Shown: positions 1-64,000 of the stretch, one piece after another
How the letters are laid out: the number at the start of each line of letters is the position of its first letter
How positions within the stretch are numbered: the stretch's first letter is position 1
Assembly: GCA_947650915.1 (NCBI GenBank)
Contig: CANSWY010000001.1
Coordinates: forward strand, 1-64,000
Direction of reading: 5' to 3'
Source of the DNA: an uncultured Eggerthellaceae bacterium
GTDB lineage: Bacteria; Actinomycetota; Coriobacteriia; Coriobacteriales; Eggerthellaceae
Length of the DNA stretch: 64,000 bases
Made by a program: the position numbers and the translations under genes
The notes under the pieces: model-generated
What the model was told of the DNA's origin: nothing
Database searches by the model: none
The model's input: the letters and a program-made list of their open reading frames with translations, nothing else

Positions 1-55
1 GGACGCCGCCCTCTCAAGGCGGAGGTCGCCGGTTCGAATCCGGTCGGAGCTACCA
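1..55 (+). tRNA. tRNA-Glu (anticodon CTC), 5' part outside the window
   Basis: The window opens inside a tRNA gene. The anticodon arm CCGCC-CTCTCAA-GGCGG gives anticodon CTC (reads GAG, glutamate). The T arm GCCGG-TTCGAAT-CCGGT and an acceptor strand ending in encoded CCA at 53-55 follow. The 5' acceptor strand and most of the D arm lie upstream of base 1, so the acceptor pairing cannot be checked. A hairpin terminator follows after 9 bases, so this is the last gene of its transcript. Confidence 0.9.
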
Positions 56-64
56 AGAAACAGC

Positions 65-90
65 AGGCCAGGGCTTCCCCTGGCCTTTTT
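65..90 (+). terminator. Rho-independent terminator of the tRNA gene
   Basis: An 8-bp perfect stem GGCCAGGG/CCCTGGCC (66-73 with 78-85), extended by an A-T pair, has a CTTC loop and is followed by a run of five T's and then CTTTT. This is a canonical intrinsic terminator directly behind the tRNA. Confidence 0.9.
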
Positions 91-127
91 CTTTTGGATG
101 CCTCTTTTGCGCGGACATGAGCGGTCA

Positions 128-157
128 GATGTGCAAAAGGGACGTCCCAAATCGCAC
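128..157 (+). repeat. Half-unit (left arm) of the 98-bp palindromic repeat
   Basis: A 30-bp copy of the left arm only (core GTGCAAAAGGGACGTCCC, ending CGCAC). It lies 44 bp upstream, start to start, of the full element at 172-269, with a 14-bp spacer that contains GGTTGCC. Confidence 0.85.
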
Positions 158-171
158 CTGCAAGGTTGCCC

Positions 172-269
172 GATGTGCAAAAGGGACGTCCCAAATTGCA
201 CATAGGAACAGTCTTTCAGCGCTCATTCTCTTTTGCTATGTGCAATTTGGAACGTCCCTTTTGCACATC
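172..269 (+). repeat. 98-bp palindromic intergenic repeat, copy 1
   Basis: The left arm (172-206) and right arm (about 236-269) are inverted copies of each other, around a roughly 30-base loop with the conserved string GCTCATTCTCTTTT. Each arm is also an internal palindrome centred on GGGACGTCCC (right arm GGAACGTCCC). The element abuts the dnaK stop codon (270-272) with no spacer. It lies between convergent tRNA and dnaK transcription units. Confidence 0.9.
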
Positions 270-2021
270 TCAGGGCAGGAGGGACTTCAGCTCGGATACG
301 GCGCTGGTGAAGTTCGCCTTGTCTTCTTCCTTCATCTTCTCAGGGCGCTTGGCCAGGCAGCGCTGCACGTTGGCCACCGATGCCTTCAGGCGGCGCTTGT
401 CGTCCTTGTCCATCTCTTTGCCGGACTCTTTCAGCTTCTCTTGCGCTTGCGCCACCAACTGCTCCGCTTCTGTGCGTTCCTCCATGGAGGCGCGCTTGGC
501 GGCATCTTCGGCCTCGTAGCGCTCAGCGTCGCGGATGGCCTGCTGGATCTCCTCATCTGACAGGCGTTCGGAATCCGTGATGGTGATGGACTGTTCATTG
601 CCCGTGCCCAGGTCCTTCGCGGTCACGGTGAGGATGCCGTTGGCGTCGATGTCGAAGCTGACGTTGATCTGGGGCGTGCCCGCGGGTGCGCGTTTGATGC
701 CTTTCAGCATGAACTTCCCGATGGAGCGGTTGTCGGCCGCCATGGGGCGTTCCCCTTGCATGACGTTGATCTCCACCTTCGTCTGGAAGGAGGCGGCGGT
801 GGTGAACACCTGTTCATAGTGCACCGGCAACGTGGTGTTGCGCTCGATCACGCGCGTGGCCACCCCGCCCACCGTTTCGATGGCGAAGCTGATGGGGATG
901 ACGTCCAGCAGGAGCAGATCGCCTCCGCGGGGCATCAGATCGGTGCAGCCGGAACGTGCGGCGGACAAGGTGGCCGCCTGGATGGCGGCGCCCTTCGCCA
1001 CGCATTCGTCGGGGTTGATGGAGCTGGAGGGTGTCTTGCCCGTCAGGCGGCGCACGTGTTCCTGCACCGCAGGGATGCGGGTGGAGCCGCCCACCAGGAG
1101 CACCTCTCCCAGCTCAGAAGCGGCGATGCCTGCATCGTTCAGCGCTTGGTTCACGGCATCCGTGGTGGCGTCCACCAGATCGCGCGTGAGCTGATCGAAC
1201 TGAGTGCGCGTGACCGTCTGTTCCAAGTGAACAGGGCCTTCAGGCCCTTGGGCCAGATAGGGAAGGTTCACCGTGGTGGATTCCAGGGAAGACAGCTCCC
1301 GTTTGGCCGCTTCCGCCGCTTCGCGCACCCGCTGGCGCGCCATCTCATCCCCCGTCAAGGAGACGCCAGACTGCGCCTCGAACGCGCTGATCAAGTGCTC
1401 GGTCAAGCGTTCGTCGAAGTCATCTCCGCCCAAGTGGTTGTTCCCTGCGGTGGAGAGCACTTCGATCACGCCGTCCGCGATCTCTATCACGGAGACATCG
1501 AACGTGCCGCCGCCCAGGTCGTACACCATGACCAGCTGGCTGTCCCCGTGGTCCAACCCATAGGCCAGCGCAGCGGCGGTGGGTTCGTTGATGATGCGCA
1601 GCACGTTCAGCCCTGCGATGGCGCCCGCATCCTTCGTGGCGTTGCGCTGCATGTCGTTGAAATAAGCGGGCACGGTGATGACGGCGTCCGTCACATCCTG
1701 GCCGGTGAAGCGTTCCGCATCCCGGCGCAGCTTCCGCAAGATCATGGCGGAGAGCTCCTGTGGGGAAAGGTCCTTGCCGTCCACATCCTTGCGCCAGCTG
1801 GTGCCCATGTGGCGCTTCACGGAGGATACGGTGCGGGCGGGGTTCATGGCGCTCTGACGCTGGGCCAGCGCACCCACCAGGCGTTCCCCGTCTTTGGTGA
1901 AGGCCACCACTGAAGGCGTGGTGCGCTCTCCTTCGGCGTTCACCACCACTTCCGGCACGCCGCCTTCAACGATGGACAGGCAGCTGTTGGTGGTTCCCAA
2001 ATCTATTCCGATAGCGGGCAT
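270..2021 (-). CDS. dnaK: Hsp70-family chaperone (short DnaK)
   Basis: 583 aa. The ATPase domain starts [13 protein letters not shown] and carries the phosphate-binding loop [10 protein letters not shown] and the signature [14 protein letters not shown] substrate-binding domain (about 365-480) and a helical lid follow. The lid is short, ending SELKSLLP, without the acidic EEVD-like tail of the roughly 620-640 aa housekeeping DnaK. There is no grpE or hspR next to it; its partners are a J-domain protein and a DUF5685 protein in the same minus-strand operon. It may therefore be a second, specialised Hsp70 rather than the main DnaK (inference). AAAGGTG precedes the ATG. Confidence 0.93.
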
Positions 2022-2061
2022 GGCGTCACCTTTCTTCGTGCGCGCCCCTGGCGGGCGCCCA

Positions 2062-2847
2062 TCAGAAGCCGAATCCGGAGTAGTAGAGCATGCGGGAGAG
2101 GTACGAGCAGCAGGTGGGACCCAGGCACACGCAGCAGCAGAGCCAGTTCGGGTCTATCCCGAAAGAAGTGAACCCGCGCTGCTGGCCTTGTTGGGCATAG
2201 GCTTGAGCGCGGCGCGCGAACGAGGCCTCGGCGCGCGCGTAATCCGGGTTGTCCGGATCCATCTGGCGCGCGCGGCGTATGTGGTCATGGGCGGCCACCG
2301 TCTTGCCTGCACCGTTGTTCGCCAGGGCGAACAGGTAGTTCCAGCGCGCATCGCGCCCCGTGGAGGGAATGCGCTGCAAAAGCGCTATGGCATCCGCATA
2401 GCGGCCGGTGTTGATCTGATAGATGGCTTGGCGCACTTCTTCGGCATCCGTTGCGGAGGCCTCTGGATGGATGGGCCCTGATGCAGTGCCCCAGCCGCCT
2501 CCGAAGAGATCGTCGAAATCGATGGTGGTCCAGACGTACTGGCCGCCACCGGGGCCGCCTGCACCACCCGGGCCGCCTGCTCCTGCGCCGGGGGACCCGT
2601 AGCCGTTGTAGCCCGGCGTGTAGGGTGCCCCGTAGCCGCGCTTGCGGGCATCGGAGGCGGCGTACTTGTCCGGGTTGGTGATGCGGTCGTAGGCCTCGTT
2701 GATCTTGTTCATGCGCTCTTCGGCCGCCGGATCGTCCGGATTGAGGTCAGGATGGTTCTCGCGCGCTTTCTTGCGGTAGGCGCGCTTCACTTCGTCAAGC
2801 GGTGCCCCTTCGGGCACGCCCAATATGTCGTAAGGGCTCTCTGTCAT
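2062..2847 (-). CDS. J-domain protein with TPR-like region and Cys-rich tail
   Basis: 261 aa. An N-terminal J domain (residues 4-65) has the HPD motif ([10 protein letters not shown]) that stimulates Hsp70 ATPase. A Gly/Pro/Tyr-rich linker follows (about 70-105), then a TPR-like helical segment with [10 protein letters not shown] and [12 protein letters not shown], and a C-terminus with the cysteine cluster [15 protein letters not shown]. It lacks the CxxCxGxG zinc repeats and C-terminal domains of true DnaJ, so it is a type III J protein, likely the dedicated partner of the DnaK downstream. There is no Shine-Dalgarno sequence; the ATG lies 3 bases after the stop of the DUF5685 gene, so translation is probably coupled. 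The Cys cluster could bind metal or be lipid-modified; this is unresolved. Confidence 0.85.
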
Positions 2848-2850
2848 GGC

Positions 2851-3693
2851 TCACTGCGCGTCTTCGGCATCCTTTTGATCAGATGAAGCGTCTGAGTATA
2901 CCGCATTGAACTTCTGCCAGATGCCGGAATAGACCACGCTCTCAAGCAGATGCGCGTCCCGCTCCAAGGGGAGCACCTGGAACGCGCAGGCCATCTCATG
3001 GGCTTCAGCGGCCAGAAGGCGCCTGAGAGCTTCTGGTTCTATCCCGCGCCCGGTGAAGGGGTTGTACGAGCCTGACCGTTCATCTTCCGGCAGATCCACC
3101 GCCGCATCCATCAGGTACACCACGCGTCCCGTGGCGCGCCCCAGGCGATCCAGGTGCGGTGCCCAGAAGCCGCCCTCGCGGGCGAAGAGCGTCCCCAGCA
3201 GGCCTCCGAACGCATCCGCCGCATCATCTGGCGCGGAGGAGGGGTCCTCCTCGATGGCACGGATGGCGTCCATGGCCTCCTCTATGGCCCGACAGGCATC
3301 CGGGATGCGCGAACAGGCGCGCTCGTAAGGCCCTGCCAGCACACGGCGGCCGCCGCGGGCGGCGAGGGAGGCGTCGTCTGCCATGTCATCCAGGCATTTG
3401 TGGTAGGCGAAGGCCACGGAGAGGTCCGCTGCATAGGGCATGGCGGCGTTGCGCACGTACGGCCTGCCTTCGAAGGGGTGGCTCGCGCACCTTTCCGTGC
3501 CCGTCTCTTCAGGGCCTTCATCCAAAGATCCGCGCAGCATGGCCAGAAACGCCAGGTCATAGCTCAAGGCCGCGCGCGGCGCTTGCCCGTAGCGCTCTTT
3601 CAGCGTGCGGCAAAGCCCGCAATAGAGGCTCTCATAGCGCGCCTTCTCAGCTTCCGTCACCTGGTCCAGCCGCGCCACGGCCACGCCGAACAT
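2851..3693 (-). CDS. DUF5685-family protein
   Basis: 280 aa from the ATG at 3693 (MFGVAVARLDQ...). An upstream GTG-type extension would overlap the MFS gene, whereas this start has GGAAGGG about 12 bases upstream and lies 4 bases after the MFS stop. It shows the family signature YCGLCRTLKERYG, then LSYDLAFLAML and KCLDDMADD, an all-helical Asp-rich pattern loosely like prenyltransferase-fold proteins (my observation). Function is unknown. The adjacency to a J protein and Hsp70 suggests a chaperone client or co-factor (inference). Confidence 0.75.
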   Translation of the reverse strand: MFGVAVARLDQVTEAEKARYESLYCGLCRTLKERYGQAPRAALSYDLAFLAMLRGSLDEGPEETGTERCASHPFEGRPYVRNAAMPYAADLSVAFAYHKCLDDMADDASLAARGGRRVLAGPYERACSRIPDACRAIEEAMDAIRAIEEDPSSAPDDAADAFGGLLGTLFAREGGFWAPHLDRLGRATGRVVYLMDAAVDLPEDERSGSYNPFTGRGIEPEALRRLLAAEAHEMACAFQVLPLERDAHLLESVVYSGIWQKFNAVYSDASSDQKDAEDAQ

Positions 3694-3697
3694 GAGG

Positions 3698-5002
3698 TCA
3701 GCCCTTCCGTTCGGTGCGCGCCATGACCTCATAGGCGTCGTCACGGACGTTGCGCTTGATGATGCGGAAGCAGCAAAGGGCGATCACGGGGATGGAGAGC
3801 GCCACCGCTCCTCCCGCGTCGAAACCGGCGGTGGCGCCCGCGGCATCTATGATGAAGCCAGCCAAGGTGGGGCCGAACGCCACGCCGCAGGTCATGCCGG
3901 AGTTCACCCAGGTGATGGCCTCTGTCAGGCGCTTGCCGGGAACGGCGCGCTCAACGGCGCTATTCGATACGATCAGGAACGGCGCATAGGTGAGCGCGGC
4001 CACCGCGGACACCACGTAGAACGCAAGCTCTGAATTGATGAGGATCTGCGTGCCGTAGACGGCGCCCAAGAGCGCGGAGGTGAGCATCACTTGCTTGTAG
4101 AGCGGCAGATTCAGGCGTACCATCCCGAAGAACAGCCCCATGGCGGCGGAGAGGAGCGCGCTGATCATGAGCGCAGCGCCTGCGATGTTGGGATTGCCCA
4201 GCTCTTCGGCGAACGCGATGCCGGCGGTGTCGAACGTGCCGTAGAAGGCGCCGGTGAGGAACATCAGCACGAAGAGGATGCGCACCACCGCAGAGGTGCG
4301 GATGATGCTCTTCGGCTGCGCGCCGGCAGCGTCTTCGTTCGCGTGCGCGGCGCCTTCGCCATCCTCTTCGGCCACCCAGCCCACCTCAGGTTCGCTGCCC
4401 TTCGCTGCGCACATCACCGTCACGCCGATGACGAACACCACGCCGCCCACCAGGAGCCCTGCGATGGGCGTGAAGGCCGATGACATGGCGATGGCGAAGG
4501 GCGGGCTCAGCATGAAGCCGATGTCATCCAGCATGCCCTCGAAGGAGAACACGGTGCGGATGGAGGGCGCGTCAGCGCCCAAGCGTCCCGTGCGGATGAG
4601 GTAGGTCCAGCGGGCGCGCACGATGGCCTGTGCGTTCGGGATGCAGCCCATGAGGAGCGCGGCGGGCAAGAACAGCCAGTCAGGACCTTTGAGGGCCACG
4701 TTCGCCAGCATGAGGGCAAGGCCCGCCACCACGATGGCGGCCGCACGCGGGAGCACGCGGGATTGGCCGTGTTCGTCCACCAGCTTGGAGACGCGCGGGG
4801 ACAACAGGAAGATGGAGAGCGATATGACGGAGGCCACCAGGCCGGAGGTCATGAAAGAATAGCCGGAAAGGGAGAGCATGGTGACCGTGCCGATGCTCAT
4901 CATGTAGGAGTAGAAGCGCATGAGCAGCCCCGCTGCGTCGAACGCGTAGGCTTGTCGGACGCGGATCACCGACCGGTACACGCCTGGATCCACTGCTGAC
5001 AC
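3698..5002 (-). CDS. MFS-family permease
   Basis: 434 aa from the GTG at 5002, chosen because AGGAGGT lies 5 bases upstream; longer in-frame starts lack one. About 12 hydrophobic segments are separated by a hydrophilic central loop (WVAEEDGEGAAHANEDAAGA), the usual 6+6 layout. The start of helix 1 is LLMRFYSYMMSIGTVTM. The cytoplasmic loop after TM2 has SPRVSKLVDEHGQSR, an MFS motif A-like segment. Substrate is unknown. It is first in the minus-strand operon with DUF5685, J-protein and dnaK genes. Confidence 0.85.
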   Translation of the reverse strand: MSAVDPGVYRSVIRVRQAYAFDAAGLLMRFYSYMMSIGTVTMLSLSGYSFMTSGLVASVISLSIFLLSPRVSKLVDEHGQSRVLPRAAAIVVAGLALMLANVALKGPDWLFLPAALLMGCIPNAQAIVRARWTYLIRTGRLGADAPSIRTVFSFEGMLDDIGFMLSPPFAIAMSSAFTPIAGLLVGGVVFVIGVTVMCAAKGSEPEVGWVAEEDGEGAAHANEDAAGAQPKSIIRTSAVVRILFVLMFLTGAFYGTFDTAGIAFAEELGNPNIAGAALMISALLSAAMGLFFGMVRLNLPLYKQVMLTSALLGAVYGTQILINSELAFYVVSAVAALTYAPFLIVSNSAVERAVPGKRLTEAITWVNSGMTCGVAFGPTLAGFIIDAAGATAGFDAGGAVALSIPVIALCCFRIIKRNVRDDAYEVMARTERKG

Positions 5003-5446
5003 GCCGCACCTCCTCTCTTCGCCCCTACATCCGTTCCGGATGCAGGCAAGCATACCTGAGACGGGCGCTCGCCACCTCTAGAACGCGCAGAAGGATCGAC
5101 TCGAATCGCACAGAGCGGAAGGTGGCTGCGGATGTGCAGAAGGGACGTCCCAAATTGCACATAGGAACAGTCTCCCAGTGCTCATTCCCTTTTCCTATGT
5201 GCAATTTGGAACGTCCCTTCTGCACATCCGCTCTTCACAGGTTCACGGGGCATCCTGGGTGGAGAAGAGCATGCCTGAGCCGTGAGTGCGAATGCGCCGC
5301 GATATGCTCATGGCAATGGAGAGATTCCGGTTTCTTGTCGGATCGGTCAAGGTTCGGCGCTTTCGGCGTGCCAGACGGCCTCCATTGTTATATGGTATGG
5401 CGCTGATGAATTGAAAGCAGCATGCTCATGATTCGGAGGATGGACG
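5003..5446. other. Gene-free divergent intergenic region
   Basis: 444 bp between the divergent MFS and SurA-like genes. It holds repeat copy 2 (5131-5228) and a fragment CGAATCGCACAGAG at 5102-5115 that matches the copy-5 subtype of the repeat. The rest (5229-5430) has no reading frame I can support. CGGAGGATGGACG precedes the ATG at 5447. Confidence 0.7.
5131..5228 (+). repeat. 98-bp palindromic intergenic repeat, copy 2
   Basis: Same length and orientation as copy 1. Both arms carry a compensating change (GCAGAAGGG on the left, CCCTTCTGC on the right), so pairing of the arms is preserved. The loop keeps GTGCTCATTCCCTTTTCC. It lies between divergent genes, so it is not acting as a 3' terminator here. 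Confidence 0.9.
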
Positions 5447-6451
5447 ATGACCGAAGAGAAGGCCCAAGGCCGGTTGGATGAGAAGGCGCAAGCCCCTGCG
5501 GCGGCTCCTGCGTCCGCAGAGGTGAGCAGGCGCATCCCTGCCACGTCCGTGGCCGTCATGATCTTCATCTTGCTGGTTGCGTTCGCGTGCACGGGCGTCA
5601 CGGTGGTGACGGAGATGGTGGATGCCAAGCATGCCCAGCAGCCCATCTATGGCAAGGACGGGAGCCGAGCCACGGACTACCCCACCCCTGGGCATTTGCC
5701 GGACGGCGTGGCGGCATCTGTGAACGGCGCGGAGATCCCGGAGAGCCAGATCACGAACTTCCTCATGGGCATGCGTCGGGCGCAGGGCCTTGAGAGCCAA
5801 GAGGCGTGGGATGAGTGGATGATCGAGAACGGCCAGAACACCGAGACCATCCGCAATCGCGTCATCCTGTATTACGTGAACAACGAGATGATCGATCAGA
5901 TCGCTGAGGAGATGGGCATCCATCCCACGGCGGAGGATTACCAGCAGACGCGCGATGAGGCGTTCGCCACCCCTGAGAGCACCCAGGAGATCGAGGAGAT
6001 ACTGGCCTCTCAAGGCAGGACGCTGGAAGATTACGAAGCCGACATCGTGGCGGCCACGAAGAGGCGTCTGATCGGCGAAGTGGGCAATGCGGGCACGGTC
6101 GACACGCCCGAATTCAAAGAGGCGGTCTTGAAGGGCGTGCAGGACCGGTATCCGGAATACGCTGAGGCCACCAGCCTGGACGAGGTGGATCCGCAGATCG
6201 TGGAAGAGATCACCACCGAATTCAAGCAGCTGAGCGATTACCAGACGTTCTCCAGCAAGGTGGACGCCTTCGTGAAGGATCACGATGTGCTCTATTCCGA
6301 GATCTCTGGGAGCCGCCCCTACGACTCCAATGCTGACGAGTACTTCATGAAGCAGGAGTTCAAGCAGATGCTGGAGAAGAACCGCATCATCGGCGAGGGC
6401 AGCTTGATTGACAGCTTGATGGCGAACATGCAGGAAAGCAACGCTTCCTAG
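5447..6451 (+). CDS. Membrane-anchored SurA-like protein lacking a PPIase domain
   Basis: 334 aa. A cytoplasmic N-terminus rich in Ala/Glu (1-32) is followed by one transmembrane segment (about 33-58, ATSVAVMIFILLVAFACTGV) and an extracytoplasmic helical region. The segment VAASVNGAEIPESQITNFL resembles the SurA/PrsA N-terminal chaperone motif (VNGxxIxxxxv). No parvulin catalytic domain follows, so it is likely a chaperone-only, SurA_N-type folding factor for exported proteins (inference). It is 65 bases upstream of htpG on the same strand. Confidence 0.75.
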   Translation: MTEEKAQGRLDEKAQAPAAAPASAEVSRRIPATSVAVMIFILLVAFACTGVTVVTEMVDAKHAQQPIYGKDGSRATDYPTPGHLPDGVAASVNGAEIPESQITNFLMGMRRAQGLESQEAWDEWMIENGQNTETIRNRVILYYVNNEMIDQIAEEMGIHPTAEDYQQTRDEAFATPESTQEIEEILASQGRTLEDYEADIVAATKRRLIGEVGNAGTVDTPEFKEAVLKGVQDRYPEYAEATSLDEVDPQIVEEITTEFKQLSDYQTFSSKVDAFVKDHDVLYSEISGSRPYDSNADEYFMKQEFKQMLEKNRIIGEGSLIDSLMANMQESNAS

Positions 6452-6516
6452 GTTGGACAAGGCACAATCCTGAAGAAAGAGACGAGGGCCTGCGAAGGCC
6501 GTGAGAGAGGTGCGCC

Positions 6517-8496
6517 ATGAGGAAATTCAAGACCGAATCCAAGAAGCTCCTGGATCTGATGATCAACTCCATCTACACCAACCGTGAGATCTTCCTGCGC
6601 GAATTGATATCGAACTCGTCTGACGCGGTGGACAAGCTGTATTTCCGCAGCCTGGTGGATGAGACGGTGAAGATCAACCGGGCGGATCTGGCCATCACGG
6701 TGGCGTTCGATGAGGATGCGCGCACGGTCACGGTGTCCGACAACGGCATCGGCATGACGAAGGACGACCTGGACAAGAACCTGGGCACCATCGCGCATTC
6801 CGACAGCTTCGAATTCAAGCAGGGCGGCCTGGACAAGCCGGGCTTGGATGACGTGTCTCCAGATGGGGACGTGGCGGCGGACGTGGACATCATCGGACAG
6901 TTCGGCGTGGGCTTCTATTCCGCTTTCATGGTGGGGCACAAGGTGCGCGTGGTGTCGCGCGCCTACGGATTCGATGAAGCGTGGGCGTGGGAGTCGGATG
7001 GCGTGGACGGCTACACCATCGAAGCGGCTGAACGGTCTGAGCACGGCACGGATGTCATCGTCTACCTGAAGGCGGACACAGACGAGGAAACCTACGGCAG
7101 CTTCGCCACGGAGTCCGGCCTCAAGAGCCTCATCAAGAAGTACAGCAACTACGTGCGCTACCCCATCCAGATGGAGGTCACGAAGAGCCGCATGAAGGAG
7201 CGCCCGGCGGATGCAGGGGACGGATATCAGCCGGAATTCGAGAACTACACCGAACTGGAGACGGTCAACTCCATGGTTCCCATCTGGAAGCGCAAGAAGC
7301 AGGACGTGACGGATGAGGAATACAACGAGTTCTACAAGACGGATTTCCATGACTTCGAAGATCCGCTCCGCACGCTGAGCCTGCACGCGGAGGGCACGCT
7401 CACCTATGACGCGCTGATGTATCTGCCCTCGCATGCGCCCTTCGACATGTGGTCGAAGGATTACAAGCGGGGACTCGCGCTCTACAGCTCCGGCGTGCTG
7501 ATCATGGACAAGTGCGAAGAGCTGGTGCCGGATTACTTCAACTTCGTGCGCGGCGTGGTGGATTCAGCCGACCTCACGCTGAACATCTCGCGTGAGACGC
7601 TGCAGCACAACAGCCAGCTGCGCGCCATCGCGCGGCGCCTGGAGAAGAAGATCAAATCAGAGCTTTCCAGCATGTGCGCTGATGACCGGGAAGCCTATAC
7701 GGGCTTCTTCAAGGAGTTCGGACGCACGCTGAAGTACGGCATCTATTCCTCCTACGGCATGGCGAAGGACACGCTGGCGGACCTTCTGCTGTTCTATTCA
7801 GCCAAGCAGGAGAAGATGGTGACGCTGGATGAATACGTGGCCAGCGCGCCGGCGGATGCGGAGGCCATCTATTTCGCGGCGGGGGATTCGGTGGAGCGCT
7901 TGGCGGCCATGCCCATCGTCACCACAGTGCTGGCCAAGGGCTACGACGTGCTTTTGTGCGATGAGAGCGTGGATGAGTTCTGCATGATGGCGCTGGCGGA
8001 CTACGCGCCGAAAGATGCCGTGGAGCCGGATGGTTCCACCAAGGCGTGGCCCATCAAGAACGTGGGCGGGGAGGATCTGGGCCTCACCACCGAAGAAGAG
8101 AAGAAAAAGGCCGAAGAGGCCACCGAAGAGAACGCGGATCTGTTCAGCGCCATGGCGGATGCGCTGGCGGGCAAGGTGAAGAAGGTGGCCGTGTCCACGC
8201 GCGTGACCGAAGCGCCGGTGATGCTCACCACCGAAGGCGCGGTGTCCTTGCAGATGGCGCATCTGTTGAAGGAGCAGCCGGGCTCTGATGAGGGCGTGCC
8301 GGAGGCGCAGATCGTCATGGAAGTCAACGTGGACCACCCGGTGTTCCAGGTGTTGAAGGATGCGCAGGCATCAGGAAATGCCCAGAAGGTGGCTGACTAC
8401 ACTGGCATCCTGTTCGACCAGGCGCTCTTGGTGGAGGGGCTTCCCATAGACAACCCGCTCCGCTTCGCCGAACGCGTGTCCGCGCTCATGGTCTAG
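6517..8496 (+). CDS. htpG: Molecular chaperone HtpG (Hsp90)
   Basis: 659 aa. The N-terminal GHKL ATPase has FLRELISNSSDAVDKL (N box), VSDNGIGMTKDDL (G1 box) and GQFGVGFYSAFMV (G2). The middle domain contains NISRETLQHNSQLRAI with the conserved Arg/Gln loop. The C-terminal dimerisation region ends HPVFQVL...VSALMV. Length is normal for bacterial Hsp90. GAGAGG precedes the ATG. An acidic Glu-rich stretch near residue 530 (TTEEEKKKAEEATEEN) is an ordinary linker feature. It refolds and holds client proteins in the cytosol. The downstream ClC gene begins one base after its stop. Confidence 0.97.
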   Translation: MRKFKTESKKLLDLMINSIYTNREIFLRELISNSSDAVDKLYFRSLVDETVKINRADLAITVAFDEDARTVTVSDNGIGMTKDDLDKNLGTIAHSDSFEFKQGGLDKPGLDDVSPDGDVAADVDIIGQFGVGFYSAFMVGHKVRVVSRAYGFDEAWAWESDGVDGYTIEAAERSEHGTDVIVYLKADTDEETYGSFATESGLKSLIKKYSNYVRYPIQMEVTKSRMKERPADAGDGYQPEFENYTELETVNSMVPIWKRKKQDVTDEEYNEFYKTDFHDFEDPLRTLSLHAEGTLTYDALMYLPSHAPFDMWSKDYKRGLALYSSGVLIMDKCEELVPDYFNFVRGVVDSADLTLNISRETLQHNSQLRAIARRLEKKIKSELSSMCADDREAYTGFFKEFGRTLKYGIYSSYGMAKDTLADLLLFYSAKQEKMVTLDEYVASAPADAEAIYFAAGDSVERLAAMPIVTTVLAKGYDVLLCDESVDEFCMMALADYAPKDAVEPDGSTKAWPIKNVGGEDLGLTTEEEKKKAEEATEENADLFSAMADALAGKVKKVAVSTRVTEAPVMLTTEGAVSLQMAHLLKEQPGSDEGVPEAQIVMEVNVDHPVFQVLKDAQASGNAQKVADYTGILFDQALLVEGLPIDNPLRFAERVSALMV

Positions 8497-8497
8497 G

Positions 8498-9724
8498 GTG
8501 CATCCGTTGCGCGGCGCGTGGGCAGATCTGAGCGTCCCGAACGCCGCCAAGCTGGTGTTGTTCGCGTGCGCGACCGGGGCCGCCGCAGGGCTGGCCTCGG
8601 TCTTTTTGTGCGTCTGCGTGGATGGGGCGTTCGGTCTTTGGCAGCGGATGCCGTGGTTGGTATGGCTCCTTCCCGTGGCGGGCGCGCTCGAGGTGCTCCT
8701 CTATCGTGCGCTCAAGCTGCCGGCTGGCTCATCCACGGAATCCGTGGTGGAGCTCATCCAGAAGAACCGGAGCGTGCCGCGCACGTTGGCTCCGGGCATC
8801 TTGGCGGCCACGTGCTTGAGCGTGGGGTGCGGGGCGTCAGTGGGCAAGGAGGCGGGCGCGCTCCAGATGGGCGCGTCGTTGGGGTCGATCATTGCGCGGC
8901 CCTTCCGCTTGCAGCAGGTGCGGCTCTCGCGCACGGAGGGGATGGACGGCTACGCTTCCGCGCTGGGGATGGCCGCTTGCTTCTCAGCTTTGTTCTTCGC
9001 GCCGCTCGGGTCGTGCGCGTTCGCCATGGAATTGTCACGCTTCAAGGGACACATCGCGCGGCATCTGCCCACGGTGCTCTTGGCATGTTTCGTCGCATTC
9101 GGTGTGGCCAGCGCCTTCGGCATCGGGGACGTGATCACGAAGGTGGAGGTGCCTGTGCTCACCTTGCCGATGGTGGGGCAGTGCATCCTGATAGGGGCGT
9201 GCGCGGCGGTGGCGGGCGGCGCGTTCTCAGGGGCGCTGCGCATCGTGCGGAGAGCCACCCTGCGCGCCTGCCGTCAGCGGATGGTGTGGGCGGCGGTGGG
9301 GGGCCTTGTGTTCGCGTGCTTGATGGCCGTCTTTTCTTGGCAGGGGTTCGCGGGCACGGGCGGCGGCCAGTTGAACGCCGCGCTGACCGGCGCGTTCGCG
9401 CCGGAGGATTTCGCAGTGAAGGCGTTGCTCACGCTGGTGTGCCTGGGCTGCTGGATCAAAGGCGGCCAGATCATGCCCGCGCTCTGCATCGGTGGCCTTC
9501 TGGGGGCCGCTACGTCCCTCATGACCGGGGGCTCCGTGCCCTTTGCGGCCGCGGTGGGGGCTATGGCCTTCTTCGCGGCGTTCGCGCGCTGTCCGCTGGC
9601 GGCCTTCCTCATGGGGTGCGAGATCTTCGGCTTCGCGCTGGCGCCCCATCTGGCGCTGGGCGTGGCGTTCGCGTCCCTCAGGCGTCCAAGTGCGAACGGG
9701 GGTCCATCAGGCCGTTCGGCATGA
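8498..9724 (+). CDS. ClC-family anion channel/antiporter
   Basis: 408 aa with a GTG start one base after the htpG stop, so translation is probably coupled. About ten hydrophobic segments are visible. GASVGKEAGALQMGASLGS matches the ClC selectivity loop (GREGP-type) and keeps the gating glutamate. GGQIMPALCIGGLLGA matches the second ion-binding loop (GGxFxPxLxxGA). It could carry chloride or fluoride; the sequence does not decide, and no fluoride riboswitch was seen. No cytoplasmic CBS domains. The last 47 bp overlap the 3' end of the convergent gene. Confidence 0.85.
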   Translation: MHPLRGAWADLSVPNAAKLVLFACATGAAAGLASVFLCVCVDGAFGLWQRMPWLVWLLPVAGALEVLLYRALKLPAGSSTESVVELIQKNRSVPRTLAPGILAATCLSVGCGASVGKEAGALQMGASLGSIIARPFRLQQVRLSRTEGMDGYASALGMAACFSALFFAPLGSCAFAMELSRFKGHIARHLPTVLLACFVAFGVASAFGIGDVITKVEVPVLTLPMVGQCILIGACAAVAGGAFSGALRIVRRATLRACRQRMVWAAVGGLVFACLMAVFSWQGFAGTGGGQLNAALTGAFAPEDFAVKALLTLVCLGCWIKGGQIMPALCIGGLLGAATSLMTGGSVPFAAAVGAMAFFAAFARCPLAAFLMGCEIFGFALAPHLALGVAFASLRRPSANGGPSGRSA

Positions 9725-10523
9725 TGCGGATCTCCGACCAGCCCAGCTCATCCAGGGCGCGGGCGGTGCGGTGGGGCCATGCGCCCAGCCCGTGCGGCGC
9801 GCAATATCCCAGGGCTTCCACCACGGTGGCGGCATGCGCCAGGTCCGCCATGGTGTCCACATCCGGCACGGGAGGCAGGTATTTCGCGGCCAGCCTGGCC
9901 GCCTTCGCCTTCCTGATGTAGGCGGGGAGCACCGTGAGCCCTTCTTCGTGGTAGAAGACGCCTTGGTGGTCGAAACGGGCGCCGCGGTTCCAGCCGATGA
10001 TGCTGACGCCCAGCTCCTGGTCGGGCGCCAGCACGATGCCAGGTTCATCCGCGTCATCCAGCTCATGCAGTGCGCGAAAGCCGCGCGTCACGTCATCGGT
10101 GGTGAGGGCCGGCATGTCCGCCCCCATGGACAGGATGCAGTCAGCGCCCGCCTTCCACGCTTTGCGGAACGCGTCATCGTAGTGCTCATCGAACGACGCG
10201 CCCGCATCCGAGATGAACTCGATGGGGCGCGGCCAGGCGCCTGAGGATTCGAAGAGCTCCTCCATGCGCGGCAGGTTCTCGGCGGGGGCGGTGGAGATCA
10301 TCAAGCGGTAGACGTCCTGTGCGTCCGCATCCGCACCTGCCGCCTCCAGCTCATCGAAGGCGGCCATGCAGGTCTCCGTCACGTCGAACAGCATGCAGTG
10401 ATACAGCACGCTGGCCGCTTCCGGCGAGAAGACGCCGTCCTTCAGCGTGGAGAGCCGCGTCTTCACCAGGCCCGGTTCAGGCAGCTTGCTGAAGAGCAGC
10501 AGCACGTTATCTCTCGTCTGCAT
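9678..10523 (-). CDS. DUF2064 (TIGR04282-type) glycosyltransferase-like protein
   Basis: 281 aa. The start NVLLLFSKLPEPGLVKTRL fits the family signature (hxxFxKxPxPGxVKTRL) of nucleotide-sugar-transferase-like folds. SMGADMPALTTDDV is the GxDxP metal/nucleotide motif, and LAPDQELGVSIIGW is the PxxDGGYxLIG-like region, here degenerate (DQE for DGG). Function is unknown; family members sit in glycolipid or cell-wall gene clusters. GGAAGGGA lies upstream of the ATG. It is monocistronic on the minus strand with the 3' end overlapping the ClC gene. Confidence 0.8.
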   Translation of the reverse strand: MQTRDNVLLLFSKLPEPGLVKTRLSTLKDGVFSPEAASVLYHCMLFDVTETCMAAFDELEAAGADADAQDVYRLMISTAPAENLPRMEELFESSGAWPRPIEFISDAGASFDEHYDDAFRKAWKAGADCILSMGADMPALTTDDVTRGFRALHELDDADEPGIVLAPDQELGVSIIGWNRGARFDHQGVFYHEEGLTVLPAYIRKAKAARLAAKYLPPVPDVDTMADLAHAATVVEALGYCAPHGLGAWPHRTARALDELGWSEIRIMPNGLMDPRSHLDA

Positions 10524-10566
10524 GGCTCCACATCCCTTCCGTCCGCGTCCAGATGTCCCTGTTCCG

Positions 10567-10593
10567 TTGATTCTCTCACATCCGTGCTATACT
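10567..10593 (+). promoter_or_regulatory. Promoter of the amino-acid ABC transporter
   Basis: TATACT (10588-10593) is preceded by TGC, an extended -10 element. TTGATT (10567-10572) lies 15 bp upstream and is a possible -35. Transcription would start about 58 bases before the ATG. Confidence 0.6.
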
Positions 10594-10657
10594 CACGGTG
10601 CTTTATCACAGTAGAGCAACAGTGCGCTGAAGCGCAGTCGAGGGGAAGAGAGAACGC

Positions 10658-11515
10658 ATGAAGAAGAAGTTCCTGAAAGCGGCCGTGGCAGCTTGCACGC
10701 TGGCGCTGGGCGCGGTGGTCCTGGCCGGGTGCACCTCCGGTGCCAGCAGCAGCGCATCAAGCTCTGCGGCGGCTGATGCGGGGGATGGGGCGGATGCCAG
10801 CGGAGACATCTCCACGCTGATCGTCGGCTTCGACAATTCCTACCCGCCCTACGGCTACATCGGCGATGACGGCGAATACACCGGCTTCGACCTCGACCTG
10901 GCCGCGGCGGTGGCCGAGGCGAACGGCTGGCAGCTGGAGCTCATGCCCATCGACTGGGACGCGAAGGACGCGCTTCTGGGCCAGGGGGACGTGAACTGCA
11001 TCTGGAACGGCTTCACCATGGAGGGCCGCGAAGACGGCTACACTTTCTCTGAGCCGTACATGCTCAACGAGCAGGTCATCGTGACCCGCGCTGATTCCGG
11101 CATCGCCTCTGAGGCGGATCTGGCGGGCAAGGTGGTCATCACCCAGATAGATTCTGCGGCGCTGGACGTGCTGGAGGGGGACAAGAAGGACCTGGCGGAC
11201 ACCTTCGGTCGCCTGGACACCGTCTCTGACTACAACAACGCGTTCCTGCAGCTGGAGAGCGGCACGGTGGACGCGGTGGCGTGCGACCTGTCCATCGCGG
11301 CGTACCAGATGGCCGCGAAGCCGGACGTGTACGTGCAGCTGCCGGACGCGCTGAGCTCCGAGCACTACGCGGTGGGCTTCAAGAAGGGCAGCGACGCGCT
11401 GGCGCAGAAGGTGACGGAGAGCCTCAAGGCCCTCTATGAGGATGGCACGGTGGCTGAGATCTGCGCGAAGTACGCTGACCAGGGTCTGGATGAGAGCAAC
11501 TGGATCCTGAAGTAG
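10658..11515 (+). CDS. Amino-acid ABC transporter substrate-binding lipoprotein
   Basis: 285 aa. A lipoprotein signal peptide ends in the lipobox VLAGC (lipidated Cys about residue 25), followed by a Ser/Ala-rich linker. The mature part is a family-3 (GlnH/FliY-type) solute-binding protein: VGFDNSYPPYGY, GFDLDLAAAVAEANGW, LLGQGDVNCIWNGFT and EPYMLNEQVIV. It captures a polar amino acid at the membrane surface for the permease and ATPase downstream. Substrate identity (glutamine, cystine or other) cannot be fixed from sequence alone. Confidence 0.92.
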   Translation: MKKKFLKAAVAACTLALGAVVLAGCTSGASSSASSSAAADAGDGADASGDISTLIVGFDNSYPPYGYIGDDGEYTGFDLDLAAAVAEANGWQLELMPIDWDAKDALLGQGDVNCIWNGFTMEGREDGYTFSEPYMLNEQVIVTRADSGIASEADLAGKVVITQIDSAALDVLEGDKKDLADTFGRLDTVSDYNNAFLQLESGTVDAVACDLSIAAYQMAAKPDVYVQLPDALSSEHYAVGFKKGSDALAQKVTESLKALYEDGTVAEICAKYADQGLDESNWILK

Positions 11516-11539
11516 GAACGTCTATCTGAGCACTGATGG

Positions 11540-11571
11540 GAAGAGGCTGTGCAGGAGCGCAGCCTCTTCTT
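11540..11571 (+). promoter_or_regulatory. Intra-operon hairpin between substrate-binding protein and permease
   Basis: A 10-bp perfect stem GAAGAGGCTG/CAGCCTCTTC (11540-11549 with 11560-11569) has a 10-base loop and is followed by only TT. It sits 24 bases after the lipoprotein stop and 25 before the permease start. Such hairpins commonly protect the upstream message or partly terminate transcription, giving excess binding protein. Confidence 0.65.
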
Positions 11572-11596
11572 CGCTGACAGGGAGAGGTGGGTTGCT

Positions 11597-12250
11597 GTGG
11601 AATTCGGCGTGATGCTGGGCCTGTTGGGAGAGGGCCTCATGCTCACCGCGCAGATCTTCGTGGTGACGCTCATCGGGTCGCTGCCGTTGGGCGTGGTGGT
11701 GGCGCTCTGCCGCATGAGCCGGTTCGCGCCCCTGGCGTGGCTGGCGAAGTTCTACATCTCCATCCTGCGCGGCACGCCGCTCATGCTGCAGCTCATGGCC
11801 ATCATGTTCGGCCCGTATTACCTCTTCGGGCTGCAGATGGGCCCTGATTGGAAGTTCATCGCCTGCGACATCGGCTTCATACTGAACTATGCGGCGTATT
11901 TCGGAGAGATCTACCGCAGCGGCATCCAGTCCATCCCGCGCGGCCAGTATGAAGCCGCAGAAGTGCTGGGCTACACGCGTGCGCAGACGTTCATGAAGAT
12001 CGTGCTGCCGCAGGTGATCAAGCGGATCCTGCCCGCCATGGGCAATGAGATCATCACGCTGGTGAAGGACACGTCGCTGGCCTTCGTGCTGGGCATCGCG
12101 GAGATGTTCAGCCAGGCGAAGGCGCTGGCCGCGCGCGAGGTGTCCATGATCCCGTACGCGGTGGCGGCGCTCATCTACTGGGTGTTCTGCCTGCTCATCG
12201 AATTCATTTTGAACCGGGTTGAGAAGAGGATGGACTACTACCATGACTGA
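11597..12250 (+). CDS. Amino-acid ABC transporter permease (HisM/GlnP type)
   Basis: 217 aa from the GTG at 11597, supported by GGGAGAGGTGG just upstream. A longer in-frame ATG at 11549 falls inside the upstream hairpin and is unlikely. The hydrophobic segments include GLMLTAQIFVVTLIGSLPLG. The permease signature region is FGEIYRSGIQSIPRGQYEAA (EAA loop, contacts the ATPase), and LRGTPLMLQL is the family hallmark. The 3' end overlaps the ATPase gene by 8 bp. Confidence 0.93.
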   Translation: MEFGVMLGLLGEGLMLTAQIFVVTLIGSLPLGVVVALCRMSRFAPLAWLAKFYISILRGTPLMLQLMAIMFGPYYLFGLQMGPDWKFIACDIGFILNYAAYFGEIYRSGIQSIPRGQYEAAEVLGYTRAQTFMKIVLPQVIKRILPAMGNEIITLVKDTSLAFVLGIAEMFSQAKALAAREVSMIPYAVAALIYWVFCLLIEFILNRVEKRMDYYHD

Positions 12251-13043
12251 TGCCGTGTCTGCAAGGAATGCGTGCGCGGCGGACGCCGTCGTCACGCTCG
12301 AAGGCGCCACCAAGAGCTTCGGCGCGAACCAGGTGCTGAAGGGCATCTCCCTGGAGGTGTGCGAAGGGGACGTGCTGGCCATCATCGGGCCGTCAGGCGG
12401 CGGCAAGTCCACGCTCCTTCGCTGCCTCACCATGCTGGAGACGCTGGATGGGGGGAGCCTCTCCTACGGGGACGTGCGGGTGTGCGCTGATGACGGCGGT
12501 GGGCGCGCCATCTACGGCGGCAAGGACGTCATCCGTGAGGCGAAGACGCGCTTCGGGCTGGTGTTCCAGGATTTCAACCTCTTCCCGCATTACACCGTCT
12601 TGAAGAACGTGACTGACCCGCTCGTGAGCGTGCACAAGGTGGCGAAAGCTGAAGCGGAGGAGCGCGGGCGGGAGCTGCTGCGCAAGATGGGACTTTCCGG
12701 CAAGGAGGACATGGTCCCCTGCGAGCTTTCCGGCGGCCAGCAGCAGCGCGTGGCCATCGCGCGCGCCCTGGCCATGAATCCGCAGGTGCTGTATTTCGAC
12801 GAACCCACCAGCGCGTTGGATCCGGAGCTGACCCGGGAGGTGCTGCGCGTGATCCGCGAGCTGGCGGAGGAGCGCATGACCATGGTGATCGTTACCCATG
12901 AGATGGCCTTCGCCCGCGATGTGGCGGACAAGCTCATCTTCATGGACGGCGGGCAGGTGGTGGAGCGCGGACGTGCGGCGGATGTCATCAACGCGCCGAA
13001 GCACGAGCGCACCCGCGCCTTCCTCTCCGGCTACGCCTCCTGA
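12243..13043 (+). CDS. Amino-acid ABC transporter ATP-binding protein (GlnQ type)
   Basis: 266 aa from the ATG at 12243, which overlaps the permease stop by 8 bp. Walker A is GPSGGGKST, the Q loop FGLVFQDFNLFPH, the signature ELSGGQQQRVAIARAL, Walker B VLYFDEPTSALD and the switch His VTHEMAF. The segment after Walker A carries an extra insertion (VCADDGGGRAIYGGKDVIRE) compared with typical 240-aa GlnQ. It powers uptake through the preceding permease. The next gene (htrA) is separated by 377 bp holding repeats. Confidence 0.95.
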   Translation: MTDAVSARNACAADAVVTLEGATKSFGANQVLKGISLEVCEGDVLAIIGPSGGGKSTLLRCLTMLETLDGGSLSYGDVRVCADDGGGRAIYGGKDVIREAKTRFGLVFQDFNLFPHYTVLKNVTDPLVSVHKVAKAEAEERGRELLRKMGLSGKEDMVPCELSGGQQQRVAIARALAMNPQVLYFDEPTSALDPELTREVLRVIRELAEERMTMVIVTHEMAFARDVADKLIFMDGGQVVERGRAADVINAPKHERTRAFLSGYAS

Positions 13044-13095
13044 TCCCGCTGCAGTCATCGAAACGACGTCCCAGATCGCACCCGTGAGGTTGCCT

Positions 13096-13125
13096 GATGT
13101 GCAAAAGGGACGTCCCAAATTGCAC
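13096..13125 (+). repeat. Half-unit (left arm) of the palindromic repeat
   Basis: A 30-bp left arm, identical in its core to copy 1 (GTGCAAAAGGGACGTCCC), 44 bp upstream of full copy 3. The 14-bp spacer CCGTGAGGTTGCCT shares GGTTGCC with the spacer at copy 1. A further truncated arm core at 13065-13081 keeps the 44-bp register. Confidence 0.85.
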
Positions 13126-13139
13126 CCGTGAGGTTGCCT

Positions 13140-13237
13140 GATGTGCAAAAGGGACGTCCTAAATTGCACATAGGAACTGTCTTTCAGTGCTCATTCTCTT
13201 ATTCTATGTGCAATTTGGAACGTCCCTTTTGCACATC
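13140..13237 (+). repeat. 98-bp palindromic intergenic repeat, copy 3
   Basis: Full element in the same orientation as copies 1, 2, 4 and 6, with loop core AGTGCTCATTCTCTTATTC. The left arm has GGGACGTCCT where other copies have GGGACGTCCC. It lies between co-directional genes. Confidence 0.9.
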
Positions 13238-13253
13238 AGCAGCACCCCCCCTG

Positions 13254-13285
13254 CTCTGTGCGATCCGGAACGTCCCTTCCGCATC
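13254..13285 (+). repeat. Degenerate right-arm fragment of the palindromic repeat
   Basis: CTCTGTGCGATCCGGAACGT followed by CCCTTCCGCATC resembles the right arm of the repeat. Its CTCTGTG start matches the copy-5 subtype (43191-43290) better than the neighbouring copy 3. Confidence 0.6.
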
Positions 13286-13420
13286 CGTGGGGCAGACGCC
13301 GTTCGATGTACACCGTTCGGTGTATTTTGGCAAAGAGAAGATGACGGATGGGCAAGCTCGGCTTTCCATGACCTGCCAGATGATAGTGTCTGCGGCAGCA
13401 TCGTGAAAGGAGCAAGACCC

Positions 13421-14947
13421 ATGACTGACAACCCTTACGGACAGAACCCCCAGCCCGGAAGCGCTGGCGCCTCTGACCCCGGCGCGCCGCAACCTCAGCC
13501 ATCGGCCTATCATGCAGCCTATGGCGTGAGCCCTGAGGCGCCCGTTGCGGATGCCCAGGCCACGCAGCCTCTGCCCTCCGGCCAGCCCTATGCGAACGCT
13601 TCGGCCGCGCACGCGCCTGGCCACGCGGCGCAGACGGCTCCGTCCCATGCGGCCGCAAGCGCCGCTTTGGCACCTGCGAAGCCCTCGGGCGGGAAGACGT
13701 TCCTCATCGCGTTCGCGGGGGCGCTGGTGGCGTGCCTGCTGGCGTTCGGTGTGGCTGCCGCCTTGGGCGCCATGGGCCAGCCTGCTGCCAACGTGAACCT
13801 GGGCGCCAGCACGGCGGGAAGCGTCGAGGCCACTGAAGCGGAAGCGTCTCTGGCTGAAGCGGTGGCTGACAAGTGCCTGCCCTCCGTGGCTTCCATCACC
13901 GTCTATTCCACCTCTGCCGGCTCCTCCGGCAACCCCCTTTATGATTATTTCAACGGCGGTTCATCCAACAATGGCGGCGAAGTGGAGGCCGGTCTGGGTT
14001 CGGGCGTGGTGCTCTCCGAGGACGGGTATGTGATCACGAACAACCATGTGGTCTCCGGCGGCAGCCGTTTCGCCGTCACCATCGAAGGCGAGACCCATGA
14101 TGCTGACCTGGTGGGCACGGATGCCAGCTCTGATGTGGCCATCCTCAAAGTGAAGGACGTGACCGGTCTCACGCCCATCGAAGTGGCGGATTCCGACAAC
14201 ATCACCATCGGGGAATGGGTCATGTCCATCGGCAGCCCCTTCGGCTTGGAGCAGTCCGTGGCCACGGGCATCATCTCGGCCACCAGCCGCTCTCAGATCA
14301 TGGATGCTTCTGAGTATTCCAGCGGGTCGGGCGAGGTGGTCATCTACCCGAACCTGATCCAGACGGACGCCGCCATCAACCCGGGCAATTCCGGTGGCGC
14401 TCTGGTGGATGCGAACGGCCAGCTGGTGGGCATCAACACGTTGATCACCAGCTATTCGGGCAACTATTCCGGCGTGGGCTTCGCCATCCCGGCCAACTAT
14501 GCCATGGGGCTTGCCAAAGACATCATCTCTGGCAAGGAACCAACCCACGCGCAGCTGGGCGTGAGCCTCTCCACGGTGAACGCGTCCATCTCTGAGCGCT
14601 ACGGTTTCTCCTCTGATGAAGGCGCGTATGTGTCCGCTGTCACCGAAGGCAGCGGTGCGGCTGACGCGGGGATCCAGAAAGGCGACATCATCGTCGGGTT
14701 CGACGGGCAGACCGTCTCTTCCGCCAGCGATCTCATGATGGACGTGCGCACGAAAGCGCCGGGAGATGAGGTCACCATCACGGTGAACCGTGACGGCGAG
14801 ACGATGGACTTCCAGGTGACGCTGGGCTCTGACGAGGCCAGCCAGAAGGCGAAGGCCGAGCAACAGCAACATCAGCAACAGCAGCAACAGGACAGCGGGC
14901 GTTTCGGGTCCGGCATCTACGATCCCTACGGTCTGTTCGGCAACTGA
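13421..14947 (+). CDS. HtrA/DegP-like membrane serine protease
   Basis: 508 aa from the ATG at 13421 (GAAAGGAG 8 bases upstream). The in-frame extension upstream is only repeat sequence. An Ala/Pro/Gln-rich cytoplasmic tail (1-90) is followed by one TM (about 92-115). The trypsin-like domain has catalytic His209 (TNNHVV), Asp238 (SSDVAIL) and Ser324 (NPGNSGGAL). One PDZ domain (about 377-470, AGIQKGDIIVGFDG) precedes a poly-Gln tail. It degrades or refolds damaged exported proteins on the outer face of the membrane. Actinobacterial HtrA proteins share this tail-TM-protease-PDZ layout. Confidence 0.93.
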   Translation: MTDNPYGQNPQPGSAGASDPGAPQPQPSAYHAAYGVSPEAPVADAQATQPLPSGQPYANASAAHAPGHAAQTAPSHAAASAALAPAKPSGGKTFLIAFAGALVACLLAFGVAAALGAMGQPAANVNLGASTAGSVEATEAEASLAEAVADKCLPSVASITVYSTSAGSSGNPLYDYFNGGSSNNGGEVEAGLGSGVVLSEDGYVITNNHVVSGGSRFAVTIEGETHDADLVGTDASSDVAILKVKDVTGLTPIEVADSDNITIGEWVMSIGSPFGLEQSVATGIISATSRSQIMDASEYSSGSGEVVIYPNLIQTDAAINPGNSGGALVDANGQLVGINTLITSYSGNYSGVGFAIPANYAMGLAKDIISGKEPTHAQLGVSLSTVNASISERYGFSSDEGAYVSAVTEGSGAADAGIQKGDIIVGFDGQTVSSASDLMMDVRTKAPGDEVTITVNRDGETMDFQVTLGSDEASQKAKAEQQQHQQQQQQDSGRFGSGIYDPYGLFGN

Positions 14948-14980
14948 TCGCCTTCCGTCCTGCTGGGCGCGGAGGGTCCA

Positions 14981-15018
14981 AGGAAGGCCGCTTCCCATAT
15001 CGGGGGCGGCCTTTCCGC
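14981..15018 (+). terminator. Possible terminator hairpin after htrA
   Basis: GGAAGGCCGC (14982-14991) pairs with GCGGCCTTTCC (15006-15016) with one bulged T, around a 14-base loop. No clear U tract follows, so it may be a weak or factor-dependent terminator separating htrA from pyrH. Confidence 0.45.
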
Positions 15019-15027
15019 GCAATGGGG

Positions 15028-15033
15028 TAAGAT
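15028..15033 (+). promoter_or_regulatory. Candidate -10 element of pyrH
   Basis: TAAGAT lies 43 bases before the pyrH ATG and just behind the hairpin that closes htrA. The same hexamer occurs upstream of ispG (29929) and fabG (36779). No good -35 was seen. Confidence 0.4.
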
Positions 15034-15075
15034 ATCCGGAACGCTTTGAGAACCCGCGCGGAAAGGATCATCTGC

Positions 15076-15804
15076 ATGTCTGAAGGGTATCAGTATCAGC
15101 GAGTGCTTCTGAAACTGTCCGGTGAGGCCTTGGCGGGGGATCTGGGCTACGGCATCGACCCGAAAGTGGTGGATGACCTGGCAGAGCAGATCGCAGAGAT
15201 CGTGAAGGACGGCGTGCAGCTGGCCGTGGTGGTGGGCGGCGGCAACATCTTCCGCGGGCTTTCGGGCTCTGCTGAGGGCATGGACCGGGCACAGGCGGAC
15301 TACATCGGGATGCTGGCCACGGTGATGAACGCGCTGGCCCTCCAGGATGCGTTCGAACGGCACGGCATCTATTCGCGCGTGCAGAGCGCCATCAACATGC
15401 AGGAGGTCAGCGAACCCTACATCCGCAGGCGCGCCCTGCGCCATCTGGAGAAGGGCCGCGTGGTCATCCTGGCGGCCGGCACGGGCAATCCGTATTTCAC
15501 CACAGACACTACCGCAGCGCTCCGCGCGTGCGAACTGGACGTGGATTGCCTCATGAAGGCCACCAAGGTGGACGGCGTGTATGACGCTGATCCGAAGACG
15601 TGCCCTGACGCCACGCGGTTCGACAAGATCACCTACATGGAAGTGCTGTCGCAGGGTTTGAATGTGATGGACGCCACGGCAACGTCTCTGTGCATGGACA
15701 ACGATGTGCCCATGATCGTGTTCGACCTGACGAAGACGGGCAACATCAAGCGCGCGCTCCAAGGCGAGGACATCGGCACGGTTGTCTATTCGGAAGAGGC
15801 GTGA
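15076..15804 (+). CDS. pyrH: UMP kinase
   Basis: 242 aa from the ATG at 15076 (GAAAGGA 9 bases upstream); a longer in-frame start adds ten residues without family support. The protein starts [15 protein letters not shown] (nucleotide-binding K-x-SGE), continues [12 protein letters not shown] and [22 protein letters not shown], and ends in the amino-acid-kinase C-terminal block [16 protein letters not shown]. It phosphorylates UMP to UDP in pyrimidine synthesis. The pyrH-frr-uppS-cdsA order is the widespread bacterial arrangement. Confidence 0.96.
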
Positions 15805-15861
15805 CGCGCAACTGGCATGAGGCAATGATGCCCCGGAGGGGGAGAGGGAGGCACGGAGAGC

Positions 15862-16425
15862 ATGGCTGATGTTGATGAGATCATGATGGATGTGGAAGAG
15901 CGGATGGACAAGGCGCTCACCGCGCTCCATGAGAATTTCGCCAGCGTTCGCACCGGGCGCGCGAATGCCATGGTGCTGGATCGCATCGTGGTGGATTACT
16001 ACGGCGTTCCAACACCGGTGAACCAGATGGCGGGCATCAAGAGCCCGGATGCGCATCTGCTGGTGATAGAGCCGTGGGACAAGTCCTCCTTGAAAGAGAT
16101 CGAACGCGCCATCCTTGAGAGCGACCTGGGCGTCACGCCCAACAACGATGGGTCGGTCATCCGTCTGCCGTTCCCGGCGCTCACTGAAGAGCGACGCCGT
16201 GAGCTGGTGAAGACGTGCAGCAAGTATGCGGAGGAGTGCCGCGTGGCCATCCGCAATGCGCGCCGTGATGGCAACTCTGAGGTGGAGAAGGCCCAGAAGA
16301 ACGAAGGGCTGCCCGAAGATGAGGCCCACCGCGCTGAGGCTGAGATCCAGAAACTCACGGATGCGCACATCGCTTCGGTGGACGAGGCGCTGAAGAAAAA
16401 AGAAGCCGACATCATGGAGGTCTGA
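15862..16425 (+). CDS. frr: Ribosome recycling factor
   Basis: 187 aa, typical length 185. It has ASVRTGRANAMVLD near the N-terminus, YYGVPTPVNQMAGI in domain II, and the helical bundle block PLTEERRRELVK (here PALTEERRRELVKTCSKYAEE). A Glu/Lys-rich C-terminal helix ends KKKEADIMEV. It splits post-termination ribosomes together with EF-G. Weak Shine-Dalgarno GGAGGCACGGAG upstream. Confidence 0.97.
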   Translation: MADVDEIMMDVEERMDKALTALHENFASVRTGRANAMVLDRIVVDYYGVPTPVNQMAGIKSPDAHLLVIEPWDKSSLKEIERAILESDLGVTPNNDGSVIRLPFPALTEERRRELVKTCSKYAEECRVAIRNARRDGNSEVEKAQKNEGLPEDEAHRAEAEIQKLTDAHIASVDEALKKKEADIMEV

Positions 16426-16438
16426 GGCCTTCCCTGTC

Positions 16439-17212
16439 GTGAACAAGCCGCTCTCCCAGATATTTCCGAACCTGCCGGATAGCCTGTCCTATGACGGGCT
16501 TGAAGAGGCGTGCATCCCGCAGCATATCGCCGTCATCATGGATGGCAACGGGCGTTGGGCCAAAAAGCGCATGATGAACCGCCTGAAGGGGCATCGCGCC
16601 GGGATAGAGGCGGTGCGCGAGACCATCCGCTGCGCATCTGATCTGGGCGTGTGCTATCTCACCATCTATTCCTTCTCAACGGAGAACTGGAAGCGTCCTG
16701 AAGACGAGGTGGACGGCCTCATGGATCTGTTCGCCAAGACCATGTTGGCAGAGGTGGACGGCCTTGATGCAGAAGGCGTGCGCGTCATGACCATCGGGGA
16801 CCTGTCCGTGCTGCCGGATGAGACACGGAAGGCGTTCGAGGCCGCCTGGGAGCAGACGAAGGACAACGAGGGCATGACGCTGGTGGTGGCGGTGAACTAC
16901 GGCAGCCGCGCGGAGATTGCACGAGCGGCGCGCCAGCTGGCGGCAGAGGCGGCCGATCCGGACTGCGGTCTCAGCGCTGAGGACGTCACGGAAGAGGCGG
17001 TGGCGCAGAGGCTCTTCACGGCCTCCGTCCCTGATCCTGAGGTGATCATCCGCACCAGCGGCGAGATGCGTTTGTCCAACTTCCTGCTCTGGCAATCCGC
17101 CTATGCGGAACTGGTCTGCACTGACGTGCTTTGGCCTGATTTCGACCGGTATGAACTGCTCCGCTGCTTGCTGGACTACCAGGGACGTTCGCGCCGGTTC
17201 GGGGGCGTCTGA
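16439..17212 (+). CDS. uppS: Isoprenyl transferase (undecaprenyl diphosphate synthase)
   Basis: 257 aa with a GTG start. The catalytic MDGNGRWAKKR block (Asp for Mg-diphosphate) is followed by GHRAGIEAVR, YSFSTENWKRP and EVIIRTSGEMRLSNFLLWQSAYAE (split here: RTSGEMRLSNFLLWQ), which are all UppS signatures. It makes the C55 lipid carrier for peptidoglycan and wall polymers. The frr stop is 13 bases upstream and the cdsA start is 2 bases downstream. Confidence 0.96.
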   Translation: MNKPLSQIFPNLPDSLSYDGLEEACIPQHIAVIMDGNGRWAKKRMMNRLKGHRAGIEAVRETIRCASDLGVCYLTIYSFSTENWKRPEDEVDGLMDLFAKTMLAEVDGLDAEGVRVMTIGDLSVLPDETRKAFEAAWEQTKDNEGMTLVVAVNYGSRAEIARAARQLAAEAADPDCGLSAEDVTEEAVAQRLFTASVPDPEVIIRTSGEMRLSNFLLWQSAYAELVCTDVLWPDFDRYELLRCLLDYQGRSRRFGGV

Positions 17213-17214
17213 GG

Positions 17215-18426
17215 ATGGCGGTGGAAAAGGAGAGTGCCCCGCAGGCCTCGGGTGCGGTCATGCATCTGGAAGAATTGTCCCAGGCCGGTCTCACCGCCAA
17301 GCAGATGGCAGCGCGTCGGCGCCTCCATCAGCAAACGGCGTTGCTGATCCAGCAAGACCGTGCGCGCAAATGCGCAGATGCGGCTTCATGCGCGAGTCCG
17401 TCTGAGGTTCTCAGCGCTGATGCCGGCCATGAGCCGGAGCTGGTCTTCTCTCCCGAAGACGCGCCCGATGGGCCGCCTTGGCGCTACGATCCCACTCCTC
17501 ATCAGCGCGCAGAGCGCGCGCAGAAGAAGGAGCGACGCGCCCATGCGCGCGAGAAGCTCAAGGACAGCGCTATCCAGAAGGCCCCTGAGAAGCTGCGGAA
17601 CCCATCGGATCTGCAGGTGCGGTTCAGGACGGGGCTCATCTACACCTTGGTCACCATCGTCTGCATGCTGGCGGGGGATTACCCCACCATGGCGTATTTC
17701 ATGGTGGTGGCGGGCATCTGTGCGGGAGAGTTCTTCTACATGCTGCGCTCTGACGCCAAGCTGCCGAATGAGGCGCTCGGCATCACCGGGGCCGTGCTGT
17801 ACGTCCCGGCGCTGTACTTCTTCGGACTGGCGGGCGCCATGGTGGTCTCCATCGCGCTCCTGCTGGCGCTTTTGGTGTGGTATGTCTTCTGGCTCAAAGC
17901 GCGCGTGCAGGACGTGGGTGTGAGCTTCTTCGGCGCTGCCTACACCGGGCTTCTTTTGGGCGGTTTCATGCTCATTCGGGAAGCGTTGGGAGACCCTTGG
18001 GGCGGCATCGCGCTCCTGGTGTTGTTCTTGAGCGTCTGGGCCAATGATGCGTTCGCGTATCTGATCGGACGCCGTTTCGGACGGCACAAGCTGGCACCGC
18101 GCACCAGTCCGAAGAAGAGCTGGGAAGGGTTCTTCGCAGGCGTGGTGGGTTCATGCGTGTTCTGGGTGGTTCTCGCCTTCGTGCCGGGCATCCAGATGGG
18201 CGTCTGGCTGGCAATTGCATTCGGCGCCGTATGTGCCATGACGGAAGTGCTGGGAGACTTGGCGGAGAGTCGGATCAAGCGCAACTCCGGTTTCAAGGAT
18301 TCAGGCACCATGATGCCAGGGCACGGAGGACTGTTGGACCGCTGCGATTCGCTCTTCATGGCTTCCATCACCTCTGCCATCTTGTTGCTGTTGGGAGGTT
18401 GCATTCCTTATGACGTCTTGCTCTGA
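17215..18426 (+). CDS. cdsA: Phosphatidate cytidylyltransferase with long N-terminal extension
   Basis: 403 aa, versus about 270 for the usual enzyme. Residues 1-135 form a charged, Ala/Arg/Lys-rich cytoplasmic region (for example RAQKKERRAHAREKLKD) with no recognised domain. About seven TM segments follow. The CdsA signature appears as GDLAESRIKRNSGFKDSG, then GHGGLLDRCDS, with SPKKSWEGFFAG before it. It converts phosphatidic acid plus CTP to CDP-diacylglycerol. It overlaps dxr by 17 bp. Confidence 0.94.
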   Translation: MAVEKESAPQASGAVMHLEELSQAGLTAKQMAARRRLHQQTALLIQQDRARKCADAASCASPSEVLSADAGHEPELVFSPEDAPDGPPWRYDPTPHQRAERAQKKERRAHAREKLKDSAIQKAPEKLRNPSDLQVRFRTGLIYTLVTIVCMLAGDYPTMAYFMVVAGICAGEFFYMLRSDAKLPNEALGITGAVLYVPALYFFGLAGAMVVSIALLLALLVWYVFWLKARVQDVGVSFFGAAYTGLLLGGFMLIREALGDPWGGIALLVLFLSVWANDAFAYLIGRRFGRHKLAPRTSPKKSWEGFFAGVVGSCVFWVVLAFVPGIQMGVWLAIAFGAVCAMTEVLGDLAESRIKRNSGFKDSGTMMPGHGGLLDRCDSLFMASITSAILLLLGGCIPYDVLL

Positions 18427-19540
18427 CGCAGCCGCATCATCTTCGTCCGCACCGCGCAAGATCGTGGTGCTGGGTTCCACCGGCTCCATCGGGCGGCAGA
18501 CGCTGGAAGTGGCCGCCATGCATCCCGACAAGCTGGAGGTGGTGGGGCTCTCATGCCATCGGAACACTGCGCTCATGGAAGAACAGGCGGCGCGCTTCGG
18601 CGTGCGCCATACGGCGGTGGGCGCAGAAGAGGCGCTGGAGCTGGTCCATCTGGACGAGGCTGAGGTGGTGGTGAATGCGCTGGTGGGGGCTGCGGGCCTC
18701 AGGGCCAGCGTTGAGACGCTCTCATTCGGACGTGTGCTGGCATTGGCGAACAAAGAGTCCCTCGTGGTGGGCGGCGACCTCATCATGCCGCTGGCAGATG
18801 CGCCAGGGCGCTTGATGCCCGTGGACTCCGAACACGGTGCCATCTACCAATGCCTGGTGGGGGAAGACGCGCGCGAGGTCAGCCGGTTGTGGGTGACGGC
18901 ATCGGGCGGTCCGTTCCGGGGCAAGACGCGCGAAGAGCTTGCGCGCGTGACGGCAGCGGATGCGCTGGCGCATCCCACATGGAACATGGGGCGCAAGATC
19001 ACCATTGATTCATCCACCCTCATGAACAAGGGTCTGGAGGTCATAGAGGCGCATCATCTCTTCCAAATGCCCTATGAGCGCATCGAGGTGCTGGTGCAGC
19101 CTCAGAGCGCCATCCATTCCATGGTGGAATTCACGGACGGTTCCGTGAAGGCGCATCTGGGCGCCACGGACATGCGCATCCCCATCCAGTACGCCCTCAG
19201 CTGGCCGGAGCGCTGGCCTTCTCCTGCGGAACATGTTGATTTTCGCACCATGGGTCCTTTAGGGTTGGGCGCGCCGGACACGGCTGCGTTCAGGTGCCTC
19301 GATCTTGCCATCTCTGCGGGGAAGACGGGTGGGACGATGCCCGCGGCCATGAATGCAGCGAATGAAGTGGCCGTTGCCGCGTTCCTTGAAGGTGTGTGCG
19401 GTTTCCTTGACATCGAGGGCACCATCCAGCATGTGATGGAGCATCACGCACCGCAAGAGGTGCGTTCCCTTGAACAGCTCGAAGCGGTGGATGCCGAAGC
19501 ACGGACGCGCGCTGAAGAGCATCTAGCGCGCGTCCGTTGA
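18410..19540 (+). CDS. dxr: 1-deoxy-D-xylulose 5-phosphate reductoisomerase
   Basis: 376 aa, slightly short against the usual 380-400. The NADPH fold starts IVVLGSTGSIGRQTLE, with LALANKESLVVGG, PVDSEHGAIYQCL (substrate/metal loop), TASGGPFRGKT and HPTWNMGRKITIDSSTLMNK (split: WNMGRKITIDSSTLMNK). The C-terminus has AANEVAVAAFL. It carries out the second step of the MEP isoprenoid pathway; ispG of the same pathway is at 29979. Only 12 bases separate its stop from the convergent surface operon. Confidence 0.96.
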   Translation: MTSCSDAAASSSSAPRKIVVLGSTGSIGRQTLEVAAMHPDKLEVVGLSCHRNTALMEEQAARFGVRHTAVGAEEALELVHLDEAEVVVNALVGAAGLRASVETLSFGRVLALANKESLVVGGDLIMPLADAPGRLMPVDSEHGAIYQCLVGEDAREVSRLWVTASGGPFRGKTREELARVTAADALAHPTWNMGRKITIDSSTLMNKGLEVIEAHHLFQMPYERIEVLVQPQSAIHSMVEFTDGSVKAHLGATDMRIPIQYALSWPERWPSPAEHVDFRTMGPLGLGAPDTAAFRCLDLAISAGKTGGTMPAAMNAANEVAVAAFLEGVCGFLDIEGTIQHVMEHHAPQEVRSLEQLEAVDAEARTRAEEHLARVR

Positions 19541-19552
19541 TCGCTCTCGGCG

Positions 19553-22500
19553 TCAAGCGCTTTCTTGGGTGAGCGGCGGGGCCTCCCCGCTCTCGGGTCC
19601 TCCTTCCTCTGGGTCCGGCGGTTGTTCTTCCACCGGGTCTTCGGATGCATCGGTGCCGGGCGTTCCTTGGCCAGGTCCAGTGCCGGGGCTTCCGCCCTGG
19701 TCAGCATCTTGTACTGGAGCATCCTCTCCAGGGCTGTCCGCCCGGATCCCGTCGGAGGAGTCAGGACCGTCCGCTCGTGGCCCTTCGGCGGGCTCTTCTT
19801 CCATCATGGCGGCCGCCTCGAAGGGAGACGTCACGCCGGGAGCGCCGAGCGCGAATGAATCGCTGTCCGTCACCGACCCGATGTTCCAGCCCGAGCAATC
19901 CAGCGTGAGCGCCCGACAGAGCCGGAATGCGGAGTTCATCGTGACCACAGCACCGGTGTCCCACTGCTCAGCGCCGCTGATCCGTTCCAGCGCTATGCAT
20001 TCATTGAATGCATGGAAGAGCGTGGTGGTGCCGGACAGGTCCCATGTGCTCCCATCCAGCTCTCTCAGAGAGCGGCATTCCAAGAACGCCAGCTGCAGCG
20101 CGCTCTCGCGCTCGGGCGCGACGAACCTGTCGGGCAGCGAGAGAGTCTCGAGCGCCCAGCATCCGCGGAACATCGATGAGCAGCGCCTGAGCGATGAGAT
20201 GTTCCAAGCGCTCAGATCGAGGGATGTGAGCGATGAACATCCTTCGAACATCTGGGTGGCGTCCCACAGGCGCCCCGTTGATGCGGGGTCGAGCGGCGTC
20301 AGGCTGGTGAGCGTTGAGCAGTATCCGTACATGCCCATCGCATCGGTCAGCGTGTCGGTGAACGATGTCGAGAAAGAGCTCGGGACGCGTTCCAACGACG
20401 TGCATGAGAAGAAGAGCCAGGAAGCGCTCTTCACGCGCACGGGGTCCAGCGCGCCCGCCTCAAGGGCCGCCGCCTCCTTCAAGGAGCCCATGTTCTGGAA
20501 CCACCGATCCATGCAATAGGGGCGGATGGGGGTCATCCGCGCTGCATCGTCGCATTCGACGGCTATGATGCTGTCAGCGAAGCCGGTCCAGGGGCATGCA
20601 CCGTTCTTGAAGTCGTTCCAGGTGATGTTGAATCTCTCATGCTCCTCCAGGCCTCGATACGAGGCCTGGAGCGTGCCGTCCCGATGGGTCTCTGGGACGT
20701 CCAGGCCGCGCCCGAACATGAGCACGTCACCAGCCGCTCCGCGGTACAGAGCCGCATAGGAGCGGTCCTCTTTCTCATGGGCGTAGCGCACGGGCACCGA
20801 CCCTGACCCGTAGGCCGCGTTCACGGCTGCGCGCACTTCATCCGCATGGAGCGGCTCTCCCAAGCCGTTCGCATACCAGTACCCATCGTCGAAGCGCACG
20901 ACAGTGGGGTTGTAGCAGTGGTCGAGCCGCGACAGGCGCATGTTCGAAGGCACGACCAGCTCGATCAGGTGATCGAGCTGTGCCAAGTTGAGCTCAAGAT
21001 CCACGGTCCACTGGGAAAGGTCGAGATCGAGCAAGCGGTGGCAGCAGGCGAAGATGCGCGGGAGGGATTCAGCGTCGGCCCGCACCTTCCAGCCTTCGAC
21101 AGCGAGATGCTTTGCGCCTATGAATTGGAACATCTCTGTGACATCGGCGCAAGCCGACATGTCCAGGTGCTCCAAGCCTTCGAGGCTCACAAGGCCGAAC
21201 ATGTCATAGAACCATCTTCTGCATGTGGCGGGTTTCAGGTCGGCGAGGATCCGCGCCTCGGAAACCGGCAAGCTGCGCCAAGCTGCAGAACCGTGTTCGC
21301 CATCCACGGTGAAATCCCTCACTTCCAGGACGAGCGGCAGCCCTTCGAAAACATCGGGCGCGACGCTTCCGCGATCCATGATGAGCAGCATGTTCCCGTC
21401 TTCCTTTTGGTACGCGGCGGCATAGGGGTCATCATCTCCCCATCCGCCACGGAACGCATGGAAGGTGACCTTCTCAACGTCATCTGAATAGGAATAGAGG
21501 CTGTCCACGTATTTCATGAGGGCATGCTGGCCGAATGACTCTCCGGTCTCTTCGCAGATCCAATATCCTGCAGACTCCATGTTCGAACCGAGGCCCAGGG
21601 GCGTTGCAGGCACCGGCGCTCGACCGGTCCTGATCTGGTTGGAGAGGACGACCGTCTCCAGCGTGGGGGACCTTGGGTACATGTAGAGGCTCTGCTGGTC
21701 TGAGCGATCGATCCGGATTCCTGAAAGATCAAGGTAGCGCAATGATGAGCACCCGTCCGTCACCGCCATGCATGTGTTGAGCGCGCCGTTGCCCGGAATG
21801 TCCAATCCGCTCAGATCGATCCGTTCGAGCGAACTGCACTCCGCGAGCATGCCATCCATGTCCCTGAGCCGAGGGCATCGGAGCGTCTCGAGTCCGACGA
21901 TCTCGCTCAAGGAGGTGCAGAATGCGAGCATGTTCCATGTCCGCGTGCACGATTCCATGTTCCACCCGGTGATGTCCAGGCGCACGAGCGAGGAGCAGGC
22001 ATAGAACGAGCACAGAGCCAGTTCGATGTTCTTCGGGTCCCATGCCGTGAGGTCAAGGGCACGCAAGGAATGGCAATTGCAGAACAGATAGCCGATGTCA
22101 TTGATCTCAGAGACATCCCAGGTCTCCAAGCCGATGACGCGCTCGAGCGAAGCGCATCCCAGGAAGGTCGAATGCAAGCTCTTGGAAGGATGGCTCGCAT
22201 TCTGCGTGGCGGGCCGGGAAGGTGCGATCCCTGTGACATCCGCGCATGTGAGCACGGTCATGTCTCTGAAGAAGTTCTGCAAGCAGAATATCTGGATGGG
22301 GTGTTCTTGTGCCGCTCTCCCGCAAGCCACGCGCGCTATCGAACCGGTATGTCCGCTCCAAGGGAGCACGCCTGGTCGCGAGAAATCCTCCGAGCCCGTT
22401 TCCATCCCGCGCCAAGAGGCGGTCAAGGAGCGTCCTGCCAGGCTTTCTGGGACCTCATCGCCCCGGTCGAACACCAGGAGGGTCCCGGTGCCATCGACAT

Positions 22501-22708
22501 CTTCGTAAAGCGCTGCGTAGGGCTCTTCGATCGGGGCTTCCACAGGAGCCAAGGCGAGGTCGTTCGAGATGCGTGCCTGGTCCGCCAGCCACGCGAAAGC
22601 GAGGCCGGCGGCGAGCGCGAGCGAACCGATGGCGCATACGGCCGCCATCAGAGCAGCAGCGAAGGCGGCCTGTTCAGCCGGGGCGGTTCTGTGCGTGGCT
22701 GCATCCAT
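19553..22708 (-). CDS. BspA-like leucine-rich surface protein with SipW-type signal
   Basis: 1051 aa. The N-terminal hydrophobic segment (about 16-40) runs into AFAWLADQARISNDLALA, which resembles SipW-dependent signal peptides (A-F/W-x-x-D...N). The body has BspA/DUF285-type repeats: LDLSAWNISSLRRCSSMFRG, VDL-type blocks, FEGCSSLTSLDLS, LAECSSLERIDLSG. A second unit, YAALY-x-LLxFDRG-xVPE, occurs three times (about 62, 426 and 647), so the protein looks like three diverged modules. The C-terminal 120 residues are acidic, Pro/Gly/Asp-rich, with no LPXTG motif or TM. It is last in the surface operon, 17 bases after the TasA-like gene. AGGAG lies 7 bases before the ATG. Likely a surface adhesin (inference). 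Confidence 0.8.
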   Translation of the reverse strand: MDAATHRTAPAEQAAFAAALMAAVCAIGSLALAAGLAFAWLADQARISNDLALAPVEAPIEEPYAALYEDVDGTGTLLVFDRGDEVPESLAGRSLTASWRGMETGSEDFSRPGVLPWSGHTGSIARVACGRAAQEHPIQIFCLQNFFRDMTVLTCADVTGIAPSRPATQNASHPSKSLHSTFLGCASLERVIGLETWDVSEINDIGYLFCNCHSLRALDLTAWDPKNIELALCSFYACSSLVRLDITGWNMESCTRTWNMLAFCTSLSEIVGLETLRCPRLRDMDGMLAECSSLERIDLSGLDIPGNGALNTCMAVTDGCSSLRYLDLSGIRIDRSDQQSLYMYPRSPTLETVVLSNQIRTGRAPVPATPLGLGSNMESAGYWICEETGESFGQHALMKYVDSLYSYSDDVEKVTFHAFRGGWGDDDPYAAAYQKEDGNMLLIMDRGSVAPDVFEGLPLVLEVRDFTVDGEHGSAAWRSLPVSEARILADLKPATCRRWFYDMFGLVSLEGLEHLDMSACADVTEMFQFIGAKHLAVEGWKVRADAESLPRIFACCHRLLDLDLSQWTVDLELNLAQLDHLIELVVPSNMRLSRLDHCYNPTVVRFDDGYWYANGLGEPLHADEVRAAVNAAYGSGSVPVRYAHEKEDRSYAALYRGAAGDVLMFGRGLDVPETHRDGTLQASYRGLEEHERFNITWNDFKNGACPWTGFADSIIAVECDDAARMTPIRPYCMDRWFQNMGSLKEAAALEAGALDPVRVKSASWLFFSCTSLERVPSSFSTSFTDTLTDAMGMYGYCSTLTSLTPLDPASTGRLWDATQMFEGCSSLTSLDLSAWNISSLRRCSSMFRGCWALETLSLPDRFVAPERESALQLAFLECRSLRELDGSTWDLSGTTTLFHAFNECIALERISGAEQWDTGAVVTMNSAFRLCRALTLDCSGWNIGSVTDSDSFALGAPGVTSPFEAAAMMEEEPAEGPRADGPDSSDGIRADSPGEDAPVQDADQGGSPGTGPGQGTPGTDASEDPVEEQPPDPEEGGPESGEAPPLTQESA

Positions 22709-22725
22709 CGTCCGCTCCTCTCATC

Positions 22726-23373
22726 TCATGCGTTCGCGGTGACGCTCAGGCGCGCTTGCGCGTCGTAGGCGGTGCAGGCTTCCGTCGCGTTCGCGAAGCC
22801 TTCGGATTGGATGGCGTGGGCGGTGACGTCTATGGTCGTCTCAGAGATGCCCACGTCCTCGGTCAGATTCGCAAGGGTGACCGCATCGAAGACGCTCGGG
22901 GTCTTCGCTCCCGCTGCCAGTTCCGCATCGTAGACGTAGCGGTAGGTGCGGAACCCGTCGGCCAGCTGGGCCTCTCCGATCTGCTTCCAGCCGCTGTTCA
23001 CCGTGTAGGAGAACAGGTCGGCGTCGGTCAGCTCAGCTGCTGCTCCGTCCTTGATGGCGCCTCCCGAGAACACGGGCACTTTCACGTCGGCGGCCACATA
23101 GGCCGGCACGCTGCCCGTGTTCGCGATCGTGGGATCCTTCGCCACGGATTGGAGCGGCTTCAGGTCCTTGGCGGCAGCGGCTGAGAAAGACGGCTCTGTG
23201 AGCTCGATCTTCAGGTCCGTGTCGAGCGTGAATGGATTCTCGGCTGTCGCGATGCCGGTGAGGTAGGCTGCGGCCGCACCTGCACCGATCGTGCAGGCCA
23301 ACAACCCGCACGCGGCAGCGGCGCCGATCCTCTTCATGCTTCTTTCAGGTGCGGTTCCGGTCTGTTCGGACAT
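22726..23373 (-). CDS. TasA/camelysin-like SipW-dependent subunit
   Basis: 215 aa from the ATG at 23373 (AAAGGAA 6 bases upstream), a start inside the end of the signal peptidase gene (40-bp overlap). The hydrophobic segment GAAAACGLLACTIGAGAAAA is followed by YLTGIATAENPFTLDTDLKI, the TasA-family pattern (…A-Y-x-T-x-x-A-x-x-N-x-F-T). The mature region has KDPTIANTGSVPAYVAADV and KVPVFSGGAI, matching the beta-rich TasA fold. It is probably the major fibre or matrix subunit exported by the adjacent SipW-type peptidase (inference from the family). Confidence 0.8.
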   Translation of the reverse strand: MSEQTGTAPERSMKRIGAAAACGLLACTIGAGAAAAYLTGIATAENPFTLDTDLKIELTEPSFSAAAAKDLKPLQSVAKDPTIANTGSVPAYVAADVKVPVFSGGAIKDGAAAELTDADLFSYTVNSGWKQIGEAQLADGFRTYRYVYDAELAAGAKTPSVFDAVTLANLTEDVGISETTIDVTAHAIQSEGFANATEACTAYDAQARLSVTANA

Positions 23374-23903
23374 GCTGTTCCTTTCTCTTCTGGTCTTGTG
23401 GCGATGTTCTGTGGCGATGCGAACGAGAGCGCGGCGGCTGCCAGCGCCAATGCGATGGCCACGCCCGCGCAGGGCAGGCGATTCTCCTCCAGCCAAGCGA
23501 TGGACCAGCCTGCATAGGGCACGTGGGCGCAGACGACGCCGATGATGTCCTCGAAGGGGACGAGCCTGATGTCAGGTTCGTCGTTCGCGTCCCCTTTCGT
23601 TTGGATGAGCCCTCCTTCCTGATAGATGTCCTGCGTTCTATGCACACAGACGTTCTCGTCTGCATCGCCTATGCGGAAGGCGGCGACATCGCCGATCCTG
23701 AGGTCTTCGCCATGGATGCTCCCATCCACGATGGCCAGCGATCCGAGCGGGATGCCGGGAGCCATGGAGGATGATTTGACGATGTAGGTGCTGCAGCCGA
23801 ACAGGGTTGGGATGAATGTGAGCGCTCCCAGCATCAGGGCGGCTGCAGCCATCGTTGCGAGGGCGGCGTTGAGCGCCTGTGAAACGAACCGTTCCGCTCT
23901 CAT
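23334..23903 (-). CDS. sipW: SipW-type (ER-type) signal peptidase I
   Basis: 189 aa. An N-terminal TM (about 10-35) precedes the catalytic motif VKSSSMAPGIPLG, with nucleophile Ser46. The general base is a histidine, His88 (VCVHRTQDI), rather than the lysine of the common bacterial enzyme, and TKGDANDEPD carries the conserved Gly-Asp box. These are the marks of the SipW/archaeal/ER class. A second TM (about 145-165) follows. In known systems SipW processes TasA-like subunits. Its ATG overlaps the VaFE gene stop by 4 bp. Confidence 0.88.
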   Translation of the reverse strand: MRAERFVSQALNAALATMAAAALMLGALTFIPTLFGCSTYIVKSSSMAPGIPLGSLAIVDGSIHGEDLRIGDVAAFRIGDADENVCVHRTQDIYQEGGLIQTKGDANDEPDIRLVPFEDIIGVVCAHVPYAGWSIAWLEENRLPCAGVAIALALAAAALSFASPQNIATRPEEKGTACPNRPEPHLKEA

Positions 23904-26900
23904 CGCGCACCTCCTGTCCGCGCGCCGGTCGGCTCGCTTTGGCGTTCACGCCTCTTGTGCATCCAGATGGCCCAGGCCCCGCCCAGTGCTGCTGCGGCGC
24001 AGGCTGCGAGCGCGTGGGGCCACGGCGCATCGTCACCGGTCTGGGGGAGAGTGGTGAGCGATCGGGGTTCGCGGACCGGGCCAGAGTCCCCGATCCAAAT
24101 GGTCTGGCTCTCAGCGGCCGCGTCCTCATGCATGGCCACCACCTCTCCCTCGGCTGTCAGCCGCTCGAAGATGACGAGCCGCGCTCCATCAAGGCCAGAG
24201 GCATCCACATGGAAATCGAGGAAGGTGCTGCCCGACGAGCTTCCAGGTGCGAACTGCGCCGTTGCGCTCACCTTGTTGCCAGCGTGGTCCAGAAGTGGTT
24301 CAGCGGTGATGTGGCCGCCTTCTCCCTCGGTGGCGCGCATGACCGTTCCGAACAATGAATAGGTCTTGCCTGCCACCAGGTTCTCGTAGCGCACCTCATC
24401 GGTGATGGTGAGGTCGGCCTTCGCATCCGTGGCGTTCAGCCCGCTCTGCTCATCGAATGCGCTCGTGCTGATGCGCGGAGCGGCGATCCTCACGGTCTGG
24501 GCGTCGTTGTCCGGGCTGTCATGCACGACCAGCTCGCATCCGTCACGGAAAAGCGTCTCGTACACCACCAGTTCCGTGCCATCCGCCATGCTCGTCGGCG
24601 CGAAGGTGAAGGTCACGGAAGTGTTGCCTGTGTTGGAGAGCGGCGTGAACGGGACGGTGCAGGTGAGCGGCGTCCCTTCTTCGTCGAGGACGGCTTCCGC
24701 GCTGGGTGCGTCTTCGGTGCCCGTCTTGTGCATCAGCTGTCCGCGCAGCACGTATTCGGCGCCTTCTTCCAGGCCGCTGTAGGCCACAGCGTCCACGATC
24801 GTCACGGCATCCTGCGCGATGGCTTCCTTGCTATCCGTTGCAGCGTCTGTGGCATAGGTGTTGATGGCGGGTGCCACCACCTCGACGCTCTGTCCGTGGT
24901 CATCCAGCTCCTCATGGGATGCCACGATCTTGCCTGTGGCCGTTTCCATCACCTCTTCGAAGCAGACGAGCCGCTTTCCGAAGAGCGTGGAGGCATCGAA
25001 AGCGAACGATACCTCGCAGCTGCCCGAGGAGGACACCGGCGTGAACGTGAGTTCAGTGGTGATGGCCTCTCCGGCGGCGTCCGTCGCCTCTGAGGCGGTC
25101 TCGGCATCCATCAGGCGCCCGCAGATCCGGTATTCCGTGCCCGGCACCAGATTGCAGTAGTCGATTCGGTCGGTCACGCGGACATCGCGGTTCGGATAAA
25201 GATGCTTGGAGGCGTCATGGGCGCTGCGCGCTTGCGTGACGATGGCGGGAGGAGGCGTCACGCGGTCCTCTATGTCTCCCAAGGGGATGCTGAGGCCGTG
25301 GGCGGTGACGCTGATGCCTTCCATGCTGATGAGGTCCAGCCCTGCGTTCGAATCAGCGCGCAGCTCTGTCAGGGCGTAGGCGTCATAGGGGAGTGCTCCC
25401 AGCGCGTCGTCGGGCGCGGTCATGCTGCCATCCGGTGCAAGGCCGAACCAGATGCCGGCGTTCGGATCCAGTTGTGCGGAATCCACCGCTTCTTCCGGGA
25501 CGTCGGCTGACGCCATGGCCCAATCGTTCGCGTTCGCATCCTGGGTGTGCGCGTGCCACGCAGCGGAGGTGTTCACGATGCCGTTCTCGTCGGTCACCAG
25601 CACATGGCGCTCACCAGTGGTCAGGGATTCCAGGATGAAGGGGATGCGCGCCAAACGACTCTGATCGGTCTGGAGCACTTTGCGGAAATCCAGGTCTCCG
25701 CGCTTCACTTGATCGTGACAGGCGCTGATGCCGTCCAGCGTCACCATCTCGCCATCGCGGGTGATGCTGAACGTGCGCGCTTCCGTGTCGTTCGCCAAGT
25801 ATCCGGTTCCCGCAGCCACTTCTTGGATCTCATAGGTGCCGAAGGGGAGCGTCTCGGTCGACGTGCACGCGCTTCCGCCTTCGGAGACGATGCGGGCCAC
25901 CACTTCTCCCGGCGCGCGCATGACACCGTCCACGCAGACTGCCTGCGCGCTCACGTTGCGGATCTGGAACGCGGTGCCGTCAAGGGATGCTGCGCCCAAG
26001 GGATCGGTGAGGCCGCTCTCCGCATCCCGCTTCACGATGGTCACGCCACCGCGCATGATGTCCTCGGGCACGGTGCTCACCATCGTGTACGTGATGCTCT
26101 CAGCGGTGCCGGAGGCGGGAAGCGCGATCACGCGCAGACGAGAGTCGATGCGGTAGCCTTCAGGAGCGGACACTTCGCGGAGGGTGAGGGTTCCCAGTGG
26201 CAAACAGGGCGCTCCTGCCGTCGTGCGATAGAGCGCATCCCCTGAGACCAGGTGGTCCTCATCCAGCTTGATGCATCCGCCAGCATCCGTCGCGAAGCGC
26301 CAGATCCGGGCAGGGGTGCATCCCGCCGCGCTTCCCTCGTCCGTGAACAGCTCTTGATAATGGCGTGCTTCGAACACGGCGCCTTCCAGCACCCCGTCAC
26401 CTTGCGGGGTGGAGTTCGCGGTCACTGAATCGCATTTGCGGAGCAGCACCTCTGCTGCGTAGCTCTGGGGCGCATCGCTCACGGCCAGGGCGGATGTCTC
26501 TCCAGCACGCACGGTCACGGCATGTGCGGCGCTGTCATAGGTGAAGCCAGAACCCAAGGTGGACCCTGCGTTCTCGCGGATGTAGTAGGTGCCGTCCTTC
26601 AGGCGCTTGGAGGTGCCGCGTCCATCTGCTCCCAGCGTGATGGAGCAGACATGCGCGGTGCATGCAGCATCTGAGAACACATCGTATGTGATGCCCTCGA
26701 GCCGATAGTTCGGGTTGTTCGCACTCGTGTCTGGGACCGAAGATGATTTCACCACCTCTATGTCTCCGGACGGAAGTATCTCGAACTTGTAGATTCCCAC
26801 GCCGGGCTGGTTCGCGATGGAAGGGCCGACGAAGCCGATGACCACATAGGGTCGGGCTGCTTCAGTGTTGACGTCCAAGATGCGCAGTGCCATCCGTCCT

Positions 26901-28360
26901 TTGGAGCCGTCGGAGGGCATGATCCCAATGGGGTTCTTCACATGGCTGCATTGCAGACCGAGCTGCGTGTAATCGTGCCCGTAGTTGTAGGGGTTGGTGA
27001 TGGGCCACCTCTCTGAGTGGAAGGACTGGTCTTCCAGTTGGTAATCGCCGAAGTCGAAGGAGTAATTGAAGTAGTCACGGGATTCCTGGGTGCCTCCAGG
27101 GTTCACGACGAAAGTGCCCACATCGTGCGCTGAGACGCCGTTCCAATCCGCGCCGGAGGACCAAGCGAGGTATTCGTAGAGGCTGTTGGGGTCGCTCTTC
27201 CATGAGTAGCAGTACGCGCCCGTGTTCACGCAGGCGTGCCATGAGAGGTCAGGCGGGTTCGGCCACCAGTAATCGGCCTTGGTCATGAACTCTATCTTGC
27301 GTCCGGGCGTCAGCGTTTCCAGGTTCAAGCTGTCGAACACCACTTCCGGCACGTAGGCGAGGGATGAGGTGGAGGCAGCCTGCGCCGGTTCGGCGAACAG
27401 CTCCAGGAGCGACGGCGCATCGCAGCTCACATCCGCGCGCAGCACCGTTTGCGGAGATGCTGATATCTCCAGCATCCCTGTCGCGGTGTCCCAGACGGCG
27501 TTCTCTCCTTCGACGAGCTCCATCTCTTCATCGCTGCCGTTCAGGCGTACGTGGATGTCGGAGAGCGCAAGATGCCCCGCGGTCTCAGGCGTGGCGACGG
27601 GAATGGTGGTGGTCACATCAAAGGTGGAGGAAGAGATAGTTCGATCGCCCATCACCTTTACGCGCGGGTCTGCTGAACTGATGGAGACATCAGTGAGACA
27701 TGGATCGCTGTCCTCCAGTTCAGCAGGAATGAGGAGCTGCAGCTGGCATGCGAAGGGGATGTCTTGACCATCTTGTAGATAGAAGCTCTTAGGCACATAG
27801 GCGATGCCGCTCTCTGCATCGAATCGGCAGCCGTCCAGCACATCGCCTTCGTTGGTCATGAGAGCGAAGACATGGTCGGTCGCCGTGCCTGTTCCGTTCA
27901 GCGACGAGGGGGCCGCCAGCGCCACATAGAAGCCAGAATCGGGGCCGGGGTCCAGCAGGTCTGCGCTCGATGCGTATTGCCCCGCGATGATGGACATCCA
28001 GTCTTCACGCGCATAGATGGCATCCATCGTGCGATCGGGTCCTGCGATCGCGGCATCGAAGAGCGTGCTCTTGACGTAAAGGGTGTGCCCGCTGTCCTGG
28101 AACGCGGAGAGATCTTGCCCGAAGAGGCCTGCGATGAACGAGAGCGCAGGCGCCGGCTCATCCACCGGTGCAGCGACTTGATCCACTGCTCCTGCAAGGT
28201 GGTCGTTTCTCAGTTCATAGGCGAAGCGGTGTTCCGGGTCTTCCTCTTCAGGCGGCCTGTCGGCCCAAGCCTGGACGGGCGAGAGTGCCAGGCTGAGCGT
28301 GAGCGCTGCTTTCAGGATCGTGCTCCGTGCGCGTTGCGTTGCCGATGCTGTTCGTGCCAT
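23900..28360 (-). CDS. Giant VaFE-repeat LPQTG surface protein (SpaA/Cna-B domains)
   Basis: 1486 aa. The signal peptide ends near PVQAWA (about 33). A large N-terminal domain (about 35-560) is unlike anything I can name. Several Cna-B/SpaA-type beta domains follow, with isopeptide-type Lys motifs such as VTIVKRDAESG and DLDFRKVLQTD and partner Glu segments (TLREVSAPEGY, YEIQEVAAGTGY). Then come three VaFE repeats (about 1065-1425), recognised by KRLVCFEEV, TELVVYETL and ARLVIFERL. The wall-sorting signal LPQTG (1438-1442), a hydrophobic stretch and HKRRER end the protein. First gene of the surface operon; AAGGAGG precedes the ATG. A sortase must act on it, but none is in the window. Confidence 0.88.
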   Translation of the reverse strand: MARTASATQRARSTILKAALTLSLALSPVQAWADRPPEEEDPEHRFAYELRNDHLAGAVDQVAAPVDEPAPALSFIAGLFGQDLSAFQDSGHTLYVKSTLFDAAIAGPDRTMDAIYAREDWMSIIAGQYASSADLLDPGPDSGFYVALAAPSSLNGTGTATDHVFALMTNEGDVLDGCRFDAESGIAYVPKSFYLQDGQDIPFACQLQLLIPAELEDSDPCLTDVSISSADPRVKVMGDRTISSSTFDVTTTIPVATPETAGHLALSDIHVRLNGSDEEMELVEGENAVWDTATGMLEISASPQTVLRADVSCDAPSLLELFAEPAQAASTSSLAYVPEVVFDSLNLETLTPGRKIEFMTKADYWWPNPPDLSWHACVNTGAYCYSWKSDPNSLYEYLAWSSGADWNGVSAHDVGTFVVNPGGTQESRDYFNYSFDFGDYQLEDQSFHSERWPITNPYNYGHDYTQLGLQCSHVKNPIGIMPSDGSKGRMALRILDVNTEAARPYVVIGFVGPSIANQPGVGIYKFEILPSGDIEVVKSSSVPDTSANNPNYRLEGITYDVFSDAACTAHVCSITLGADGRGTSKRLKDGTYYIRENAGSTLGSGFTYDSAAHAVTVRAGETSALAVSDAPQSYAAEVLLRKCDSVTANSTPQGDGVLEGAVFEARHYQELFTDEGSAAGCTPARIWRFATDAGGCIKLDEDHLVSGDALYRTTAGAPCLPLGTLTLREVSAPEGYRIDSRLRVIALPASGTAESITYTMVSTVPEDIMRGGVTIVKRDAESGLTDPLGAASLDGTAFQIRNVSAQAVCVDGVMRAPGEVVARIVSEGGSACTSTETLPFGTYEIQEVAAGTGYLANDTEARTFSITRDGEMVTLDGISACHDQVKRGDLDFRKVLQTDQSRLARIPFILESLTTGERHVLVTDENGIVNTSAAWHAHTQDANANDWAMASADVPEEAVDSAQLDPNAGIWFGLAPDGSMTAPDDALGALPYDAYALTELRADSNAGLDLISMEGISVTAHGLSIPLGDIEDRVTPPPAIVTQARSAHDASKHLYPNRDVRVTDRIDYCNLVPGTEYRICGRLMDAETASEATDAAGEAITTELTFTPVSSSGSCEVSFAFDASTLFGKRLVCFEEVMETATGKIVASHEELDDHGQSVEVVAPAINTYATDAATDSKEAIAQDAVTIVDAVAYSGLEEGAEYVLRGQLMHKTGTEDAPSAEAVLDEEGTPLTCTVPFTPLSNTGNTSVTFTFAPTSMADGTELVVYETLFRDGCELVVHDSPDNDAQTVRIAAPRISTSAFDEQSGLNATDAKADLTITDEVRYENLVAGKTYSLFGTVMRATEGEGGHITAEPLLDHAGNKVSATAQFAPGSSSGSTFLDFHVDASGLDGARLVIFERLTAEGEVVAMHEDAAAESQTIWIGDSGPVREPRSLTTLPQTGDDAPWPHALAACAAAALGGAWAIWMHKRRERQSEPTGARTGGAR

Positions 28361-28444
28361 CCAGCCTCCTTGTCATCAGTGCCCTGCGGAGCCGTGATCG
28401 CAGGTCCGCATTTCGTGATGCTCTGATGATGGGGTCGCCATCTG

Positions 28445-28460
28445 ACGGACACCTGTCCGT
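28445..28460. promoter_or_regulatory. Palindromic operator candidate
   Basis: ACGGACA-CC-TGTCCGT is a perfect 7+7 inverted repeat with a 2-bp centre. It lies 85-100 bases upstream of the VaFE gene start and about 105 upstream of the rseP -35. Size and symmetry suit a dimeric regulator. Confidence 0.45.
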
Positions 28461-28563
28461 GTGTTGGCATGCGCGCTCTCTTCGCTCAGTGACGTTCTGT
28501 GCTCGACCTGTCCGAGCCTCGTCTTCGTTCCGTCGGCTTTTCGTGCATCTTTTGTCTGGAACC

Positions 28564-28592
28564 TTCACAAATCTGCATGCGGTCTTGATAAT
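28564..28592 (+). promoter_or_regulatory. Promoter of rseP
   Basis: TTCACA (28564-28569), a 17-bp spacer and GATAAT (28587-28592). The start site would lie about 38 bases before the TTG start codon. This promoter lets the rseP-ispG block be expressed although it is cut off from dxr. Confidence 0.65.
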
Positions 28593-28636
28593 GTCGCAAA
28601 TGTTTTTCGAACGATCCTTGCGAAGGAGGGAATCCA

Positions 28637-29743
28637 TTGGACATCCTGTTCATGGTCTTTTCCGCCGTCATCGCCATCGGTTTCATCGTGCTCATCCATG
28701 AAGGCGGCCATTACCTGGCCTCTCGGGCCTTCGGCGTCCGCGTGACCGAGTTCATGCTGGGTCTGCCCGGTCCTTCGGTGGGCTTCACGGCTGGAGGCAC
28801 GCGGTTCGGCGTGACAGCGGTTCCTCTTGGTGGATATGCGCGCGTGTGCGGCATGGAGGGCGGTGGGATAAGCCCTCATGCGCGCGGTGCATTGCGCGAG
28901 GCCTATGAGCGCGGCTCGGTCACCGAAGAAGAATTGGCGGATGCCCTGGGTATCACGGAAGAGGAGGCTTTCGAAGCGCTCGATCAACTGGCCGAATGGG
29001 GGTCGATCATCCGTCCGGAGCGCAAGGATGACCGCCAGGCCTGGAAGACGCCGGCCGTCGCGCCTTCCGCTCGGGCGCGCAAGCAGGCAAAGCGCCTGGG
29101 GATGCCGGCGCCGCTGCAACTGGAGGCGGGCATGCCGCGCCATGTTCCTGACTTGGACGCGTTCTATGAACGGGAGCTCTCTTGCCAGTACCGTTCGTTG
29201 CCGTTCTGGAAGCGCTCGGTCATCCTGCTGGCGGGCATCGGCGTGAACCTCGCGTTCGCGCTCATCGCCTTCGTGGTGGTGTATGCGGTCATCGGCGTTG
29301 ACTATGCCATCCCCTCCACGGGCGAGGTGCAGCACCTCACGCTCACGCCCTTGCAGGCCATCCAGGCGGGCATCGGAGCCATCGTGGCCACCTTCCAAGC
29401 CATCTTGGGGCTCTTCAATCCGGCCACGGCGGGGGAGGTGGTGTCGAACTCCTCCAGTGTGATCGGCATCGCGGTCATGTCCGCGGATTTCTTCGCGAAG
29501 GGCGTGGCTGACGCGCTCTTCTTCATGGCTGTCATCTCCATTTCCATCGGCCTCATGAACCTGCTCCCCATCCCGCCTTTGGATGGCGGCCGCTTCTTGG
29601 TGGAGATCATCCAGAAGGTCACGCGGCGCACCGTGCCTGCGCGCGTGATGGGCGCGGTCTCCATGGCGGGCATGGCGCTGTTCCTGTGCTTCTTCGTCTT
29701 CATGCTGAACCAGGACATCCAGCGCTTCATCCTCGGCGGCTGA
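28637..29743 (+). CDS. rseP: RseP-like site-2 protease without PDZ domain
   Basis: 368 aa. The TTG start is supported by GAAGGAGGG at the right distance. TM1 has the zinc motif HEGGH (His21, His25), and the distal motif NLLPIPPLDGG supplies the third ligand, so the active site is intact. The loop after FGVTAVPLGGYARVCGMEGG holds a roughly 100-residue insertion whose centre, VTEEELADALGITEEEAFEA, reads like a winged helix-turn-helix. No PDZ domain lies between TM2 (VILLAGIGVNLAFALIAFV) and the LDG helix. It cleaves membrane proteins within the bilayer; the target is unknown. Confidence 0.88.
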   Translation: MDILFMVFSAVIAIGFIVLIHEGGHYLASRAFGVRVTEFMLGLPGPSVGFTAGGTRFGVTAVPLGGYARVCGMEGGGISPHARGALREAYERGSVTEEELADALGITEEEAFEALDQLAEWGSIIRPERKDDRQAWKTPAVAPSARARKQAKRLGMPAPLQLEAGMPRHVPDLDAFYERELSCQYRSLPFWKRSVILLAGIGVNLAFALIAFVVVYAVIGVDYAIPSTGEVQHLTLTPLQAIQAGIGAIVATFQAILGLFNPATAGEVVSNSSSVIGIAVMSADFFAKGVADALFFMAVISISIGLMNLLPIPPLDGGRFLVEIIQKVTRRTVPARVMGAVSMAGMALFLCFFVFMLNQDIQRFILGG

Positions 29744-29755
29744 CCCTCGCTCCCC

Positions 29756-29784
29756 ATGTGCGAAAGGGACGTCCCAAATCGCAC
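29756..29784 (+). repeat. Half-unit (left arm) of the palindromic repeat
   Basis: A left arm with GTGCGAAAGGGACGTCCC, 13 bases after the rseP stop. Its GACGTCCC core is exactly 44 bp upstream of the core in full copy 4. Confidence 0.85.
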
Positions 29785-29798
29785 AGGCGGACATGCAA

Positions 29799-29896
29799 GA
29801 TGTGCGAAAGGGACGTCCCAAATTGCACATAGGATCAGCCATCCAGTGCTCATTCTCTATTCCTATGTGCGATTTGGAACGTCCCTTTTGCACATC
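29799..29896 (+). repeat. 98-bp palindromic intergenic repeat, copy 4
   Basis: Full element, same orientation as copies 1-3 and 6. Both arms have a G in the flank (GTGCGAAAGG left; GTGCGATTTGG right), and the loop core is CAGTGCTCATTCTCTATTCC. It lies between co-directional rseP and ispG, upstream of the candidate ispG promoter. Confidence 0.9.
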
Positions 29897-29928
29897 GGCG
29901 AAGTGATGAAAGGGAGGCGGCCTTGCGA

Positions 29929-29934
29929 TAAGAT
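29929..29934 (+). promoter_or_regulatory. Candidate -10 element of ispG
   Basis: TAAGAT (within CGATAAGATGGG) is 45 bases before the chosen ispG ATG and downstream of repeat copy 4. The hexamer matches the candidates at pyrH and fabG. No clear -35. Confidence 0.4.
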
Positions 29935-29978
29935 GGGCACCTGAACGCAGAGTGAAACGCAGCATGAAAGGCGCCTCC

Positions 29979-31046
29979 ATGACCGAATCTGCTCCGAATC
30001 AGCGCACGCGCACCGTCATCGTTGGGGGTGTGCCCGTGGGCGGCGGCGCGCCCGTGTCCGTGCAATCCATGCTCTGCGCGTCTGAGACGGATGCTGGCGC
30101 CAACATCGAACAGGTGAACCGTCTGGCTGAAGCGGGCTGTGAGATCGCGCGCATGGCGGTCCCCAAGCGTGAATCCTTGGCCGTGTTCTCGAAGGTGTGC
30201 GATGCAAGTCCCATCCCCATCGTGGCGGACATCCATTTCGATGCGAAATGCGCCATCGAAGCGGCCTGGCGCGGGGCCTCCGCCTTGCGCATCAACCCAG
30301 GCAACATCGGGGGCCTCTCTGAGACGGATCTGGTCATCGCGGCGGCGCGCGGGGCTGACATCCCCATCCGCATCGGCGTGAACGCCGGATCGCTCCAAAA
30401 GGACATCGCCAGCCGCGAAGACCTGACACTCCCGGAGAAGCTGGCACGGAGCGCGGTGGAATACGTGCGCTATTTCGAAGAAGTCCGGGGCTTCACGAAC
30501 ATCGTGGTCTCCGCGAAAGCCCATGACGTGATGACCACGGTGGAGACCTACCGCCTCTTGTCCCAGCAGATCCCGCAGGTGCCGCTGCATATCGGCGTCA
30601 CGGAGGCCGGCACGGCGCTGCAGGGGACGGTGAAGTCTTCCGTGGGGCTGGGGATGCTCTTGGCCGAGGGCATCGGGGACACGCTGCGCATGTCGCTCAC
30701 GGACGATCCGGTCCTGGAGGTGCGCGCGGGCTGGGCGCTCTTGTCCGCTCTGGGGATCCGCCAGCGCACGCCTGAGATCGTGAGCTGCCCCACGTGCGGG
30801 CGGTGCAAGGTGGATCTCATCTCCATCGCGAAAGATGTGGAGGAACGCCTGCGGACCGTGGAGAAGCCCATCAAGGTGGCCGTCATGGGATGCGTGGTGA
30901 ACGGCCCTGGGGAGGCGAAGGACGCTGATGTGGGCGTGGCGTGCGGGGAGGGCCAGGGAGCGGTGTTCGCTCATGGTAGAATCGTGCGCAAAGTTGATGA
31001 GGGCCGCATCATCGATGCCCTCATGAAAGAGGTAGAGGCCATCTGA
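29979..31046 (+). CDS. ispG: (E)-4-hydroxy-3-methylbut-2-enyl-diphosphate synthase
   Basis: 355 aa from the ATG at 29979 (AAAGG 7 bases upstream); GTG 29952 and ATG 29964 are in frame but lack good ribosome-binding sites. The TIM-barrel part has PVSVQSMLC, PIVADIHFDAKCAI and RINPGNIG. The iron-sulfur part has SCPTCGRCKVDL and VAVMGCVVNGPGEAKDADVG, with the [4Fe-4S] cysteines. It makes HMBPP in the MEP isoprenoid pathway; dxr of the same route is 10 kb upstream beyond the surface operon. Confidence 0.95.
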   Translation: MTESAPNQRTRTVIVGGVPVGGGAPVSVQSMLCASETDAGANIEQVNRLAEAGCEIARMAVPKRESLAVFSKVCDASPIPIVADIHFDAKCAIEAAWRGASALRINPGNIGGLSETDLVIAAARGADIPIRIGVNAGSLQKDIASREDLTLPEKLARSAVEYVRYFEEVRGFTNIVVSAKAHDVMTTVETYRLLSQQIPQVPLHIGVTEAGTALQGTVKSSVGLGMLLAEGIGDTLRMSLTDDPVLEVRAGWALLSALGIRQRTPEIVSCPTCGRCKVDLISIAKDVEERLRTVEKPIKVAVMGCVVNGPGEAKDADVGVACGEGQGAVFAHGRIVRKVDEGRIIDALMKEVEAI

Positions 31047-31100
31047 GCGGTGCTCCAGGCGCGCTCTCCCGGCCCTGAGAGATGAGGGAGATGAGCGCAC

Positions 31101-32855
31101 ATGGCGGATATCCTGCGCCTCAAGAATCTGTACGTTCCCACTTTGAAGGAAGATCCGGCTGACGCGGACATCGCCAGCCATCGGCTGCTTTTGCGCGCGG
31201 GCATGCTCCGCAAGACGGCCAGCGGCGTGTACACCTTCCTTCCGCTGGGTTTCCGCGTGCTCAAGAAGATCGAGGCCATCGTGCGCGAAGAGATGGATGC
31301 CACGGGCGCCTATGAGATCATGATGCCGGCGCTCCAGCCCTCTGAGCTCTGGTTGGAGAGCGGCCGCTGGGATGATTACGGGCCGGAGCTCATGCGCCTG
31401 TCGGATAGGCATGAGCGCGGCTTCTGCCTGGGGCCCACCCATGAAGAGCTCATCACCTCTCTGGTGCGCGATGAGCTGCGCAGCTACAAGCAGCTCCCGC
31501 TCACGCTGTATCAGATCCAAGTCAAGTTCCGTGACGAGATCCGCCCGCGCTTCGGACTTCTGCGCAGCCGCGAATTCATGATGAAGGACGCCTATTCCTT
31601 CCATGATTCGCAGGAGTCCCTGCAGAAGACCTATGACGACATGAGCGAAGCCTACGGCACCATCTGCGACCGCTGCGGGTTGGAATGGCGCGCGGTGGAA
31701 GCGGATTCCGGCCAGATCGGCGGCAAGGTCACCACGGAATTCATGGCGCTGGCCGAAAGCGGGGAAGCGGAGCTGGTCTATTGCGATTGCGGCTATTCGG
31801 CGAACACAGAGGCGGGCGAGTGCCGTCCGCATCCCACCGCCCATGACGTGGCAGAGCTCAAGCGCATCGAAACGCCTGAAGTGCACACCATCGAAGAGTT
31901 GGCGGCGTTTTTGGGCATCCCTGAGACTTCCACGGTGAAGGCCCTTTCCGGCAAGGATGCGGATGGCGGCCTGGTGGTGCTCTTCGTGCCGGGATGCCAT
32001 GAGCTGAATGAGATCAAGGCTGCGCGCGCGGTGGAGGGCTTCGAACTGCTGACGGATGAGGAGATGGAAGCCTTCGGGCTGCACAAGGGGTCCATGGGGC
32101 CGGTGGGCCTGCCTGAGGGCGCGCGCGTGGTGGCGGATTCGTCGCTCCAGGGCGTGCCGCATTGGGTTGTGGGCGCCAACGAGGACGGCTTCCATTACCT
32201 GGGCGCGGCCCCGGGCCGCGATTTCACGGTGGACGCATGGGCGGATCTCTGCGTGGTGGCCCCGGGCGATTCCTGTCCCGAATGCGGCTGTTCGCTCAAA
32301 GGCGCGCGCGGCATCGAGGTGAGCCAGGTGTTCCAGCTGGGCACCAAGTATTCTGAGAGCATGCATGCCACCTATCTTGATGCGGACGGCAAAGAGCAGC
32401 CGCTGGTCATGGGCTGCTATGGCGTGGGCGTCTCCCGCACGTTGGCCGCCATCGTGGAGCAGCACAACGACGAGGCGGGCATCAAGTGGCCGCTGGCCGT
32501 GGCACCGGCCCATGTCTGCGTGATTCCGCTGCAGGTGGGAGATGACCTGGTGCAGCCGAAGGCCGAAGAGATCGCGCGCGCTTGCCAGCAGCTCGGATTC
32601 GAAGTGGCCATCGATGATCGTGATGAACGCGCGGGCGTCAAGTTCGCTGATGCTGACTTGATCGGCTGGCCGCTGCAGATCATCGTGGGCAAGCGCGGGC
32701 TGGCTGAGGGCAAGGTGGAGCTCAAGCGCCGCCGCACCGGTGAGCGCAGCGAATTTTTGGTGGATGCGCTGCCGGAGCTTCTGGCGTTCGCGAACCGCAA
32801 GATGGGGGACATGACGAAAGGTGGCGTCACCATCTTCTCAGGCTTGTTCAGCTGA
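31101..32855 (+). CDS. proS: Prolyl-tRNA synthetase (bacterial type)
   Basis: 584 aa. The class II core has motif 1 around YTFLPLGFRVLKKIE, motif 2 FRDEIRPRFGLLRSREFMMKD (split: RPRFGLLRSREFMMKD) and motif 3 GCYGVGVSRTLAAIVEQ. Between motifs 2 and 3 lies the INS editing domain (about 230-400; GPVGLPEGARVVAD), so the enzyme can deacylate Ala-tRNA-Pro. The anticodon-binding domain has VAIDDRDERAGVKFADADLIG. It follows ispG, a known neighbour arrangement. Confidence 0.97.
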   Translation: MADILRLKNLYVPTLKEDPADADIASHRLLLRAGMLRKTASGVYTFLPLGFRVLKKIEAIVREEMDATGAYEIMMPALQPSELWLESGRWDDYGPELMRLSDRHERGFCLGPTHEELITSLVRDELRSYKQLPLTLYQIQVKFRDEIRPRFGLLRSREFMMKDAYSFHDSQESLQKTYDDMSEAYGTICDRCGLEWRAVEADSGQIGGKVTTEFMALAESGEAELVYCDCGYSANTEAGECRPHPTAHDVAELKRIETPEVHTIEELAAFLGIPETSTVKALSGKDADGGLVVLFVPGCHELNEIKAARAVEGFELLTDEEMEAFGLHKGSMGPVGLPEGARVVADSSLQGVPHWVVGANEDGFHYLGAAPGRDFTVDAWADLCVVAPGDSCPECGCSLKGARGIEVSQVFQLGTKYSESMHATYLDADGKEQPLVMGCYGVGVSRTLAAIVEQHNDEAGIKWPLAVAPAHVCVIPLQVGDDLVQPKAEEIARACQQLGFEVAIDDRDERAGVKFADADLIGWPLQIIVGKRGLAEGKVELKRRRTGERSEFLVDALPELLAFANRKMGDMTKGGVTIFSGLFS

Positions 32856-32883
32856 TCGGCCTCCAACCGTTCTGTAACGCATC

Positions 32884-32915
32884 GCGGCGCGCCTGATCCA
32901 AGGCGCGCCGCTTGC
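32884..32915 (+). terminator. Terminator hairpin after proS
   Basis: A 10-bp all-GC stem GCGGCGCGCC/GGCGCGCCGC (32884-32893 with 32902-32911) with an 8-base loop, followed by TTGCGT. Stem strength is high, but the T run is only two bases, so termination is likely but not certain. Confidence 0.65.
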
Positions 32916-32920
32916 GTCAT

Positions 32921-32956
32921 CCTTGTTCTAGAAGCAGGCCCGCATGAACAAGGAGG
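32921..32956 (+). promoter_or_regulatory. Hairpin overlapping the ribosome-binding site of the phasin-like gene
   Basis: CCTTGTTC (32921-32928) is complementary to GAACAAGG (32946-32953), and the last four bases of the second arm are the first part of the Shine-Dalgarno AAGGAGG (32950-32956). Folding would hide the ribosome-binding site of the gene at 32967. Confidence 0.5.
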
Positions 32957-32966
32957 CGCATTTCTC

Positions 32967-33314
32967 ATGACGAACATCACCGATCCTTTCCGCCAGATAT
33001 TCCTCGCAGGTGTGGGTGCCCTGGCCATGGGCGCTGACAAGACCCAGGAGGTCTTGGACGCGTTGGTGCAGAAGGGGCAGATCACGGTGGATCAGGGCAA
33101 AGAGATAGCTTCCGAGCTCAAGTCGGATGCTTCTGACCGGACAGCGGAATTGCGCGACCAGATCATCCGTGCCCAGATGCAGGCCATGACGAAAGAGCAA
33201 CGCGATGCGTTCGCCGCGCGCGTGGCGGAGATGGCTGCCAGCGTGGACGAAGATGACGCCCTGCGCGCCCAAGAAGCCGCCGAGGTGCAGACAGCCGCTT
33301 CTCAGCAGCAGTGA
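32967..33314 (+). CDS. Phasin-family (PhaF-like) helical protein
   Basis: 115 aa. It starts TDPFRQIFLAGVGALAMGADKTQEVLDALVQKG (shown here: FRQIFLAGVGALAMGADKT), the pattern of phasin-like regulators, followed by long charged helices (GKEIASELKSDASDRTAELRD) and an Ala/Gln-rich tail. No polyhydroxyalkanoate genes are nearby, so the granule role is not supported; such small proteins are widespread and of uncertain function. AAGGAGG upstream lies in a predicted hairpin. Convergent with fabH. Confidence 0.75.
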   Translation: MTNITDPFRQIFLAGVGALAMGADKTQEVLDALVQKGQITVDQGKEIASELKSDASDRTAELRDQIIRAQMQAMTKEQRDAFAARVAEMAASVDEDDALRAQEAAEVQTAASQQQ

Positions 33315-33368
33315 TCGCGCGCCTCTTGCACGGGCCAGCGATGGGACCGCGCCCGCGCAAGGGGTTTC

Positions 33369-34457
33369 TCAAGCTTGGAAGAGGATGGCACCCAGTGTGA
33401 GCCCGCCGCCGAAGCCCACCAAGGCCACTTTGTCGCCGGGTTGGATCCGCTCGGTCCGATAGGCATCCGCCAATGCCATGAGCACGCTGGATGCGCTGGT
33501 GTTGCCCACATTCTGGATGGACACCTGGAAGCGGTCCATGGGCAGCCCCAGCTTCTTTGCCGCGAACCGGATGATGCGCTCGTTCGCCTGATGGGGAACG
33601 ATGAGGGCCACGTCTTCGAGCGGCACGTCCGCGCGTTCGCACGCTGCGCGCACGGCATCCGCCATGGCCCTGCTGGCCCACTTGAAGATCTTCTGCCCTT
33701 GCATGCTTATGAAGGGGTGATGGGGGCGGGAGAGCTCCTCGGCCACCTCTTCCACGGAGGCGCTCATGATGGCGCCGGCCTTCTCCTGTCCGATGGTCCC
33801 GAAGGGGAAGGTGGAAAGATCGCGCAGCTGGTCGCATGCCAGCGCGAGCGTGGGATCATCGGTGTTCTCAAGGAAACTGCTCAGGATGCCCGGGACCTCA
33901 GCGTTCCACTCCAGCACCACCGCACCGGCGCCGTCTCCGAAGAGCACGCATGTGGAGCGGTCCGTCCAGTCCGTGATGCGGCTCAACCGGTCCACCCCGA
34001 TGACCAGCGCGCGCCGGATGCGATTGCCGCGCGCCAAGCGCAAGCCCGCGGCTTCTGGAAGATCGGCCAGCGCTGAGGCTTCCATCATGTCCGCCGCCAC
34101 ATCGATGCCGTAGACGCACCCGGCGCAGGCTGCGTTCAGGTCGAACGCCACGGCCCGTTCCAGTCCCAGACGCGCCTTCACGAGGCATGCTTGGGAGGGC
34201 ACCACGGCATCGGGCGTGATGGTCATGCAGATGAGCAGGTCCACGTCTTCGGGTGCCATGTCGGCATCAGCCAAAGCGGCGCGCCCAGCATCTGCCGCCA
34301 GGTCAGTGGAGGTTTCTTCCAGTGCCACATGGCGGTTGCGGATGCCCGTGCGCTCCGTGATCCATTCGTCGTTGGTCTCAACCACCTGGGACAGGTCGTC
34401 ATTGGTGACCACCAGCTCTGGCAGCGCTTTTCCCGTTCCTGCTACTGTGCAGCCCAT
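33369..34457 (-). CDS. fabH: 3-oxoacyl-ACP synthase III
   Basis: 362 aa. Thiolase-fold condensing enzyme with the catalytic triad: Cys in DLNAACAGCVYG, His in VPHQANERII and Asn in NVGNTSASS. It starts each fatty-acid chain by joining acetyl-CoA (or a branched primer) to malonyl-ACP. A linker DLPEAAGLRLARGNRIRRAL between the two halves is slightly longer than in E. coli FabH. It is transcribed away from the rest of the fab operon from a shared promoter region. AGGGGA lies 8 bases before the ATG. Confidence 0.95.
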   Translation of the reverse strand: MGCTVAGTGKALPELVVTNDDLSQVVETNDEWITERTGIRNRHVALEETSTDLAADAGRAALADADMAPEDVDLLICMTITPDAVVPSQACLVKARLGLERAVAFDLNAACAGCVYGIDVAADMMEASALADLPEAAGLRLARGNRIRRALVIGVDRLSRITDWTDRSTCVLFGDGAGAVVLEWNAEVPGILSSFLENTDDPTLALACDQLRDLSTFPFGTIGQEKAGAIMSASVEEVAEELSRPHHPFISMQGQKIFKWASRAMADAVRAACERADVPLEDVALIVPHQANERIIRFAAKKLGLPMDRFQVSIQNVGNTSASSVLMALADAYRTERIQPGDKVALVGFGGGLTLGAILFQA

Positions 34458-34503
34458 CTGTCATTCCCCTGAGATCGCGTGCGCCTCCTCAGGGCGCACA
34501 AAC

Positions 34504-34535
34504 CATGATGCTTGATTATAATGACTGCGCTCATG
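34504..34535. promoter_or_regulatory. Shared fabH/acpP promoter region with palindromic -10
   Basis: ATTATAAT (34515-34522) is a perfect palindrome and reads as TATAAT on both strands, so it can serve acpP (47 bases before its ATG) and fabH (58 bases before its ATG). CATGA (34504-34508) and TCATG (34531-34535) flank it as an outer inverted repeat. This is a plausible operator for a fatty-acid regulator; none is encoded in the window. Confidence 0.55.
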
Positions 34536-34568
34536 AAACCATTTGGAACATCCTGAAAGGACAGCATC

Positions 34569-34790
34569 ATGGCTACCATCGACACCGTTCGCGAAGTGCT
34601 GGTCGAGAACCTTGACCTTGATCCGGAGGCCATCACCGAGGAGGCCACCATCGAATCTTTGGGCATCGACTCTCTGGACATGGCAGAGCTCACCTGCGAG
34701 ATCGAAGAGCGCTGCGACATCGATTTCGGCGAGCCTGCCGGCCTTGCCACCATCGGTGACATCGTCGCGCACATCGATTCCCTTCAGTAA
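34569..34790 (+). CDS. acpP: Acyl carrier protein
   Basis: 73 aa, acidic. The phosphopantetheine site is Ser in LGIDSLDMAELTCEIEE (canonical DSL). It carries the growing acyl chain for the Fab enzymes that follow. The sequence GEPAGLATIGDIVAHID matches the last helices. TGAAAGGA is the ribosome-binding site. First gene of the operon acpP-fabK-fabD-fabG-fabF-fabZ-accDA. Confidence 0.95.
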   Translation: MATIDTVREVLVENLDLDPEAITEEATIESLGIDSLDMAELTCEIEERCDIDFGEPAGLATIGDIVAHIDSLQ

Positions 34791-34805
34791 AGGAAGACGC
34801 TCCTG

Positions 34806-35780
34806 ATGAAGACCCGCATCACCGAACTGCTGGGGATAGAAGCGCCCATCCTGCAAGGCGCCATGGCCCGCATCGCAGACGCTTCGTTGGCGGCTGCGGT
34901 GAGCGAAGCCGGCGGCTTGGGCATCATCGCCTGCGGCGGCGCCAGCCTCGAATGGATCGAGGAGCAGGTGGCAGAGGCGCGCGAACGCACTTCCAAGCCC
35001 ATCGGCGCGAACGTCATGCTGATGGACCCGCAAGCAGCGGACGTGGCGCAATTGTTGGCTGATCTGCGCGTGGAGGTCATCACCACCGGCGCAGGAAGCC
35101 CGGTGGACTATCTGCCCCTCTGGAAAGAGGCCGGCATCAAAGTGATCCCCGTCGTCGCCACCACGGCGCAGGCGCGCCGCATGGAGCGCCTGGGCGTGGA
35201 TGCGGTGGTGGCGGAAGGCACGGAATCGGGCGGACACGTGGGCGAGCTCACCACCATGGCGCTTCTGCCCTCCGTGCGGGATGCCGTCTCCATCCCCGTC
35301 ATCGGGGCGGGCGGCATAGCGGATGGGCGCGGCATGTGCGCCGCGTTCGCCTTGGGCGCCGAAGGCGTGCAGATCGGCACGCGCTTCCTCACGGTGGAGG
35401 AATGCACTGTCTGCGACGCATGGAAAGAGAAGGTCCTGGGGGCGAAGGATTCTGACACCATCGTCACCGGCCGCGGCACGGGACATCCCGTCCGCGGGCT
35501 CAAGAACCGCTTCGCCCGCGAATGCCGCAAGCGCGAGATGGAATGCAGCAATCCAGAGGATCTGGAGGGCATGTACGCCGGTTCGCTCAAGCGCGCGGTG
35601 GAGGGCGACATGGAGACGGGTTCCATCCTGGCGGGCCAAGTGGCCGCGTTCATATCAGAGCGGGGCACGGCGGCGGATGTCATCTCCTCCATCATGGCGG
35701 AAGCTGAGGCGCTGGGCGCGCTGGATCTGGCGCAGATGGCGGATCTCAACGCCCGCCAAGGGCGCATGCTCGAAGCATGA
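34806..35780 (+). CDS. fabK: Enoyl-ACP reductase II (FMN-dependent)
   Basis: 324 aa. Nitronate-monooxygenase/FabK TIM barrel: PILQGAMARIADASLAAAVS, GGLGIIACGG, VVAEGTESGGHVGE, PVIGAGGIADGRG (FMN phosphate site) and GAEGVQIGTRFL. It reduces the enoyl-ACP double bond in each elongation cycle and replaces FabI, as in streptococci and clostridia. The stop overlaps fabD by 4 bp. Confidence 0.95.
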   Translation: MKTRITELLGIEAPILQGAMARIADASLAAAVSEAGGLGIIACGGASLEWIEEQVAEARERTSKPIGANVMLMDPQAADVAQLLADLRVEVITTGAGSPVDYLPLWKEAGIKVIPVVATTAQARRMERLGVDAVVAEGTESGGHVGELTTMALLPSVRDAVSIPVIGAGGIADGRGMCAAFALGAEGVQIGTRFLTVEECTVCDAWKEKVLGAKDSDTIVTGRGTGHPVRGLKNRFARECRKREMECSNPEDLEGMYAGSLKRAVEGDMETGSILAGQVAAFISERGTAADVISSIMAEAEALGALDLAQMADLNARQGRMLEA

Positions 35781-36754
35781 GCGGGACTGATGCCATGACC
35801 GCAGCCCTTTCATTCGCCTCTGGTGACATCATCTTCATGTGCTCTGGCCAGGGTTCGCAAAAGCCCGGCATGGGCAGCAGCCTTGCAGACGTGCCGGAGG
35901 TCAGCCAAGCCATCTGTTGCGCATCGGACGTGCTGGGGCGTGACATAGCGGCGGTGATGTCCGCAGAGGGAGAAGGCGCGCAGGAGCAGCTGAACGAGAC
36001 GCGCAACGCCCAGGCGGCCATCGCAGCCCTTTCCATCGGCATCGGGCGCGCGCTCATGGCGCGCGGCATCCAGCCAGCGGCGCTTCTGGGCTTCTCTTTG
36101 GGCCAAGTGAGCGCGCTCGCGCTCGCGGGCATGCTCTCGGATGAGCAGGCCTTCGCCTTGATCGATGCCCGCTCAAGGGCCATGGATGAGGCAGCGCGCA
36201 TGAACCCGGGCGCCATGGCCGCGCTTTTGAAAGCGGATGCAGCCGCTGTTGAAGCGCTCTGCGCAGCGTGCGCCGAAGGAGAAGTGCTGGCCCCTGCCAA
36301 CTACAATTGTCCGGGCCAGATCGTCATCGCCGGCACGCCTGACGCCATCGAACGGGCGGAGGAGGCGTGGAAGACGCAAGGAGGCAGGGCGAGCCGCCTG
36401 GCCACGCAAGGCGCGTTCCACAGTCCGCTCATGCATGACGCGGTCGCGCCTTTCGCGGAATACCTGGAGACGGTCGGCTTCGAAGAGCCCTGTGTGCCCG
36501 TCATCTGCAACACGGATGCGCGTCCTCTGGACGCGGCCAGCGTGCGCAGTCGCCTGGTGGAGCATCTGGTGTCCCCGGTGCGGTTCCATGAGAGCGTGCA
36601 GCTTCTGGTGGATGCGGGTGCGCGCACGTTCGCAGAGGTGGGCTTCGGCGGCGTCCTTTCGGGGCTCGTGCGCCGGGTGGACAAGGATCTGGAGCGTCCC
36701 TGCGTGCAGGACGCGGAAAGCTTCAGCGCATTCGTGGAAGAGCGAGGCCGCTGA
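35777..36754 (+). CDS. fabD: Malonyl-CoA-ACP transacylase
   Basis: 325 aa. It has FMCSGQGSQKPGMGSSL (oxyanion Gln), the nucleophile motif LLGFSLGQVSALALAG (GxSxG) and the catalytic His in GAFHSPLMHDA. It loads malonyl groups onto ACP. Start ATG overlaps the fabK stop (ATGA); a later ATG (MTAALSF) is also possible. A stable hairpin lies between this gene and fabG. Confidence 0.95.
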   Translation: MSGTDAMTAALSFASGDIIFMCSGQGSQKPGMGSSLADVPEVSQAICCASDVLGRDIAAVMSAEGEGAQEQLNETRNAQAAIAALSIGIGRALMARGIQPAALLGFSLGQVSALALAGMLSDEQAFALIDARSRAMDEAARMNPGAMAALLKADAAAVEALCAACAEGEVLAPANYNCPGQIVIAGTPDAIERAEEAWKTQGGRASRLATQGAFHSPLMHDAVAPFAEYLETVGFEEPCVPVICNTDARPLDAASVRSRLVEHLVSPVRFHESVQLLVDAGARTFAEVGFGGVLSGLVRRVDKDLERPCVQDAESFSAFVEERGR

Positions 36755-36778
36755 GCGGGACGGATGCTGCATTTCAGA

Positions 36779-36784
36779 TAAGAT
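36779..36784 (+). promoter_or_regulatory. Candidate -10 element upstream of fabG
   Basis: TAAGAT within CAGATAAGATTGAG, 85-90 bases before the fabG start and just upstream of the hairpin at 36803-36832. It would give an internal promoter with a structured leader. No -35 was seen. Confidence 0.35.
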
Positions 36785-36802
36785 TGAGCGAATGCTCACG
36801 AT

Positions 36803-36835
36803 GCGGGCAGGTTGCACCATGCAACCGCCCGCTTT
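36803..36835 (+). promoter_or_regulatory. Attenuator-like hairpin between fabD and fabG
   Basis: GCGGGC-A-GGTTGC (36803-36815) pairs with GCAACC-GCCCGC (36821-36832) through 12 bp with one bulged A and a 5-base loop ACCAT, followed by TTT. It is in the longest gap of the fab operon (114 bp) and could attenuate fabG-fabF-fabZ-accDA or stabilise the upstream message. Confidence 0.55.
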
Positions 36836-36868
36836 CAGGATAAAGGGGGTCATGTCGGTTTGGAGAGC

Positions 36869-37618
36869 ATGGAGACGAAAGGCGTTGCGCTCGTCACAGG
36901 GTCAGGCCGTGGGATCGGTCTGGCATGTGCGCGCGAACTGGCACGCCGCGGGTTCGATGTCTGCTTGAACTGCTCGAGCGCTGTGAGCCTTGAGCGCACG
37001 GCGGGGGCAGCGGAGGCCATCGCGCAGGAGTTCGGCGTGCGCGCCCATGCAGTGGCGGCGGACGTGTCGGATGCGGATGCTGCGAAGGCCATGGTGGATG
37101 AGGCGGTGCAGACGCTCGGGCGTCTGGACGTGTTGGTGAACAACGCCGGCATCACGCGAGACGGCCTCATCGCCCGGATGAACCCAGAGGACTTCGATGC
37201 GGTGGTGGACGTGAATCTGAACGGCACGTTCAACTGCTGCAAGGCGGCGGCCAAGGTGATGATGAAGCAGCGCAGCGGCCGCATCATCAACATGAGCAGC
37301 GTGGTGGGCGTGGCTGGCAACGCGGGCCAGGTGAACTACGCGGCCTCGAAGGCGGGCGTGATCGGAATCACGAAATCCCTCGCGAAGGAGCTGGCACGGC
37401 GCTCCATCACGGTGAACGCCGTGGCTCCTGGATTCATCAGCACGGACATGACGGACGCTCTGACCGAAGAGCAGCGTGAGGCCATCGCGGGCCGCATCGG
37501 GTTGGGGCGCTTCGGTGAGGCGGAGGATGTGGCGGCGCTCGTCGGGTTCTTGGCAAGCCCGGAAGCGGCATACATCACGGGACAAGTCATCAGCGTGGAC
37601 GGAGGACTGGCCATATGA
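36869..37618 (+). CDS. fabG: 3-oxoacyl-ACP reductase
   Basis: 249 aa from the ATG at 36869. A TTG three codons earlier (36860) has a better-spaced GGGGGT, so the true start may be there. Short-chain dehydrogenase: cofactor loop TGSGRGIG, NNAGITRDGL, catalytic Ser (MSSVVGVAGN) and YAASKAG (Tyr-x-x-x-Lys), and the FabG C-terminus ITGQVISVDGGLAI. It reduces 3-oxoacyl-ACP with NADPH. It overlaps fabF by 4 bp. Confidence 0.95.
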   Translation: METKGVALVTGSGRGIGLACARELARRGFDVCLNCSSAVSLERTAGAAEAIAQEFGVRAHAVAADVSDADAAKAMVDEAVQTLGRLDVLVNNAGITRDGLIARMNPEDFDAVVDVNLNGTFNCCKAAAKVMMKQRSGRIINMSSVVGVAGNAGQVNYAASKAGVIGITKSLAKELARRSITVNAVAPGFISTDMTDALTEEQREAIAGRIGLGRFGEAEDVAALVGFLASPEAAYITGQVISVDGGLAI

Positions 37619-38889
37619 CGGACAAGACGACGATGCGCCGCGCGGACGGAACGCACCGCGTGGTCATCACGGGCATGGGAGCGGTGTCACCGGCCGGCAT
37701 CGGGGTGGATGCGCTCATGGACGCCATCATGGACAAGCGGTGCTGCATCGGCCCCATCGAGCGGTTCGACACTGCGGACTACGAAGTGCACAATGCAGGC
37801 GAGGTGCGCGCTTTCGATGCCACTGAGCACGGCCTTTCCAAGAAAGAGGCGCGCCGCTTTGAACGTTTCGTGCAGTATGCCATCGTGGCAGCGGATGAAG
37901 CGCTCGCTCAATCCGGCCTGGACATGGAAGCGGAAGACCCTGCGCGCGTCATGGTGTCGTTCGGCACGGGCATCGGCGGAATCGATGAACTGCAAAAGGG
38001 GTTCGAGACGCTCTCCGAGAAAGGGCCGAAACGCGTGAGCCCTTTGTTCGTGCCCACCATGATCGGCAACATCGCTGCGGGCAACTTGGCCATCCGCTAT
38101 GGCATGAAGGGCGAATGCGTGAACGTGGTCACGGCCTGCGCCACCGGTGCGCACAACATCGGGGAGGCGGTGCGCAGCATCCGCCATGGATACGCCGACG
38201 TGGCCCTTGCGGGCGGCTCTGAGGAGTCGGTGTCGCCCATCTGCATCGCCGGGTTCACCAATCTGGGCGCACTCTCCCAATCAGAGGACCCGACGCAGGC
38301 CTCTCTGCCTTTCGACGCGCGCCGCGCCGGTTTCGTGGCCGGTGAAGGGGCGGGCGCCCTGGTCATCGAATCCTTGGAGCATGCGCTCGCGCGCGGTGCG
38401 CAGCCGCTGGCTGAGATCACCGGCTTCGGCTCCACCGGGGATGCGTATCACATGACCGCGCCGGACCCGGAAGGGGAGGGCATCGTGCGCGCCATGCGCC
38501 AGGCGCTTGCTGAGGGCGGCTTCGGTCCGGAGGACATCGGGCATTTGAACGCGCATGGCACGGGCACGCCCGCCAATGACAAGACGGAAGCGAAGGCGCT
38601 CCACGATCTGGCGGGAGAAGCTGCAGCTGGCATTCCGGTCACCTCCATCAAGGGTTCCGTCGGGCACACGCTGGGGGCGGCCGGTGCCATCGAGGCCATC
38701 GTGTGCGCTCTGTCTGTGGCACGCGACCTGGTGCCGCCCACTGTTGGCTTCGCTGAGGCGGATGAGGAATGCGCCGTGCGCGTGGTGACGGAGCCCATCC
38801 GGGACCTGCCGCAGAAGGTGGCGCTCTCCAATTCGCTCGGGTTCGGCGGCCACAACGCGTGCTTGGCCTTGAGCCCTTACCGCGCGTGA
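37615..38889 (+). CDS. fabF: 3-oxoacyl-ACP synthase II
   Basis: 424 aa. The condensing enzyme active site has Cys in VVTACATGAHNIG, His in NAHGTGTPANDKTE and the second His in GHTLGAAGAIEA. The N-terminal core VVITGMGAVSPAG follows a 14-residue leader. It elongates acyl-ACP with malonyl-ACP; as the only KAS I/II in this operon it probably does all elongation. In many genomes accB follows fabF; here fabZ follows directly. Confidence 0.96.
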   Translation: MTDKTTMRRADGTHRVVITGMGAVSPAGIGVDALMDAIMDKRCCIGPIERFDTADYEVHNAGEVRAFDATEHGLSKKEARRFERFVQYAIVAADEALAQSGLDMEAEDPARVMVSFGTGIGGIDELQKGFETLSEKGPKRVSPLFVPTMIGNIAAGNLAIRYGMKGECVNVVTACATGAHNIGEAVRSIRHGYADVALAGGSEESVSPICIAGFTNLGALSQSEDPTQASLPFDARRAGFVAGEGAGALVIESLEHALARGAQPLAEITGFGSTGDAYHMTAPDPEGEGIVRAMRQALAEGGFGPEDIGHLNAHGTGTPANDKTEAKALHDLAGEAAAGIPVTSIKGSVGHTLGAAGAIEAIVCALSVARDLVPPTVGFAEADEECAVRVVTEPIRDLPQKVALSNSLGFGGHNACLALSPYRA

Positions 38890-38923
38890 GGCCTGCGCGC
38901 TCAAGGAAGGACGGCTGAAAGGA

Positions 38924-39385
38924 ATGGGAATGGACATCACGTATCCGTGCGGACAAGACGTGGTACAGCAGGTGCTCCCGCATCGCGATCCGTTCGTCTG
39001 GGTGAGCCGTGTGGTGGAGTGCGCGCCAGGTGAATCCATCGTGGCTGAACTGGACGTGCCGGAGGATCTGGATCTGTTCCGGGGGCACTTCCCTGACCAT
39101 CCGGTCCTGCCGGGCGTCATCTTGATGGAGGCGCTCGCACAGGCGGCATCGTTCTGCATCTTGGTGGACCGGGGGGCCGAAGGGGCGCTCGGGTTCCTCA
39201 CGGGCATCGACAAGGCGAAGTTCCGCAACCAAGTGCGTCCGGGAGACGTGGTCACGCTCGAGGCGCGGATCGTGAAGTCTTCCCGCCGCTTGTGCGTGGC
39301 CGAGGTGCGCGCGTTGGTGGGGGACGCGCTCTGCGCCAGCGCCACACAGAAGTACATCTTGGCTGATGCGGAAAGCGCAGCCTGA
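38924..39385 (+). CDS. fabZ: 3-hydroxyacyl-ACP dehydratase
   Basis: 153 aa. Hot-dog fold: LPHRDPFVWVSRVVE, then GHFPDHPVLPGVILMEALAQ with the catalytic His and Glu, and FRNQVRPGDVV. It dehydrates 3-hydroxyacyl-ACP for FabK. CTGAAAGGAATGGGA precedes the ATG; a second ATG two codons later is possible. 42 bases separate it from accDA. Confidence 0.95.
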   Translation: MGMDITYPCGQDVVQQVLPHRDPFVWVSRVVECAPGESIVAELDVPEDLDLFRGHFPDHPVLPGVILMEALAQAASFCILVDRGAEGALGFLTGIDKAKFRNQVRPGDVVTLEARIVKSSRRLCVAEVRALVGDALCASATQKYILADAESAA

Positions 39386-39427
39386 CGCTGCGCGGCGCAT
39401 GAAGCTGGAGAAGGAAGAAGGCTGAAG

Positions 39428-41788
39428 ATGGCGAAACGCTACATGCGGATAGGGGATGAGAACGCGGCGGCGGAAGGGGTGGACGGGCCGGCTGAGGAGG
39501 AGGCTCCGAAGGCGGACATCGCCTACCATGCCGAGCGCATCGGCGCTGAGCTCACGCGCACGCTGCGTCGTTTCGGAACGTCTTCGCGCGATGCCCATGA
39601 TGACGCGGTGCAAAAGGACGACCAGGCGCCCCGCGCGCTCGTGTTCGCGCCGAAGCAGGCTGTGAAACAGGTCTGCGCTGCCATCGCGGCCGAGGGCATC
39701 CGCACGGTGATGCCGCTGGTGGGGGATTGGCGGCTCGACGGCAATCCGAAGGCGGCCCATGAGAGCGTGAGCCTTGAAGGCAAGCCATCGCGCGCGCTCT
39801 TCTCCAACGCCCATGCTGTGCTGGCTGCGGCGGATGCGGCGTCAGTGCAGACCATCTTCTTGGGAGGGGACGCGCTCCCGCTGGCGACGGACAACCGGTT
39901 CCTCGTGCGTGCGGCGGATGCGGGCATCCTCGTGTTCGCGCCTCTGGAGGCGGATGCCACGCACAAGCATTGGGTGGCCTGCGAACCCGCGCGTGCAGAA
40001 GGGACGGCGCAGCCCACGGCGTGGCGGACCTGCCATGCATGCAAGCTCACGTTCGATGATGCTGAATTCGCTGAAGAGGACCATGCATGCCCTGGGTGCA
40101 AGACGCTCGCGCGCCTCACCTTCGATGAGCGCTTGGCCCAGGTCTGCGATGAGGGCACGTTCGTCGAATGGGATGAAGACGCGGAAATGGAAGATCCGCT
40201 CCAGTTCCCCGGATACGCAGAGAAGATCCAAGGGCTCCGGGACAAGACGGGGCTGGATGAGGCGGTGCGCATCGGGGAGGCCAAGATCGGCGGCTTTCCC
40301 GTTGCGGTGGGCATCATGGATTCCCGTTTCCTCATGGGTTCCATGGGCAGCGCGGTGGGGCGCAAAGTGTCGCATCTGTTCGATTATGCCACGCTGCAGC
40401 GCTTGCCCGTGGTGCTCTTCTGCGCATCGGGCGGCGCGCGCATGCAGGAAGGCCTGGCGTCCCTCATGCAGATGGCCAAGACGGCCTGCGCGGTGCAGCG
40501 CCACAGCAAGGCGGGGCTTCTGTACATCTCCGTTCTGACCGATCCCACCACCGGCGGCGTCACTGCCTCGTTCGCCACGCTGGGCGACATCATCTTGGCG
40601 GAACCCAAGACGCTCATCGGCTTCGCGGGCCAGCGCGTCATCCGTGACACCATCAAGCAAGAGCTCCCCGAAGGCTTCCAAACGGCGGAATTCGCGCTGG
40701 AACATGGGCTGATCGACGCCATCGTGAAACGTGAGCGCATGAAAGAGATGTTGCGCACGCTCTTGTCCTTGCATGCTTCCGCCTACGCGCCTCAGCAAGA
40801 TCTGCCGGTGACGGATCAGCTGGCCGATGCGTTCCTGTTCGGAGAGACGCCCGCGCAGGCGCAAGCGAAGGGCCTGTTCGCGGGGCTGGTGGAGATGCTC
40901 CCCTTCGATCTGCCGGCAGCGCTTTCGGGAGATGCGGACGGGCAGGCGCTCGAGCGCCACGCCAAGCGGGAGCTGAAGCGCGCAGGCCTCACGGAGGAAG
41001 CGGCACCGGGCAGCGCGTGGGAGAGCGTGCAGCTGGCCCGCAACGTGCACCGCCCCACTTCCATGGCCTATTTGCGCGGCATCGCTGACGTGTTCGTGGA
41101 ACTGCATGGCGACCGTGAATTCGGGGACGATCCGGCCATCATCGCGGGCATCGGGAAGATCGGGGATGTGTGCGTCACCGTCATCGCTGAGGAGAAGGGT
41201 GCTGATCTCCAGGACCGCATCCGGCGCAACTTCGGATGCCCGCATCCGGAGGGGTATCGGAAGGCGGCGCGCCTGATGCGCCAGGCGGAAAAGTTCAACC
41301 GCCCCATCATCTGTTTGGTGGACACGCAGGGCGCGTTCTGCGGGACGGGTGCGGAGGAGCGCGGCCAGGGCAACGCCATCGCTGAGAACCTCATGCTGTC
41401 AGCCGGGCTGCATGTGCCGATCATCAGCGTCATCCTGGGCGAAGGCGGCTCGGGCGGCGCATTGGCGCTGGCATTGGCGAACACGGTGGCCATGCAGGAG
41501 AACGCGGTGTATTCCATCCTGTCGCCGGAAGGGTTCGCGTCCATCCTCTGGAAGGACGGCAAGCGCGCTCCTGAAGCGGCCGAGGTCATGCGCATGAGCG
41601 CTCCGCAGGTGCTGGAGCTGGAAGTGGTGGATGCCGTCATCCCGGAAGGCGCCGGTCCGGCCCACGAGAATCCGGAGGAGGCGGTGGCCAATGTGCGCGC
41701 ATACGTGGAAGGGGCCTTGGCTGAGCTGAAGGACCTGTCTCCGCATGAGCTGCGCGTGCAGCGCCAGCTCCGTTTCTCGAAGTTCTAG
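39428..41788 (+). CDS. accDA: Fused acetyl-CoA carboxylase carboxyltransferase (AccD-AccA)
   Basis: 786 aa. Residues 68-175 (from ALVFAPKQAVKQV to AADAGILVFAPL) resemble the N-terminal fold of biotin carboxylase but without its catalytic region. The AccD part has zinc cysteines CHAC...CPGC (about 202-225), SRFLMGSMGSAVG, FCASGGARMQEG and LTDPTTGGVTASFA. The AccA part (about 505-786) has HGDREFGDDPAI, GADLQDRIRRNFGCPHPEGY, VDTQGAFCGTGAEERGQ and GEGGSGGALALA. It transfers CO2 from carboxybiotin to acetyl-CoA. accB and accC are not in the window. Gene fusion of AccD-AccA is known in other lineages; the extra N-terminal domain is unusual. Confidence 0.93.
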   Translation: MAKRYMRIGDENAAAEGVDGPAEEEAPKADIAYHAERIGAELTRTLRRFGTSSRDAHDDAVQKDDQAPRALVFAPKQAVKQVCAAIAAEGIRTVMPLVGDWRLDGNPKAAHESVSLEGKPSRALFSNAHAVLAAADAASVQTIFLGGDALPLATDNRFLVRAADAGILVFAPLEADATHKHWVACEPARAEGTAQPTAWRTCHACKLTFDDAEFAEEDHACPGCKTLARLTFDERLAQVCDEGTFVEWDEDAEMEDPLQFPGYAEKIQGLRDKTGLDEAVRIGEAKIGGFPVAVGIMDSRFLMGSMGSAVGRKVSHLFDYATLQRLPVVLFCASGGARMQEGLASLMQMAKTACAVQRHSKAGLLYISVLTDPTTGGVTASFATLGDIILAEPKTLIGFAGQRVIRDTIKQELPEGFQTAEFALEHGLIDAIVKRERMKEMLRTLLSLHASAYAPQQDLPVTDQLADAFLFGETPAQAQAKGLFAGLVEMLPFDLPAALSGDADGQALERHAKRELKRAGLTEEAAPGSAWESVQLARNVHRPTSMAYLRGIADVFVELHGDREFGDDPAIIAGIGKIGDVCVTVIAEEKGADLQDRIRRNFGCPHPEGYRKAARLMRQAEKFNRPIICLVDTQGAFCGTGAEERGQGNAIAENLMLSAGLHVPIISVILGEGGSGGALALALANTVAMQENAVYSILSPEGFASILWKDGKRAPEAAEVMRMSAPQVLELEVVDAVIPEGAGPAHENPEEAVANVRAYVEGALAELKDLSPHELRVQRQLRFSKF

Positions 41789-41815
41789 CAGCGTCCGTTA
41801 CATCAGGGAGGCCCC

Positions 41816-42598
41816 GTGGCAGACTACATCGAAGGCAAGCGTCCGGTCCTGGAGGCCCTGCGCAGCGGGATGCCCATCGAAGAGGTGTTCCTCTCAGACA
41901 ATCTTGAGCGCGACACGTTGGTGAAGGACCTGCTGCGCAAGTGCAAGCAACGGGACGTGCGCGTGACGGAGGTGTCGCGCACGCGCATGGAATCCCTCAT
42001 CGCTAAAGCGGCTCCGAAGGCGCCGGCTGAGCGCCAGCGCAAGATCGCAGCGCAGGGCGTGGTGGCGAAAGCGGCGCCGTTTCCGTACGTTTCTCTGAAC
42101 GAGGTCATCGCGCTGGCGGATGAGCGCACCGCCGCATGCGGGCGCGCGCTCATCGTCATCTGCGACCATCTGACGGACACGGGAAACCTGGGTGCCATCG
42201 CACGCTCGGCGGAGTGCGTGGGCGCGGCGGGACTGGTGATCCCCAACAAGAGGTCAGCGCACGTGACGGCGGCAACCTACAAGAGCTCTGCTGGCGCCAT
42301 CGCTCACCTCAAGGTGGCCGAAGTGCCGAACATCGCGCGCGCTCTGGATCAGCTGAAAAATGCGGGGTTCTGGGTGGTGGCGGCCACGGAGCACGCAGAG
42401 CCGCTCTTGTGGGAGACGAACATGGAGGGCCGCATCGCGCTCGTGTTGGGAAACGAACAGAGCGGAGTGTCGGATCTGGTCCGGAAGAACTGCGATCTGG
42501 AGTGCCGGCTGCCTCTTGAGGGGGATGTGGCTTCGCTCAACGTGGCTCAGGCGGCCACGGCTTTCATGTACGAATGGCTGAGGCAGAACCATGGCTGA
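41816..42598 (+). CDS. rlmB: TrmH/RlmB-family 23S rRNA 2'-O-methyltransferase
   Basis: 260 aa with a GTG start behind GGGAGG. The N-terminal substrate-binding domain starts YIEGKRPVLEALRSG. The SPOUT knot has NLGAIARSAECVGAAGLVIP, ALVLGNEQSGVSDLV (motif 2) and LPLEGDVASLNVAQAATAFM (motif 3, here with GDVASLNVAQAA). Probably methylates 23S rRNA at the G2251-type site. It overlaps the next gene by 8 bp; the rlmB-yacP pair is conserved in many bacteria. Confidence 0.92.
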   Translation: MADYIEGKRPVLEALRSGMPIEEVFLSDNLERDTLVKDLLRKCKQRDVRVTEVSRTRMESLIAKAAPKAPAERQRKIAAQGVVAKAAPFPYVSLNEVIALADERTAACGRALIVICDHLTDTGNLGAIARSAECVGAAGLVIPNKRSAHVTAATYKSSAGAIAHLKVAEVPNIARALDQLKNAGFWVVAATEHAEPLLWETNMEGRIALVLGNEQSGVSDLVRKNCDLECRLPLEGDVASLNVAQAATAFMYEWLRQNHG

Positions 42599-43130
42599 GG
42601 CTCGGCGCCGTCTGCTCATCGTGGATGGCTACAACGTGCTGCGTTCCGGCAGCCGCTATGCGCGGATAGAGCTGCCTGATTACACGGACGACACGTTCAA
42701 TCAGGCCCGGGACCGCCTCATCAATGACGTGGTGGATTTCGCGGGCCGGGAACGCGCGGCCGTCATCGTGTTCGATGCCGCTGGCAACGCCTGCGCGGCC
42801 ACAGAAGCTGAGGCAACGGTGGGCGGCGTGCGCGTGATGTTCACGCGGCGCGGGCAATCGGCTGACCGGTTGATAGAGAAGCTGGCCTATGACGCGAAAG
42901 AGCGCGGCGTGGAGACGCTGGTCGTCTCAAGCGATGCGGGCATCCAGGATGCAGTCTTCGGGGGCGGGGTGGACCGCATGAGCGCAGAGGGCTTCTGTCA
43001 AGAGATGGAACTGCACGCGCGTGAGGTGCGCGAAGAGGAGGCCCCGAAGATCGCTCGCAAGAGCACCGTTGAGGAACGGGTCTCTTCGGAGGTGGCTGCG
43101 CGCCTGCGGTCGCTCCGTGACTCCCTCTGA
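42591..43130 (+). CDS. NYN-domain (YacP/Rae1-type) nuclease
   Basis: 179 aa. Starts LLIVDGYNVLRSG (first Asp), then RDRLINDVVDFAG, VIVFDAAGN and VVSSDAGIQDAVFGGG, the PIN-like acidic motifs of the YacP family. In Bacillus the homologue Rae1 cleaves mRNA in the ribosomal A site. The C-terminal part is basic/acidic helical (EERVSSEVAARLRSLRDSL). It overlaps rlmB by 8 bp. Function here is inferred from the family. Confidence 0.85.
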   Translation: MAEARRRLLIVDGYNVLRSGSRYARIELPDYTDDTFNQARDRLINDVVDFAGRERAAVIVFDAAGNACAATEAEATVGGVRVMFTRRGQSADRLIEKLAYDAKERGVETLVVSSDAGIQDAVFGGGVDRMSAEGFCQEMELHAREVREEEAPKIARKSTVEERVSSEVAARLRSLRDSL

Positions 43131-43190
43131 GATCTTGACAAGGCGAAGGTCTCCTTGGACAAAGCCCCTCTAGGAGCAGAAAGCCGTCCC

Positions 43191-43290
43191 CAAGTGCAAA
43201 AGGGACGTGTCCCAAATCGCACAGAGGAATAGCGCGTCTCAGCAGGTTCTCTTCTCCTCTGTGCAATTTGGGACGTCCCTTTTGCACTTG
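43191..43290 (+). repeat. Palindromic intergenic repeat, copy 5 (divergent subtype)
   Basis: 100 bp, with arms starting CAAGTGCAAAAGG and ending CCTTTTGCACTTG. The left core is GGGACGTGTCCC (2 bp longer than other copies) and the right core GGGACGTCCC. The inner arm border is CAGAGG/CCTCTG instead of ATAGG/CCTAT, and the loop is unrelated to the other copies. A second subtype of the same family. Confidence 0.85.
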
Positions 43291-43328
43291 GCAGGAGGAG
43301 CTTGTTCATGATGCTGCCAATCCTGACC

Positions 43329-43365
43329 AAAAAGGAATGGCCTCGGTGCGACACCAAGGCCATTC
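43329..43365 (-). terminator. Rho-independent terminator of the response regulator gene
   Basis: On the minus strand GAATGGCCT pairs with AGGCCATTC (43365-43357 with 43343-43335) around a 13-base loop, followed by C and five U's. About 100 bases after the regulator stop. Confidence 0.85.
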
Positions 43366-43463
43366 AGCAAGAGCCAGTTGAATGATTCACGGCCCGTTCC
43401 GCTTATGGGTCCTGCTTGATCCGGAGGCCTTTCGAAGGCTGAGCGAAAAGGATAGAGCCGCCG

Positions 43464-44156
43464 TCACGCCTTGAAGCGGTAGCCGTAGCCGCGCACCGTC
43501 TCCACCAGCGTGGGGTCATAGCCGGCAGCGCTGATCTTGTCGCGCAGGCGCTTGATGTGCGTGTCCACCGTCTTCGTTTCTGTGAGGTATTCCCAGCCCC
43601 ATGCATCCCGCAGCAGGTCTTCGCGGCTGACCACCTTGCTGGCGTTCTTCATGAGGGAGGCCAGAAGCTCGAATTCGCGGGGAGTGAGATCGATCTCCCC
43701 CTTGTCGCCAGAAGCGGTGTGCGCGTCTTCATCCAGCGTGATGCCGCTCACCGTGACCACGTTGTGGGCACCGCCCACTTGCCCCGAACCGCGGCGCAGA
43801 AGGGCGCGGACGCGGGCGATGAGCTCGCGCACGCCGAAGGGCTTGGAAAGATAGTCATCTCCACCGATCTCAAGGCCCACCACTTTGTCCAGTTCTGTGT
43901 CGCGTGCCGACAGGAAGAGCACCGGGGCGGAGGTGGTGGTGCGGATGCGGCGGCAAAGCTCATAGCCGTCCATGCCCGGAAGCATGATGTCCAGGATGAA
44001 CAGATCGTAATCGTTCTGCTGGGCCAGTGCGATGGCGTCTTCGCCGCTCTGCACGATGTCCGCGTTGTACCCTTCCTTCTTCAGGGCATATCCGACGAAA
44101 TCGGTGATGGTGGCTTCGTCGTCACACACGAGGATCCGGCTTGCTGTTTCAGTCAT
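43464..44156 (-). CDS. OmpR/PhoB-family response regulator
   Basis: 230 aa. The receiver domain has CDDEATITD, phosphorylated Asp56 (FILDIMLPGMDG), the Thr/Ser switch (LFLSARD) and Lys in YLSKPFG. The winged-helix domain has LTPREFELLASLMKNASKVV and TKTVDTHIKRLRDKI, then VETVRGYGYRF. No histidine kinase is adjacent and a terminator follows, so it is an orphan in this window. Its target genes cannot be told; the divergent neighbour is coaX. Confidence 0.93.
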   Translation of the reverse strand: MTETASRILVCDDEATITDFVGYALKKEGYNADIVQSGEDAIALAQQNDYDLFILDIMLPGMDGYELCRRIRTTTSAPVLFLSARDTELDKVVGLEIGGDDYLSKPFGVRELIARVRALLRRGSGQVGGAHNVVTVSGITLDEDAHTASGDKGEIDLTPREFELLASLMKNASKVVSREDLLRDAWGWEYLTETKTVDTHIKRLRDKISAAGYDPTLVETVRGYGYRFKA

Positions 44157-44277
44157 GACCTTCGCCTTTCTTCAGGCGTGCGGCATCAGCGCAGATGCAA
44201 GGCGCCCCACCTGAGGATGGTGTATCGTGTCCTTCAGCACATTATCCATCAAAAACCGAAAGATGATCTTGGGAATT

Positions 44278-45051
44278 ATGTTTCTTGCCGTTGATGTTGG
44301 CAACACGCAGACCGTGGTGGGCGTCTATCGAGGAAGCGATCTGGTCGCTTCATGGCGGCTTCCAACGTTGCGCGAAGACACGCCGGACGGCCTCTGCGCG
44401 CGCCTGCTGCCGCTCATGGAGATGGCCTGCGTCAGCCGCAAGGGCATCGCGCGCGCGGCGCTCTCTTCGGTGGTGCCTCAACTGAATGGGGTCTGGACGG
44501 CGGCAGTGGAACGCTTGGCGGGGGTGGACATGCTCATCTGCACGGCGCAGACGGCAGGCGGCCTCTTCCAGGTTGACTATCCCCACCCGGAAGAGATCGG
44601 TGCCGACCGCGTGGCTGATGCGGTCGCCTGCAAAGTGAAGCATGGATTTCCTTCGGTGGTGGTGGATTTCGGCACAGCCACCAACATGGAGGTCATCGAT
44701 GAGCGCGGCATGTTCATCGGCGGCATCATCGCACCGGGTCTGCAGACCAGCGCCTCAACGCTCATTTCCAGTGGAGCGCAGCTTTCGTCGGTCGGCCTGG
44801 TTGCGCCAGCGCGCGCCATCGGGCGCAACACGCGCGAAGCCCTGGAGAGCGGCATCATGTATGGTGAGGCGGCCCGAGTGGATGGCCTGATCGGCCGCAT
44901 CGTCTCTGAATTGGGATGCCCTGCGCGCGTCATCGCCACGGGCGGCTTGGCTTCCTTGGTCGCACACCTCTCCGTTCGCATCGATGTGGTGGATCCTGAC
45001 CTGACGCTGGAGGGCCTTCGTTTAATATCTGAAGCCAACAGTCCACGCTGA
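44278..45051 (+). CDS. coaX: Type III pantothenate kinase
   Basis: 257 aa from the ATG at 44278 ([12 protein letters not shown], the usual CoaX start; GGGA just upstream). ATG 44263 with GAAAG is an alternative. Motifs: [15 protein letters not shown] (ATP), [29 protein letters not shown] and [15 protein letters not shown]. It catalyses the first step of CoA synthesis and is insensitive to CoA feedback in known members. The broken fhs gene follows 15 bases later. Confidence 0.93.
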
Positions 45052-45065
45052 ACCGAGGAGGGCCC

Positions 45066-45860
45066 ATGCTCACGGACATCCAGATCGCGCAGGCGGCGAA
45101 ACCCCAGAAGATCGTCCAAGTCGCAGAGAGGCTGGGGATCGGGGAAGAACATCTTGAGTCGTATGGTCCATACAAGGCGAAAGTGGACTACAACCTGCTG
45201 AAGGATGGCGCGCGCACGTCCGGCAAGCTCATTTTGGTGACGGCCATCAATCCCACGCCTGCCGGCGAGGGCAAGACCACCACCACGGTGGGGCTGGCCG
45301 ACGCGTTGGCCCAGCGCGGCAAGAACGTGGTGGTGGCCCTGCGGGAACCCTCCTTGGGGCCGGTGTTCGGCATCAAGGGCGGCGCTGCGGGCGGCGGATA
45401 CGCCCAAGTGGTCCCCATGGAAGACATCAACTTGCACTTCACCGGGGATTTCCACGCCATCGGGGCGGCCAACAACCTTTTGGCCGCCATGCTGGACGCG
45501 CACATCCAGAACGGCAATGAATTGAACATAGACGTTCGCCGCATCACGTGGAAGCGCGTGGTGGACATGAACGATCGCCAGTTGCGCCACATCGTGGACG
45601 GCCTGGGCGGGAAGGCCCACGGCGTCCCGCGCGAGGACGGGTTCGACATCACGGTGGCCTCAGAGGTGATGGCCATCTTCTGCTTGGCCACCTCCATCAC
45701 TGATCTGAAGGAGCGGCTGGGCCGCATCGTGGTGGGCTACACCTACGACGATGAACCGGTCACCGCCCATGACCTCCAGGCAGAAGGCGCCATGTGCGCG
45801 CTGTTGAAGGATGCCCTCAAGCCGAACCTGGTGCAGACGCTGGAGGGGACGCCCGCGTAA
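45066..45860 (+). CDS. Formate-tetrahydrofolate ligase, N-terminal part
   Basis: 264 aa from the ATG at 45066, ending at the premature TAA. It includes the ATP-binding P-loop (AGEGKTTT), the segment [20 protein letters not shown] and [14 protein letters not shown]. On its own it lacks the folate and formate site residues of the second half. Listed because it would be translated if the stop is real. Confidence 0.6.
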
Positions 45861-46754
45861 GTGCATGGCGGCCCGTTCGCGAACATCGCCCATGGCTGCA
45901 ATTCCATCATGGCCACGCGCATGGCGCTGGCGTTGGGGGATTGGTGCGTCACCGAAGCGGGCTTCGGGGCCGATCTGGGGGCGGAGAAGTTCCTGGACAT
46001 CAAGTGCCGTCTGGCGGGTCTCAAGCCGGATGCGGTCGTGGTGGTGGCTACGGTGCGCGCGCTCAAGAACCATGGCGGCGTGGCGAAGGAGGATCTGAAC
46101 GAAGAGGATCTGGATGCGCTGCGGGCTGGGCTGCCGAATCTGATCCAGCATGTCGAGAACATCACCGAGGTCTACCAGCTGCCGTGCGTGGTGGCCATCA
46201 ACGCGTTCCCCACGGACACGAAAGCTGAGCTTGACCTGGTGGAGGCTGAGTGCAACAAGCTGGGCGTGGATGTGGCGCTCTCTGAAGTGTGGGCGAAGGG
46301 CGGCGAGGGCGGCTTGGCGCTGGCCGATGAAGTGGTGCGCCTTTGCGAAGAGGGGGATGCCCAGGGCCGCAGCGCCTCCACGTTCGAATACTCCTATGAT
46401 GACAGCCTGTCCTTGACGGAGAAGATCGAGGCCATCGCCCGGCGCATCTATCGGGCGGATGGCGTGGTGTTCGAACCAGCCGCCGTGCGGGAGATCGCGA
46501 AGCTGGAGCGCCTTGGCTTCGCGCATATGCCCGTCTGCATGGCGAAGACCCAGTACTCGTTCTCGGATGATGCGAAGAAGCTGGGCGCGCCGCGGGATTT
46601 CAGCATCACCGTGCGTGAGGTGAAGGTGTCCGCGGGCGCCGGGTTCGTGGTGGCGCTCACTGGTTCCATCATGACGATGCCAGGGCTGGGCAAGACGCCG
46701 GCGGCCCAGAAGATAGACGTGGACGAGACGGGCAGGATATCCGGTCTGTTCTAG
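45861..46754 (+). CDS. Formate-tetrahydrofolate ligase, C-terminal part
   Basis: 297 aa if started at the GTG (45861) that directly follows the TAA. GGAGGGGA lies 12 bases upstream inside the first half, so termination-reinitiation is conceivable. It contains [38 protein letters not shown] (split: [15 protein letters not shown]) and the C-terminus [17 protein letters not shown] separate protein only if the stop is real and re-initiation occurs. Confidence 0.5.
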
Positions 46755-46768
46755 GCGAAGGAGCGCGC

Positions 46769-47602
46769 ATGGCCATCAAGACGCCCGCGGAGGTCACGGA
46801 TGCATACATAGACGCCTGTCCGCCGAAAGCGGAATCGCCTGCATGGCGGTTGCTCTTGTTGGCCGTGCTGGCTGGCGTGCTGGTCTCCTTGGGCGCCGTG
46901 GCCTCATCCAGCGCGTCATTCGGCATGGAGGATGCGGGCGTGCAGCGCTTGATCACCGGCGCGGTGTTCCCCATAGGCCTCATCATGATCGTGCTCCTGG
47001 GAGCAGAGCTGTTCACGGGCAACGCGCTCATGGTGACGGCAGCTCTTTCGGGCCGCATCACCTGGGGGCGGCTTGTGCGCAACTGGGGACTGGTATATGT
47101 GGGCAACTTCATCGGAGCCGTTGCCGTGGCAGCGCTCATGGCGTTCTTCGGTCAGTTGAATTTGGGCGGCGGGGATCTGGCCGTCTACACGGCGAAGGTG
47201 GCCGCTGCGAAGTGCCAGCTGCCCTGGATGAACGCGTTCGTGCTGGGCATCTTCTGCAACTTGCTGGTGTGCGTGGCCATCTATCTGGGCAACACCGCCC
47301 ATGAGGTGTCCGGCAAGATCTTGGGCGTGTTCTTTCCCATTTTCGGGTTCGTGATCGCCTCGTTCGAGCACTGCATCGCCAACATGTACTACATCCCCGC
47401 CGGCATCTTCGCGAACACGGTGCCTGCCTATGCATCAGCCATCGCTGAGGCCGGCATCAACGTGAGCGCGTTGAACGCGGGGGCCTTCATCTGCGCGAAC
47501 CTCATCCCGGTCACGCTGGGCAACATCGTGGGCGGTGCGCTGGTGGGCATCGTGATGTATGCAGCGCACAGTGCCAAATGCAAGGCGCACGGGGAGTCCT
47601 GA
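46769..47602 (+). CDS. Formate/nitrite transporter (FocA/NirC family)
   Basis: 277 aa. Six TM segments; PIGLIMIVLLGAELFTGNALMV carries the family signature (ELFTGN), and GIFCNLLVCVAIYLG plus ASFEHCIANMYYIPAGIF match the second signature (xxFEHxVANM). Its position 14 bases after fhs points to formate as the substrate, supplying one-carbon metabolism (inference); nitrite cannot be excluded. The stop overlaps the tsaE start (TGATG). Confidence 0.9.
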   Translation: MAIKTPAEVTDAYIDACPPKAESPAWRLLLLAVLAGVLVSLGAVASSSASFGMEDAGVQRLITGAVFPIGLIMIVLLGAELFTGNALMVTAALSGRITWGRLVRNWGLVYVGNFIGAVAVAALMAFFGQLNLGGGDLAVYTAKVAAAKCQLPWMNAFVLGIFCNLLVCVAIYLGNTAHEVSGKILGVFFPIFGFVIASFEHCIANMYYIPAGIFANTVPAYASAIAEAGINVSALNAGAFICANLIPVTLGNIVGGALVGIVMYAAHSAKCKAHGES

Positions 47603-48117
47603 TGGAGCCGTCGTTCAGGGAATGTGCTTTCCGGGCAGCAGATGCCCAGGACATGCGTGCGCTGGGTTCTGCTCTGGGGTCATGTCTGGCAGATGGCGAC
47701 GCCGTTGCCCTCATCGGCGGCCTGGGTGCGGGGAAGACCTGTTTCGCTCAAGGGGTGGCGACGGGCATGGGCGTGGCTGAAGACGTGGTGAGCCCCACGT
47801 TCAACATCGTTTTGACCTATCAGGGCCAGCGTGGCACGCTCCATCATTTCGATCTGTATCGCTTGGAAGACGCATCTCAGCTGGAGGACACGGGCTTTTT
47901 CGAATGCGCAGATGAGGGCACGCCGGGCGCGTGCCTGATCGAGTGGGCCGATCTGTTCCCTGACGAGCTGCCGGAAGGCGCGCTCTCCGTGCGCATCGCT
48001 GCGGAGAGATGTGAGGAAGGATCTGTGCGGATCGTGCATGCGCACGCAGAGGATGCGCATGCGGCGTCGCTTTTGAGCCGATGGATCGGCGCGGTAGGGC
48101 AAGGAGGACGCCTGTGA
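47602..48117 (+). CDS. tsaE: tRNA t6A synthesis ATPase TsaE
   Basis: 171 aa from the ATG at 47602 (GGGGAG 6 bases upstream, overlapping the preceding stop). Walker A is GGLGAGKTCFAQG, then SPTFNIVLTYQ and HHFDLYRLED, and the Asp/Glu of the TsaE active site in CLIEWADLFPDEL. It acts with TsaB and TsaD to make N6-threonylcarbamoyladenosine at position 37 of ANN-decoding tRNAs. The next gene, the TsaB-RimI-TsaD fusion, overlaps by 4 bp. Confidence 0.93.
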   Translation: MEPSFRECAFRAADAQDMRALGSALGSCLADGDAVALIGGLGAGKTCFAQGVATGMGVAEDVVSPTFNIVLTYQGQRGTLHHFDLYRLEDASQLEDTGFFECADEGTPGACLIEWADLFPDELPEGALSVRIAAERCEEGSVRIVHAHAEDAHAASLLSRWIGAVGQGGRL

Positions 48118-50459
48118 GCGCTCATGAGCGCGCGGTCATCGCGTTCGATACCTCCAATGAGGTCATCGCGGCGGCGGTGGGGCATCTGGGGGCGGATGGG
48201 AGCGTGCAGTTGCTGGCCGAGCGGAACCTGGCAGCCCATCGCGCGTCCAACACGCGCTTGTTGGACACGGTGGACGGACTCTGTGAAGAAGCGGGCGTGG
48301 CGCGGGCGGATGTGGCGCTGGTGGCGGTGGGCCGTGGGCCCGGTTCGTTCACGGGCGTGCGCATCGCCATGGCCACGGCCAAGGGCATCGCGCTCGCGCT
48401 CGGCGTGCCTTTGGCAGGCGTCTCCACGCTGGATGCCATCGCATGGAAGGCGTGGCAGGATGGCGTGCGCGGGCGGCTTCTGGTGGTGGGGGACGCCATG
48501 CGCAAGGAGGTGTACCCGGCTTTCTTCCAGCTGGATGCAGCGGGAGCGCAGCGGCTCACGGAAGACCGTGTCATCAAAGCGGTCGCATTCGCAGAGAGCG
48601 TGCCGCGCGAAGGCGCCTCCATCACCGGAGACGCCCTGTTCAAGCATCTGGATCTGTTCGCCTGCGAAGGATCTGCTCTTCCTGAAGATGCGTGGACGCC
48701 CACCGGGTCAGGCCTGCTCCTTGCGCTCGAGCATGCGTTGCGGGAGGAGGGCGCGTCAGCGCTCAGGGCACCGGGTGAGGTGCTCCCGGTCTACACGCGT
48801 CTCTCTGATGCGGAGGAGAGCGAACGGGCACGGCTCGCCCGCACCGATGCGCGCGACTTGCGCAGCGGCGTGCAGTTCCCGGGTGCGGAAGAGGTGGACA
48901 TCCGTCCTTTCGATGTCGCATTCGCAGACGCCGCCTCGGTTTTGGAGCACCAGGTCATGGGAAGCGATGCGTGGTCGGCTTCTGCGTTCGTCGATGACGT
49001 GGCGCGCGCGGACCGCATCTGGTGGATGGCGCTCTCAGGCGGCAAGTTGGTGGGATATGCGGGGGCGCTCATCGTTGATGGGGATGCGCAGGTGCTCAAG
49101 GTGGCCATCGGTCCTGAGATGCAGCGCCGGGGCATCGCGAGCCGCCTCATGCAGCGGCTCTTGGAGGACGCTCGCAATCTGGCAGCCAAGACGTGCTCAT
49201 TGGAGGTGCGCGCGTCGAACACGGGAGCGCTCGCGTTCTACGAAGCGCTGGGCATGGAGCGCGTGGGGCGACGGCCTCGGTACTATTCGGATAAAGAGGA
49301 TGCGTTCATCTGCAAGGGTGCCCTGGATGGGATGCTCGTGCGCTTCTCAGAGAGCAGGGCCAAGCAGGTGGCGGGCATCAAACTTGACGAGCGTGATGCC
49401 TCCACGCCCTCCTTGGGCACTGAGAGCGTGGCTTCTCATCCTCGCATCCTGGCTCTGGAGACGTCCTGTGATGAAACGGCGGCATCCGTGGCGTGCGGAG
49501 AGGATGCCATCTTGTCCGATGTGGTGGCGTCCCAGGTGGACTTCCATGCGCGCTTCGGCGGCGTGGTGCCTGAGATCGCCAGCCGCAAGCACATCGAGGC
49601 CATCTGCGGCGTGGCGCAAGCGGCGCTCGAGGATGCGGGGCTTGCCTGGCATGACCTGGATGCGGTGGCGGCCACCTATGCGCCGGGCCTGGTGGGCGCG
49701 CTGGTGGTGGGCGTGGCGTTCGCGAAGGGCGCTGCGTGGGCGCTCGATGTGCCCTACATCGGCGTGAACCACCTGGAGGGGCACATCTATGCGAACAAGC
49801 TGGGCTGCGCGCCGGATGGTGCGTTCAGGCCTCCTGCGGTGGTGTCGCTCCTCTCCGGCGGCAACACGCTTTTAGTGCACATGTCGGATTGGCAGGAGTA
49901 CGAGGTGTTGGGCGCCACCATCGACGACGCGGTGGGAGAGGCGTTCGACAAAGTGGCGAAAGCGCTGGGCCTGCCGTATCCGGGCGGTCCGCACATCTCG
50001 CGCTTGGCGAAGGAGGGCCGGGCGGATGCCATCAGCTTCCCCCGCGCGCTCATGCATTCGGGGGATTACCGGTTCTCGCTCTCGGGCTTGAAGACGGCGG
50101 TCATCACGCACATCCAGAAAGCGCGTGAGGAAGGCACGTTGAACGTGGCGGACGTGTGCGCCAGTTTTCAAGCCGCGGTCATAGACGTGCAAACGTCCAA
50201 AGCGGCGCGCGCCTTGGATGAGACGGGCGCGCCCACGTTCTGCTTGGGCGGTGGCGTGGCAGCGAACCCAGAGCTTCGGCGCGCCTATGAGCAGATGTGC
50301 GAACGCCGCGGCGTGCGCCTCATCATGCCTCCGTTGGCTTCATGCGGTGACAACGCCGCCATGATCGCGCTGGTGGCGCTCGATCGTTTCCGTCAAAGCC
50401 GCTTCTTCGGTTGGGATTCAGACGCCCACGCCCACGCAGACCTCTCTTCTCCCTACTGA
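48114..50459 (+). CDS. TsaB-RimI-TsaD triple fusion
   Basis: 781 aa from the GTG at 48114 (AAGGAGG 6 bases upstream). Residues 1-225 are TsaB (VIAFDTSNEV, VGRGPGSFTGVRIAMATAKG). Residues 260-402 are RimI-type acetyltransferase (GPEMQRRGIASRLMQ, LEVRASNTGALAFYEALGM). Residues 443-781 are TsaD (ILALETSCDETAASV, PEIASRKHIEAI, iron ligands in NHLEGHIYAN, LLSGGNTLLV, LGGGVAANPELR). TsaB and TsaD form the t6A complex; RimI acetylates ribosomal protein S18 and is often encoded beside them. Here all three are one chain, next to tsaE. Confidence 0.93.
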   Translation: MSAHERAVIAFDTSNEVIAAAVGHLGADGSVQLLAERNLAAHRASNTRLLDTVDGLCEEAGVARADVALVAVGRGPGSFTGVRIAMATAKGIALALGVPLAGVSTLDAIAWKAWQDGVRGRLLVVGDAMRKEVYPAFFQLDAAGAQRLTEDRVIKAVAFAESVPREGASITGDALFKHLDLFACEGSALPEDAWTPTGSGLLLALEHALREEGASALRAPGEVLPVYTRLSDAEESERARLARTDARDLRSGVQFPGAEEVDIRPFDVAFADAASVLEHQVMGSDAWSASAFVDDVARADRIWWMALSGGKLVGYAGALIVDGDAQVLKVAIGPEMQRRGIASRLMQRLLEDARNLAAKTCSLEVRASNTGALAFYEALGMERVGRRPRYYSDKEDAFICKGALDGMLVRFSESRAKQVAGIKLDERDASTPSLGTESVASHPRILALETSCDETAASVACGEDAILSDVVASQVDFHARFGGVVPEIASRKHIEAICGVAQAALEDAGLAWHDLDAVAATYAPGLVGALVVGVAFAKGAAWALDVPYIGVNHLEGHIYANKLGCAPDGAFRPPAVVSLLSGGNTLLVHMSDWQEYEVLGATIDDAVGEAFDKVAKALGLPYPGGPHISRLAKEGRADAISFPRALMHSGDYRFSLSGLKTAVITHIQKAREEGTLNVADVCASFQAAVIDVQTSKAARALDETGAPTFCLGGGVAANPELRRAYEQMCERRGVRLIMPPLASCGDNAAMIALVALDRFRQSRFFGWDSDAHAHADLSSPY

Positions 50460-50495
50460 TGCTCTCTGAGAAGACCGGGAATCTCTTCCGTCGTG

Positions 50496-50593
50496 GATGT
50501 GCAAAAGGGACGTCCCAAATCGCACATAGGATCAGTCTTTCATTGCTCATTCTCTTTTCCTATGTGCAATTTGGAACGTCCCTTTTGCACATC
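50496..50593 (+). repeat. 98-bp palindromic intergenic repeat, copy 6
   Basis: Full element in the same orientation as copies 1-4; loop core CATTGCTCATTCTCTTTTCC. It lies 36 bases after the tsaBD fusion stop and 49 before the end of the convergent menG, so it could act as a bidirectional transcript end here. No half-unit precedes it. Confidence 0.9.
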
Positions 50594-50642
50594 CCTGGGT
50601 GCCGTTGTCGGGCGTATTCTGAGCGAGGGGCGGGGTGTGCGG

Positions 50643-51389
50643 TCAGCGGGGGCGGGTGGCCACGTGGATGGCGGCGATGCCTCCTGAGCAATCGAACCAG
50701 GCCACGTCTTCGAACCCGGCTGCTTCCATCATGCGCGCCACGCCCGCTTGGTCAGGATAGGCCTCGATGGAGCGTGCCAGATAGCGGAATCCGCTGGCGT
50801 CCCCGGTGATGAGCTTGCCCCAGAAGGGCACCATGGTCTTGAGGTACAGGTCATAGCCGGCACGCCACAGCGCGTTCGGCGGCGTGGCGAAATCGAGGCA
50901 GGTGAAGCTGCCGTCGGGCTTCAGCACGCGGAAGACCTCGGCCAGCGCCCGTTCTCGTTCGGGCATGTTGCGCAGCCCATAGGCCATGGTGACGGCATCG
51001 AAAGAGGCGTCGTCGAAGGGGAGCGCCTGTCCGTCCGCAACGGCGAATTCCATGGGCACGCCTGCGCCGCGTCCTTCTTCCCGATGGGCTTGCGCCACCG
51101 CAAGCATCTCCGGCACAAGATCGGTGCAGACCACCAGAGCGGGGCGGAACTTCTCTGCCACTGCGAAAGCCACGTCCCCGGTGCCGCCTGCCACGTCCAG
51201 CACCACGTCCGTCTCTTCGATGTCCGCGGCCTCGCAGAGCTTGTCCAGCCAGCCCCGATAGGTGCCCAAGCTGGAGCAAGCGTTGAAAAGCTCATACCGG
51301 TCAGCTATGGATGAGAAGATGGCACGGACGCGGTCCGTGCTCACGTTCGCTGGGGCCTGGCGTCCGGTTGCTGTGTCGATGCTCGTCAT
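50643..51389 (-). CDS. menG: Demethylmenaquinone methyltransferase
   Basis: 248 aa. Class I SAM fold: VLDVAGGTGDVAFAVAEKF (motif I), CTDLVPEMLAVAQ, DGQALPFDDASFDAVTMAYG (motif II region) and GLRNMPERERALAEVFRVLKPDG (split: NMPERERALAEVFRVLKPDG), the UbiE/MenG signature. It performs the last methylation of menaquinone, the anaerobic electron carrier. A TATAAT -10 on the minus strand (51404-51399) ends 9 bases before the ATG, so the message is nearly leaderless. Confidence 0.93.
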   Translation of the reverse strand: MTSIDTATGRQAPANVSTDRVRAIFSSIADRYELFNACSSLGTYRGWLDKLCEAADIEETDVVLDVAGGTGDVAFAVAEKFRPALVVCTDLVPEMLAVAQAHREEGRGAGVPMEFAVADGQALPFDDASFDAVTMAYGLRNMPERERALAEVFRVLKPDGSFTCLDFATPPNALWRAGYDLYLKTMVPFWGKLITGDASGFRYLARSIEAYPDQAGVARMMEAAGFEDVAWFDCSGGIAAIHVATRPR

Positions 51390-51398
51390 GGTCTGAGG

Positions 51399-51404
51399 AT
51401 TATA
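51399..51404 (-). promoter_or_regulatory. -10 element of menG (near-leaderless)
   Basis: TATAAT on the minus strand, 9 bases before the menG ATG. Transcription would begin 2-3 bases before the start codon. No Shine-Dalgarno is present (CCTCAGACC before ATG), which fits leaderless translation. Confidence 0.6.
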
Positions 51405-51495
51405 GCGCGTGCGTCCCTCTCTGATAGAATATCTGGTTCAAGAAACCGGCTGCGGCTGTACGACGGCTGCATGCGCACATAAAGCGAGGCAGCGG

Positions 51496-52857
51496 ATGAT
51501 ACTCAGCGCCAAATACGTCTTTCCCATCACCGGAGAACCCCTGACCACGGGCGGGGCCATCTGCGTGGAGGACGGACGCATCACTGACATCGGCGAGATG
51601 AACGACGTCATCAAGCGCCATCCGGACGACGAGGTCACGGATTTCGGGATGGCGGCCCTCATGCCCGGGTTCGTGGACGTGCACACCCGGCTTGAGAAGT
51701 CCGTTCTGCGCGGTCTGGTGGCCGATCAGCCTTACGCCAAGTGGATCTTGCAAGTGATAGAGAAGAGCGCGAAGCTGGAGCTGGCTGACTGGTACGACTC
51801 AGCGGTGGTGGGCGGATTGGATGCGCTTGCCAGTGGCATCACCACGGTGGGAGACATCACGTCAACCGGTGCTGCGCTCAAAGCCACGTTGGCGCTGGGC
51901 ATGCGGTCAGTGGTCTATCGCGAAGTGGGCGCCATGGACAAGATGCGCGTGGAGCATGCCATGCATTCCGCGGAGCGCGACATCCGCCAGTGGCGCGAGC
52001 AGGCCAAGGGGAGCGCCACCACCGTGGGCGTTGCTCCTGCCTCCATCTATGCGAACCATCCGCAGGTGTTCGGACTGGTGTCCGAACTGGCATCCCAAGA
52101 GGACTTGCCGGTGTCCATTCGTCTGGCGGGCAGCCGGGAGGAATACAACTTCGTCATGTACGGCTCTTCCATGTTCGCGGTGGACAACATGGACGTGGGC
52201 ACGCGCGGCTACGTTGAGATCCCGCCGTGGCTCCCGTTCGGCGTGTCCCCGGTGCGCTATGCCTTGAACTGGGGCGCGTTCGATGCGCCGAACGTGATGG
52301 TGGTGCACGCGGTTCATGTGGACGACGATGACATCAAGAAGCTGGTGGAGAAGGACGTGTCCATTGGCACGTGCCCGCGCGCGAACGCGCAGCTGGGCAT
52401 GGGCGTGGCACCGCTCTCTGAATTCATGCAAGCGGGCCTGCGCGTGGGTTTGGGCACGGATTCCCCGGCGGCCACCGAATCCACGGACATGCTCTCTGAG
52501 ATGCGCACGGGCCTCCTTCTGCACCGGGCGCGCGACACGCGCCGTTTCCTGGATGCGGCCACCATGTTGGAGCTGGCCACCATCGGAGGCGCCCGCGCGC
52601 TCAAGATGGAAGATGAGATCGGATCTTTGGAAGTGGGCAAGCGGGCGGACGTCATCGCCGTGGACCTTTCCAATTCGCTGCAGTCTCCGGATGTGAACCC
52701 CATGTCGGCGGTGGTGAACACGTGCTCCGTCTCGGATGTGCTCATGACCATGGTGGATGGGAACATCCGCTATGAGAAGACGCATTGGCATGTGGGCGTG
52801 GAAGTGGCCAAGAGCATCGCGCGCGTCATAGAGATTCGCGCGAAGCTGCGCCACTGA
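51496..52857 (+). CDS. Amidohydrolase-superfamily protein with altered metal site
   Basis: 453 aa from the ATG at 51496 (GAGG 6 bases upstream); the 29-residue in-frame extension has no family support. The overall pattern is that of the MtaD/MqnX-type deaminases: GFVDVHTRLEKSVLRGL, VHAVHVDDDDIKKLVE, RANAQLGMGVAPLSEFM, VGLGTDSPAATESTDMLSEM. The usual HxH metal pair reads HTR (second His to Arg), and the usual HCP motif reads TCP. The beta-8 Asp (GTDS) remains. It lies divergent from menG, so an aminodeoxyfutalosine deaminase-like origin in menaquinone synthesis is possible, but activity is doubtful. Confidence 0.8.
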   Translation: MILSAKYVFPITGEPLTTGGAICVEDGRITDIGEMNDVIKRHPDDEVTDFGMAALMPGFVDVHTRLEKSVLRGLVADQPYAKWILQVIEKSAKLELADWYDSAVVGGLDALASGITTVGDITSTGAALKATLALGMRSVVYREVGAMDKMRVEHAMHSAERDIRQWREQAKGSATTVGVAPASIYANHPQVFGLVSELASQEDLPVSIRLAGSREEYNFVMYGSSMFAVDNMDVGTRGYVEIPPWLPFGVSPVRYALNWGAFDAPNVMVVHAVHVDDDDIKKLVEKDVSIGTCPRANAQLGMGVAPLSEFMQAGLRVGLGTDSPAATESTDMLSEMRTGLLLHRARDTRRFLDAATMLELATIGGARALKMEDEIGSLEVGKRADVIAVDLSNSLQSPDVNPMSAVVNTCSVSDVLMTMVDGNIRYEKTHWHVGVEVAKSIARVIEIRAKLRH

Positions 52858-52872
52858 GCGCGCGAATGCGCG

Positions 52873-52878
52873 TACAAT
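52873..52878 (+). promoter_or_regulatory. Candidate -10 element of the tat-hyp operon
   Basis: TACAAT within GCGTACAATAGC, 52 bases before the small membrane-protein ATG. No convincing -35. Confidence 0.4.
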
Positions 52879-52929
52879 AGCGCGGAACGAACACAGGGTT
52901 TGCACGGTTCATAGGCAGGCATACGACAG

Positions 52930-53151
52930 ATGGCGAAGACCAACAAGAACGCGAAGAAGGAAATGCGCAACCTCACGCGCGAGGAAAAGGCTGAGCGCGC
53001 CCGCGCGAAGGTGGAGGCGCAGAAGCGCGAACAGGCTCGGCGGGACCGCGAGAGCCTCATGAAGAAGGTGTTCACGGTGGTGGTGTGCGTCATCTTGATC
53101 CTGGCCTTGGGCATTCCCACCATGGCTCTGACCGTCTTCTCTCAAGGATAA
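52930..53151 (+). CDS. Small single-TM protein upstream of tatB
   Basis: 73 aa. Residues 1-45 are a highly charged helix (MRNLTREEKAERARAK, then EAQKREQARRDRESL), and residues 47-68 are one transmembrane segment (FTVVVCVILILALGIPTMAL). No known domain. It ends 4 bases before tatB, so it probably belongs to the Tat operon and could be an accessory of it; this rests on position only. Confidence 0.75.
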   Translation: MAKTNKNAKKEMRNLTREEKAERARAKVEAQKREQARRDRESLMKKVFTVVVCVILILALGIPTMALTVFSQG

Positions 53152-53155
53152 GCCC

Positions 53156-53653
53156 GTGTTCGGCATCGGCGGCTTCGAGCTCTTCCTCATCCTCATCTTC
53201 GGGTTCCTCATCTTCGGGCCGGACAAGCTCCCGCAGATCGCGAACACGGTGGGCAAGGCCATCGCCAAGTTCCGGTCGGCCCAAGAGGACATGAAAGACC
53301 AGCTCAACATGGATTCGTTCATGGACAAGGATGCGGAGAACCCTTTCAAGAATCCCCTTGACGTCATAGAGGGCGCGGCTGACAAGGCGAAGGCCGGTGC
53401 GGATGCGGCCCGGGCCAAGGCGTCTGCGGCCACGGATGCGGTGGTGGAGCACACGGAAAGCTTCGCTGAGCGCAAAGCGCGCTATGACCGCGAACGCCGC
53501 GCGCGCAAGGAAGCTGAAGCTGCTGCGGCTGAGGCGGCTGCGGCGAAGGCCGAGGCGGCGGCTGCGTCTGACCCGCGCACGGAGGTACCGGAGAAGAAGG
53601 CGGCCAGCGCGTCTGACGCCTCAGATGCCTCTGATGCGAAGGGGGTGTCCTGA
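53156..53653 (+). CDS. tatB: Twin-arginine translocase subunit TatB-like
   Basis: 165 aa with a GTG start. N-terminal TM with the polar residue of TatB, FGIGGFELFLILIFGFLIFG, followed by the hinge GPDKLPQ and an amphipathic helix ANTVGKAIAKFRSAQEDMK. The C-terminal half is a long Ala/Glu/Lys low-complexity region (AAAAEAAAAKAEAAAAS) ending in Ser/Asp repeats. With TatC it forms the receptor for folded proteins bearing RR signals. A separate tatA is not in the window. Confidence 0.88.
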   Translation: MFGIGGFELFLILIFGFLIFGPDKLPQIANTVGKAIAKFRSAQEDMKDQLNMDSFMDKDAENPFKNPLDVIEGAADKAKAGADAARAKASAATDAVVEHTESFAERKARYDRERRARKEAEAAAAEAAAAKAEAAAASDPRTEVPEKKAASASDASDASDAKGVS

Positions 53654-53654
53654 G

Positions 53655-54440
53655 ATGCCCATCGGTCCGGCCAGGATGCCGCTGTTCGATCATCTGGGAG
53701 AGCTGCGCATGCGCCTGGTGCGCATCGTGGCCTGTCTTGCTGCCGCGGTCTGCGTCTTCTACTTCGCAGCGCCTCAGATGGGCCAGTTCTTGCTGATCCC
53801 CATCGCGGACTATCTGCCCTTCAATGCTGAGACGGGCTACGTTGACCTGGTGGCCTTGGACCCGTTCGAGGCGTTCGCCGTGCGCTTCGAGATAGCTTTC
53901 TTCTTCAGCGTGGTGGCCACCTCCCCTGTCATCCTCTGGCAGCTGTTGGCCTTCTTCCTGCCCGCGCTCAAGCCGAAGGAGCGCAAATGGTTCACGCCCA
54001 CGTTCATCGTGGCCGTGGTGCTGTTCGTGCTGGGCGTGGTGTTCTGCTATGCGGTCATCCTGAACGCGGCGTTCCAATGGTTGACCGACCAAGCCATGGG
54101 GCTGGGATATGTGGAGCCGCGCATGAGCTCCTACATCGACATCATCATCAAGTTCGAAGTGGCGTTCGGCTTCGCGTTCGAACTGCCACTGGTCATCTTC
54201 TACCTTGTCATCTTCGACGTGGTGCCCTACAAGAAGCTGCGCGAGAGCTGGCGGGTGGTCTACATCGTGCTGTTGGTGCTCTGTGCGGTCATTACGCCGG
54301 ATGCGTCCCCGGTCACCATGCTGCTGTTGTTCGCGGCGCTGATCGCGCTGTACGAGCTGAGCCTGTTCATGGCGCGCATCGTGCTTTCCCGGCGCATCAA
54401 GAAGCAGAATGCGGAGCTGGCTGCAGAGGAAGCCGAATAG
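53655..54440 (+). CDS. tatC: Sec-independent protein translocase TatC
   Basis: 261 aa from the ATG at 53655. Six TM segments; MPLFDHLGELRMRLVRI is the conserved N-terminal motif (HLxELRxR), and AFAVRFEIAFFFS, FFLPALKPKERKWF and FGFAFELPLVIFYLV (with conserved Glu) are family marks. It recognises the twin-arginine signal. HypA and HypB genes follow directly, consistent with Tat export of a [NiFe] hydrogenase. Confidence 0.95.
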   Translation: MPIGPARMPLFDHLGELRMRLVRIVACLAAAVCVFYFAAPQMGQFLLIPIADYLPFNAETGYVDLVALDPFEAFAVRFEIAFFFSVVATSPVILWQLLAFFLPALKPKERKWFTPTFIVAVVLFVLGVVFCYAVILNAAFQWLTDQAMGLGYVEPRMSSYIDIIIKFEVAFGFAFELPLVIFYLVIFDVVPYKKLRESWRVVYIVLLVLCAVITPDASPVTMLLLFAALIALYELSLFMARIVLSRRIKKQNAELAAEEAE

Positions 54441-54827
54441 ATGCACGAGCTGGGCATCATGACGGGCGTCATGGCCTCTGCGCGCGAAGCGGCTGAAGGC
54501 GCTGGCGCAGAGAGGCTCCTGGGCGTCACTCTCTCTGTGGGAGAGATGACCGAAGCCATCGAAGACGCGCTCCACTTCGCGTTCGAAGCGCTCTGCGAAG
54601 GGGATTCGTATTTCGAGGGAGCGCAGCTCACGGTGAACATGATCGCCCCGAAGAGCCGCTGTTTGGAATGCGGGAATGAATTCCAGCATGATCGGTTCCA
54701 TCTGTTCTGCCCTGCCTGCGACAGCTTCGCAACCGAATTGATCTGCGGGCGAGAGTTGCAGATAGATTCCATCGAAGTGGACCTTCCGGATGATGAAGAG
54801 GAGAGCGGCGCATGCCCCAGCACATAG
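54441..54827 (+). CDS. hypA: Hydrogenase nickel-incorporation protein HypA
   Basis: 128 aa. It starts MHELGIM (the N-terminal Met-His-Glu binds nickel). Zinc cysteines are CLECGNEF and CPACDS (two CxxC). It delivers nickel for [NiFe]-hydrogenase maturation with HypB. The start follows the tatC stop immediately, and the end overlaps hypB by 16 bp. Confidence 0.95.
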   Translation: MHELGIMTGVMASAREAAEGAGAERLLGVTLSVGEMTEAIEDALHFAFEALCEGDSYFEGAQLTVNMIAPKSRCLECGNEFQHDRFHLFCPACDSFATELICGRELQIDSIEVDLPDDEEESGACPST

Positions 54828-55477
54828 ATTTGAAGCAGCCCATCCTGGACAAGAACGACCGCATGGCGGGCGAGCTGCGGCAGCGATTCGCGGACGCGGG
54901 CGTGTATGTGCTCGATCTGTTGGCAAGCCCCGGTTCGGGAAAGACGTCCACCATCCTGGCCACCATCGACGCGCTGCGCGATGAGTTCAACATCGCGGTC
55001 ATCGAGGGGGACATCGCCAGTTCCGTGGATGCGGAGAAGATCAAGGCGCAGGGGACGGCTGCCGTTCAGATCAACACCGGTGGCGCGTGCCACCTGGAGA
55101 GCGCCATGATCCGGCGCGCCGTGGACGTGCTGGATTTGGACCGGCTCGATCTCATCATCATAGAGAACGTGGGCAACCTGGTGTGCCCCACTGACTTTGA
55201 CCTGGGCGAGAATGCGAAGGCCATGATCCTGTCCGTTCCTGAGGGCCATGACAAGCCGCTGAAGTATCCGGGCGTCTTCCAGGTCTCTGACGCCATCATC
55301 TTGAACAAGGCGGACACCATGCCCGTGTTCGATTTCGATGAAGAGGCGTTCACCTCATCGGTGTCCCAGTTGAATCCCGGCGCTCCTGTGTTCAAGATAT
55401 CGGCCACGAAGGGGGACGGCGTGGATGCATGGGCATCCTGGTTGGCGGAACGGATCCGCGAGGCTCAGAGGCAGTAG
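54812..55477 (+). CDS. hypB: Hydrogenase maturation GTPase HypB
   Basis: 221 aa. Walker A is LASPGSGKTST, followed by VIEGDIASSVDAEKI, TGGACHLESAMI (metal Cys-His between switches), ENVGNLVCPTDFDLGE and the guanine motif LNKAD. There is no His-rich N-terminal tail, so it lacks the nickel-storage extension of some homologues. It energises nickel insertion. The other hyp genes (C-F) and the hydrogenase itself are outside the window. Confidence 0.95.
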   Translation: MPQHIDLKQPILDKNDRMAGELRQRFADAGVYVLDLLASPGSGKTSTILATIDALRDEFNIAVIEGDIASSVDAEKIKAQGTAAVQINTGGACHLESAMIRRAVDVLDLDRLDLIIIENVGNLVCPTDFDLGENAKAMILSVPEGHDKPLKYPGVFQVSDAIILNKADTMPVFDFDEEAFTSSVSQLNPGAPVFKISATKGDGVDAWASWLAERIREAQRQ

Positions 55478-55480
55478 GCA

Positions 55481-56305
55481 ATGCGGCAGATTGACATCTC
55501 GGCCGTGCGCACGTCCCTCTGCCAGCAGACGGCGGATTTCGTGCGCGGCGCTGGCTTCACGGACGTGCTCATAGGGCTTTCAGGCGGCCTTGATTCCAGC
55601 GTGGTTGCTGCGTTGGCCTCAGAGGCGCTGGGGCCTGGCCATGTGCACGGCGTGCGCATGCCGGGTCCGTTCTCTTCTGCATCTTCGTTGCGGGACGCCT
55701 CTGATCTGGCGGAGAACCTGGGCATCAGCATGGACACGTGCCCCATCACGGATGCGTTCACAGCCTTCGAGCGCACCTGGGAAGGCGCTTTCGGTGCGCC
55801 GTTTTTGGGGCTTGCCGCAGAGAACACCCAGGCTCGCTTGCGGATGTGCGTCTTGATGGCGCTTTCGAACGAACGGGGCTGGATGGTGCTGAACACGGGC
55901 AACCTGTCTGAGGCGGCCATGGGTTATTCCACCCTCTACGGGGACACGGCGGGTGCGTTCGCGCCCATCGGAGGCCTGTACAAGACGGAAGTGCGGGCGT
56001 TGGCGCAGCTCATCAACGGCTGCGCTGCAGCAGCGGGCAGAACGCCTCCCATTCCTGAGAACGTCCTCGTGAAACCCCCCAGCGCCGAACTTTCCGCAGG
56101 TCAAACAGATGAGGATGCGTTAGGCATCCCCTATGCTGATTTGGACAGACTGCTCTCCCGCATGTTGGATGAGGGCGGACGTGCCGAAGACCTCACGCCG
56201 AAGGAAGCGCGCATCTGGCGACGATATCAGGCGAACGGTTTCAAGCGTGCGCTGGAGCCGCCGTTCGCGCAGGTGGAGACCGTGAGACAAGGAGAGAGCG
56301 CATGA
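55481..56305 (+). CDS. nadE: NAD+ synthetase (ammonia-dependent)
   Basis: 274 aa. ATP-pyrophosphatase loop LSGGLDSSVVAALA, then NLGISMDTCPI, TGNLSEAAMGYSTLYGDTAG and APIGGLYKTEVRALA. There is no glutaminase domain, so it uses ammonia. It adenylates nicotinate adenine dinucleotide and amidates it to NAD. It follows hypB by 3 bases and overlaps galU by 4 bp. Confidence 0.93.
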   Translation: MRQIDISAVRTSLCQQTADFVRGAGFTDVLIGLSGGLDSSVVAALASEALGPGHVHGVRMPGPFSSASSLRDASDLAENLGISMDTCPITDAFTAFERTWEGAFGAPFLGLAAENTQARLRMCVLMALSNERGWMVLNTGNLSEAAMGYSTLYGDTAGAFAPIGGLYKTEVRALAQLINGCAAAAGRTPPIPENVLVKPPSAELSAGQTDEDALGIPYADLDRLLSRMLDEGGRAEDLTPKEARIWRRYQANGFKRALEPPFAQVETVRQGESA

Positions 56306-57102
56306 AAGCAGTCATTCCCGCAGCAGGCTTGGGCACCCGGTTCCTGCCTGCCACCAAAGCCGTGCCGAAGGAGATGCTCTTGGTGGTGGACCGGCCGGCC
56401 ATCCAGTATGTGGTGGAGGAGGGCCTGGCGTCAGGCGCCGATGGCGTGGTCATCGTGAACTCCCATGGCAAACAGGCCATCGAAGACCATTTCGCGCCTG
56501 ATGGGGATCTGGTGGCGCTCTTGCGCGAACGCGGCAAGGACGCTTATGCGGATGAAGTCGAGCGCGTGGGGAACCTGCCGGTGGATTTCGTCTATCAGGA
56601 AGAGGCGCTGGGGCTGGGGCATGCGGTGCTCTGTGCGGCGGATGAGACAGGGTCGGAGCCTTTCTATGTGCTGCTGGGGGATGTGCTCGTGCCGGGCAAT
56701 GAGATGCTCCCGGCCATGCAGGCCGTGTCAGATGCGCATGGCGGCGCATCGGTCATCGCGGTGATGCCGGTGCCGGATGCGGAGGTGGACCGCTTCGGCG
56801 TCATCGCCGGGGAAGAAGTGGAGCCGGGAGTCTGGAAGGTGAGCGGGCTGGTGGAGAAGCCGCCGCTGGCCGAGGCACCCACGAATCTGGCGGTGTTCGG
56901 GCGGTACCTGCTCACGCCGCGTGTCATGGAGCTTCTGCGGGACGTGCGGCCGGGCGTGGGCGGTGAGATCCAGCTCACGGACGCCTTGGACGCGCTCCTC
57001 AAGGAAGAGGAGATGTACGCGCTGGTGGTGAGCCCGGAAGACGGCTTCGATACCGGCACGCGCGAAAGCTGGCTGGCCACGAACGTCGCCCTTGCTGGTT
57101 GA
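56302..57102 (+). CDS. galU: UTP-glucose-1-phosphate uridylyltransferase
   Basis: 266 aa. Nucleotidyl-transferase motif AVIPAAGLGTRFLPATKAVPKE, then PAIQYVVEEGL, VYQEEALGLGHAVLCA and LLGDVLVPG. The C-terminal part has SGLVEKPPLAEAP (conserved Glu-Lys-Pro) and GEIQLTDALDAL. It makes UDP-glucose for glycolipids and wall polymers. Slightly shorter than the usual 290-300 aa. ATGA overlap with nadE. Confidence 0.94.
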   Translation: MKAVIPAAGLGTRFLPATKAVPKEMLLVVDRPAIQYVVEEGLASGADGVVIVNSHGKQAIEDHFAPDGDLVALLRERGKDAYADEVERVGNLPVDFVYQEEALGLGHAVLCAADETGSEPFYVLLGDVLVPGNEMLPAMQAVSDAHGGASVIAVMPVPDAEVDRFGVIAGEEVEPGVWKVSGLVEKPPLAEAPTNLAVFGRYLLTPRVMELLRDVRPGVGGEIQLTDALDALLKEEEMYALVVSPEDGFDTGTRESWLATNVALAG

Positions 57103-57159
57103 CCTGAGGGGTGCCATGCATTCGAACGGGGTGACCCGTGTGGATGCGAACAAATGTGC

Positions 57160-57165
57160 TATTAT
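57160..57165 (+). promoter_or_regulatory. Extended -10 promoter of leaderless rarA
   Basis: TATTAT preceded by TGC (extended -10). Six bases separate it from the ATG at 57172, so transcription would start at or one base from the A of the start codon. There is no Shine-Dalgarno. Confidence 0.6.
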
Positions 57166-57171
57166 GCGTCC

Positions 57172-58482
57172 ATGAAGACGAATTCGCTGTTCCAAGAGAT
57201 GGAGGATGGGCACCGCCTGTCCTCCGCGCCGTTGGCCGTGCGCATGCGCCCGCGCACGCTGGATGAAGTGTGCGGGCAAGCAGAAGCCATCGGCCCTGAC
57301 AGTTGGTTGCGGCATGCCATCGAACAGGATTCTTTGAGTTCGGTCATCCTGTACGGTCCTGCGGGCACGGGGAAGACCTCCATCGCGCATGTCATCGCTG
57401 AGACCACGCAGGCGAACTTCGTGGAAGTGTCCGCCATCGGCGGCACGGTGTCTGATCTGCGCCGTGAGATAGCGGAAGCAGATCGGCTCTTGGCGGCATC
57501 GGGCATCCGCACCATCTTGTTCGTGGATGAGATCCACCGTTTCAACCGTTCTCAGCAGGACGCGCTCTTGCACGCGGTGGAAGATCGGGTGGTGGTGCTC
57601 ATCGGAGCCACCACGGAGAATCCCTTCTTCGAGGTGAATTCAGCGCTCATCTCCCGTTCGCGCATCGTGCATCTGCAGGGGCTCTCAGATGATGACATCG
57701 CACGATTGGTGCATGCGGCAGCCTCTGATGAGCGGGGGCTTCGGGGAAGCGTCGAAGTTGACGATGAGGCCCTGGCGCTCATCTGCACGCTCTCGGGCGG
57801 GGATGGGCGTTCAGCGCTCACCACGCTGGAGCTGTCGTCTGACATAGCGAAGGCGGCAGGGGAGCGCGTCGTCACGCAGGAGATGGTGCAGAAGGCCAAT
57901 CCCACGCGCAATGTTCCCTATGACAAGAACAAGGACATGCACTATGACGTCATCTCCGCGTTCATCAAGTCCATGCGCGGCTCTGACCCGGATGCGGCCC
58001 TCTATTGGTTGGCGCGCATGATAGAGGGCGGAGAGGACCCGAAGTTCATCGCTCGGCGCATCTTCATCTGCGCGGCGGAGGACATCGGCAACGCGGATCC
58101 ACAGGCGCTCCTCATCGCCGAGGCGGCTTTCAAGTCAGCGGAGGTCATCGGGTATCCCGAATGCCAGCTCATCTTGGCGCAGGCGGCCACCTATATGGCA
58201 TTGGCGCCCAAGTCCAATTCAGCTTGCGGCATCTTCGAGGCGCGCTCGGAGGTCAAGAACGGTCCGGTGCGCGCGGTCCCGGACAACTTGCGGGATCGGC
58301 ATCGTCCTGGGTCAGAGGACTACGGCAAGTATGAATACCCGCATGATTCCGCAGCGGGGTGGGTGGATCAGCAGTACTTGCCTGACGGGCTTGAGCGCGG
58401 TGCGTTCTATCATGCGGGAGAGCGCGGCTGGGAGGCGTACCGGACGGATGCGGTCAAGCGGGACAGGAGCAGCAATGGATGA
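57172..58482 (+). CDS. rarA: Replication-associated recombination protein A (MgsA/RarA)
   Basis: 436 aa from the ATG at 57172; the ORF could begin six codons earlier, but that overlaps the -10. AAA+ motifs: LYGPAGTGKTSIAHV (Walker A), ILFVDEIHRFNRSQQDAL (Walker B), GATTENPFFEVNSALISR (sensor 1). The C-terminal part has YDKNKDMHYDVISAFIKSMR and AAEDIGNADPQAL, the RarA tetramerisation region. It acts at stalled replication forks. A coupled 37-aa gene overlaps its last codons. Confidence 0.95.
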   Translation: MKTNSLFQEMEDGHRLSSAPLAVRMRPRTLDEVCGQAEAIGPDSWLRHAIEQDSLSSVILYGPAGTGKTSIAHVIAETTQANFVEVSAIGGTVSDLRREIAEADRLLAASGIRTILFVDEIHRFNRSQQDALLHAVEDRVVVLIGATTENPFFEVNSALISRSRIVHLQGLSDDDIARLVHAAASDERGLRGSVEVDDEALALICTLSGGDGRSALTTLELSSDIAKAAGERVVTQEMVQKANPTRNVPYDKNKDMHYDVISAFIKSMRGSDPDAALYWLARMIEGGEDPKFIARRIFICAAEDIGNADPQALLIAEAAFKSAEVIGYPECQLILAQAATYMALAPKSNSACGIFEARSEVKNGPVRAVPDNLRDRHRPGSEDYGKYEYPHDSAAGWVDQQYLPDGLERGAFYHAGERGWEAYRTDAVKRDRSSNG

Positions 58483-58588
58483 GCGTGATGAGTTCGCACG
58501 GCCTGCGACGGAAGACGATGACGGGTACGACCCTTATTCCGACCGGCCTGAAGACGTGCCCGTCTATGAAGAGGACCCCTGGCGCTAG
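58475..58588 (+). CDS. Small acidic protein coupled to rarA
   Basis: 37 aa, MDERDEFARPATEDDD then GYDPYSDRPEDVPVYEEDPW plus Arg. The ATG overlaps the rarA stop by 8 bp, and AGGAG is 6 bases upstream. Very acidic, Tyr/Pro-rich, probably disordered. No family recognised. Overlap and ribosome-binding site support that it is real; conservation was not tested. Confidence 0.6.
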   Translation: MDERDEFARPATEDDDGYDPYSDRPEDVPVYEEDPWR

Positions 58589-58596
58589 CTGAGCGT

Positions 58597-60231
58597 TCAG
58601 CGGTCTTTGACCACTATCTCCGAGATGCCTTCCGCATCTTCTCTCACGCGGTTCAGCTCTTCTGCCAATTCGGCATCGGCCAGTTCGGCCACTAGCGCTT
58701 CTGCATTGCGCGCAGCTTCCGCATCATGGCGCGAGAGCGATTCGGTGTTGCCCTTCGAAGCGATGTAGGAAACGCCCTTGCGCTCTGCCGCTTTCGCCTG
58801 CAGGAACAGCAACATGAACCCGATGACGCCTGCTGCCAGGGAAGCCAAGAGGATGGCCAGTTTCGCTTCCGTGATCAAGACGGGTTCAGCGTAGGCCAGA
58901 TTCGCCACGAAGATGGCCATGGTGAAGCCCACGCCGCCTAAAATAGATGCGCCCAGCATGTGCTGCCAGTTCACGTTCTCGGGCAGGTTCGCTATCTTGA
59001 GCTTCACGCACAGGAGGCTGAACGCCATGATTCCCAGCGGCTTGCCCACCACCAATCCGAAGAAGACTCCCATGACCACATCGCTGGTGAGCATGGTGCC
59101 CAAATCGCTTCCCGCAAGGGACACGTCGGCGTTGGTGAGCGCGAACAGGGGCAGGATCAAGAAATAGACCCAGGGGTAGATGGTGTGCTCCAGCCGTACG
59201 GCAGGAGGGACCACCTGACGGGACACCGTCGAGAGGGATGAGACGGTGTGCAGGTACTTCTTCTGGGAGATGAGCGGGGCTTTTTCATCGTGATACGTGT
59301 CTGCCAGCTGCACGCGCTCATCCGACCAGCGCAGGAAGTTCTCCATATTGATCCGGCTGCCGGAGGGGATGGTGAAGGCCAAGAGGACGCCGGCGATGGT
59401 GGAGTGCACGCCGGATGAGTACACGCAGAACCAGAGCACGCACCCCAAGAGCAAATAGGGGATGAGCGAAAAGACGTGCGTTCGATTGAGCACCACCAAA
59501 GCGATGAGCACCACACCTGCAGCGCAAAGCCAGAATGGATCAGGACTGTTCCCGTAGAAGATGGCGATGATCAGGATGGCGATGATGTCATCGGCAACGG
59601 CCAGCGTGGACAGGAACACGCGCACGCCGTTCGGGACGCGGTTTCCCAGAAGCGCCAGGATGCCCAGTGCGAAGGCGATGTCCGTTGCTGTGGGAACGCC
59701 CCAGCCTTGAGTGGTGGCGGGGTCGGAGGCGTTGAGCGCAAGGTAGATGACGATGGGCGCGCACACGCCGCCTACGGCCGCGATGATGGGGAGCGCCGCT
59801 TGGCGGATGTTCGTGAGCTCTCCCACGGTCATCTCGTATTTGATCTCAAGGCCCACCAACAGGAAGAACACCGCCATGAGGATGTCGTTGATGGCGTGCG
59901 CGAGCGACATGCTGCCGGTGAAGGGGCCGAACTGGATGCTGATGTCGTTGTGATGCCAGAGGTCATAGAAGCCTTCATGGATGCCGGTGTTCGCGATGAT
60001 GAGCGCAGCGATGGCCGCCACGAGCATGATGCCGGCAGCGCGCGTTGAAGAATGCGTGAAGCTGATGAGCTTGCGGATGCGACGGTTGTGCCCTTGCACT
60101 TCATCGATGTAGATGCCGTGCGGGTCAGGGTTCGAGGGCGTGGCTAGCGTGGTGGGACTCACCTTTGGCACTTCGCATGCAGGACCTGCCTGGGCTTTCG
60201 CGTCAACGTTGCGGTCTTGGTCCTCTGCCAT
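58597..60231 (-). CDS. nhaA: Na+/H+ antiporter NhaA
   Basis: 544 aa from the ATG at 60231 (GGAGAGG upstream); an upstream GTG-type start would add 10 residues. It has the NhaA double-Asp motif TLAVADDIIAIL, the start of the helix block FTHSSTRAAGIMLV, FFLLVGLEIKYEMTVGEL and GVPTATDIAFALGI. There is a loop of about 60 residues (SDERVQLADTYHDEKAP) before the second half and a roughly 80-residue charged C-terminal tail (NAEALVAELADAELAEELNR) beyond the E. coli length of 388. It exchanges Na+ for protons. Convergent with the 37-aa gene. Confidence 0.94.
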   Translation of the reverse strand: MAEDQDRNVDAKAQAGPACEVPKVSPTTLATPSNPDPHGIYIDEVQGHNRRIRKLISFTHSSTRAAGIMLVAAIAALIIANTGIHEGFYDLWHHNDISIQFGPFTGSMSLAHAINDILMAVFFLLVGLEIKYEMTVGELTNIRQAALPIIAAVGGVCAPIVIYLALNASDPATTQGWGVPTATDIAFALGILALLGNRVPNGVRVFLSTLAVADDIIAILIIAIFYGNSPDPFWLCAAGVVLIALVVLNRTHVFSLIPYLLLGCVLWFCVYSSGVHSTIAGVLLAFTIPSGSRINMENFLRWSDERVQLADTYHDEKAPLISQKKYLHTVSSLSTVSRQVVPPAVRLEHTIYPWVYFLILPLFALTNADVSLAGSDLGTMLTSDVVMGVFFGLVVGKPLGIMAFSLLCVKLKIANLPENVNWQHMLGASILGGVGFTMAIFVANLAYAEPVLITEAKLAILLASLAAGVIGFMLLFLQAKAAERKGVSYIASKGNTESLSRHDAEAARNAEALVAELADAELAEELNRVREDAEGISEIVVKDR

Positions 60232-60411
60232 GCCTCTCCCCGTTTCCCTTTCCGCTCTCAATGTGGGACTACCTGATATTAGCCCACTCCGGCATTTCGG
60301 ACCGCTCCAATCATCATTTTGTCATCGTTGCGCCAAGACGCGGGGGAGGGGCGGGGGCTTGCGTTATCCTTGTCCATGCATTGACCGATTCGACGCAAAG
60401 GACGGACAGAT

Positions 60412-60999
60412 ATGGATATCACTGTTTCCGGACGCAAGATGCCCATCAGCGATTCGCTCAGGAACTACGCAGAGGACAAGATCGGTGGATCTGTCGAGCA
60501 GCTGGAAGTCGGTGCCATCGCGTGTGAGATCGTCCTGTATCGTGAGAAGAACAAGGCCATCCCGAACGCCGCTGTGTGCGAAGTGACCGTCATCATGCCG
60601 GGGCATGTGGCGCGCGTGGAGGAGAGCGAAGAGGACATGTTCGCCGCCATCGATGTGGCCGCGGCCAAGATCGCTCGGCAGCTCCGCAAGTTCAAGACCC
60701 GCGTCCAGTCCAAGCGGACCAAGAAGAACGAGCAGCTCTCTGACCTTCAGCGCGAAGATGCGCATCCCGAATCCGATCTTGACCTGGACAGGCTCATGGA
60801 AGAGCTCACGCAGGATGAGATCGTGCGGCGCAAGAAGATCCAGTACTCTCCGCTGACCGAAGATGAGGCCATGGTGGAGATCGATCTTCTGGGCCACGAC
60901 TTCTTCGTGTACACGGACAGGGATTCAGGGGACGTGCACGTGATGTATCGCCGCGGGGATGGAACGCTGGGGCTTCTCACCCCGGATAATGGGGATTAA
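60412..60999 (+). CDS. hpf: Ribosome hibernation-promoting factor, long form
   Basis: 195 aa. N-terminal RaiA/YfiA domain (MDITVSGRKMPISDSLRNYA), acidic linker (about 112-135), and the long-form dimerisation domain IQYSPLTEDEAMVEIDLLGHDFFVYTDRDSG (split: DEAMVEIDLLGHDFFVY). It inactivates ribosomes as 100S dimers in stationary phase. The stop lies in TTAA shared with the convergent folC stop. Confidence 0.93.
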   Translation: MDITVSGRKMPISDSLRNYAEDKIGGSVEQLEVGAIACEIVLYREKNKAIPNAAVCEVTVIMPGHVARVEESEEDMFAAIDVAAAKIARQLRKFKTRVQSKRTKKNEQLSDLQREDAHPESDLDLDRLMEELTQDEIVRRKKIQYSPLTEDEAMVEIDLLGHDFFVYTDRDSGDVHVMYRRGDGTLGLLTPDNGD

Positions 61000-62297
61000 C
61001 GCCCGCCCAGCACGGCTTCGCATGCTGATGTGACATCAGCGATGGAATATAGGCTCCCGAAAGCTGCCACCATGCTTTCGGGAGCCGCTCTTTTCAAGGC
61101 GCGGTCCATGGCTTCCTGAGCATCGGTGCAGACGAAGGCTTCCACTTGCGGCGCAAGCTGGGATGCGAGGCGTGCCAGATCAGCTGCCGGCAGCGCACGG
61201 GGGTTCGCGGGCGCGTAGAGGAAGAAGGCTTCCGCACGTGCAGCGAGAGGCTCCAGGATGGCGTGGGCGTCTTTGTCAGCCAGGACGCCCACGACGCAGA
61301 TGGTCTCTGAGGGGTGGAGCAGCTTTTCCACCTCATCCAGGGAGGCTGCCAGCGCGCGGGCTCCGTCAGCGTTGTGCGCGCCATCGACGATGACCAGCGG
61401 ATGGCGCGCCAGCACCTGGAAACGGCCGGGCCAGACGGCCTGTGCCACCCCTTGACGGATGGCCTTTTCAGAAAGGGGCCATCCAGCAGATGCCAGCTGC
61501 CGCGCGGCTGCGATGGCAAGGGAGGCGTTCTCGGGTTGATAGGCTCCCAAGAGCTTCGTTTCGAACGGTTCTCCCTGATAAATGAACGTCCGCGTGAGCT
61601 TGTCGGTGAGGCGAGCGCACGTGATGTCTGCCGAGCGCACCACTGAAAGCGGGCTTCCTTCTGCGCGGCACGTCTCTTCAAGGACGCTTTGTGCGGCGGG
61701 TTCCTGTTCGCAGGTGATGCAGGGCACCCTCGGCTTCACGATGCCGGCTTTCTCAGCGGCGATGGCTTCGATGGTGCTTCCTAGCAGTGCCGTATGGTCA
61801 AGCCCGATGCGCGTGATGACGCTCAGGCAAGGCGTGATGACGTTCGTGGCATCCAGCCGTCCGCCCAGGCCCACTTCCACGATGCATGCCTCGCATCCGG
61901 CCTGGGCGAAATGGAGCGCGGCCACGGCGAACATCAGCTCGAATTCGGTGGGGTGCTCGCCCGTTTCGTGCTGTATCTGCTCGGCGGAGCGTTTGACTTC
62001 GAGGGTGCATGCCTTCAAGTCTTCAGAGGCGATGTCCTTCCCATCCACGCGTATGCGCTCTTCGAAGCGCGTGAGGTAGGGACTGGTGAAGATCCCGGTC
62101 TTGAGACCGGCGGAGCGGCAGATGGCATCAAGGCATGCGCAGGTGGACCCTTTGCCGTTGGTGCCCGCCACATGCACGCAGCGCAAGCGCGCTTCAGGGT
62201 GTTCCAGCAGCTCCATGAGGCGCTGGATGCGCGAAAGCTCCAGGCTCACTTTCTGCCAGCGCGGTTCGTTCAGGTATGCAACAGGATCGAAGCCCAT
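60996..62297 (-). CDS. folC: Folylpolyglutamate/dihydrofolate synthase
   Basis: 433 aa. Mur-ligase fold: VHVAGTNGKGSTCACLDAI (P-loop), FTSPYLTRFEERIRVDG, GLGGRLDATNVI, TRIGLDHTALLG and VIVDGAHNADGARALAASL. It adds glutamate to folates. No Shine-Dalgarno precedes the ATG (GACACCCC); a TACCCT -10-like element on the minus strand (62311-62306) ends 8 bases before it, so it may be leaderless. It overlaps hpf by 4 bp. Confidence 0.93.
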   Translation of the reverse strand: MGFDPVAYLNEPRWQKVSLELSRIQRLMELLEHPEARLRCVHVAGTNGKGSTCACLDAICRSAGLKTGIFTSPYLTRFEERIRVDGKDIASEDLKACTLEVKRSAEQIQHETGEHPTEFELMFAVAALHFAQAGCEACIVEVGLGGRLDATNVITPCLSVITRIGLDHTALLGSTIEAIAAEKAGIVKPRVPCITCEQEPAAQSVLEETCRAEGSPLSVVRSADITCARLTDKLTRTFIYQGEPFETKLLGAYQPENASLAIAAARQLASAGWPLSEKAIRQGVAQAVWPGRFQVLARHPLVIVDGAHNADGARALAASLDEVEKLLHPSETICVVGVLADKDAHAILEPLAARAEAFFLYAPANPRALPAADLARLASQLAPQVEAFVCTDAQEAMDRALKRAAPESMVAAFGSLYSIADVTSACEAVLGGR

Positions 62298-62414
62298 GGG
62301 GTGTCAGGGTAGCACGGACGATGGCCGCGCGCCTGCCTGATGAGGTCAGAGCTGAGACGCTTGTGGAATAATGTGGGCTGCTCCCAACAAGCTGACGTAC
62401 TAGGAGGCTCATCC

Positions 62415-63806
62415 ATGAGAGAAGCAGCCATCGTGCTCGCCGCGGGCGCAGGCACGCGCATGAAGTCCAAGAAGCCGAAGGTGCTCCATGAGATCTTGGG
62501 ACGTCCTTTGGTGATGTGGCCCATCGCGGCGCTGGCGGAAGCGGGCGTGGACGAGGTCACCGTGGTGACAGGTCCGGATGACGCCGCCATCCAAGAGGCG
62601 GTCTCAGGGACGGCGGGCGTGGCCATCCAACAGGAGAAGCTGGGCACGGGAGACGCCGCGAAAGCCGCCATGGCCACGGAGGCGCTCAAAGGCTTCGAAG
62701 GCAGCGTCGTGGTGGTCTACGGGGATTGCCCCCTCATCACGGCCGACACCATCCGCAGCCTGCTGGATGCGCGCGCACGGGAGGACGCGGGGTGCGTGGT
62801 GCTCACGTTCCGCGCAGAGGATCCGTTCGGCTATGGGCGCATCGTGCGTGAGGATTCGTTCACGGAGGCATCTCCTTCAGGGGAGGTGGTGGCCATCGTG
62901 GAGCAGAAGGATGCCGATGAGGCGCATGCGGCCATCACGGAATGCAACTCCGGATTCTATTGCTTCGATGCTGCGGCGCTCAGGGATGCGCTCGCGCGCA
63001 TCACGAACGACAATGCGCAGGGTGAGTACTATCTGACCGATGCCATCGCGCTTCTGCGGGAAGACGGGCGCAAAGTGGTGGCCCTTGAGACGGCGTGCGT
63101 GGAGGATTGTTTCGGCGTCAATTCGCGCGTGCAGCTGGCTGAGGCTGCCCGCATCATGCAGCAGCGCATCAACCGTGCGCACATGGAGGCGGGAGTCACG
63201 ATGCTGGCGCCGGAGCTGGTCTGGATCGGGCCTGACGTCACGCTGGCGCGTGACGTTGAGATCTTGCAGAACGTGACCCTCATGGGCAGTACGCGCATCG
63301 GTGAGGATTCCCTCATCGGGCCGGATTCGCGCCTCACGGACACGGTGGTGGGTGCGGGTTGCACCGTTGATGAAACGGTGGCCGTGGAGGCGCAGTTGGA
63401 TGACGGCGCGACAGCTGGGCCGCGCGCCTATCTGCGCCCGGGCGCGCATCTGTGCGCAGGGGCCAAGGCGGGCACCCATGTGGAGATCAAGAAATCCATC
63501 ATCGGTGCCGGTTCCAAGGTGCCGCATCTGTCCTACATAGGGGATGCCATGGTGGGCACGGGGGTGAACATCGGAGCCGGGTCCATCACCTGCAACTATG
63601 ATGGTGCGATGAAGCATGCCACCACTATCGGGGATGGCGCGTTCATCGGTTCTGACACCATGATGGTGGCGCCCGTTGCCATCGGGCGGGATGTCACGGT
63701 GGGCGCAGGATCGGTCATCACGAAGGATGTCCCGGATGAGGCGTTGGCGGTGGCGCGGGCTCGTGAGAGCATCTACGAGGGCTGGACGCCGCGCCACCGG
63801 AAATGA
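62415..63806 (+). CDS. glmU: Bifunctional GlmU (GlcNAc-1-P uridyltransferase / GlcN-1-P acetyltransferase)
   Basis: 463 aa from the ATG at 62415 (TAGGAGG 7 bases upstream). Pyrophosphorylase domain: IVLAAGAGTRMKSKKPKVLH, VVTGPDDAAIQEAV, VVVYGDCPLI and YLTDAIALLREDGRKV. Left-handed beta-helix acetyltransferase: GPRAYLRPGAHL, GAGSKVPHLSYIGDAMVG, NIGAGSITCNYDGAMKHAT (the catalytic His region here reads KVPHLSYIGDA) and VGAGSVITKDVP. It makes UDP-GlcNAc for peptidoglycan. The prs gene follows, the common order. Confidence 0.95.
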   Translation: MREAAIVLAAGAGTRMKSKKPKVLHEILGRPLVMWPIAALAEAGVDEVTVVTGPDDAAIQEAVSGTAGVAIQQEKLGTGDAAKAAMATEALKGFEGSVVVVYGDCPLITADTIRSLLDARAREDAGCVVLTFRAEDPFGYGRIVREDSFTEASPSGEVVAIVEQKDADEAHAAITECNSGFYCFDAAALRDALARITNDNAQGEYYLTDAIALLREDGRKVVALETACVEDCFGVNSRVQLAEAARIMQQRINRAHMEAGVTMLAPELVWIGPDVTLARDVEILQNVTLMGSTRIGEDSLIGPDSRLTDTVVGAGCTVDETVAVEAQLDDGATAGPRAYLRPGAHLCAGAKAGTHVEIKKSIIGAGSKVPHLSYIGDAMVGTGVNIGAGSITCNYDGAMKHATTIGDGAFIGSDTMMVAPVAIGRDVTVGAGSVITKDVPDEALAVARARESIYEGWTPRHRK

Positions 63807-63878
63807 CATTCCTCGGTGCTGGCGGGCTTGCCAGCGCATACAATGCGTGATGTCACCTGATTCGAAGGGGAGTTCCAC

Positions 63879-64000
63879 ATGACGGAGATGCAGAAGTCGC
63901 TGGCGTTGTTCTCGGGATCCATCAGCCCTGAATTGGCTGAGCGCATCGCGGATCAGCTGGGGGTGGATCTGGGCAACGTGAAGCTGGAGAAGTTCGCCAA
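63879..64000 (+). CDS. prs: Ribose-phosphate pyrophosphokinase, 5' part only
   Basis: The first 40 residues are visible (MTEMQKSLALFSGSIS, then PELAERIADQLGVDLGNVKL). SGSISPELAERIADQLGV fits the start of PrpP synthetase (LFSGxxxPxLAxxIA). Start ATG at 63879 with AAGGGGAG upstream. The rest lies beyond the window. It makes PRPP for nucleotides, NAD, His and Trp. TACAAT (63839-63844) is a candidate -10. Confidence 0.85.
   Translation, partial: MTEMQKSLALFSGSISPELAERIADQLGVDLGNVKLEKFA

Follow-up and report, generated by a model that had tools for sequence, protein, structure and literature searches.

A candidate surface-appendage operon joining a giant VaFE protein, a SipW-type peptidase and a BsaA/TasA-like subunit in an Eggerthellaceae genome

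Four genes in the window (the whole 64,000-nucleotide stretch of DNA that we analyzed) run head to tail on the minus strand and encode, in order, a giant VaFE surface protein, a SipW/ER-type signal peptidase, a 215-aa BsaA/TasA-like secreted subunit, and an LRR surface protein. On balance, and by a modest measure, we favor reading them as one surface-appendage operon, in which a SipW-exported BsaA/TasA-like fiber would carry the LRR protein as an accessory and would be held to the cell wall by VaFE as a covalent tether.

A four-gene operon between dxr and rseP

The host genome comprises 1.98 Mb in 50 contigs, and the window is part of contig C1. In the window genus, the operon sits between dxr and rseP on the opposite strand (Table 1); the first of these flanking genes is presumed to be dxr from its family. 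The junctions within the operon measure, in order, -4, -40, and +17 bp. The VaFE stop and the sipW start share an ATGA (23900-23903), and sipW runs 40 bp into the 215-aa gene (23334-23373). A sister species (L042, G074) has all four genes and both of these overlaps; there, VaFE extends to 9418 and sipW begins at 9415, and sipW extends to 9984 and the subunit gene begins at 9945. A scan of genome contigs for relatives returned this sister species only. The first-pass annotation had reported both overlaps and taken them to imply tight co-expression; the overlaps are as described, and their retention in the sister species supports that reading. The LRR gene, 17 bp past the 215-aa gene, had been overlooked.

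The context of the 215-aa gene start, AGAAAGGAA-AGC-ATG, is Shine-Dalgarno-like and identical in the sister species, whose orthologous protein is 72% identical. We considered a shorter version of the gene starting from the ATG at 23337, which forms an ATGA with the sipW stop, and rejected it; this codon is CTG in the sister species, so the start with the 40-bp overlap is the conserved one. Promoter and terminator scans of the operon performed no better than chance, and neither GC content nor GC3 marked it as foreign in composition.

Table 1. Genes of the operon, its flanks, and the VaFE sorting motif, with positions in the window
Feature	Positions	Strand	Basis
dxr, flank of insertion junction	18410..19540	+	tblastn/phmmer to relatives
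DUF285/PARCEL LRR surface protein gene, 1051 aa	19553..22708	-	PF03382, TIGR02167
BsaA/TasA-like secreted subunit gene, 215 aa	22726..23373	-	TIGR04090, SipW-signal profile, AF2
SipW/ER-type signal peptidase gene, 189 aa	23334..23903	-	TIGR02228; Ser46/His88/Asp111
VaFE surface protein gene, 1486 aa	23900..28360	-	NF033903, PF18202, PF17802 matches
LPQTG sorting motif, VaFE residues 1438-1442	24035..24049	-	followed by TM segment and basic tail
rseP (M50 protease), other flank	28637..29743	+	comparison with relatives

The four proteins and the sortases of the genome

The VaFE protein consists of an ordinary Sec signal, an N-terminal region of ~500 aa, three SpaA/Cna-B domains, three VaFE repeats, and an LPQTG anchor. 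It scored 276 bits against NF033903 (cut-off, 24), 259 bits against PF18202 (T-Q ester-bond domain, three copies), and 69 bits against PF17802 (SpaA/Cna-B, three copies), in agreement with its earlier description as an LPQTG, VaFE, and Cna-B protein. The ester-bond Thr and the H+8 Gln align in all three repeats, and the triad acid (Asp, H+5) is clear in repeat 1 only. With its three PF18202 domains, aligned Thr and Gln, and LPXTG anchor, the protein resembles VaFE/T-Q ester-bond adhesins of the Cpe0147 type, from which it differs in being coupled to sipW and in its unusual N-terminal region. A few other Eggerthellaceae alone share this region; its AlphaFold model had a mean pLDDT of 48, too weak to use.

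There is no sortase gene in the operon. As the first-pass annotation had proposed, the sortase is encoded elsewhere; a genome search found three, on contigs C7, C2, and C12, all outside C1. A search with PF04203 by itself detected one sortase, since this model overlooks class-B-like enzymes; the other two came from a family-specific profile. The C7 sortase (P0005), which has GESxxLQTC and an Arg downstream of it, belongs to a type that is also conserved in other genomes of the family, and those on C2 and C12 are class-B-like and stand-alone. A sorting-signal search, which was not exhaustive, found two LPQTG proteins in the genome, VaFE and a 342-aa protein on C2.

The peptidase scored 73.3 bits against TIGR02228, above the curated cut-off of 51.85, and is not an equivalog of Bacillus SipW (NF046067, 54.5 bits against a cut-off of 190). 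Ser46, Met47, Pro49, and His88 do not vary among the 16 relatives compared, bearing out the Ser/His dyad noted previously, and Asp111 is present in 15 of the 16. The predicted catalytic architecture is that of the Ser/His ER type, not the Ser-Lys type. The 215-aa protein carries a SipW-type signal (AYFTxxDxxxN-type), as had been claimed; it was recognized at E 1.4e-6 by an independently trained profile, built on relatives with the window and the sister species left out. TIGR04088 did not match the protein. The sequences support the view that SipW and a putative cognate SipW-type substrate are encoded in one operon.

The first-pass label for this protein, TasA-like, is supported in part. Among 26 aligned family members, TIGR04090 (BsaA family) matches 24 at E ≤ 0.01 (best, 2.5e-12), the SipW-cognate signal model matches 16, and PF12389 (TasA/camelysin) matches 11 (best, 5e-7). 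AlphaFold2, run with the 26 sequences, confidently predicted a beta-sandwich plus a C-terminal helix, the mature N terminus being disordered (pLDDT 82 overall, ≥90 for 141 residues, and <50 at residues 30-49). However, the window protein itself fell below the curated thresholds, scoring 26 bits (E 6.8e-6) against TIGR04090, where the BsaA cut-off is 60, and 17.6 bits (E 0.0035) against PF12389, where the gathering score is 22.5. Specific similarity to Bacillus subtilis TasA was also lacking: the TasA model NF046066 did not match the protein and matched one of 26 relatives (E 0.002), hhalign of the subunit profile against TasA gave 2% probability over only a 21-column motif, and TasA (5OF1, 8AUR) lay outside the top 50 Foldseek matches. 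Searching PDB sequences with the profile of the 26 members gave nothing significant. The TasA sequence used was checked against 8AUR/5OF1; TasA itself scores 129 bits against PF12389 and was matched by the BsaA model at 2e-4. Judged by these profiles, the 215-aa protein is a distant BsaA-family relative and not a certified member, and is placed in the BsaA/TasA/camelysin superfamily nearer to Clostridium perfringens BsaA than to TasA, to which its link is distant.

The LRR protein matched PF03382 (100 bits) and TIGR02167 (71 bits), and no sorting motif was found in it. Its N terminus, LAFAWLADQARISN, is SipW-signal-like by eye, with a profile score of just E 1.7. The same signal scored E 1.2e-6 in the sister species ortholog, and 2e-5 and 4e-4 in the LRR proteins of L053 and L057, which share an operon with sipW and a TasA-like gene. 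The window protein's SipW-type signal is, from its sequence, a degenerate one, and because it is too decayed to score, the case for SipW export of this LRR protein is weakened.

VaFE and SipW/TasA-like loci across the family

The TasA-like subunit gene is patchy in the family (17 of 138 Eggerthellaceae genomes sampled) and VaFE/T-Q ester domains are common (85 of 137); therefore, co-occurrence in a genome says little, and adjacency is the more informative. The loci with VaFE ahead of sipW are those of the window, L042, L043, and L045. They fall into two locus types at different sites (window/L042; L043/L045), which differ in their VaFE C-terminal anchors; the VaFE N terminus of L045 is different as well. 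In L045, a 187-aa protein lies between VaFE and sipW, and a relative of it accompanies VaFE in G011.

Where VaFE is absent, SipW/TasA-like loci often have in its place a small protein anchored by sortase or an LRR protein exported by SipW. We found a small sortase-signal protein in SipW/TasA-like loci L045, L046, L047, L052, L053, and L057, and one with VPKTG in L054; L046 and L047 have an anchor/TasA-like fusion, and in L052 the gene just ahead of sipW encodes a class-B-like sortase. The recurrence of small LPXTG-type proteins in these loci favors a wall-anchored fiber partner in general. In the window genome, a profile from an alignment of these small anchors (A2) gave no convincing match beyond LPXTG tails, and the idea that VaFE is a homologous replacement of the small anchor was rejected since the profile matches its LPQTG tail only. 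An LRR partner is tied to SipW/TasA-like genes in about nine further loci and is fused behind the TasA-like domain in five (L043, L045, L049, L050, and L051), which makes the LRR protein the commonest TasA-like partner in the loci examined. The sipW-tasA-LRR set occurs without VaFE in several genera, for example, in L049, L050, L053, and L057.

The dxr-rseP site also separates the parts. The two genes adjoin each other in four relatives (L098, L102, L104, and L105), and VaFE without sipW occupies the junction in four genomes, alone in G001, G059, and G077, and in G011 followed by a 162-aa protein, a 1018-aa sorting-signal protein, and a sortase. Because VaFE stands at the same junction without sipW, it is probably the older resident, with the SipW trio joining it in the window genus. 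VaFE without sipW, together with sipW-tasA-LRR without VaFE, means that neither needs the other, and by sequence comparison, VaFE and SipW/TasA/LRR are separable modules, brought into one operon apparently at least twice. The occupied junctions support modularity and make an origin of VaFE as a fiber component less likely.

These distributions bear on an explanation in which one promoter serves two independent products, VaFE as a free adhesin and, separately, a BsaA/TasA-like matrix fiber with the LRR protein, the SipW trio having been added behind an older VaFE for co-regulation only. The three junctions with VaFE alone and the four named loci with the trio alone fit this explanation, as does C. 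perfringens BsaA, which is mostly extracellular and polymerizes independently of the sortase encoded next to it, a point that weakens the fiber tether. Against it stand the 4-bp translational coupling kept in two species, the adjacency of VaFE and sipW in two locus types, and the frequency of a sortase-anchored partner in other SipW/TasA loci. We give it a real chance of being correct, well short of even. In our weighing, a functional link was favored mainly by the translational coupling, together with the recurrent association of SipW/TasA-like genes with sortase substrates, and what chiefly spoke against an obligate link was that both components are used independently elsewhere.

What the operon may build

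TasA-type and BsaA-type fibers are known from Firmicutes, and their hold on the cell is poorly understood; in B. subtilis, a role in anchoring or nucleating TasA is attributed to TapA. The first-pass annotation had proposed a hybrid fiber of SipW-processed subunits with the VaFE protein as its wall-anchored tip or base, a proposal that the comparisons support in part. Under the single-appendage reading, VaFE would be exported via its ordinary Sec signal, would cross-link itself through isopeptide and ester bonds in its Cna-B and ester-bond domains, and would be fixed to peptidoglycan at LPQTG by one of the sortases encoded elsewhere. SipW, translationally coupled to VaFE, would cleave the SipW-type signal of the 215-aa protein and probably also that of the LRR protein. 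For the steps past secretion, we infer that the subunits polymerize into a fiber by means of a donor strand, supplied by the freed, flexible N terminus of each, that the DUF285 LRR protein is an adhesive or capping accessory subunit, and that VaFE contacts the fiber, either tethering it covalently to the wall or accompanying it as a stalk, as has been proposed for TapA in Bacillus. The ester-bond cross-linking mechanism of VaFE-type domains has been described (PMC12679949). C. perfringens sipW-bsaA produces SipW-dependent polymeric fibers (PMC7395162), which supports a fiber here, as do the BsaA-family relationship of the subunit and the flexibility predicted for its residues 30-49.

The arrangement resembles B. 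subtilis tapA-sipW-tasA in combining a partner, SipW, and a beta-sandwich subunit with a SipW-type signal, and differs from it in that the partner is a sortase-anchored VaFE protein instead of TapA and in the extra LRR gene. Like C. perfringens sipW-bsaABCRSD, it has a BsaA-family subunit directly after SipW and a further secreted protein downstream; that locus has a sortase gene nearby (srtB), as does L052. Unlike it, the window has no two-component genes, and has the giant VaFE/LPQTG protein ahead of sipW and the DUF285 LRR protein downstream. Each part is of a known kind, and the four-gene combination is a variant of the SipW-fiber theme, not a new category. In the literature searched, we found no published account of SipW/TasA-like, VaFE, and LRR proteins in combination and no paper joining SipW with Eggerthella. 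We tentatively suggest, as the less probable outcome, that the operon specifies a Gram-positive appendage of chimeric type, in which a SipW/BsaA-type fiber built by donor strands is tethered covalently to peptidoglycan by a sortase-anchored partner and bears a SipW-exported LRR adhesin. If true, SipW and sortase pathways would meet here in a third logic of assembly, one that has spread through Eggerthellaceae and in which the anchor can be exchanged (VaFE, a small LPXTG protein, or the anchor/TasA-like fusion). The repeated placement of SipW/TasA-like loci beside sortase-anchored and LRR proteins in this Actinomycetota gut family provides a testable covalent-tether hypothesis, and the operon products are candidate surface adhesins of poorly characterized gut bacteria.

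We also weighed whether there is a fiber at all. The 215-aa protein could be a small secreted or wall-associated beta-sandwich protein (a chaperone, enzyme, or binding module) with SipW as its dedicated peptidase. PF12389 takes its name from camelysin, which is annotated as a protease, and the top Foldseek matches of the model, all weak, are carbohydrate-binding jelly rolls and cohesins; the absence of TasA from the top matches, with no PDB match at E ≤ 0.001, weakens the fiber model. However, BsaA, the closest characterized family, forms filaments, TasA belongs to the same Pfam family and matches the BsaA model, and loci of relatives encode several subunit paralogs each, which suggests structural roles. 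We consider a fiberless product improbable.

Least probable is a SipW-pilus hybrid in which VaFE, polymerized covalently by a sortase, would form the shaft, with only a minor, decorative part for the BsaA-like protein; the Cna-B domains of VaFE and the sortase kept in the dxr-rseP cassettes of G011 and G084 point that way, but we found no YPK pilin motif in VaFE, and the operon is without a pilus sortase, the genome's own being stand-alone class-B-like or of the conserved family-wide type. The pilus-type cassettes of G011 and L124 share with the window the site and a VaFE first gene divergent from rseP; what follows VaFE is a second protein with a sorting signal and then a class-B-like sortase in those cassettes, whereas in the window it is SipW, the TasA-like subunit, and the LRR protein.

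Surface-protein cassettes at the dxr–rseP junction

The dxr–rseP junction is a recurrent site of surface-protein cassettes in the Eggerthellaceae. In relative G011 it holds a VaFE protein, a 162-aa TM protein, a 1018-aa List_Bact_rpt protein with a DKTG signal, and a class-B-like sortase.

Apparent fusions of the BsaA/TasA-like subunit

At two loci (L046 and L047) a single ORF carries a SipW-type segment and a BsaA-like domain (TIGR04090 E 6e-11 in L047), joined in frame to an LGKTG/LAKTG anchor of the sortase type with its TM; this is apparently an anchor/subunit fusion or polyprotein, found in two species of one genus. Because a twin-arginine-like S/TRRxFxK motif directly precedes the SipW-type segment in three TasA-like/LRR fusions, their sequences suggest that Tat export may be combined with SipW cleavage.

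Coordinates of the features
Feature	Location	Strand
G011 junction cassette	L124:7459-15916	
Anchor + BsaA-like ORF	L046:7062-8483	-
Anchor + BsaA-like ORF	L047:2012-3463	+
ORF with the TIGR04090 match at residues 286-358	L047:2105-3460	
TasA-like/LRR fusion	L045:7401-9488	-
TasA-like/LRR fusion	L049:9580-11943	+
TasA-like/LRR fusion	L050:9995-12373	+
Conserved sortase	L002:10424-11164	-
Stand-alone class-B-like sortase	L131:8386-9312	
Stand-alone class-B-like sortase	L132:8074-9168	
TGTGCAAAAGGGACGTCCCAAATTGCAC sites	window: 130-267, 5133-5226, 13098-13235, 29757-29894, 43261-43288, 50498-50591	

Sortases and an intergenic repeat

The sortase type that is conserved among Eggerthellaceae genomes (L002, L071, L073, L074 and L075; motif H-H/N-PG ... 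GESxxLQTC) scored above the cut-off for no NCBIfam sortase class model. Both stand-alone class-B-like sortases went undetected in a Pfam PF04203 search, and PF04203-based surveys of the family will return sortase counts that are too low.

The 28-bp intergenic repeat TGTGCAAAAGGGACGTCCCAAATTGCAC occurs 14 times within the window (0 expected), usually as direct copies at 44-bp spacing, with one in inverted orientation 66 bp beyond them. Elsewhere, 17 copies lie in L002 (19 kb) and 11 each in L131 and L132, but 34 kb of sister-species sequence contains no copy; the repeat is a REP-like, species-specific element.

Follow-up and report, generated by a model that had tools for sequence, protein, structure and literature searches.

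The window analysed here, a 64,000-nucleotide stretch from an uncultured Eggerthellaceae bacterium, encodes an RseP-like site-2 protease (S2P) that has no PDZ domain and carries a winged-helix insert in the loop between its first two transmembrane helices (TM1 and TM2), an anatomy that we regard as real and well supported. Comparison of homologues across the Coriobacteriia shows, as far as sequences can tell, that the PDZ domain was lost in the Eggerthellaceae lineage and that the winged helix predates this loss. Concerning function, we give a probability of roughly 0.5 to a reading in which the winged helix is a protein-docking module, so that trimming by an HtrA protease outside and docking inside would together select the substrates of the PDZ-less enzyme; the chief alternative is a relaxed housekeeping enzyme whose extra domain is a spacer. 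The gene and the parts of its product, with the basis of each assignment, are the following:

28637..29743, plus strand: rseP-like M50 site-2 protease, TTG start, 368 aa
28643..28729, plus strand: TM1 (residues 3-31) with the catalytic HEGGH (21-25; 28697-28711); AlphaFold2 secondary structure, invariant H21, E22 and H25
28742..28846, plus strand: MRE-beta-like four-strand region (residues 36-70); model strands 36-41, 47-52, 55-60 and 66-70
28862..29035, plus strand: winged-helix domain in the TM1-TM2 loop (about residues 76-133); model, profiles and fold matches
29036..29191, plus strand: variable linker from the winged helix to TM2 (residues 134-185); its length differs between members and it splits the family matches
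29204..29293, plus strand: TM2 (residues 190-219); model
29294..29347, plus strand: site of the lost PDZ, an 18-residue connection (residues 220-237); measured segment length, no PDZ match
29348..29410, plus strand: helix 238-258, ahead of TM3; model, with the alignment position of the post-PDZ helix of other RseP proteins
29504..29590, plus strand: TM3 region with NLLPIPPLDGG (N308 to G318); model, invariant motif
29639..29728, plus strand: TM4 (residues 335-364); model

The reading frame is preceded by a Shine-Dalgarno-like AAGGAGGG, and the Pfam scan of its product gives a Peptidase_M50 match (PF02163, 2.8e-45, 154.8 bits) and no match to a PDZ, of which S2P group I has at least one. The catalytic HEGGH and PIPPLDGG had been described as intact in an earlier note on this DNA, and this holds: both the HEGGH and the longer NLLPIPPLDGG are invariant across 71 aligned sequences, providing the HExxH and the second motif, xxPxxxxDG with its Asp zinc ligand, that mark M50 site-2 proteases. 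By its sequence, then, the window protein belongs to the M50 site-2 proteases. The same genome encodes another, short M50 protein in a 244-codon frame (G000:C1:223856-224332; L002, L003).

TIGR00054, the NCBI RseP equivalog model, scores the window protein at 132.1 bits, below its cut-off of 147.55, and two more Eggerthellaceae proteins also stay below (141.9 and 138.0 bits), whereas three PDZ-bearing Coriobacteriia relatives pass with 177.5 to 203.5 bits. Since the other PDZ-less proteins also fall short, the shortfall is common to them and not peculiar to the window sequence. The gene order uppS-cdsA-dxr-rseP-ispG-proS is kept in the sampled Coriobacteriia, and this position, together with a place in the gene tree among Coriobacteriia RseP proteins, shows the window protein to correspond by synteny to the RseP that sister families have with a PDZ. 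In the window the neighbouring genes, and an HtrA gene discussed below, are arranged as follows:

13187..14947, plus strand: HtrA/DegS-like trypsin-PDZ protease, candidate site-1 protease; Pfam Trypsin_2 9.9e-33, PDZ_2 4.8e-17
16439..19540, plus strand: uppS, cdsA and dxr, conserved operon upstream of rseP
29952..32855, plus strand: ispG and proS, conserved operon downstream of rseP

Inside this otherwise conserved operon, between dxr and rseP, lies a block of surface-protein genes on the minus strand (19553-28360), which encodes a DUF285/LRR protein of 1051 aa, another protein of 256 aa, a SipW-like peptidase and an LPQTG-bearing adhesin of 1486 aa that has T-Q ester and SpaA domains. Pilin-like genes occupy this dxr-rseP site in one relative (L139), and in another (L135) dxr is moved and inverted. 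The window also contains 14 copies of a 29-30 bp repeat, TGTGCRAAAGGGACGTCCCAAATYGCACA, found in the rseP-ispG gap (29756-29894) and at 130-267, 5133-5226, 13098-13235, 43260-43288 and 50498-50591. In the typical arrangement one direct copy, or two at a spacing of 44 bp, is followed 65 bp further by an inverted copy. The 1.98 Mb genome contains the 17-bp core of the repeat 386 times and the reversed control sequence 0 times, which makes the repeat a highly abundant dispersed element; it extends into the starts of annotated-looking ORFs.

The AlphaFold2 model built from the 71-member alignment (pLDDT 89.4, pTM 0.85) places the protein structurally among RseP-type enzymes. Its best match, with the same core, is Bacillus subtilis RasP (9a6w, a model with EcsA; Z 28.5), which has a PDZ that the window protein is without. 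Aquifex aeolicus RseP (Z 27.5, 2.0 A over 252 residues) and Escherichia coli RseP (Z 27.4, 2.1 A over 253 residues), both of S2P group I, share with it the M50 core, the MRE-beta hairpin and the arrangement of transmembrane helices, but each has two PDZ domains in the periplasm and a short loop between TM1 and TM2, the loop in which the window protein, itself PDZ-less, holds a winged helix. The group III enzymes SpoIVFB and Methanocaldococcus jannaschii S2P are also PDZ-less, and their core superposes on the model with lower similarity (Z 9.5-11.0). Group III carries a CBS domain (PMC10202637), for which the Pfam scan of the 368-aa protein returned no match, and the gene order around the window protein is that of group I relatives. 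Superposition on E. coli RseP indicates that the TM1-TM2 loop, and the insert with it, likely faces the cytosol, as had been proposed earlier from the known topology. From what is known of the family, the loop would adjoin the MRE-beta hairpin that presents the transmembrane segment of the substrate; substrate presentation by MRE-beta has been described (PMC4597795).

The insert spans residues ~73-185, between the MRE-beta hairpin and TM2. Its modelled core consists of helices 82-92, 97-104 and 108-121 followed by a small wing, and the linker behind it contains two further helices, 145-153 and 173-182. The stretch that was first read as a helix-turn-helix (HTH), TEEELADALGITEEEAFEAL, corresponds to residues 96-115, where the model has helices 97-104 and 108-121 at pLDDT 94-96. 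When the insert is modelled alone (pLDDT 86.8), its top fold matches are winged-helix proteins, with FtsK gamma, Zalpha, ESCRT-II and MarR at Z about 8; Foldseek E-values are modest (best 7.6e-3), and among the matches listed winged-helix proteins dominate. Profile searches point the same way. Pfam finds TrmB in 29/71 members (best 5.7e-7) and MarR_2 in 12/71 (best 6.8e-7); the window protein itself has a MarR match below the Pfam gathering score (20.1 bits, or 22.9 for the insert alone, vs 24.6). The insert profile run against the PDB retrieves mostly winged-helix chains (DDRGK1, MarR, FtsK gamma, TFE, IclR). Across the 71-member alignment Leu118 is invariant, Trp121 is near-invariant and their flanks are conserved. 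The predicted structure thus has a three-helix HTH core plus a wing, as well as homologues of that fold, and we conclude from model and profiles that the insert is a winged helix, an assignment beyond chance. The earlier description of an insert of about 100 residues with a winged HTH is therefore borne out by model, profiles and fold matches alike: the HTH pattern holds in structure prediction, and no PDZ-like fold is predicted for the insert. That it might be a displaced PDZ is rejected, as model and profiles give a winged helix. We know of no MarR/TrmB, ESCRT-II or DDRGK1/UFL1 winged helix inside a site-2 protease, and in the literature searched, subscription papers lying outside it, we found no description of a winged helix in an S2P, nor of a Coriobacteriia S2P.

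A survey of the class separates the histories of the two domains. The protease was matched in 193 of 196 Coriobacteriia genomes; 39 Eggerthellaceae members align end to end with the window protein, while in other Coriobacteriia families the alignment is interrupted around residue 225-235, the site of a PDZ. When GTDB contigs were scanned with the full-length protein, only two close relatives came up, and the relative L004, also of the Eggerthellaceae, is 83% identical. A dedicated search of Eggerthellaceae genomes found the gene in 134/138 (the well-assembled genome G482 has no protease match), and in none of these 134 does the match break at the PDZ site; where matches are split, they break in the winged helix or the linker, with one case at an N-terminal position. 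Between TM2 and the next helix there are 10-11 residues in all 41 aligned Eggerthellaceae vs 83-107 in 44 other Coriobacteriia, which confirms the earlier statement that no PDZ lies between TM2 and TM3, where the window protein has only residues 220-237.

The winged helix, on the other hand, is present in all 71 aligned Coriobacteriia proteins. Pfam finds a PDZ in 30 of these, a number equal to that of the non-Eggerthellaceae members, and in RseP genes from further families of the order a PDZ match stands between both halves in 16/16. All 44 compared non-Eggerthellaceae Coriobacteriia combine winged helix and PDZ, on opposite sides of TM2. The RseP proteins of L046, L047 and L056 exemplify this layout, with the winged helix at the same place, the same operon and the PDZ segment of 83-107 residues retained (177-204 bits with TIGR00054, compared with 132-142 for the PDZ-less proteins). 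The earlier note had taken the insert to stand in for the PDZ, and in the window protein a winged helix and a missing PDZ are indeed seen together, as expected if the insert had replaced the PDZ in one event and taken over its sensing. The coexistence of both domains at two sites in the sister families speaks against such a swap, as does the survey, in which no basal Coriobacteriia lineage with PDZ and without insert was seen; we reject it as highly implausible.

In a tree of the M50 core the Eggerthellaceae form one clade (support 0.92), for which a single PDZ loss suffices; the class root in this gene tree has low support (0.34), and only the Eggerthellaceae clade is relied on here. As the insert is class-wide and coexists with the PDZ, its gain came first, and the PDZ was lost later and only in the Eggerthellaceae. 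Outside the class, none of 20 S2Ps from other actinobacterial classes matches the winged-helix profile better than E 0.3. Some of them have long TM1-TM2 loops of different make-up, suggesting that this loop accepts different domains in different lineages. One such protein (L094) shows, by eye only, a PDZ-like segment in the TM1-TM2 loop and another after TM2; the former, if real, would be a PDZ on the cytosolic side.

Protein-binding winged helices among the nearest matches of the insert are DDRGK1/UFL1, by sequence profile, and ESCRT-II, by fold; FtsK gamma, Zalpha and MarR, which bind nucleic acids, score at least as well as these, so the fold alone does not decide. The insert shares its fold with the MarR/TrmB, ESCRT-II and DDRGK1/UFL1 winged helices and departs from the DNA-binding members in its acidic helix 3, which has no Lys or Arg in 41/41 Eggerthellaceae and a net charge of -4 to -7. 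The whole domain averages -7.6 in this family; in the other Coriobacteriia families it is less extreme and still net negative on average. The MarR-type proteins of the same genome offer only two readable helices, with net charges of -2 and +3, too small a control. An acidic helix 3 without Lys or Arg argues for a protein partner and against DNA, and is no proof of protein binding. DNA binding by the winged helix is unlikely on these sequence features, which disfavours the DNA option that the earlier note had left beside a protein one. A cytosolic gate that binds DNA and couples proteolysis to chromosome or promoter could appeal to the fold itself, with MarR, TrmB and FtsK gamma among the best matches, and is nevertheless very improbable to us given the negative charge, in the Eggerthellaceae and in the other Coriobacteriia lineages. 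Gating by a protein-binding cytosolic domain is possible.

A further element is the HtrA gene, which in the window stands directly before pyrH-frr-uppS and whose start is probably near 13421; a genomic repeat overlaps the first codons of the ORF. An HtrA gene lies upstream of rseP, on the same strand and within about 21 kb, in 20 of 22 Eggerthellaceae genomes that have both on one contig. In 8 other members of the Coriobacteriia, the 5-7.6 kb ahead of uppS showed no such gene, and in the sole sister-family genome with both genes on the same contig (G002) HtrA lies about 450 kb from rseP. That PDZ loss and linkage to a PDZ-bearing HtrA go together suggests, from gene arrangement, a working pair, although both fall on the same single lineage and may coincide by chance.

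The PDZ of RseP has been described as a size filter that limits the access of bulky substrates, and E. coli RseP with a disrupted PDZ cuts RseA even when no site-1 cleavage has gone before (PMC10202637). With this filter gone, in the docking reading, access from outside would be limited by prior site-1 trimming, most likely by the linked PDZ-bearing HtrA, and access from inside by docking to the winged helix, which would bring either a substrate's cytosolic part or an adaptor next to the entrance of the active site. A second likely job would be the clearing of leftover signal peptides.

As to what the enzyme might cleave, the genome encodes two proteins with sigma-70 region 2, one a 520-codon frame regarded as the primary sigma and the other an ECF factor, and no classical zf-HC2 anti-sigma factor. 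The sole ECF sigma gene has a four-base overlap with its neighbour (the pair at L154:552-2755, on contig 11 of the same genome), which encodes a DUF4179 protein (1175-2755), 526 aa long with a short cytosolic part and one hydrophobic segment, that is, a single transmembrane helix; the DUF4179 match lies just under the Pfam cut-off (29.8 vs 30.1 bits). From its sequence this protein is likely an anti-sigma factor, and it is a plausible client of the protease, the best candidate that can be named. Docking would have a plausible client in the single-TM protein encoded beside the only ECF sigma factor.

The same inventory can be read in favour of a relaxed housekeeping protease that clears signal peptides and short membrane stubs, its PDZ lost neutrally and its winged helix a ligand-free spacer shielding the hairpin. 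One ECF sigma and no zf-HC2 anti-sigma would leave little room for the classical role, the PDZ was lost once and cleanly with the catalytic motifs kept, and the lengths of linker and domain vary between lineages. Yet a winged helix retained in every aligned Coriobacteriia member, with its Leu118, Trp121 and conserved flanks, exceeds the needs of a spacer, and it is in this very family that the operon has a PDZ-bearing HtrA linked to it; we consider this explanation somewhat unlikely. An S2P lineage gated from the cytosol, in which the winged helix would sense a partner and license cleavage, the PDZ filter having been discarded and its role passed to the operon-linked HtrA, seems to us rather unlikely.

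The role of the RseP PDZ, be it size filter, sensor or scaffold, has so far been argued from engineered deletions in E. coli. The Eggerthellaceae provide a natural PDZ deletion in an intact enzyme, next to sister families that keep the PDZ and have the same extra domain across the membrane, which makes the PDZ question testable by comparison. In addition, the class-wide winged helix marks the TM1-TM2 loop as a site for adding regulatory domains.
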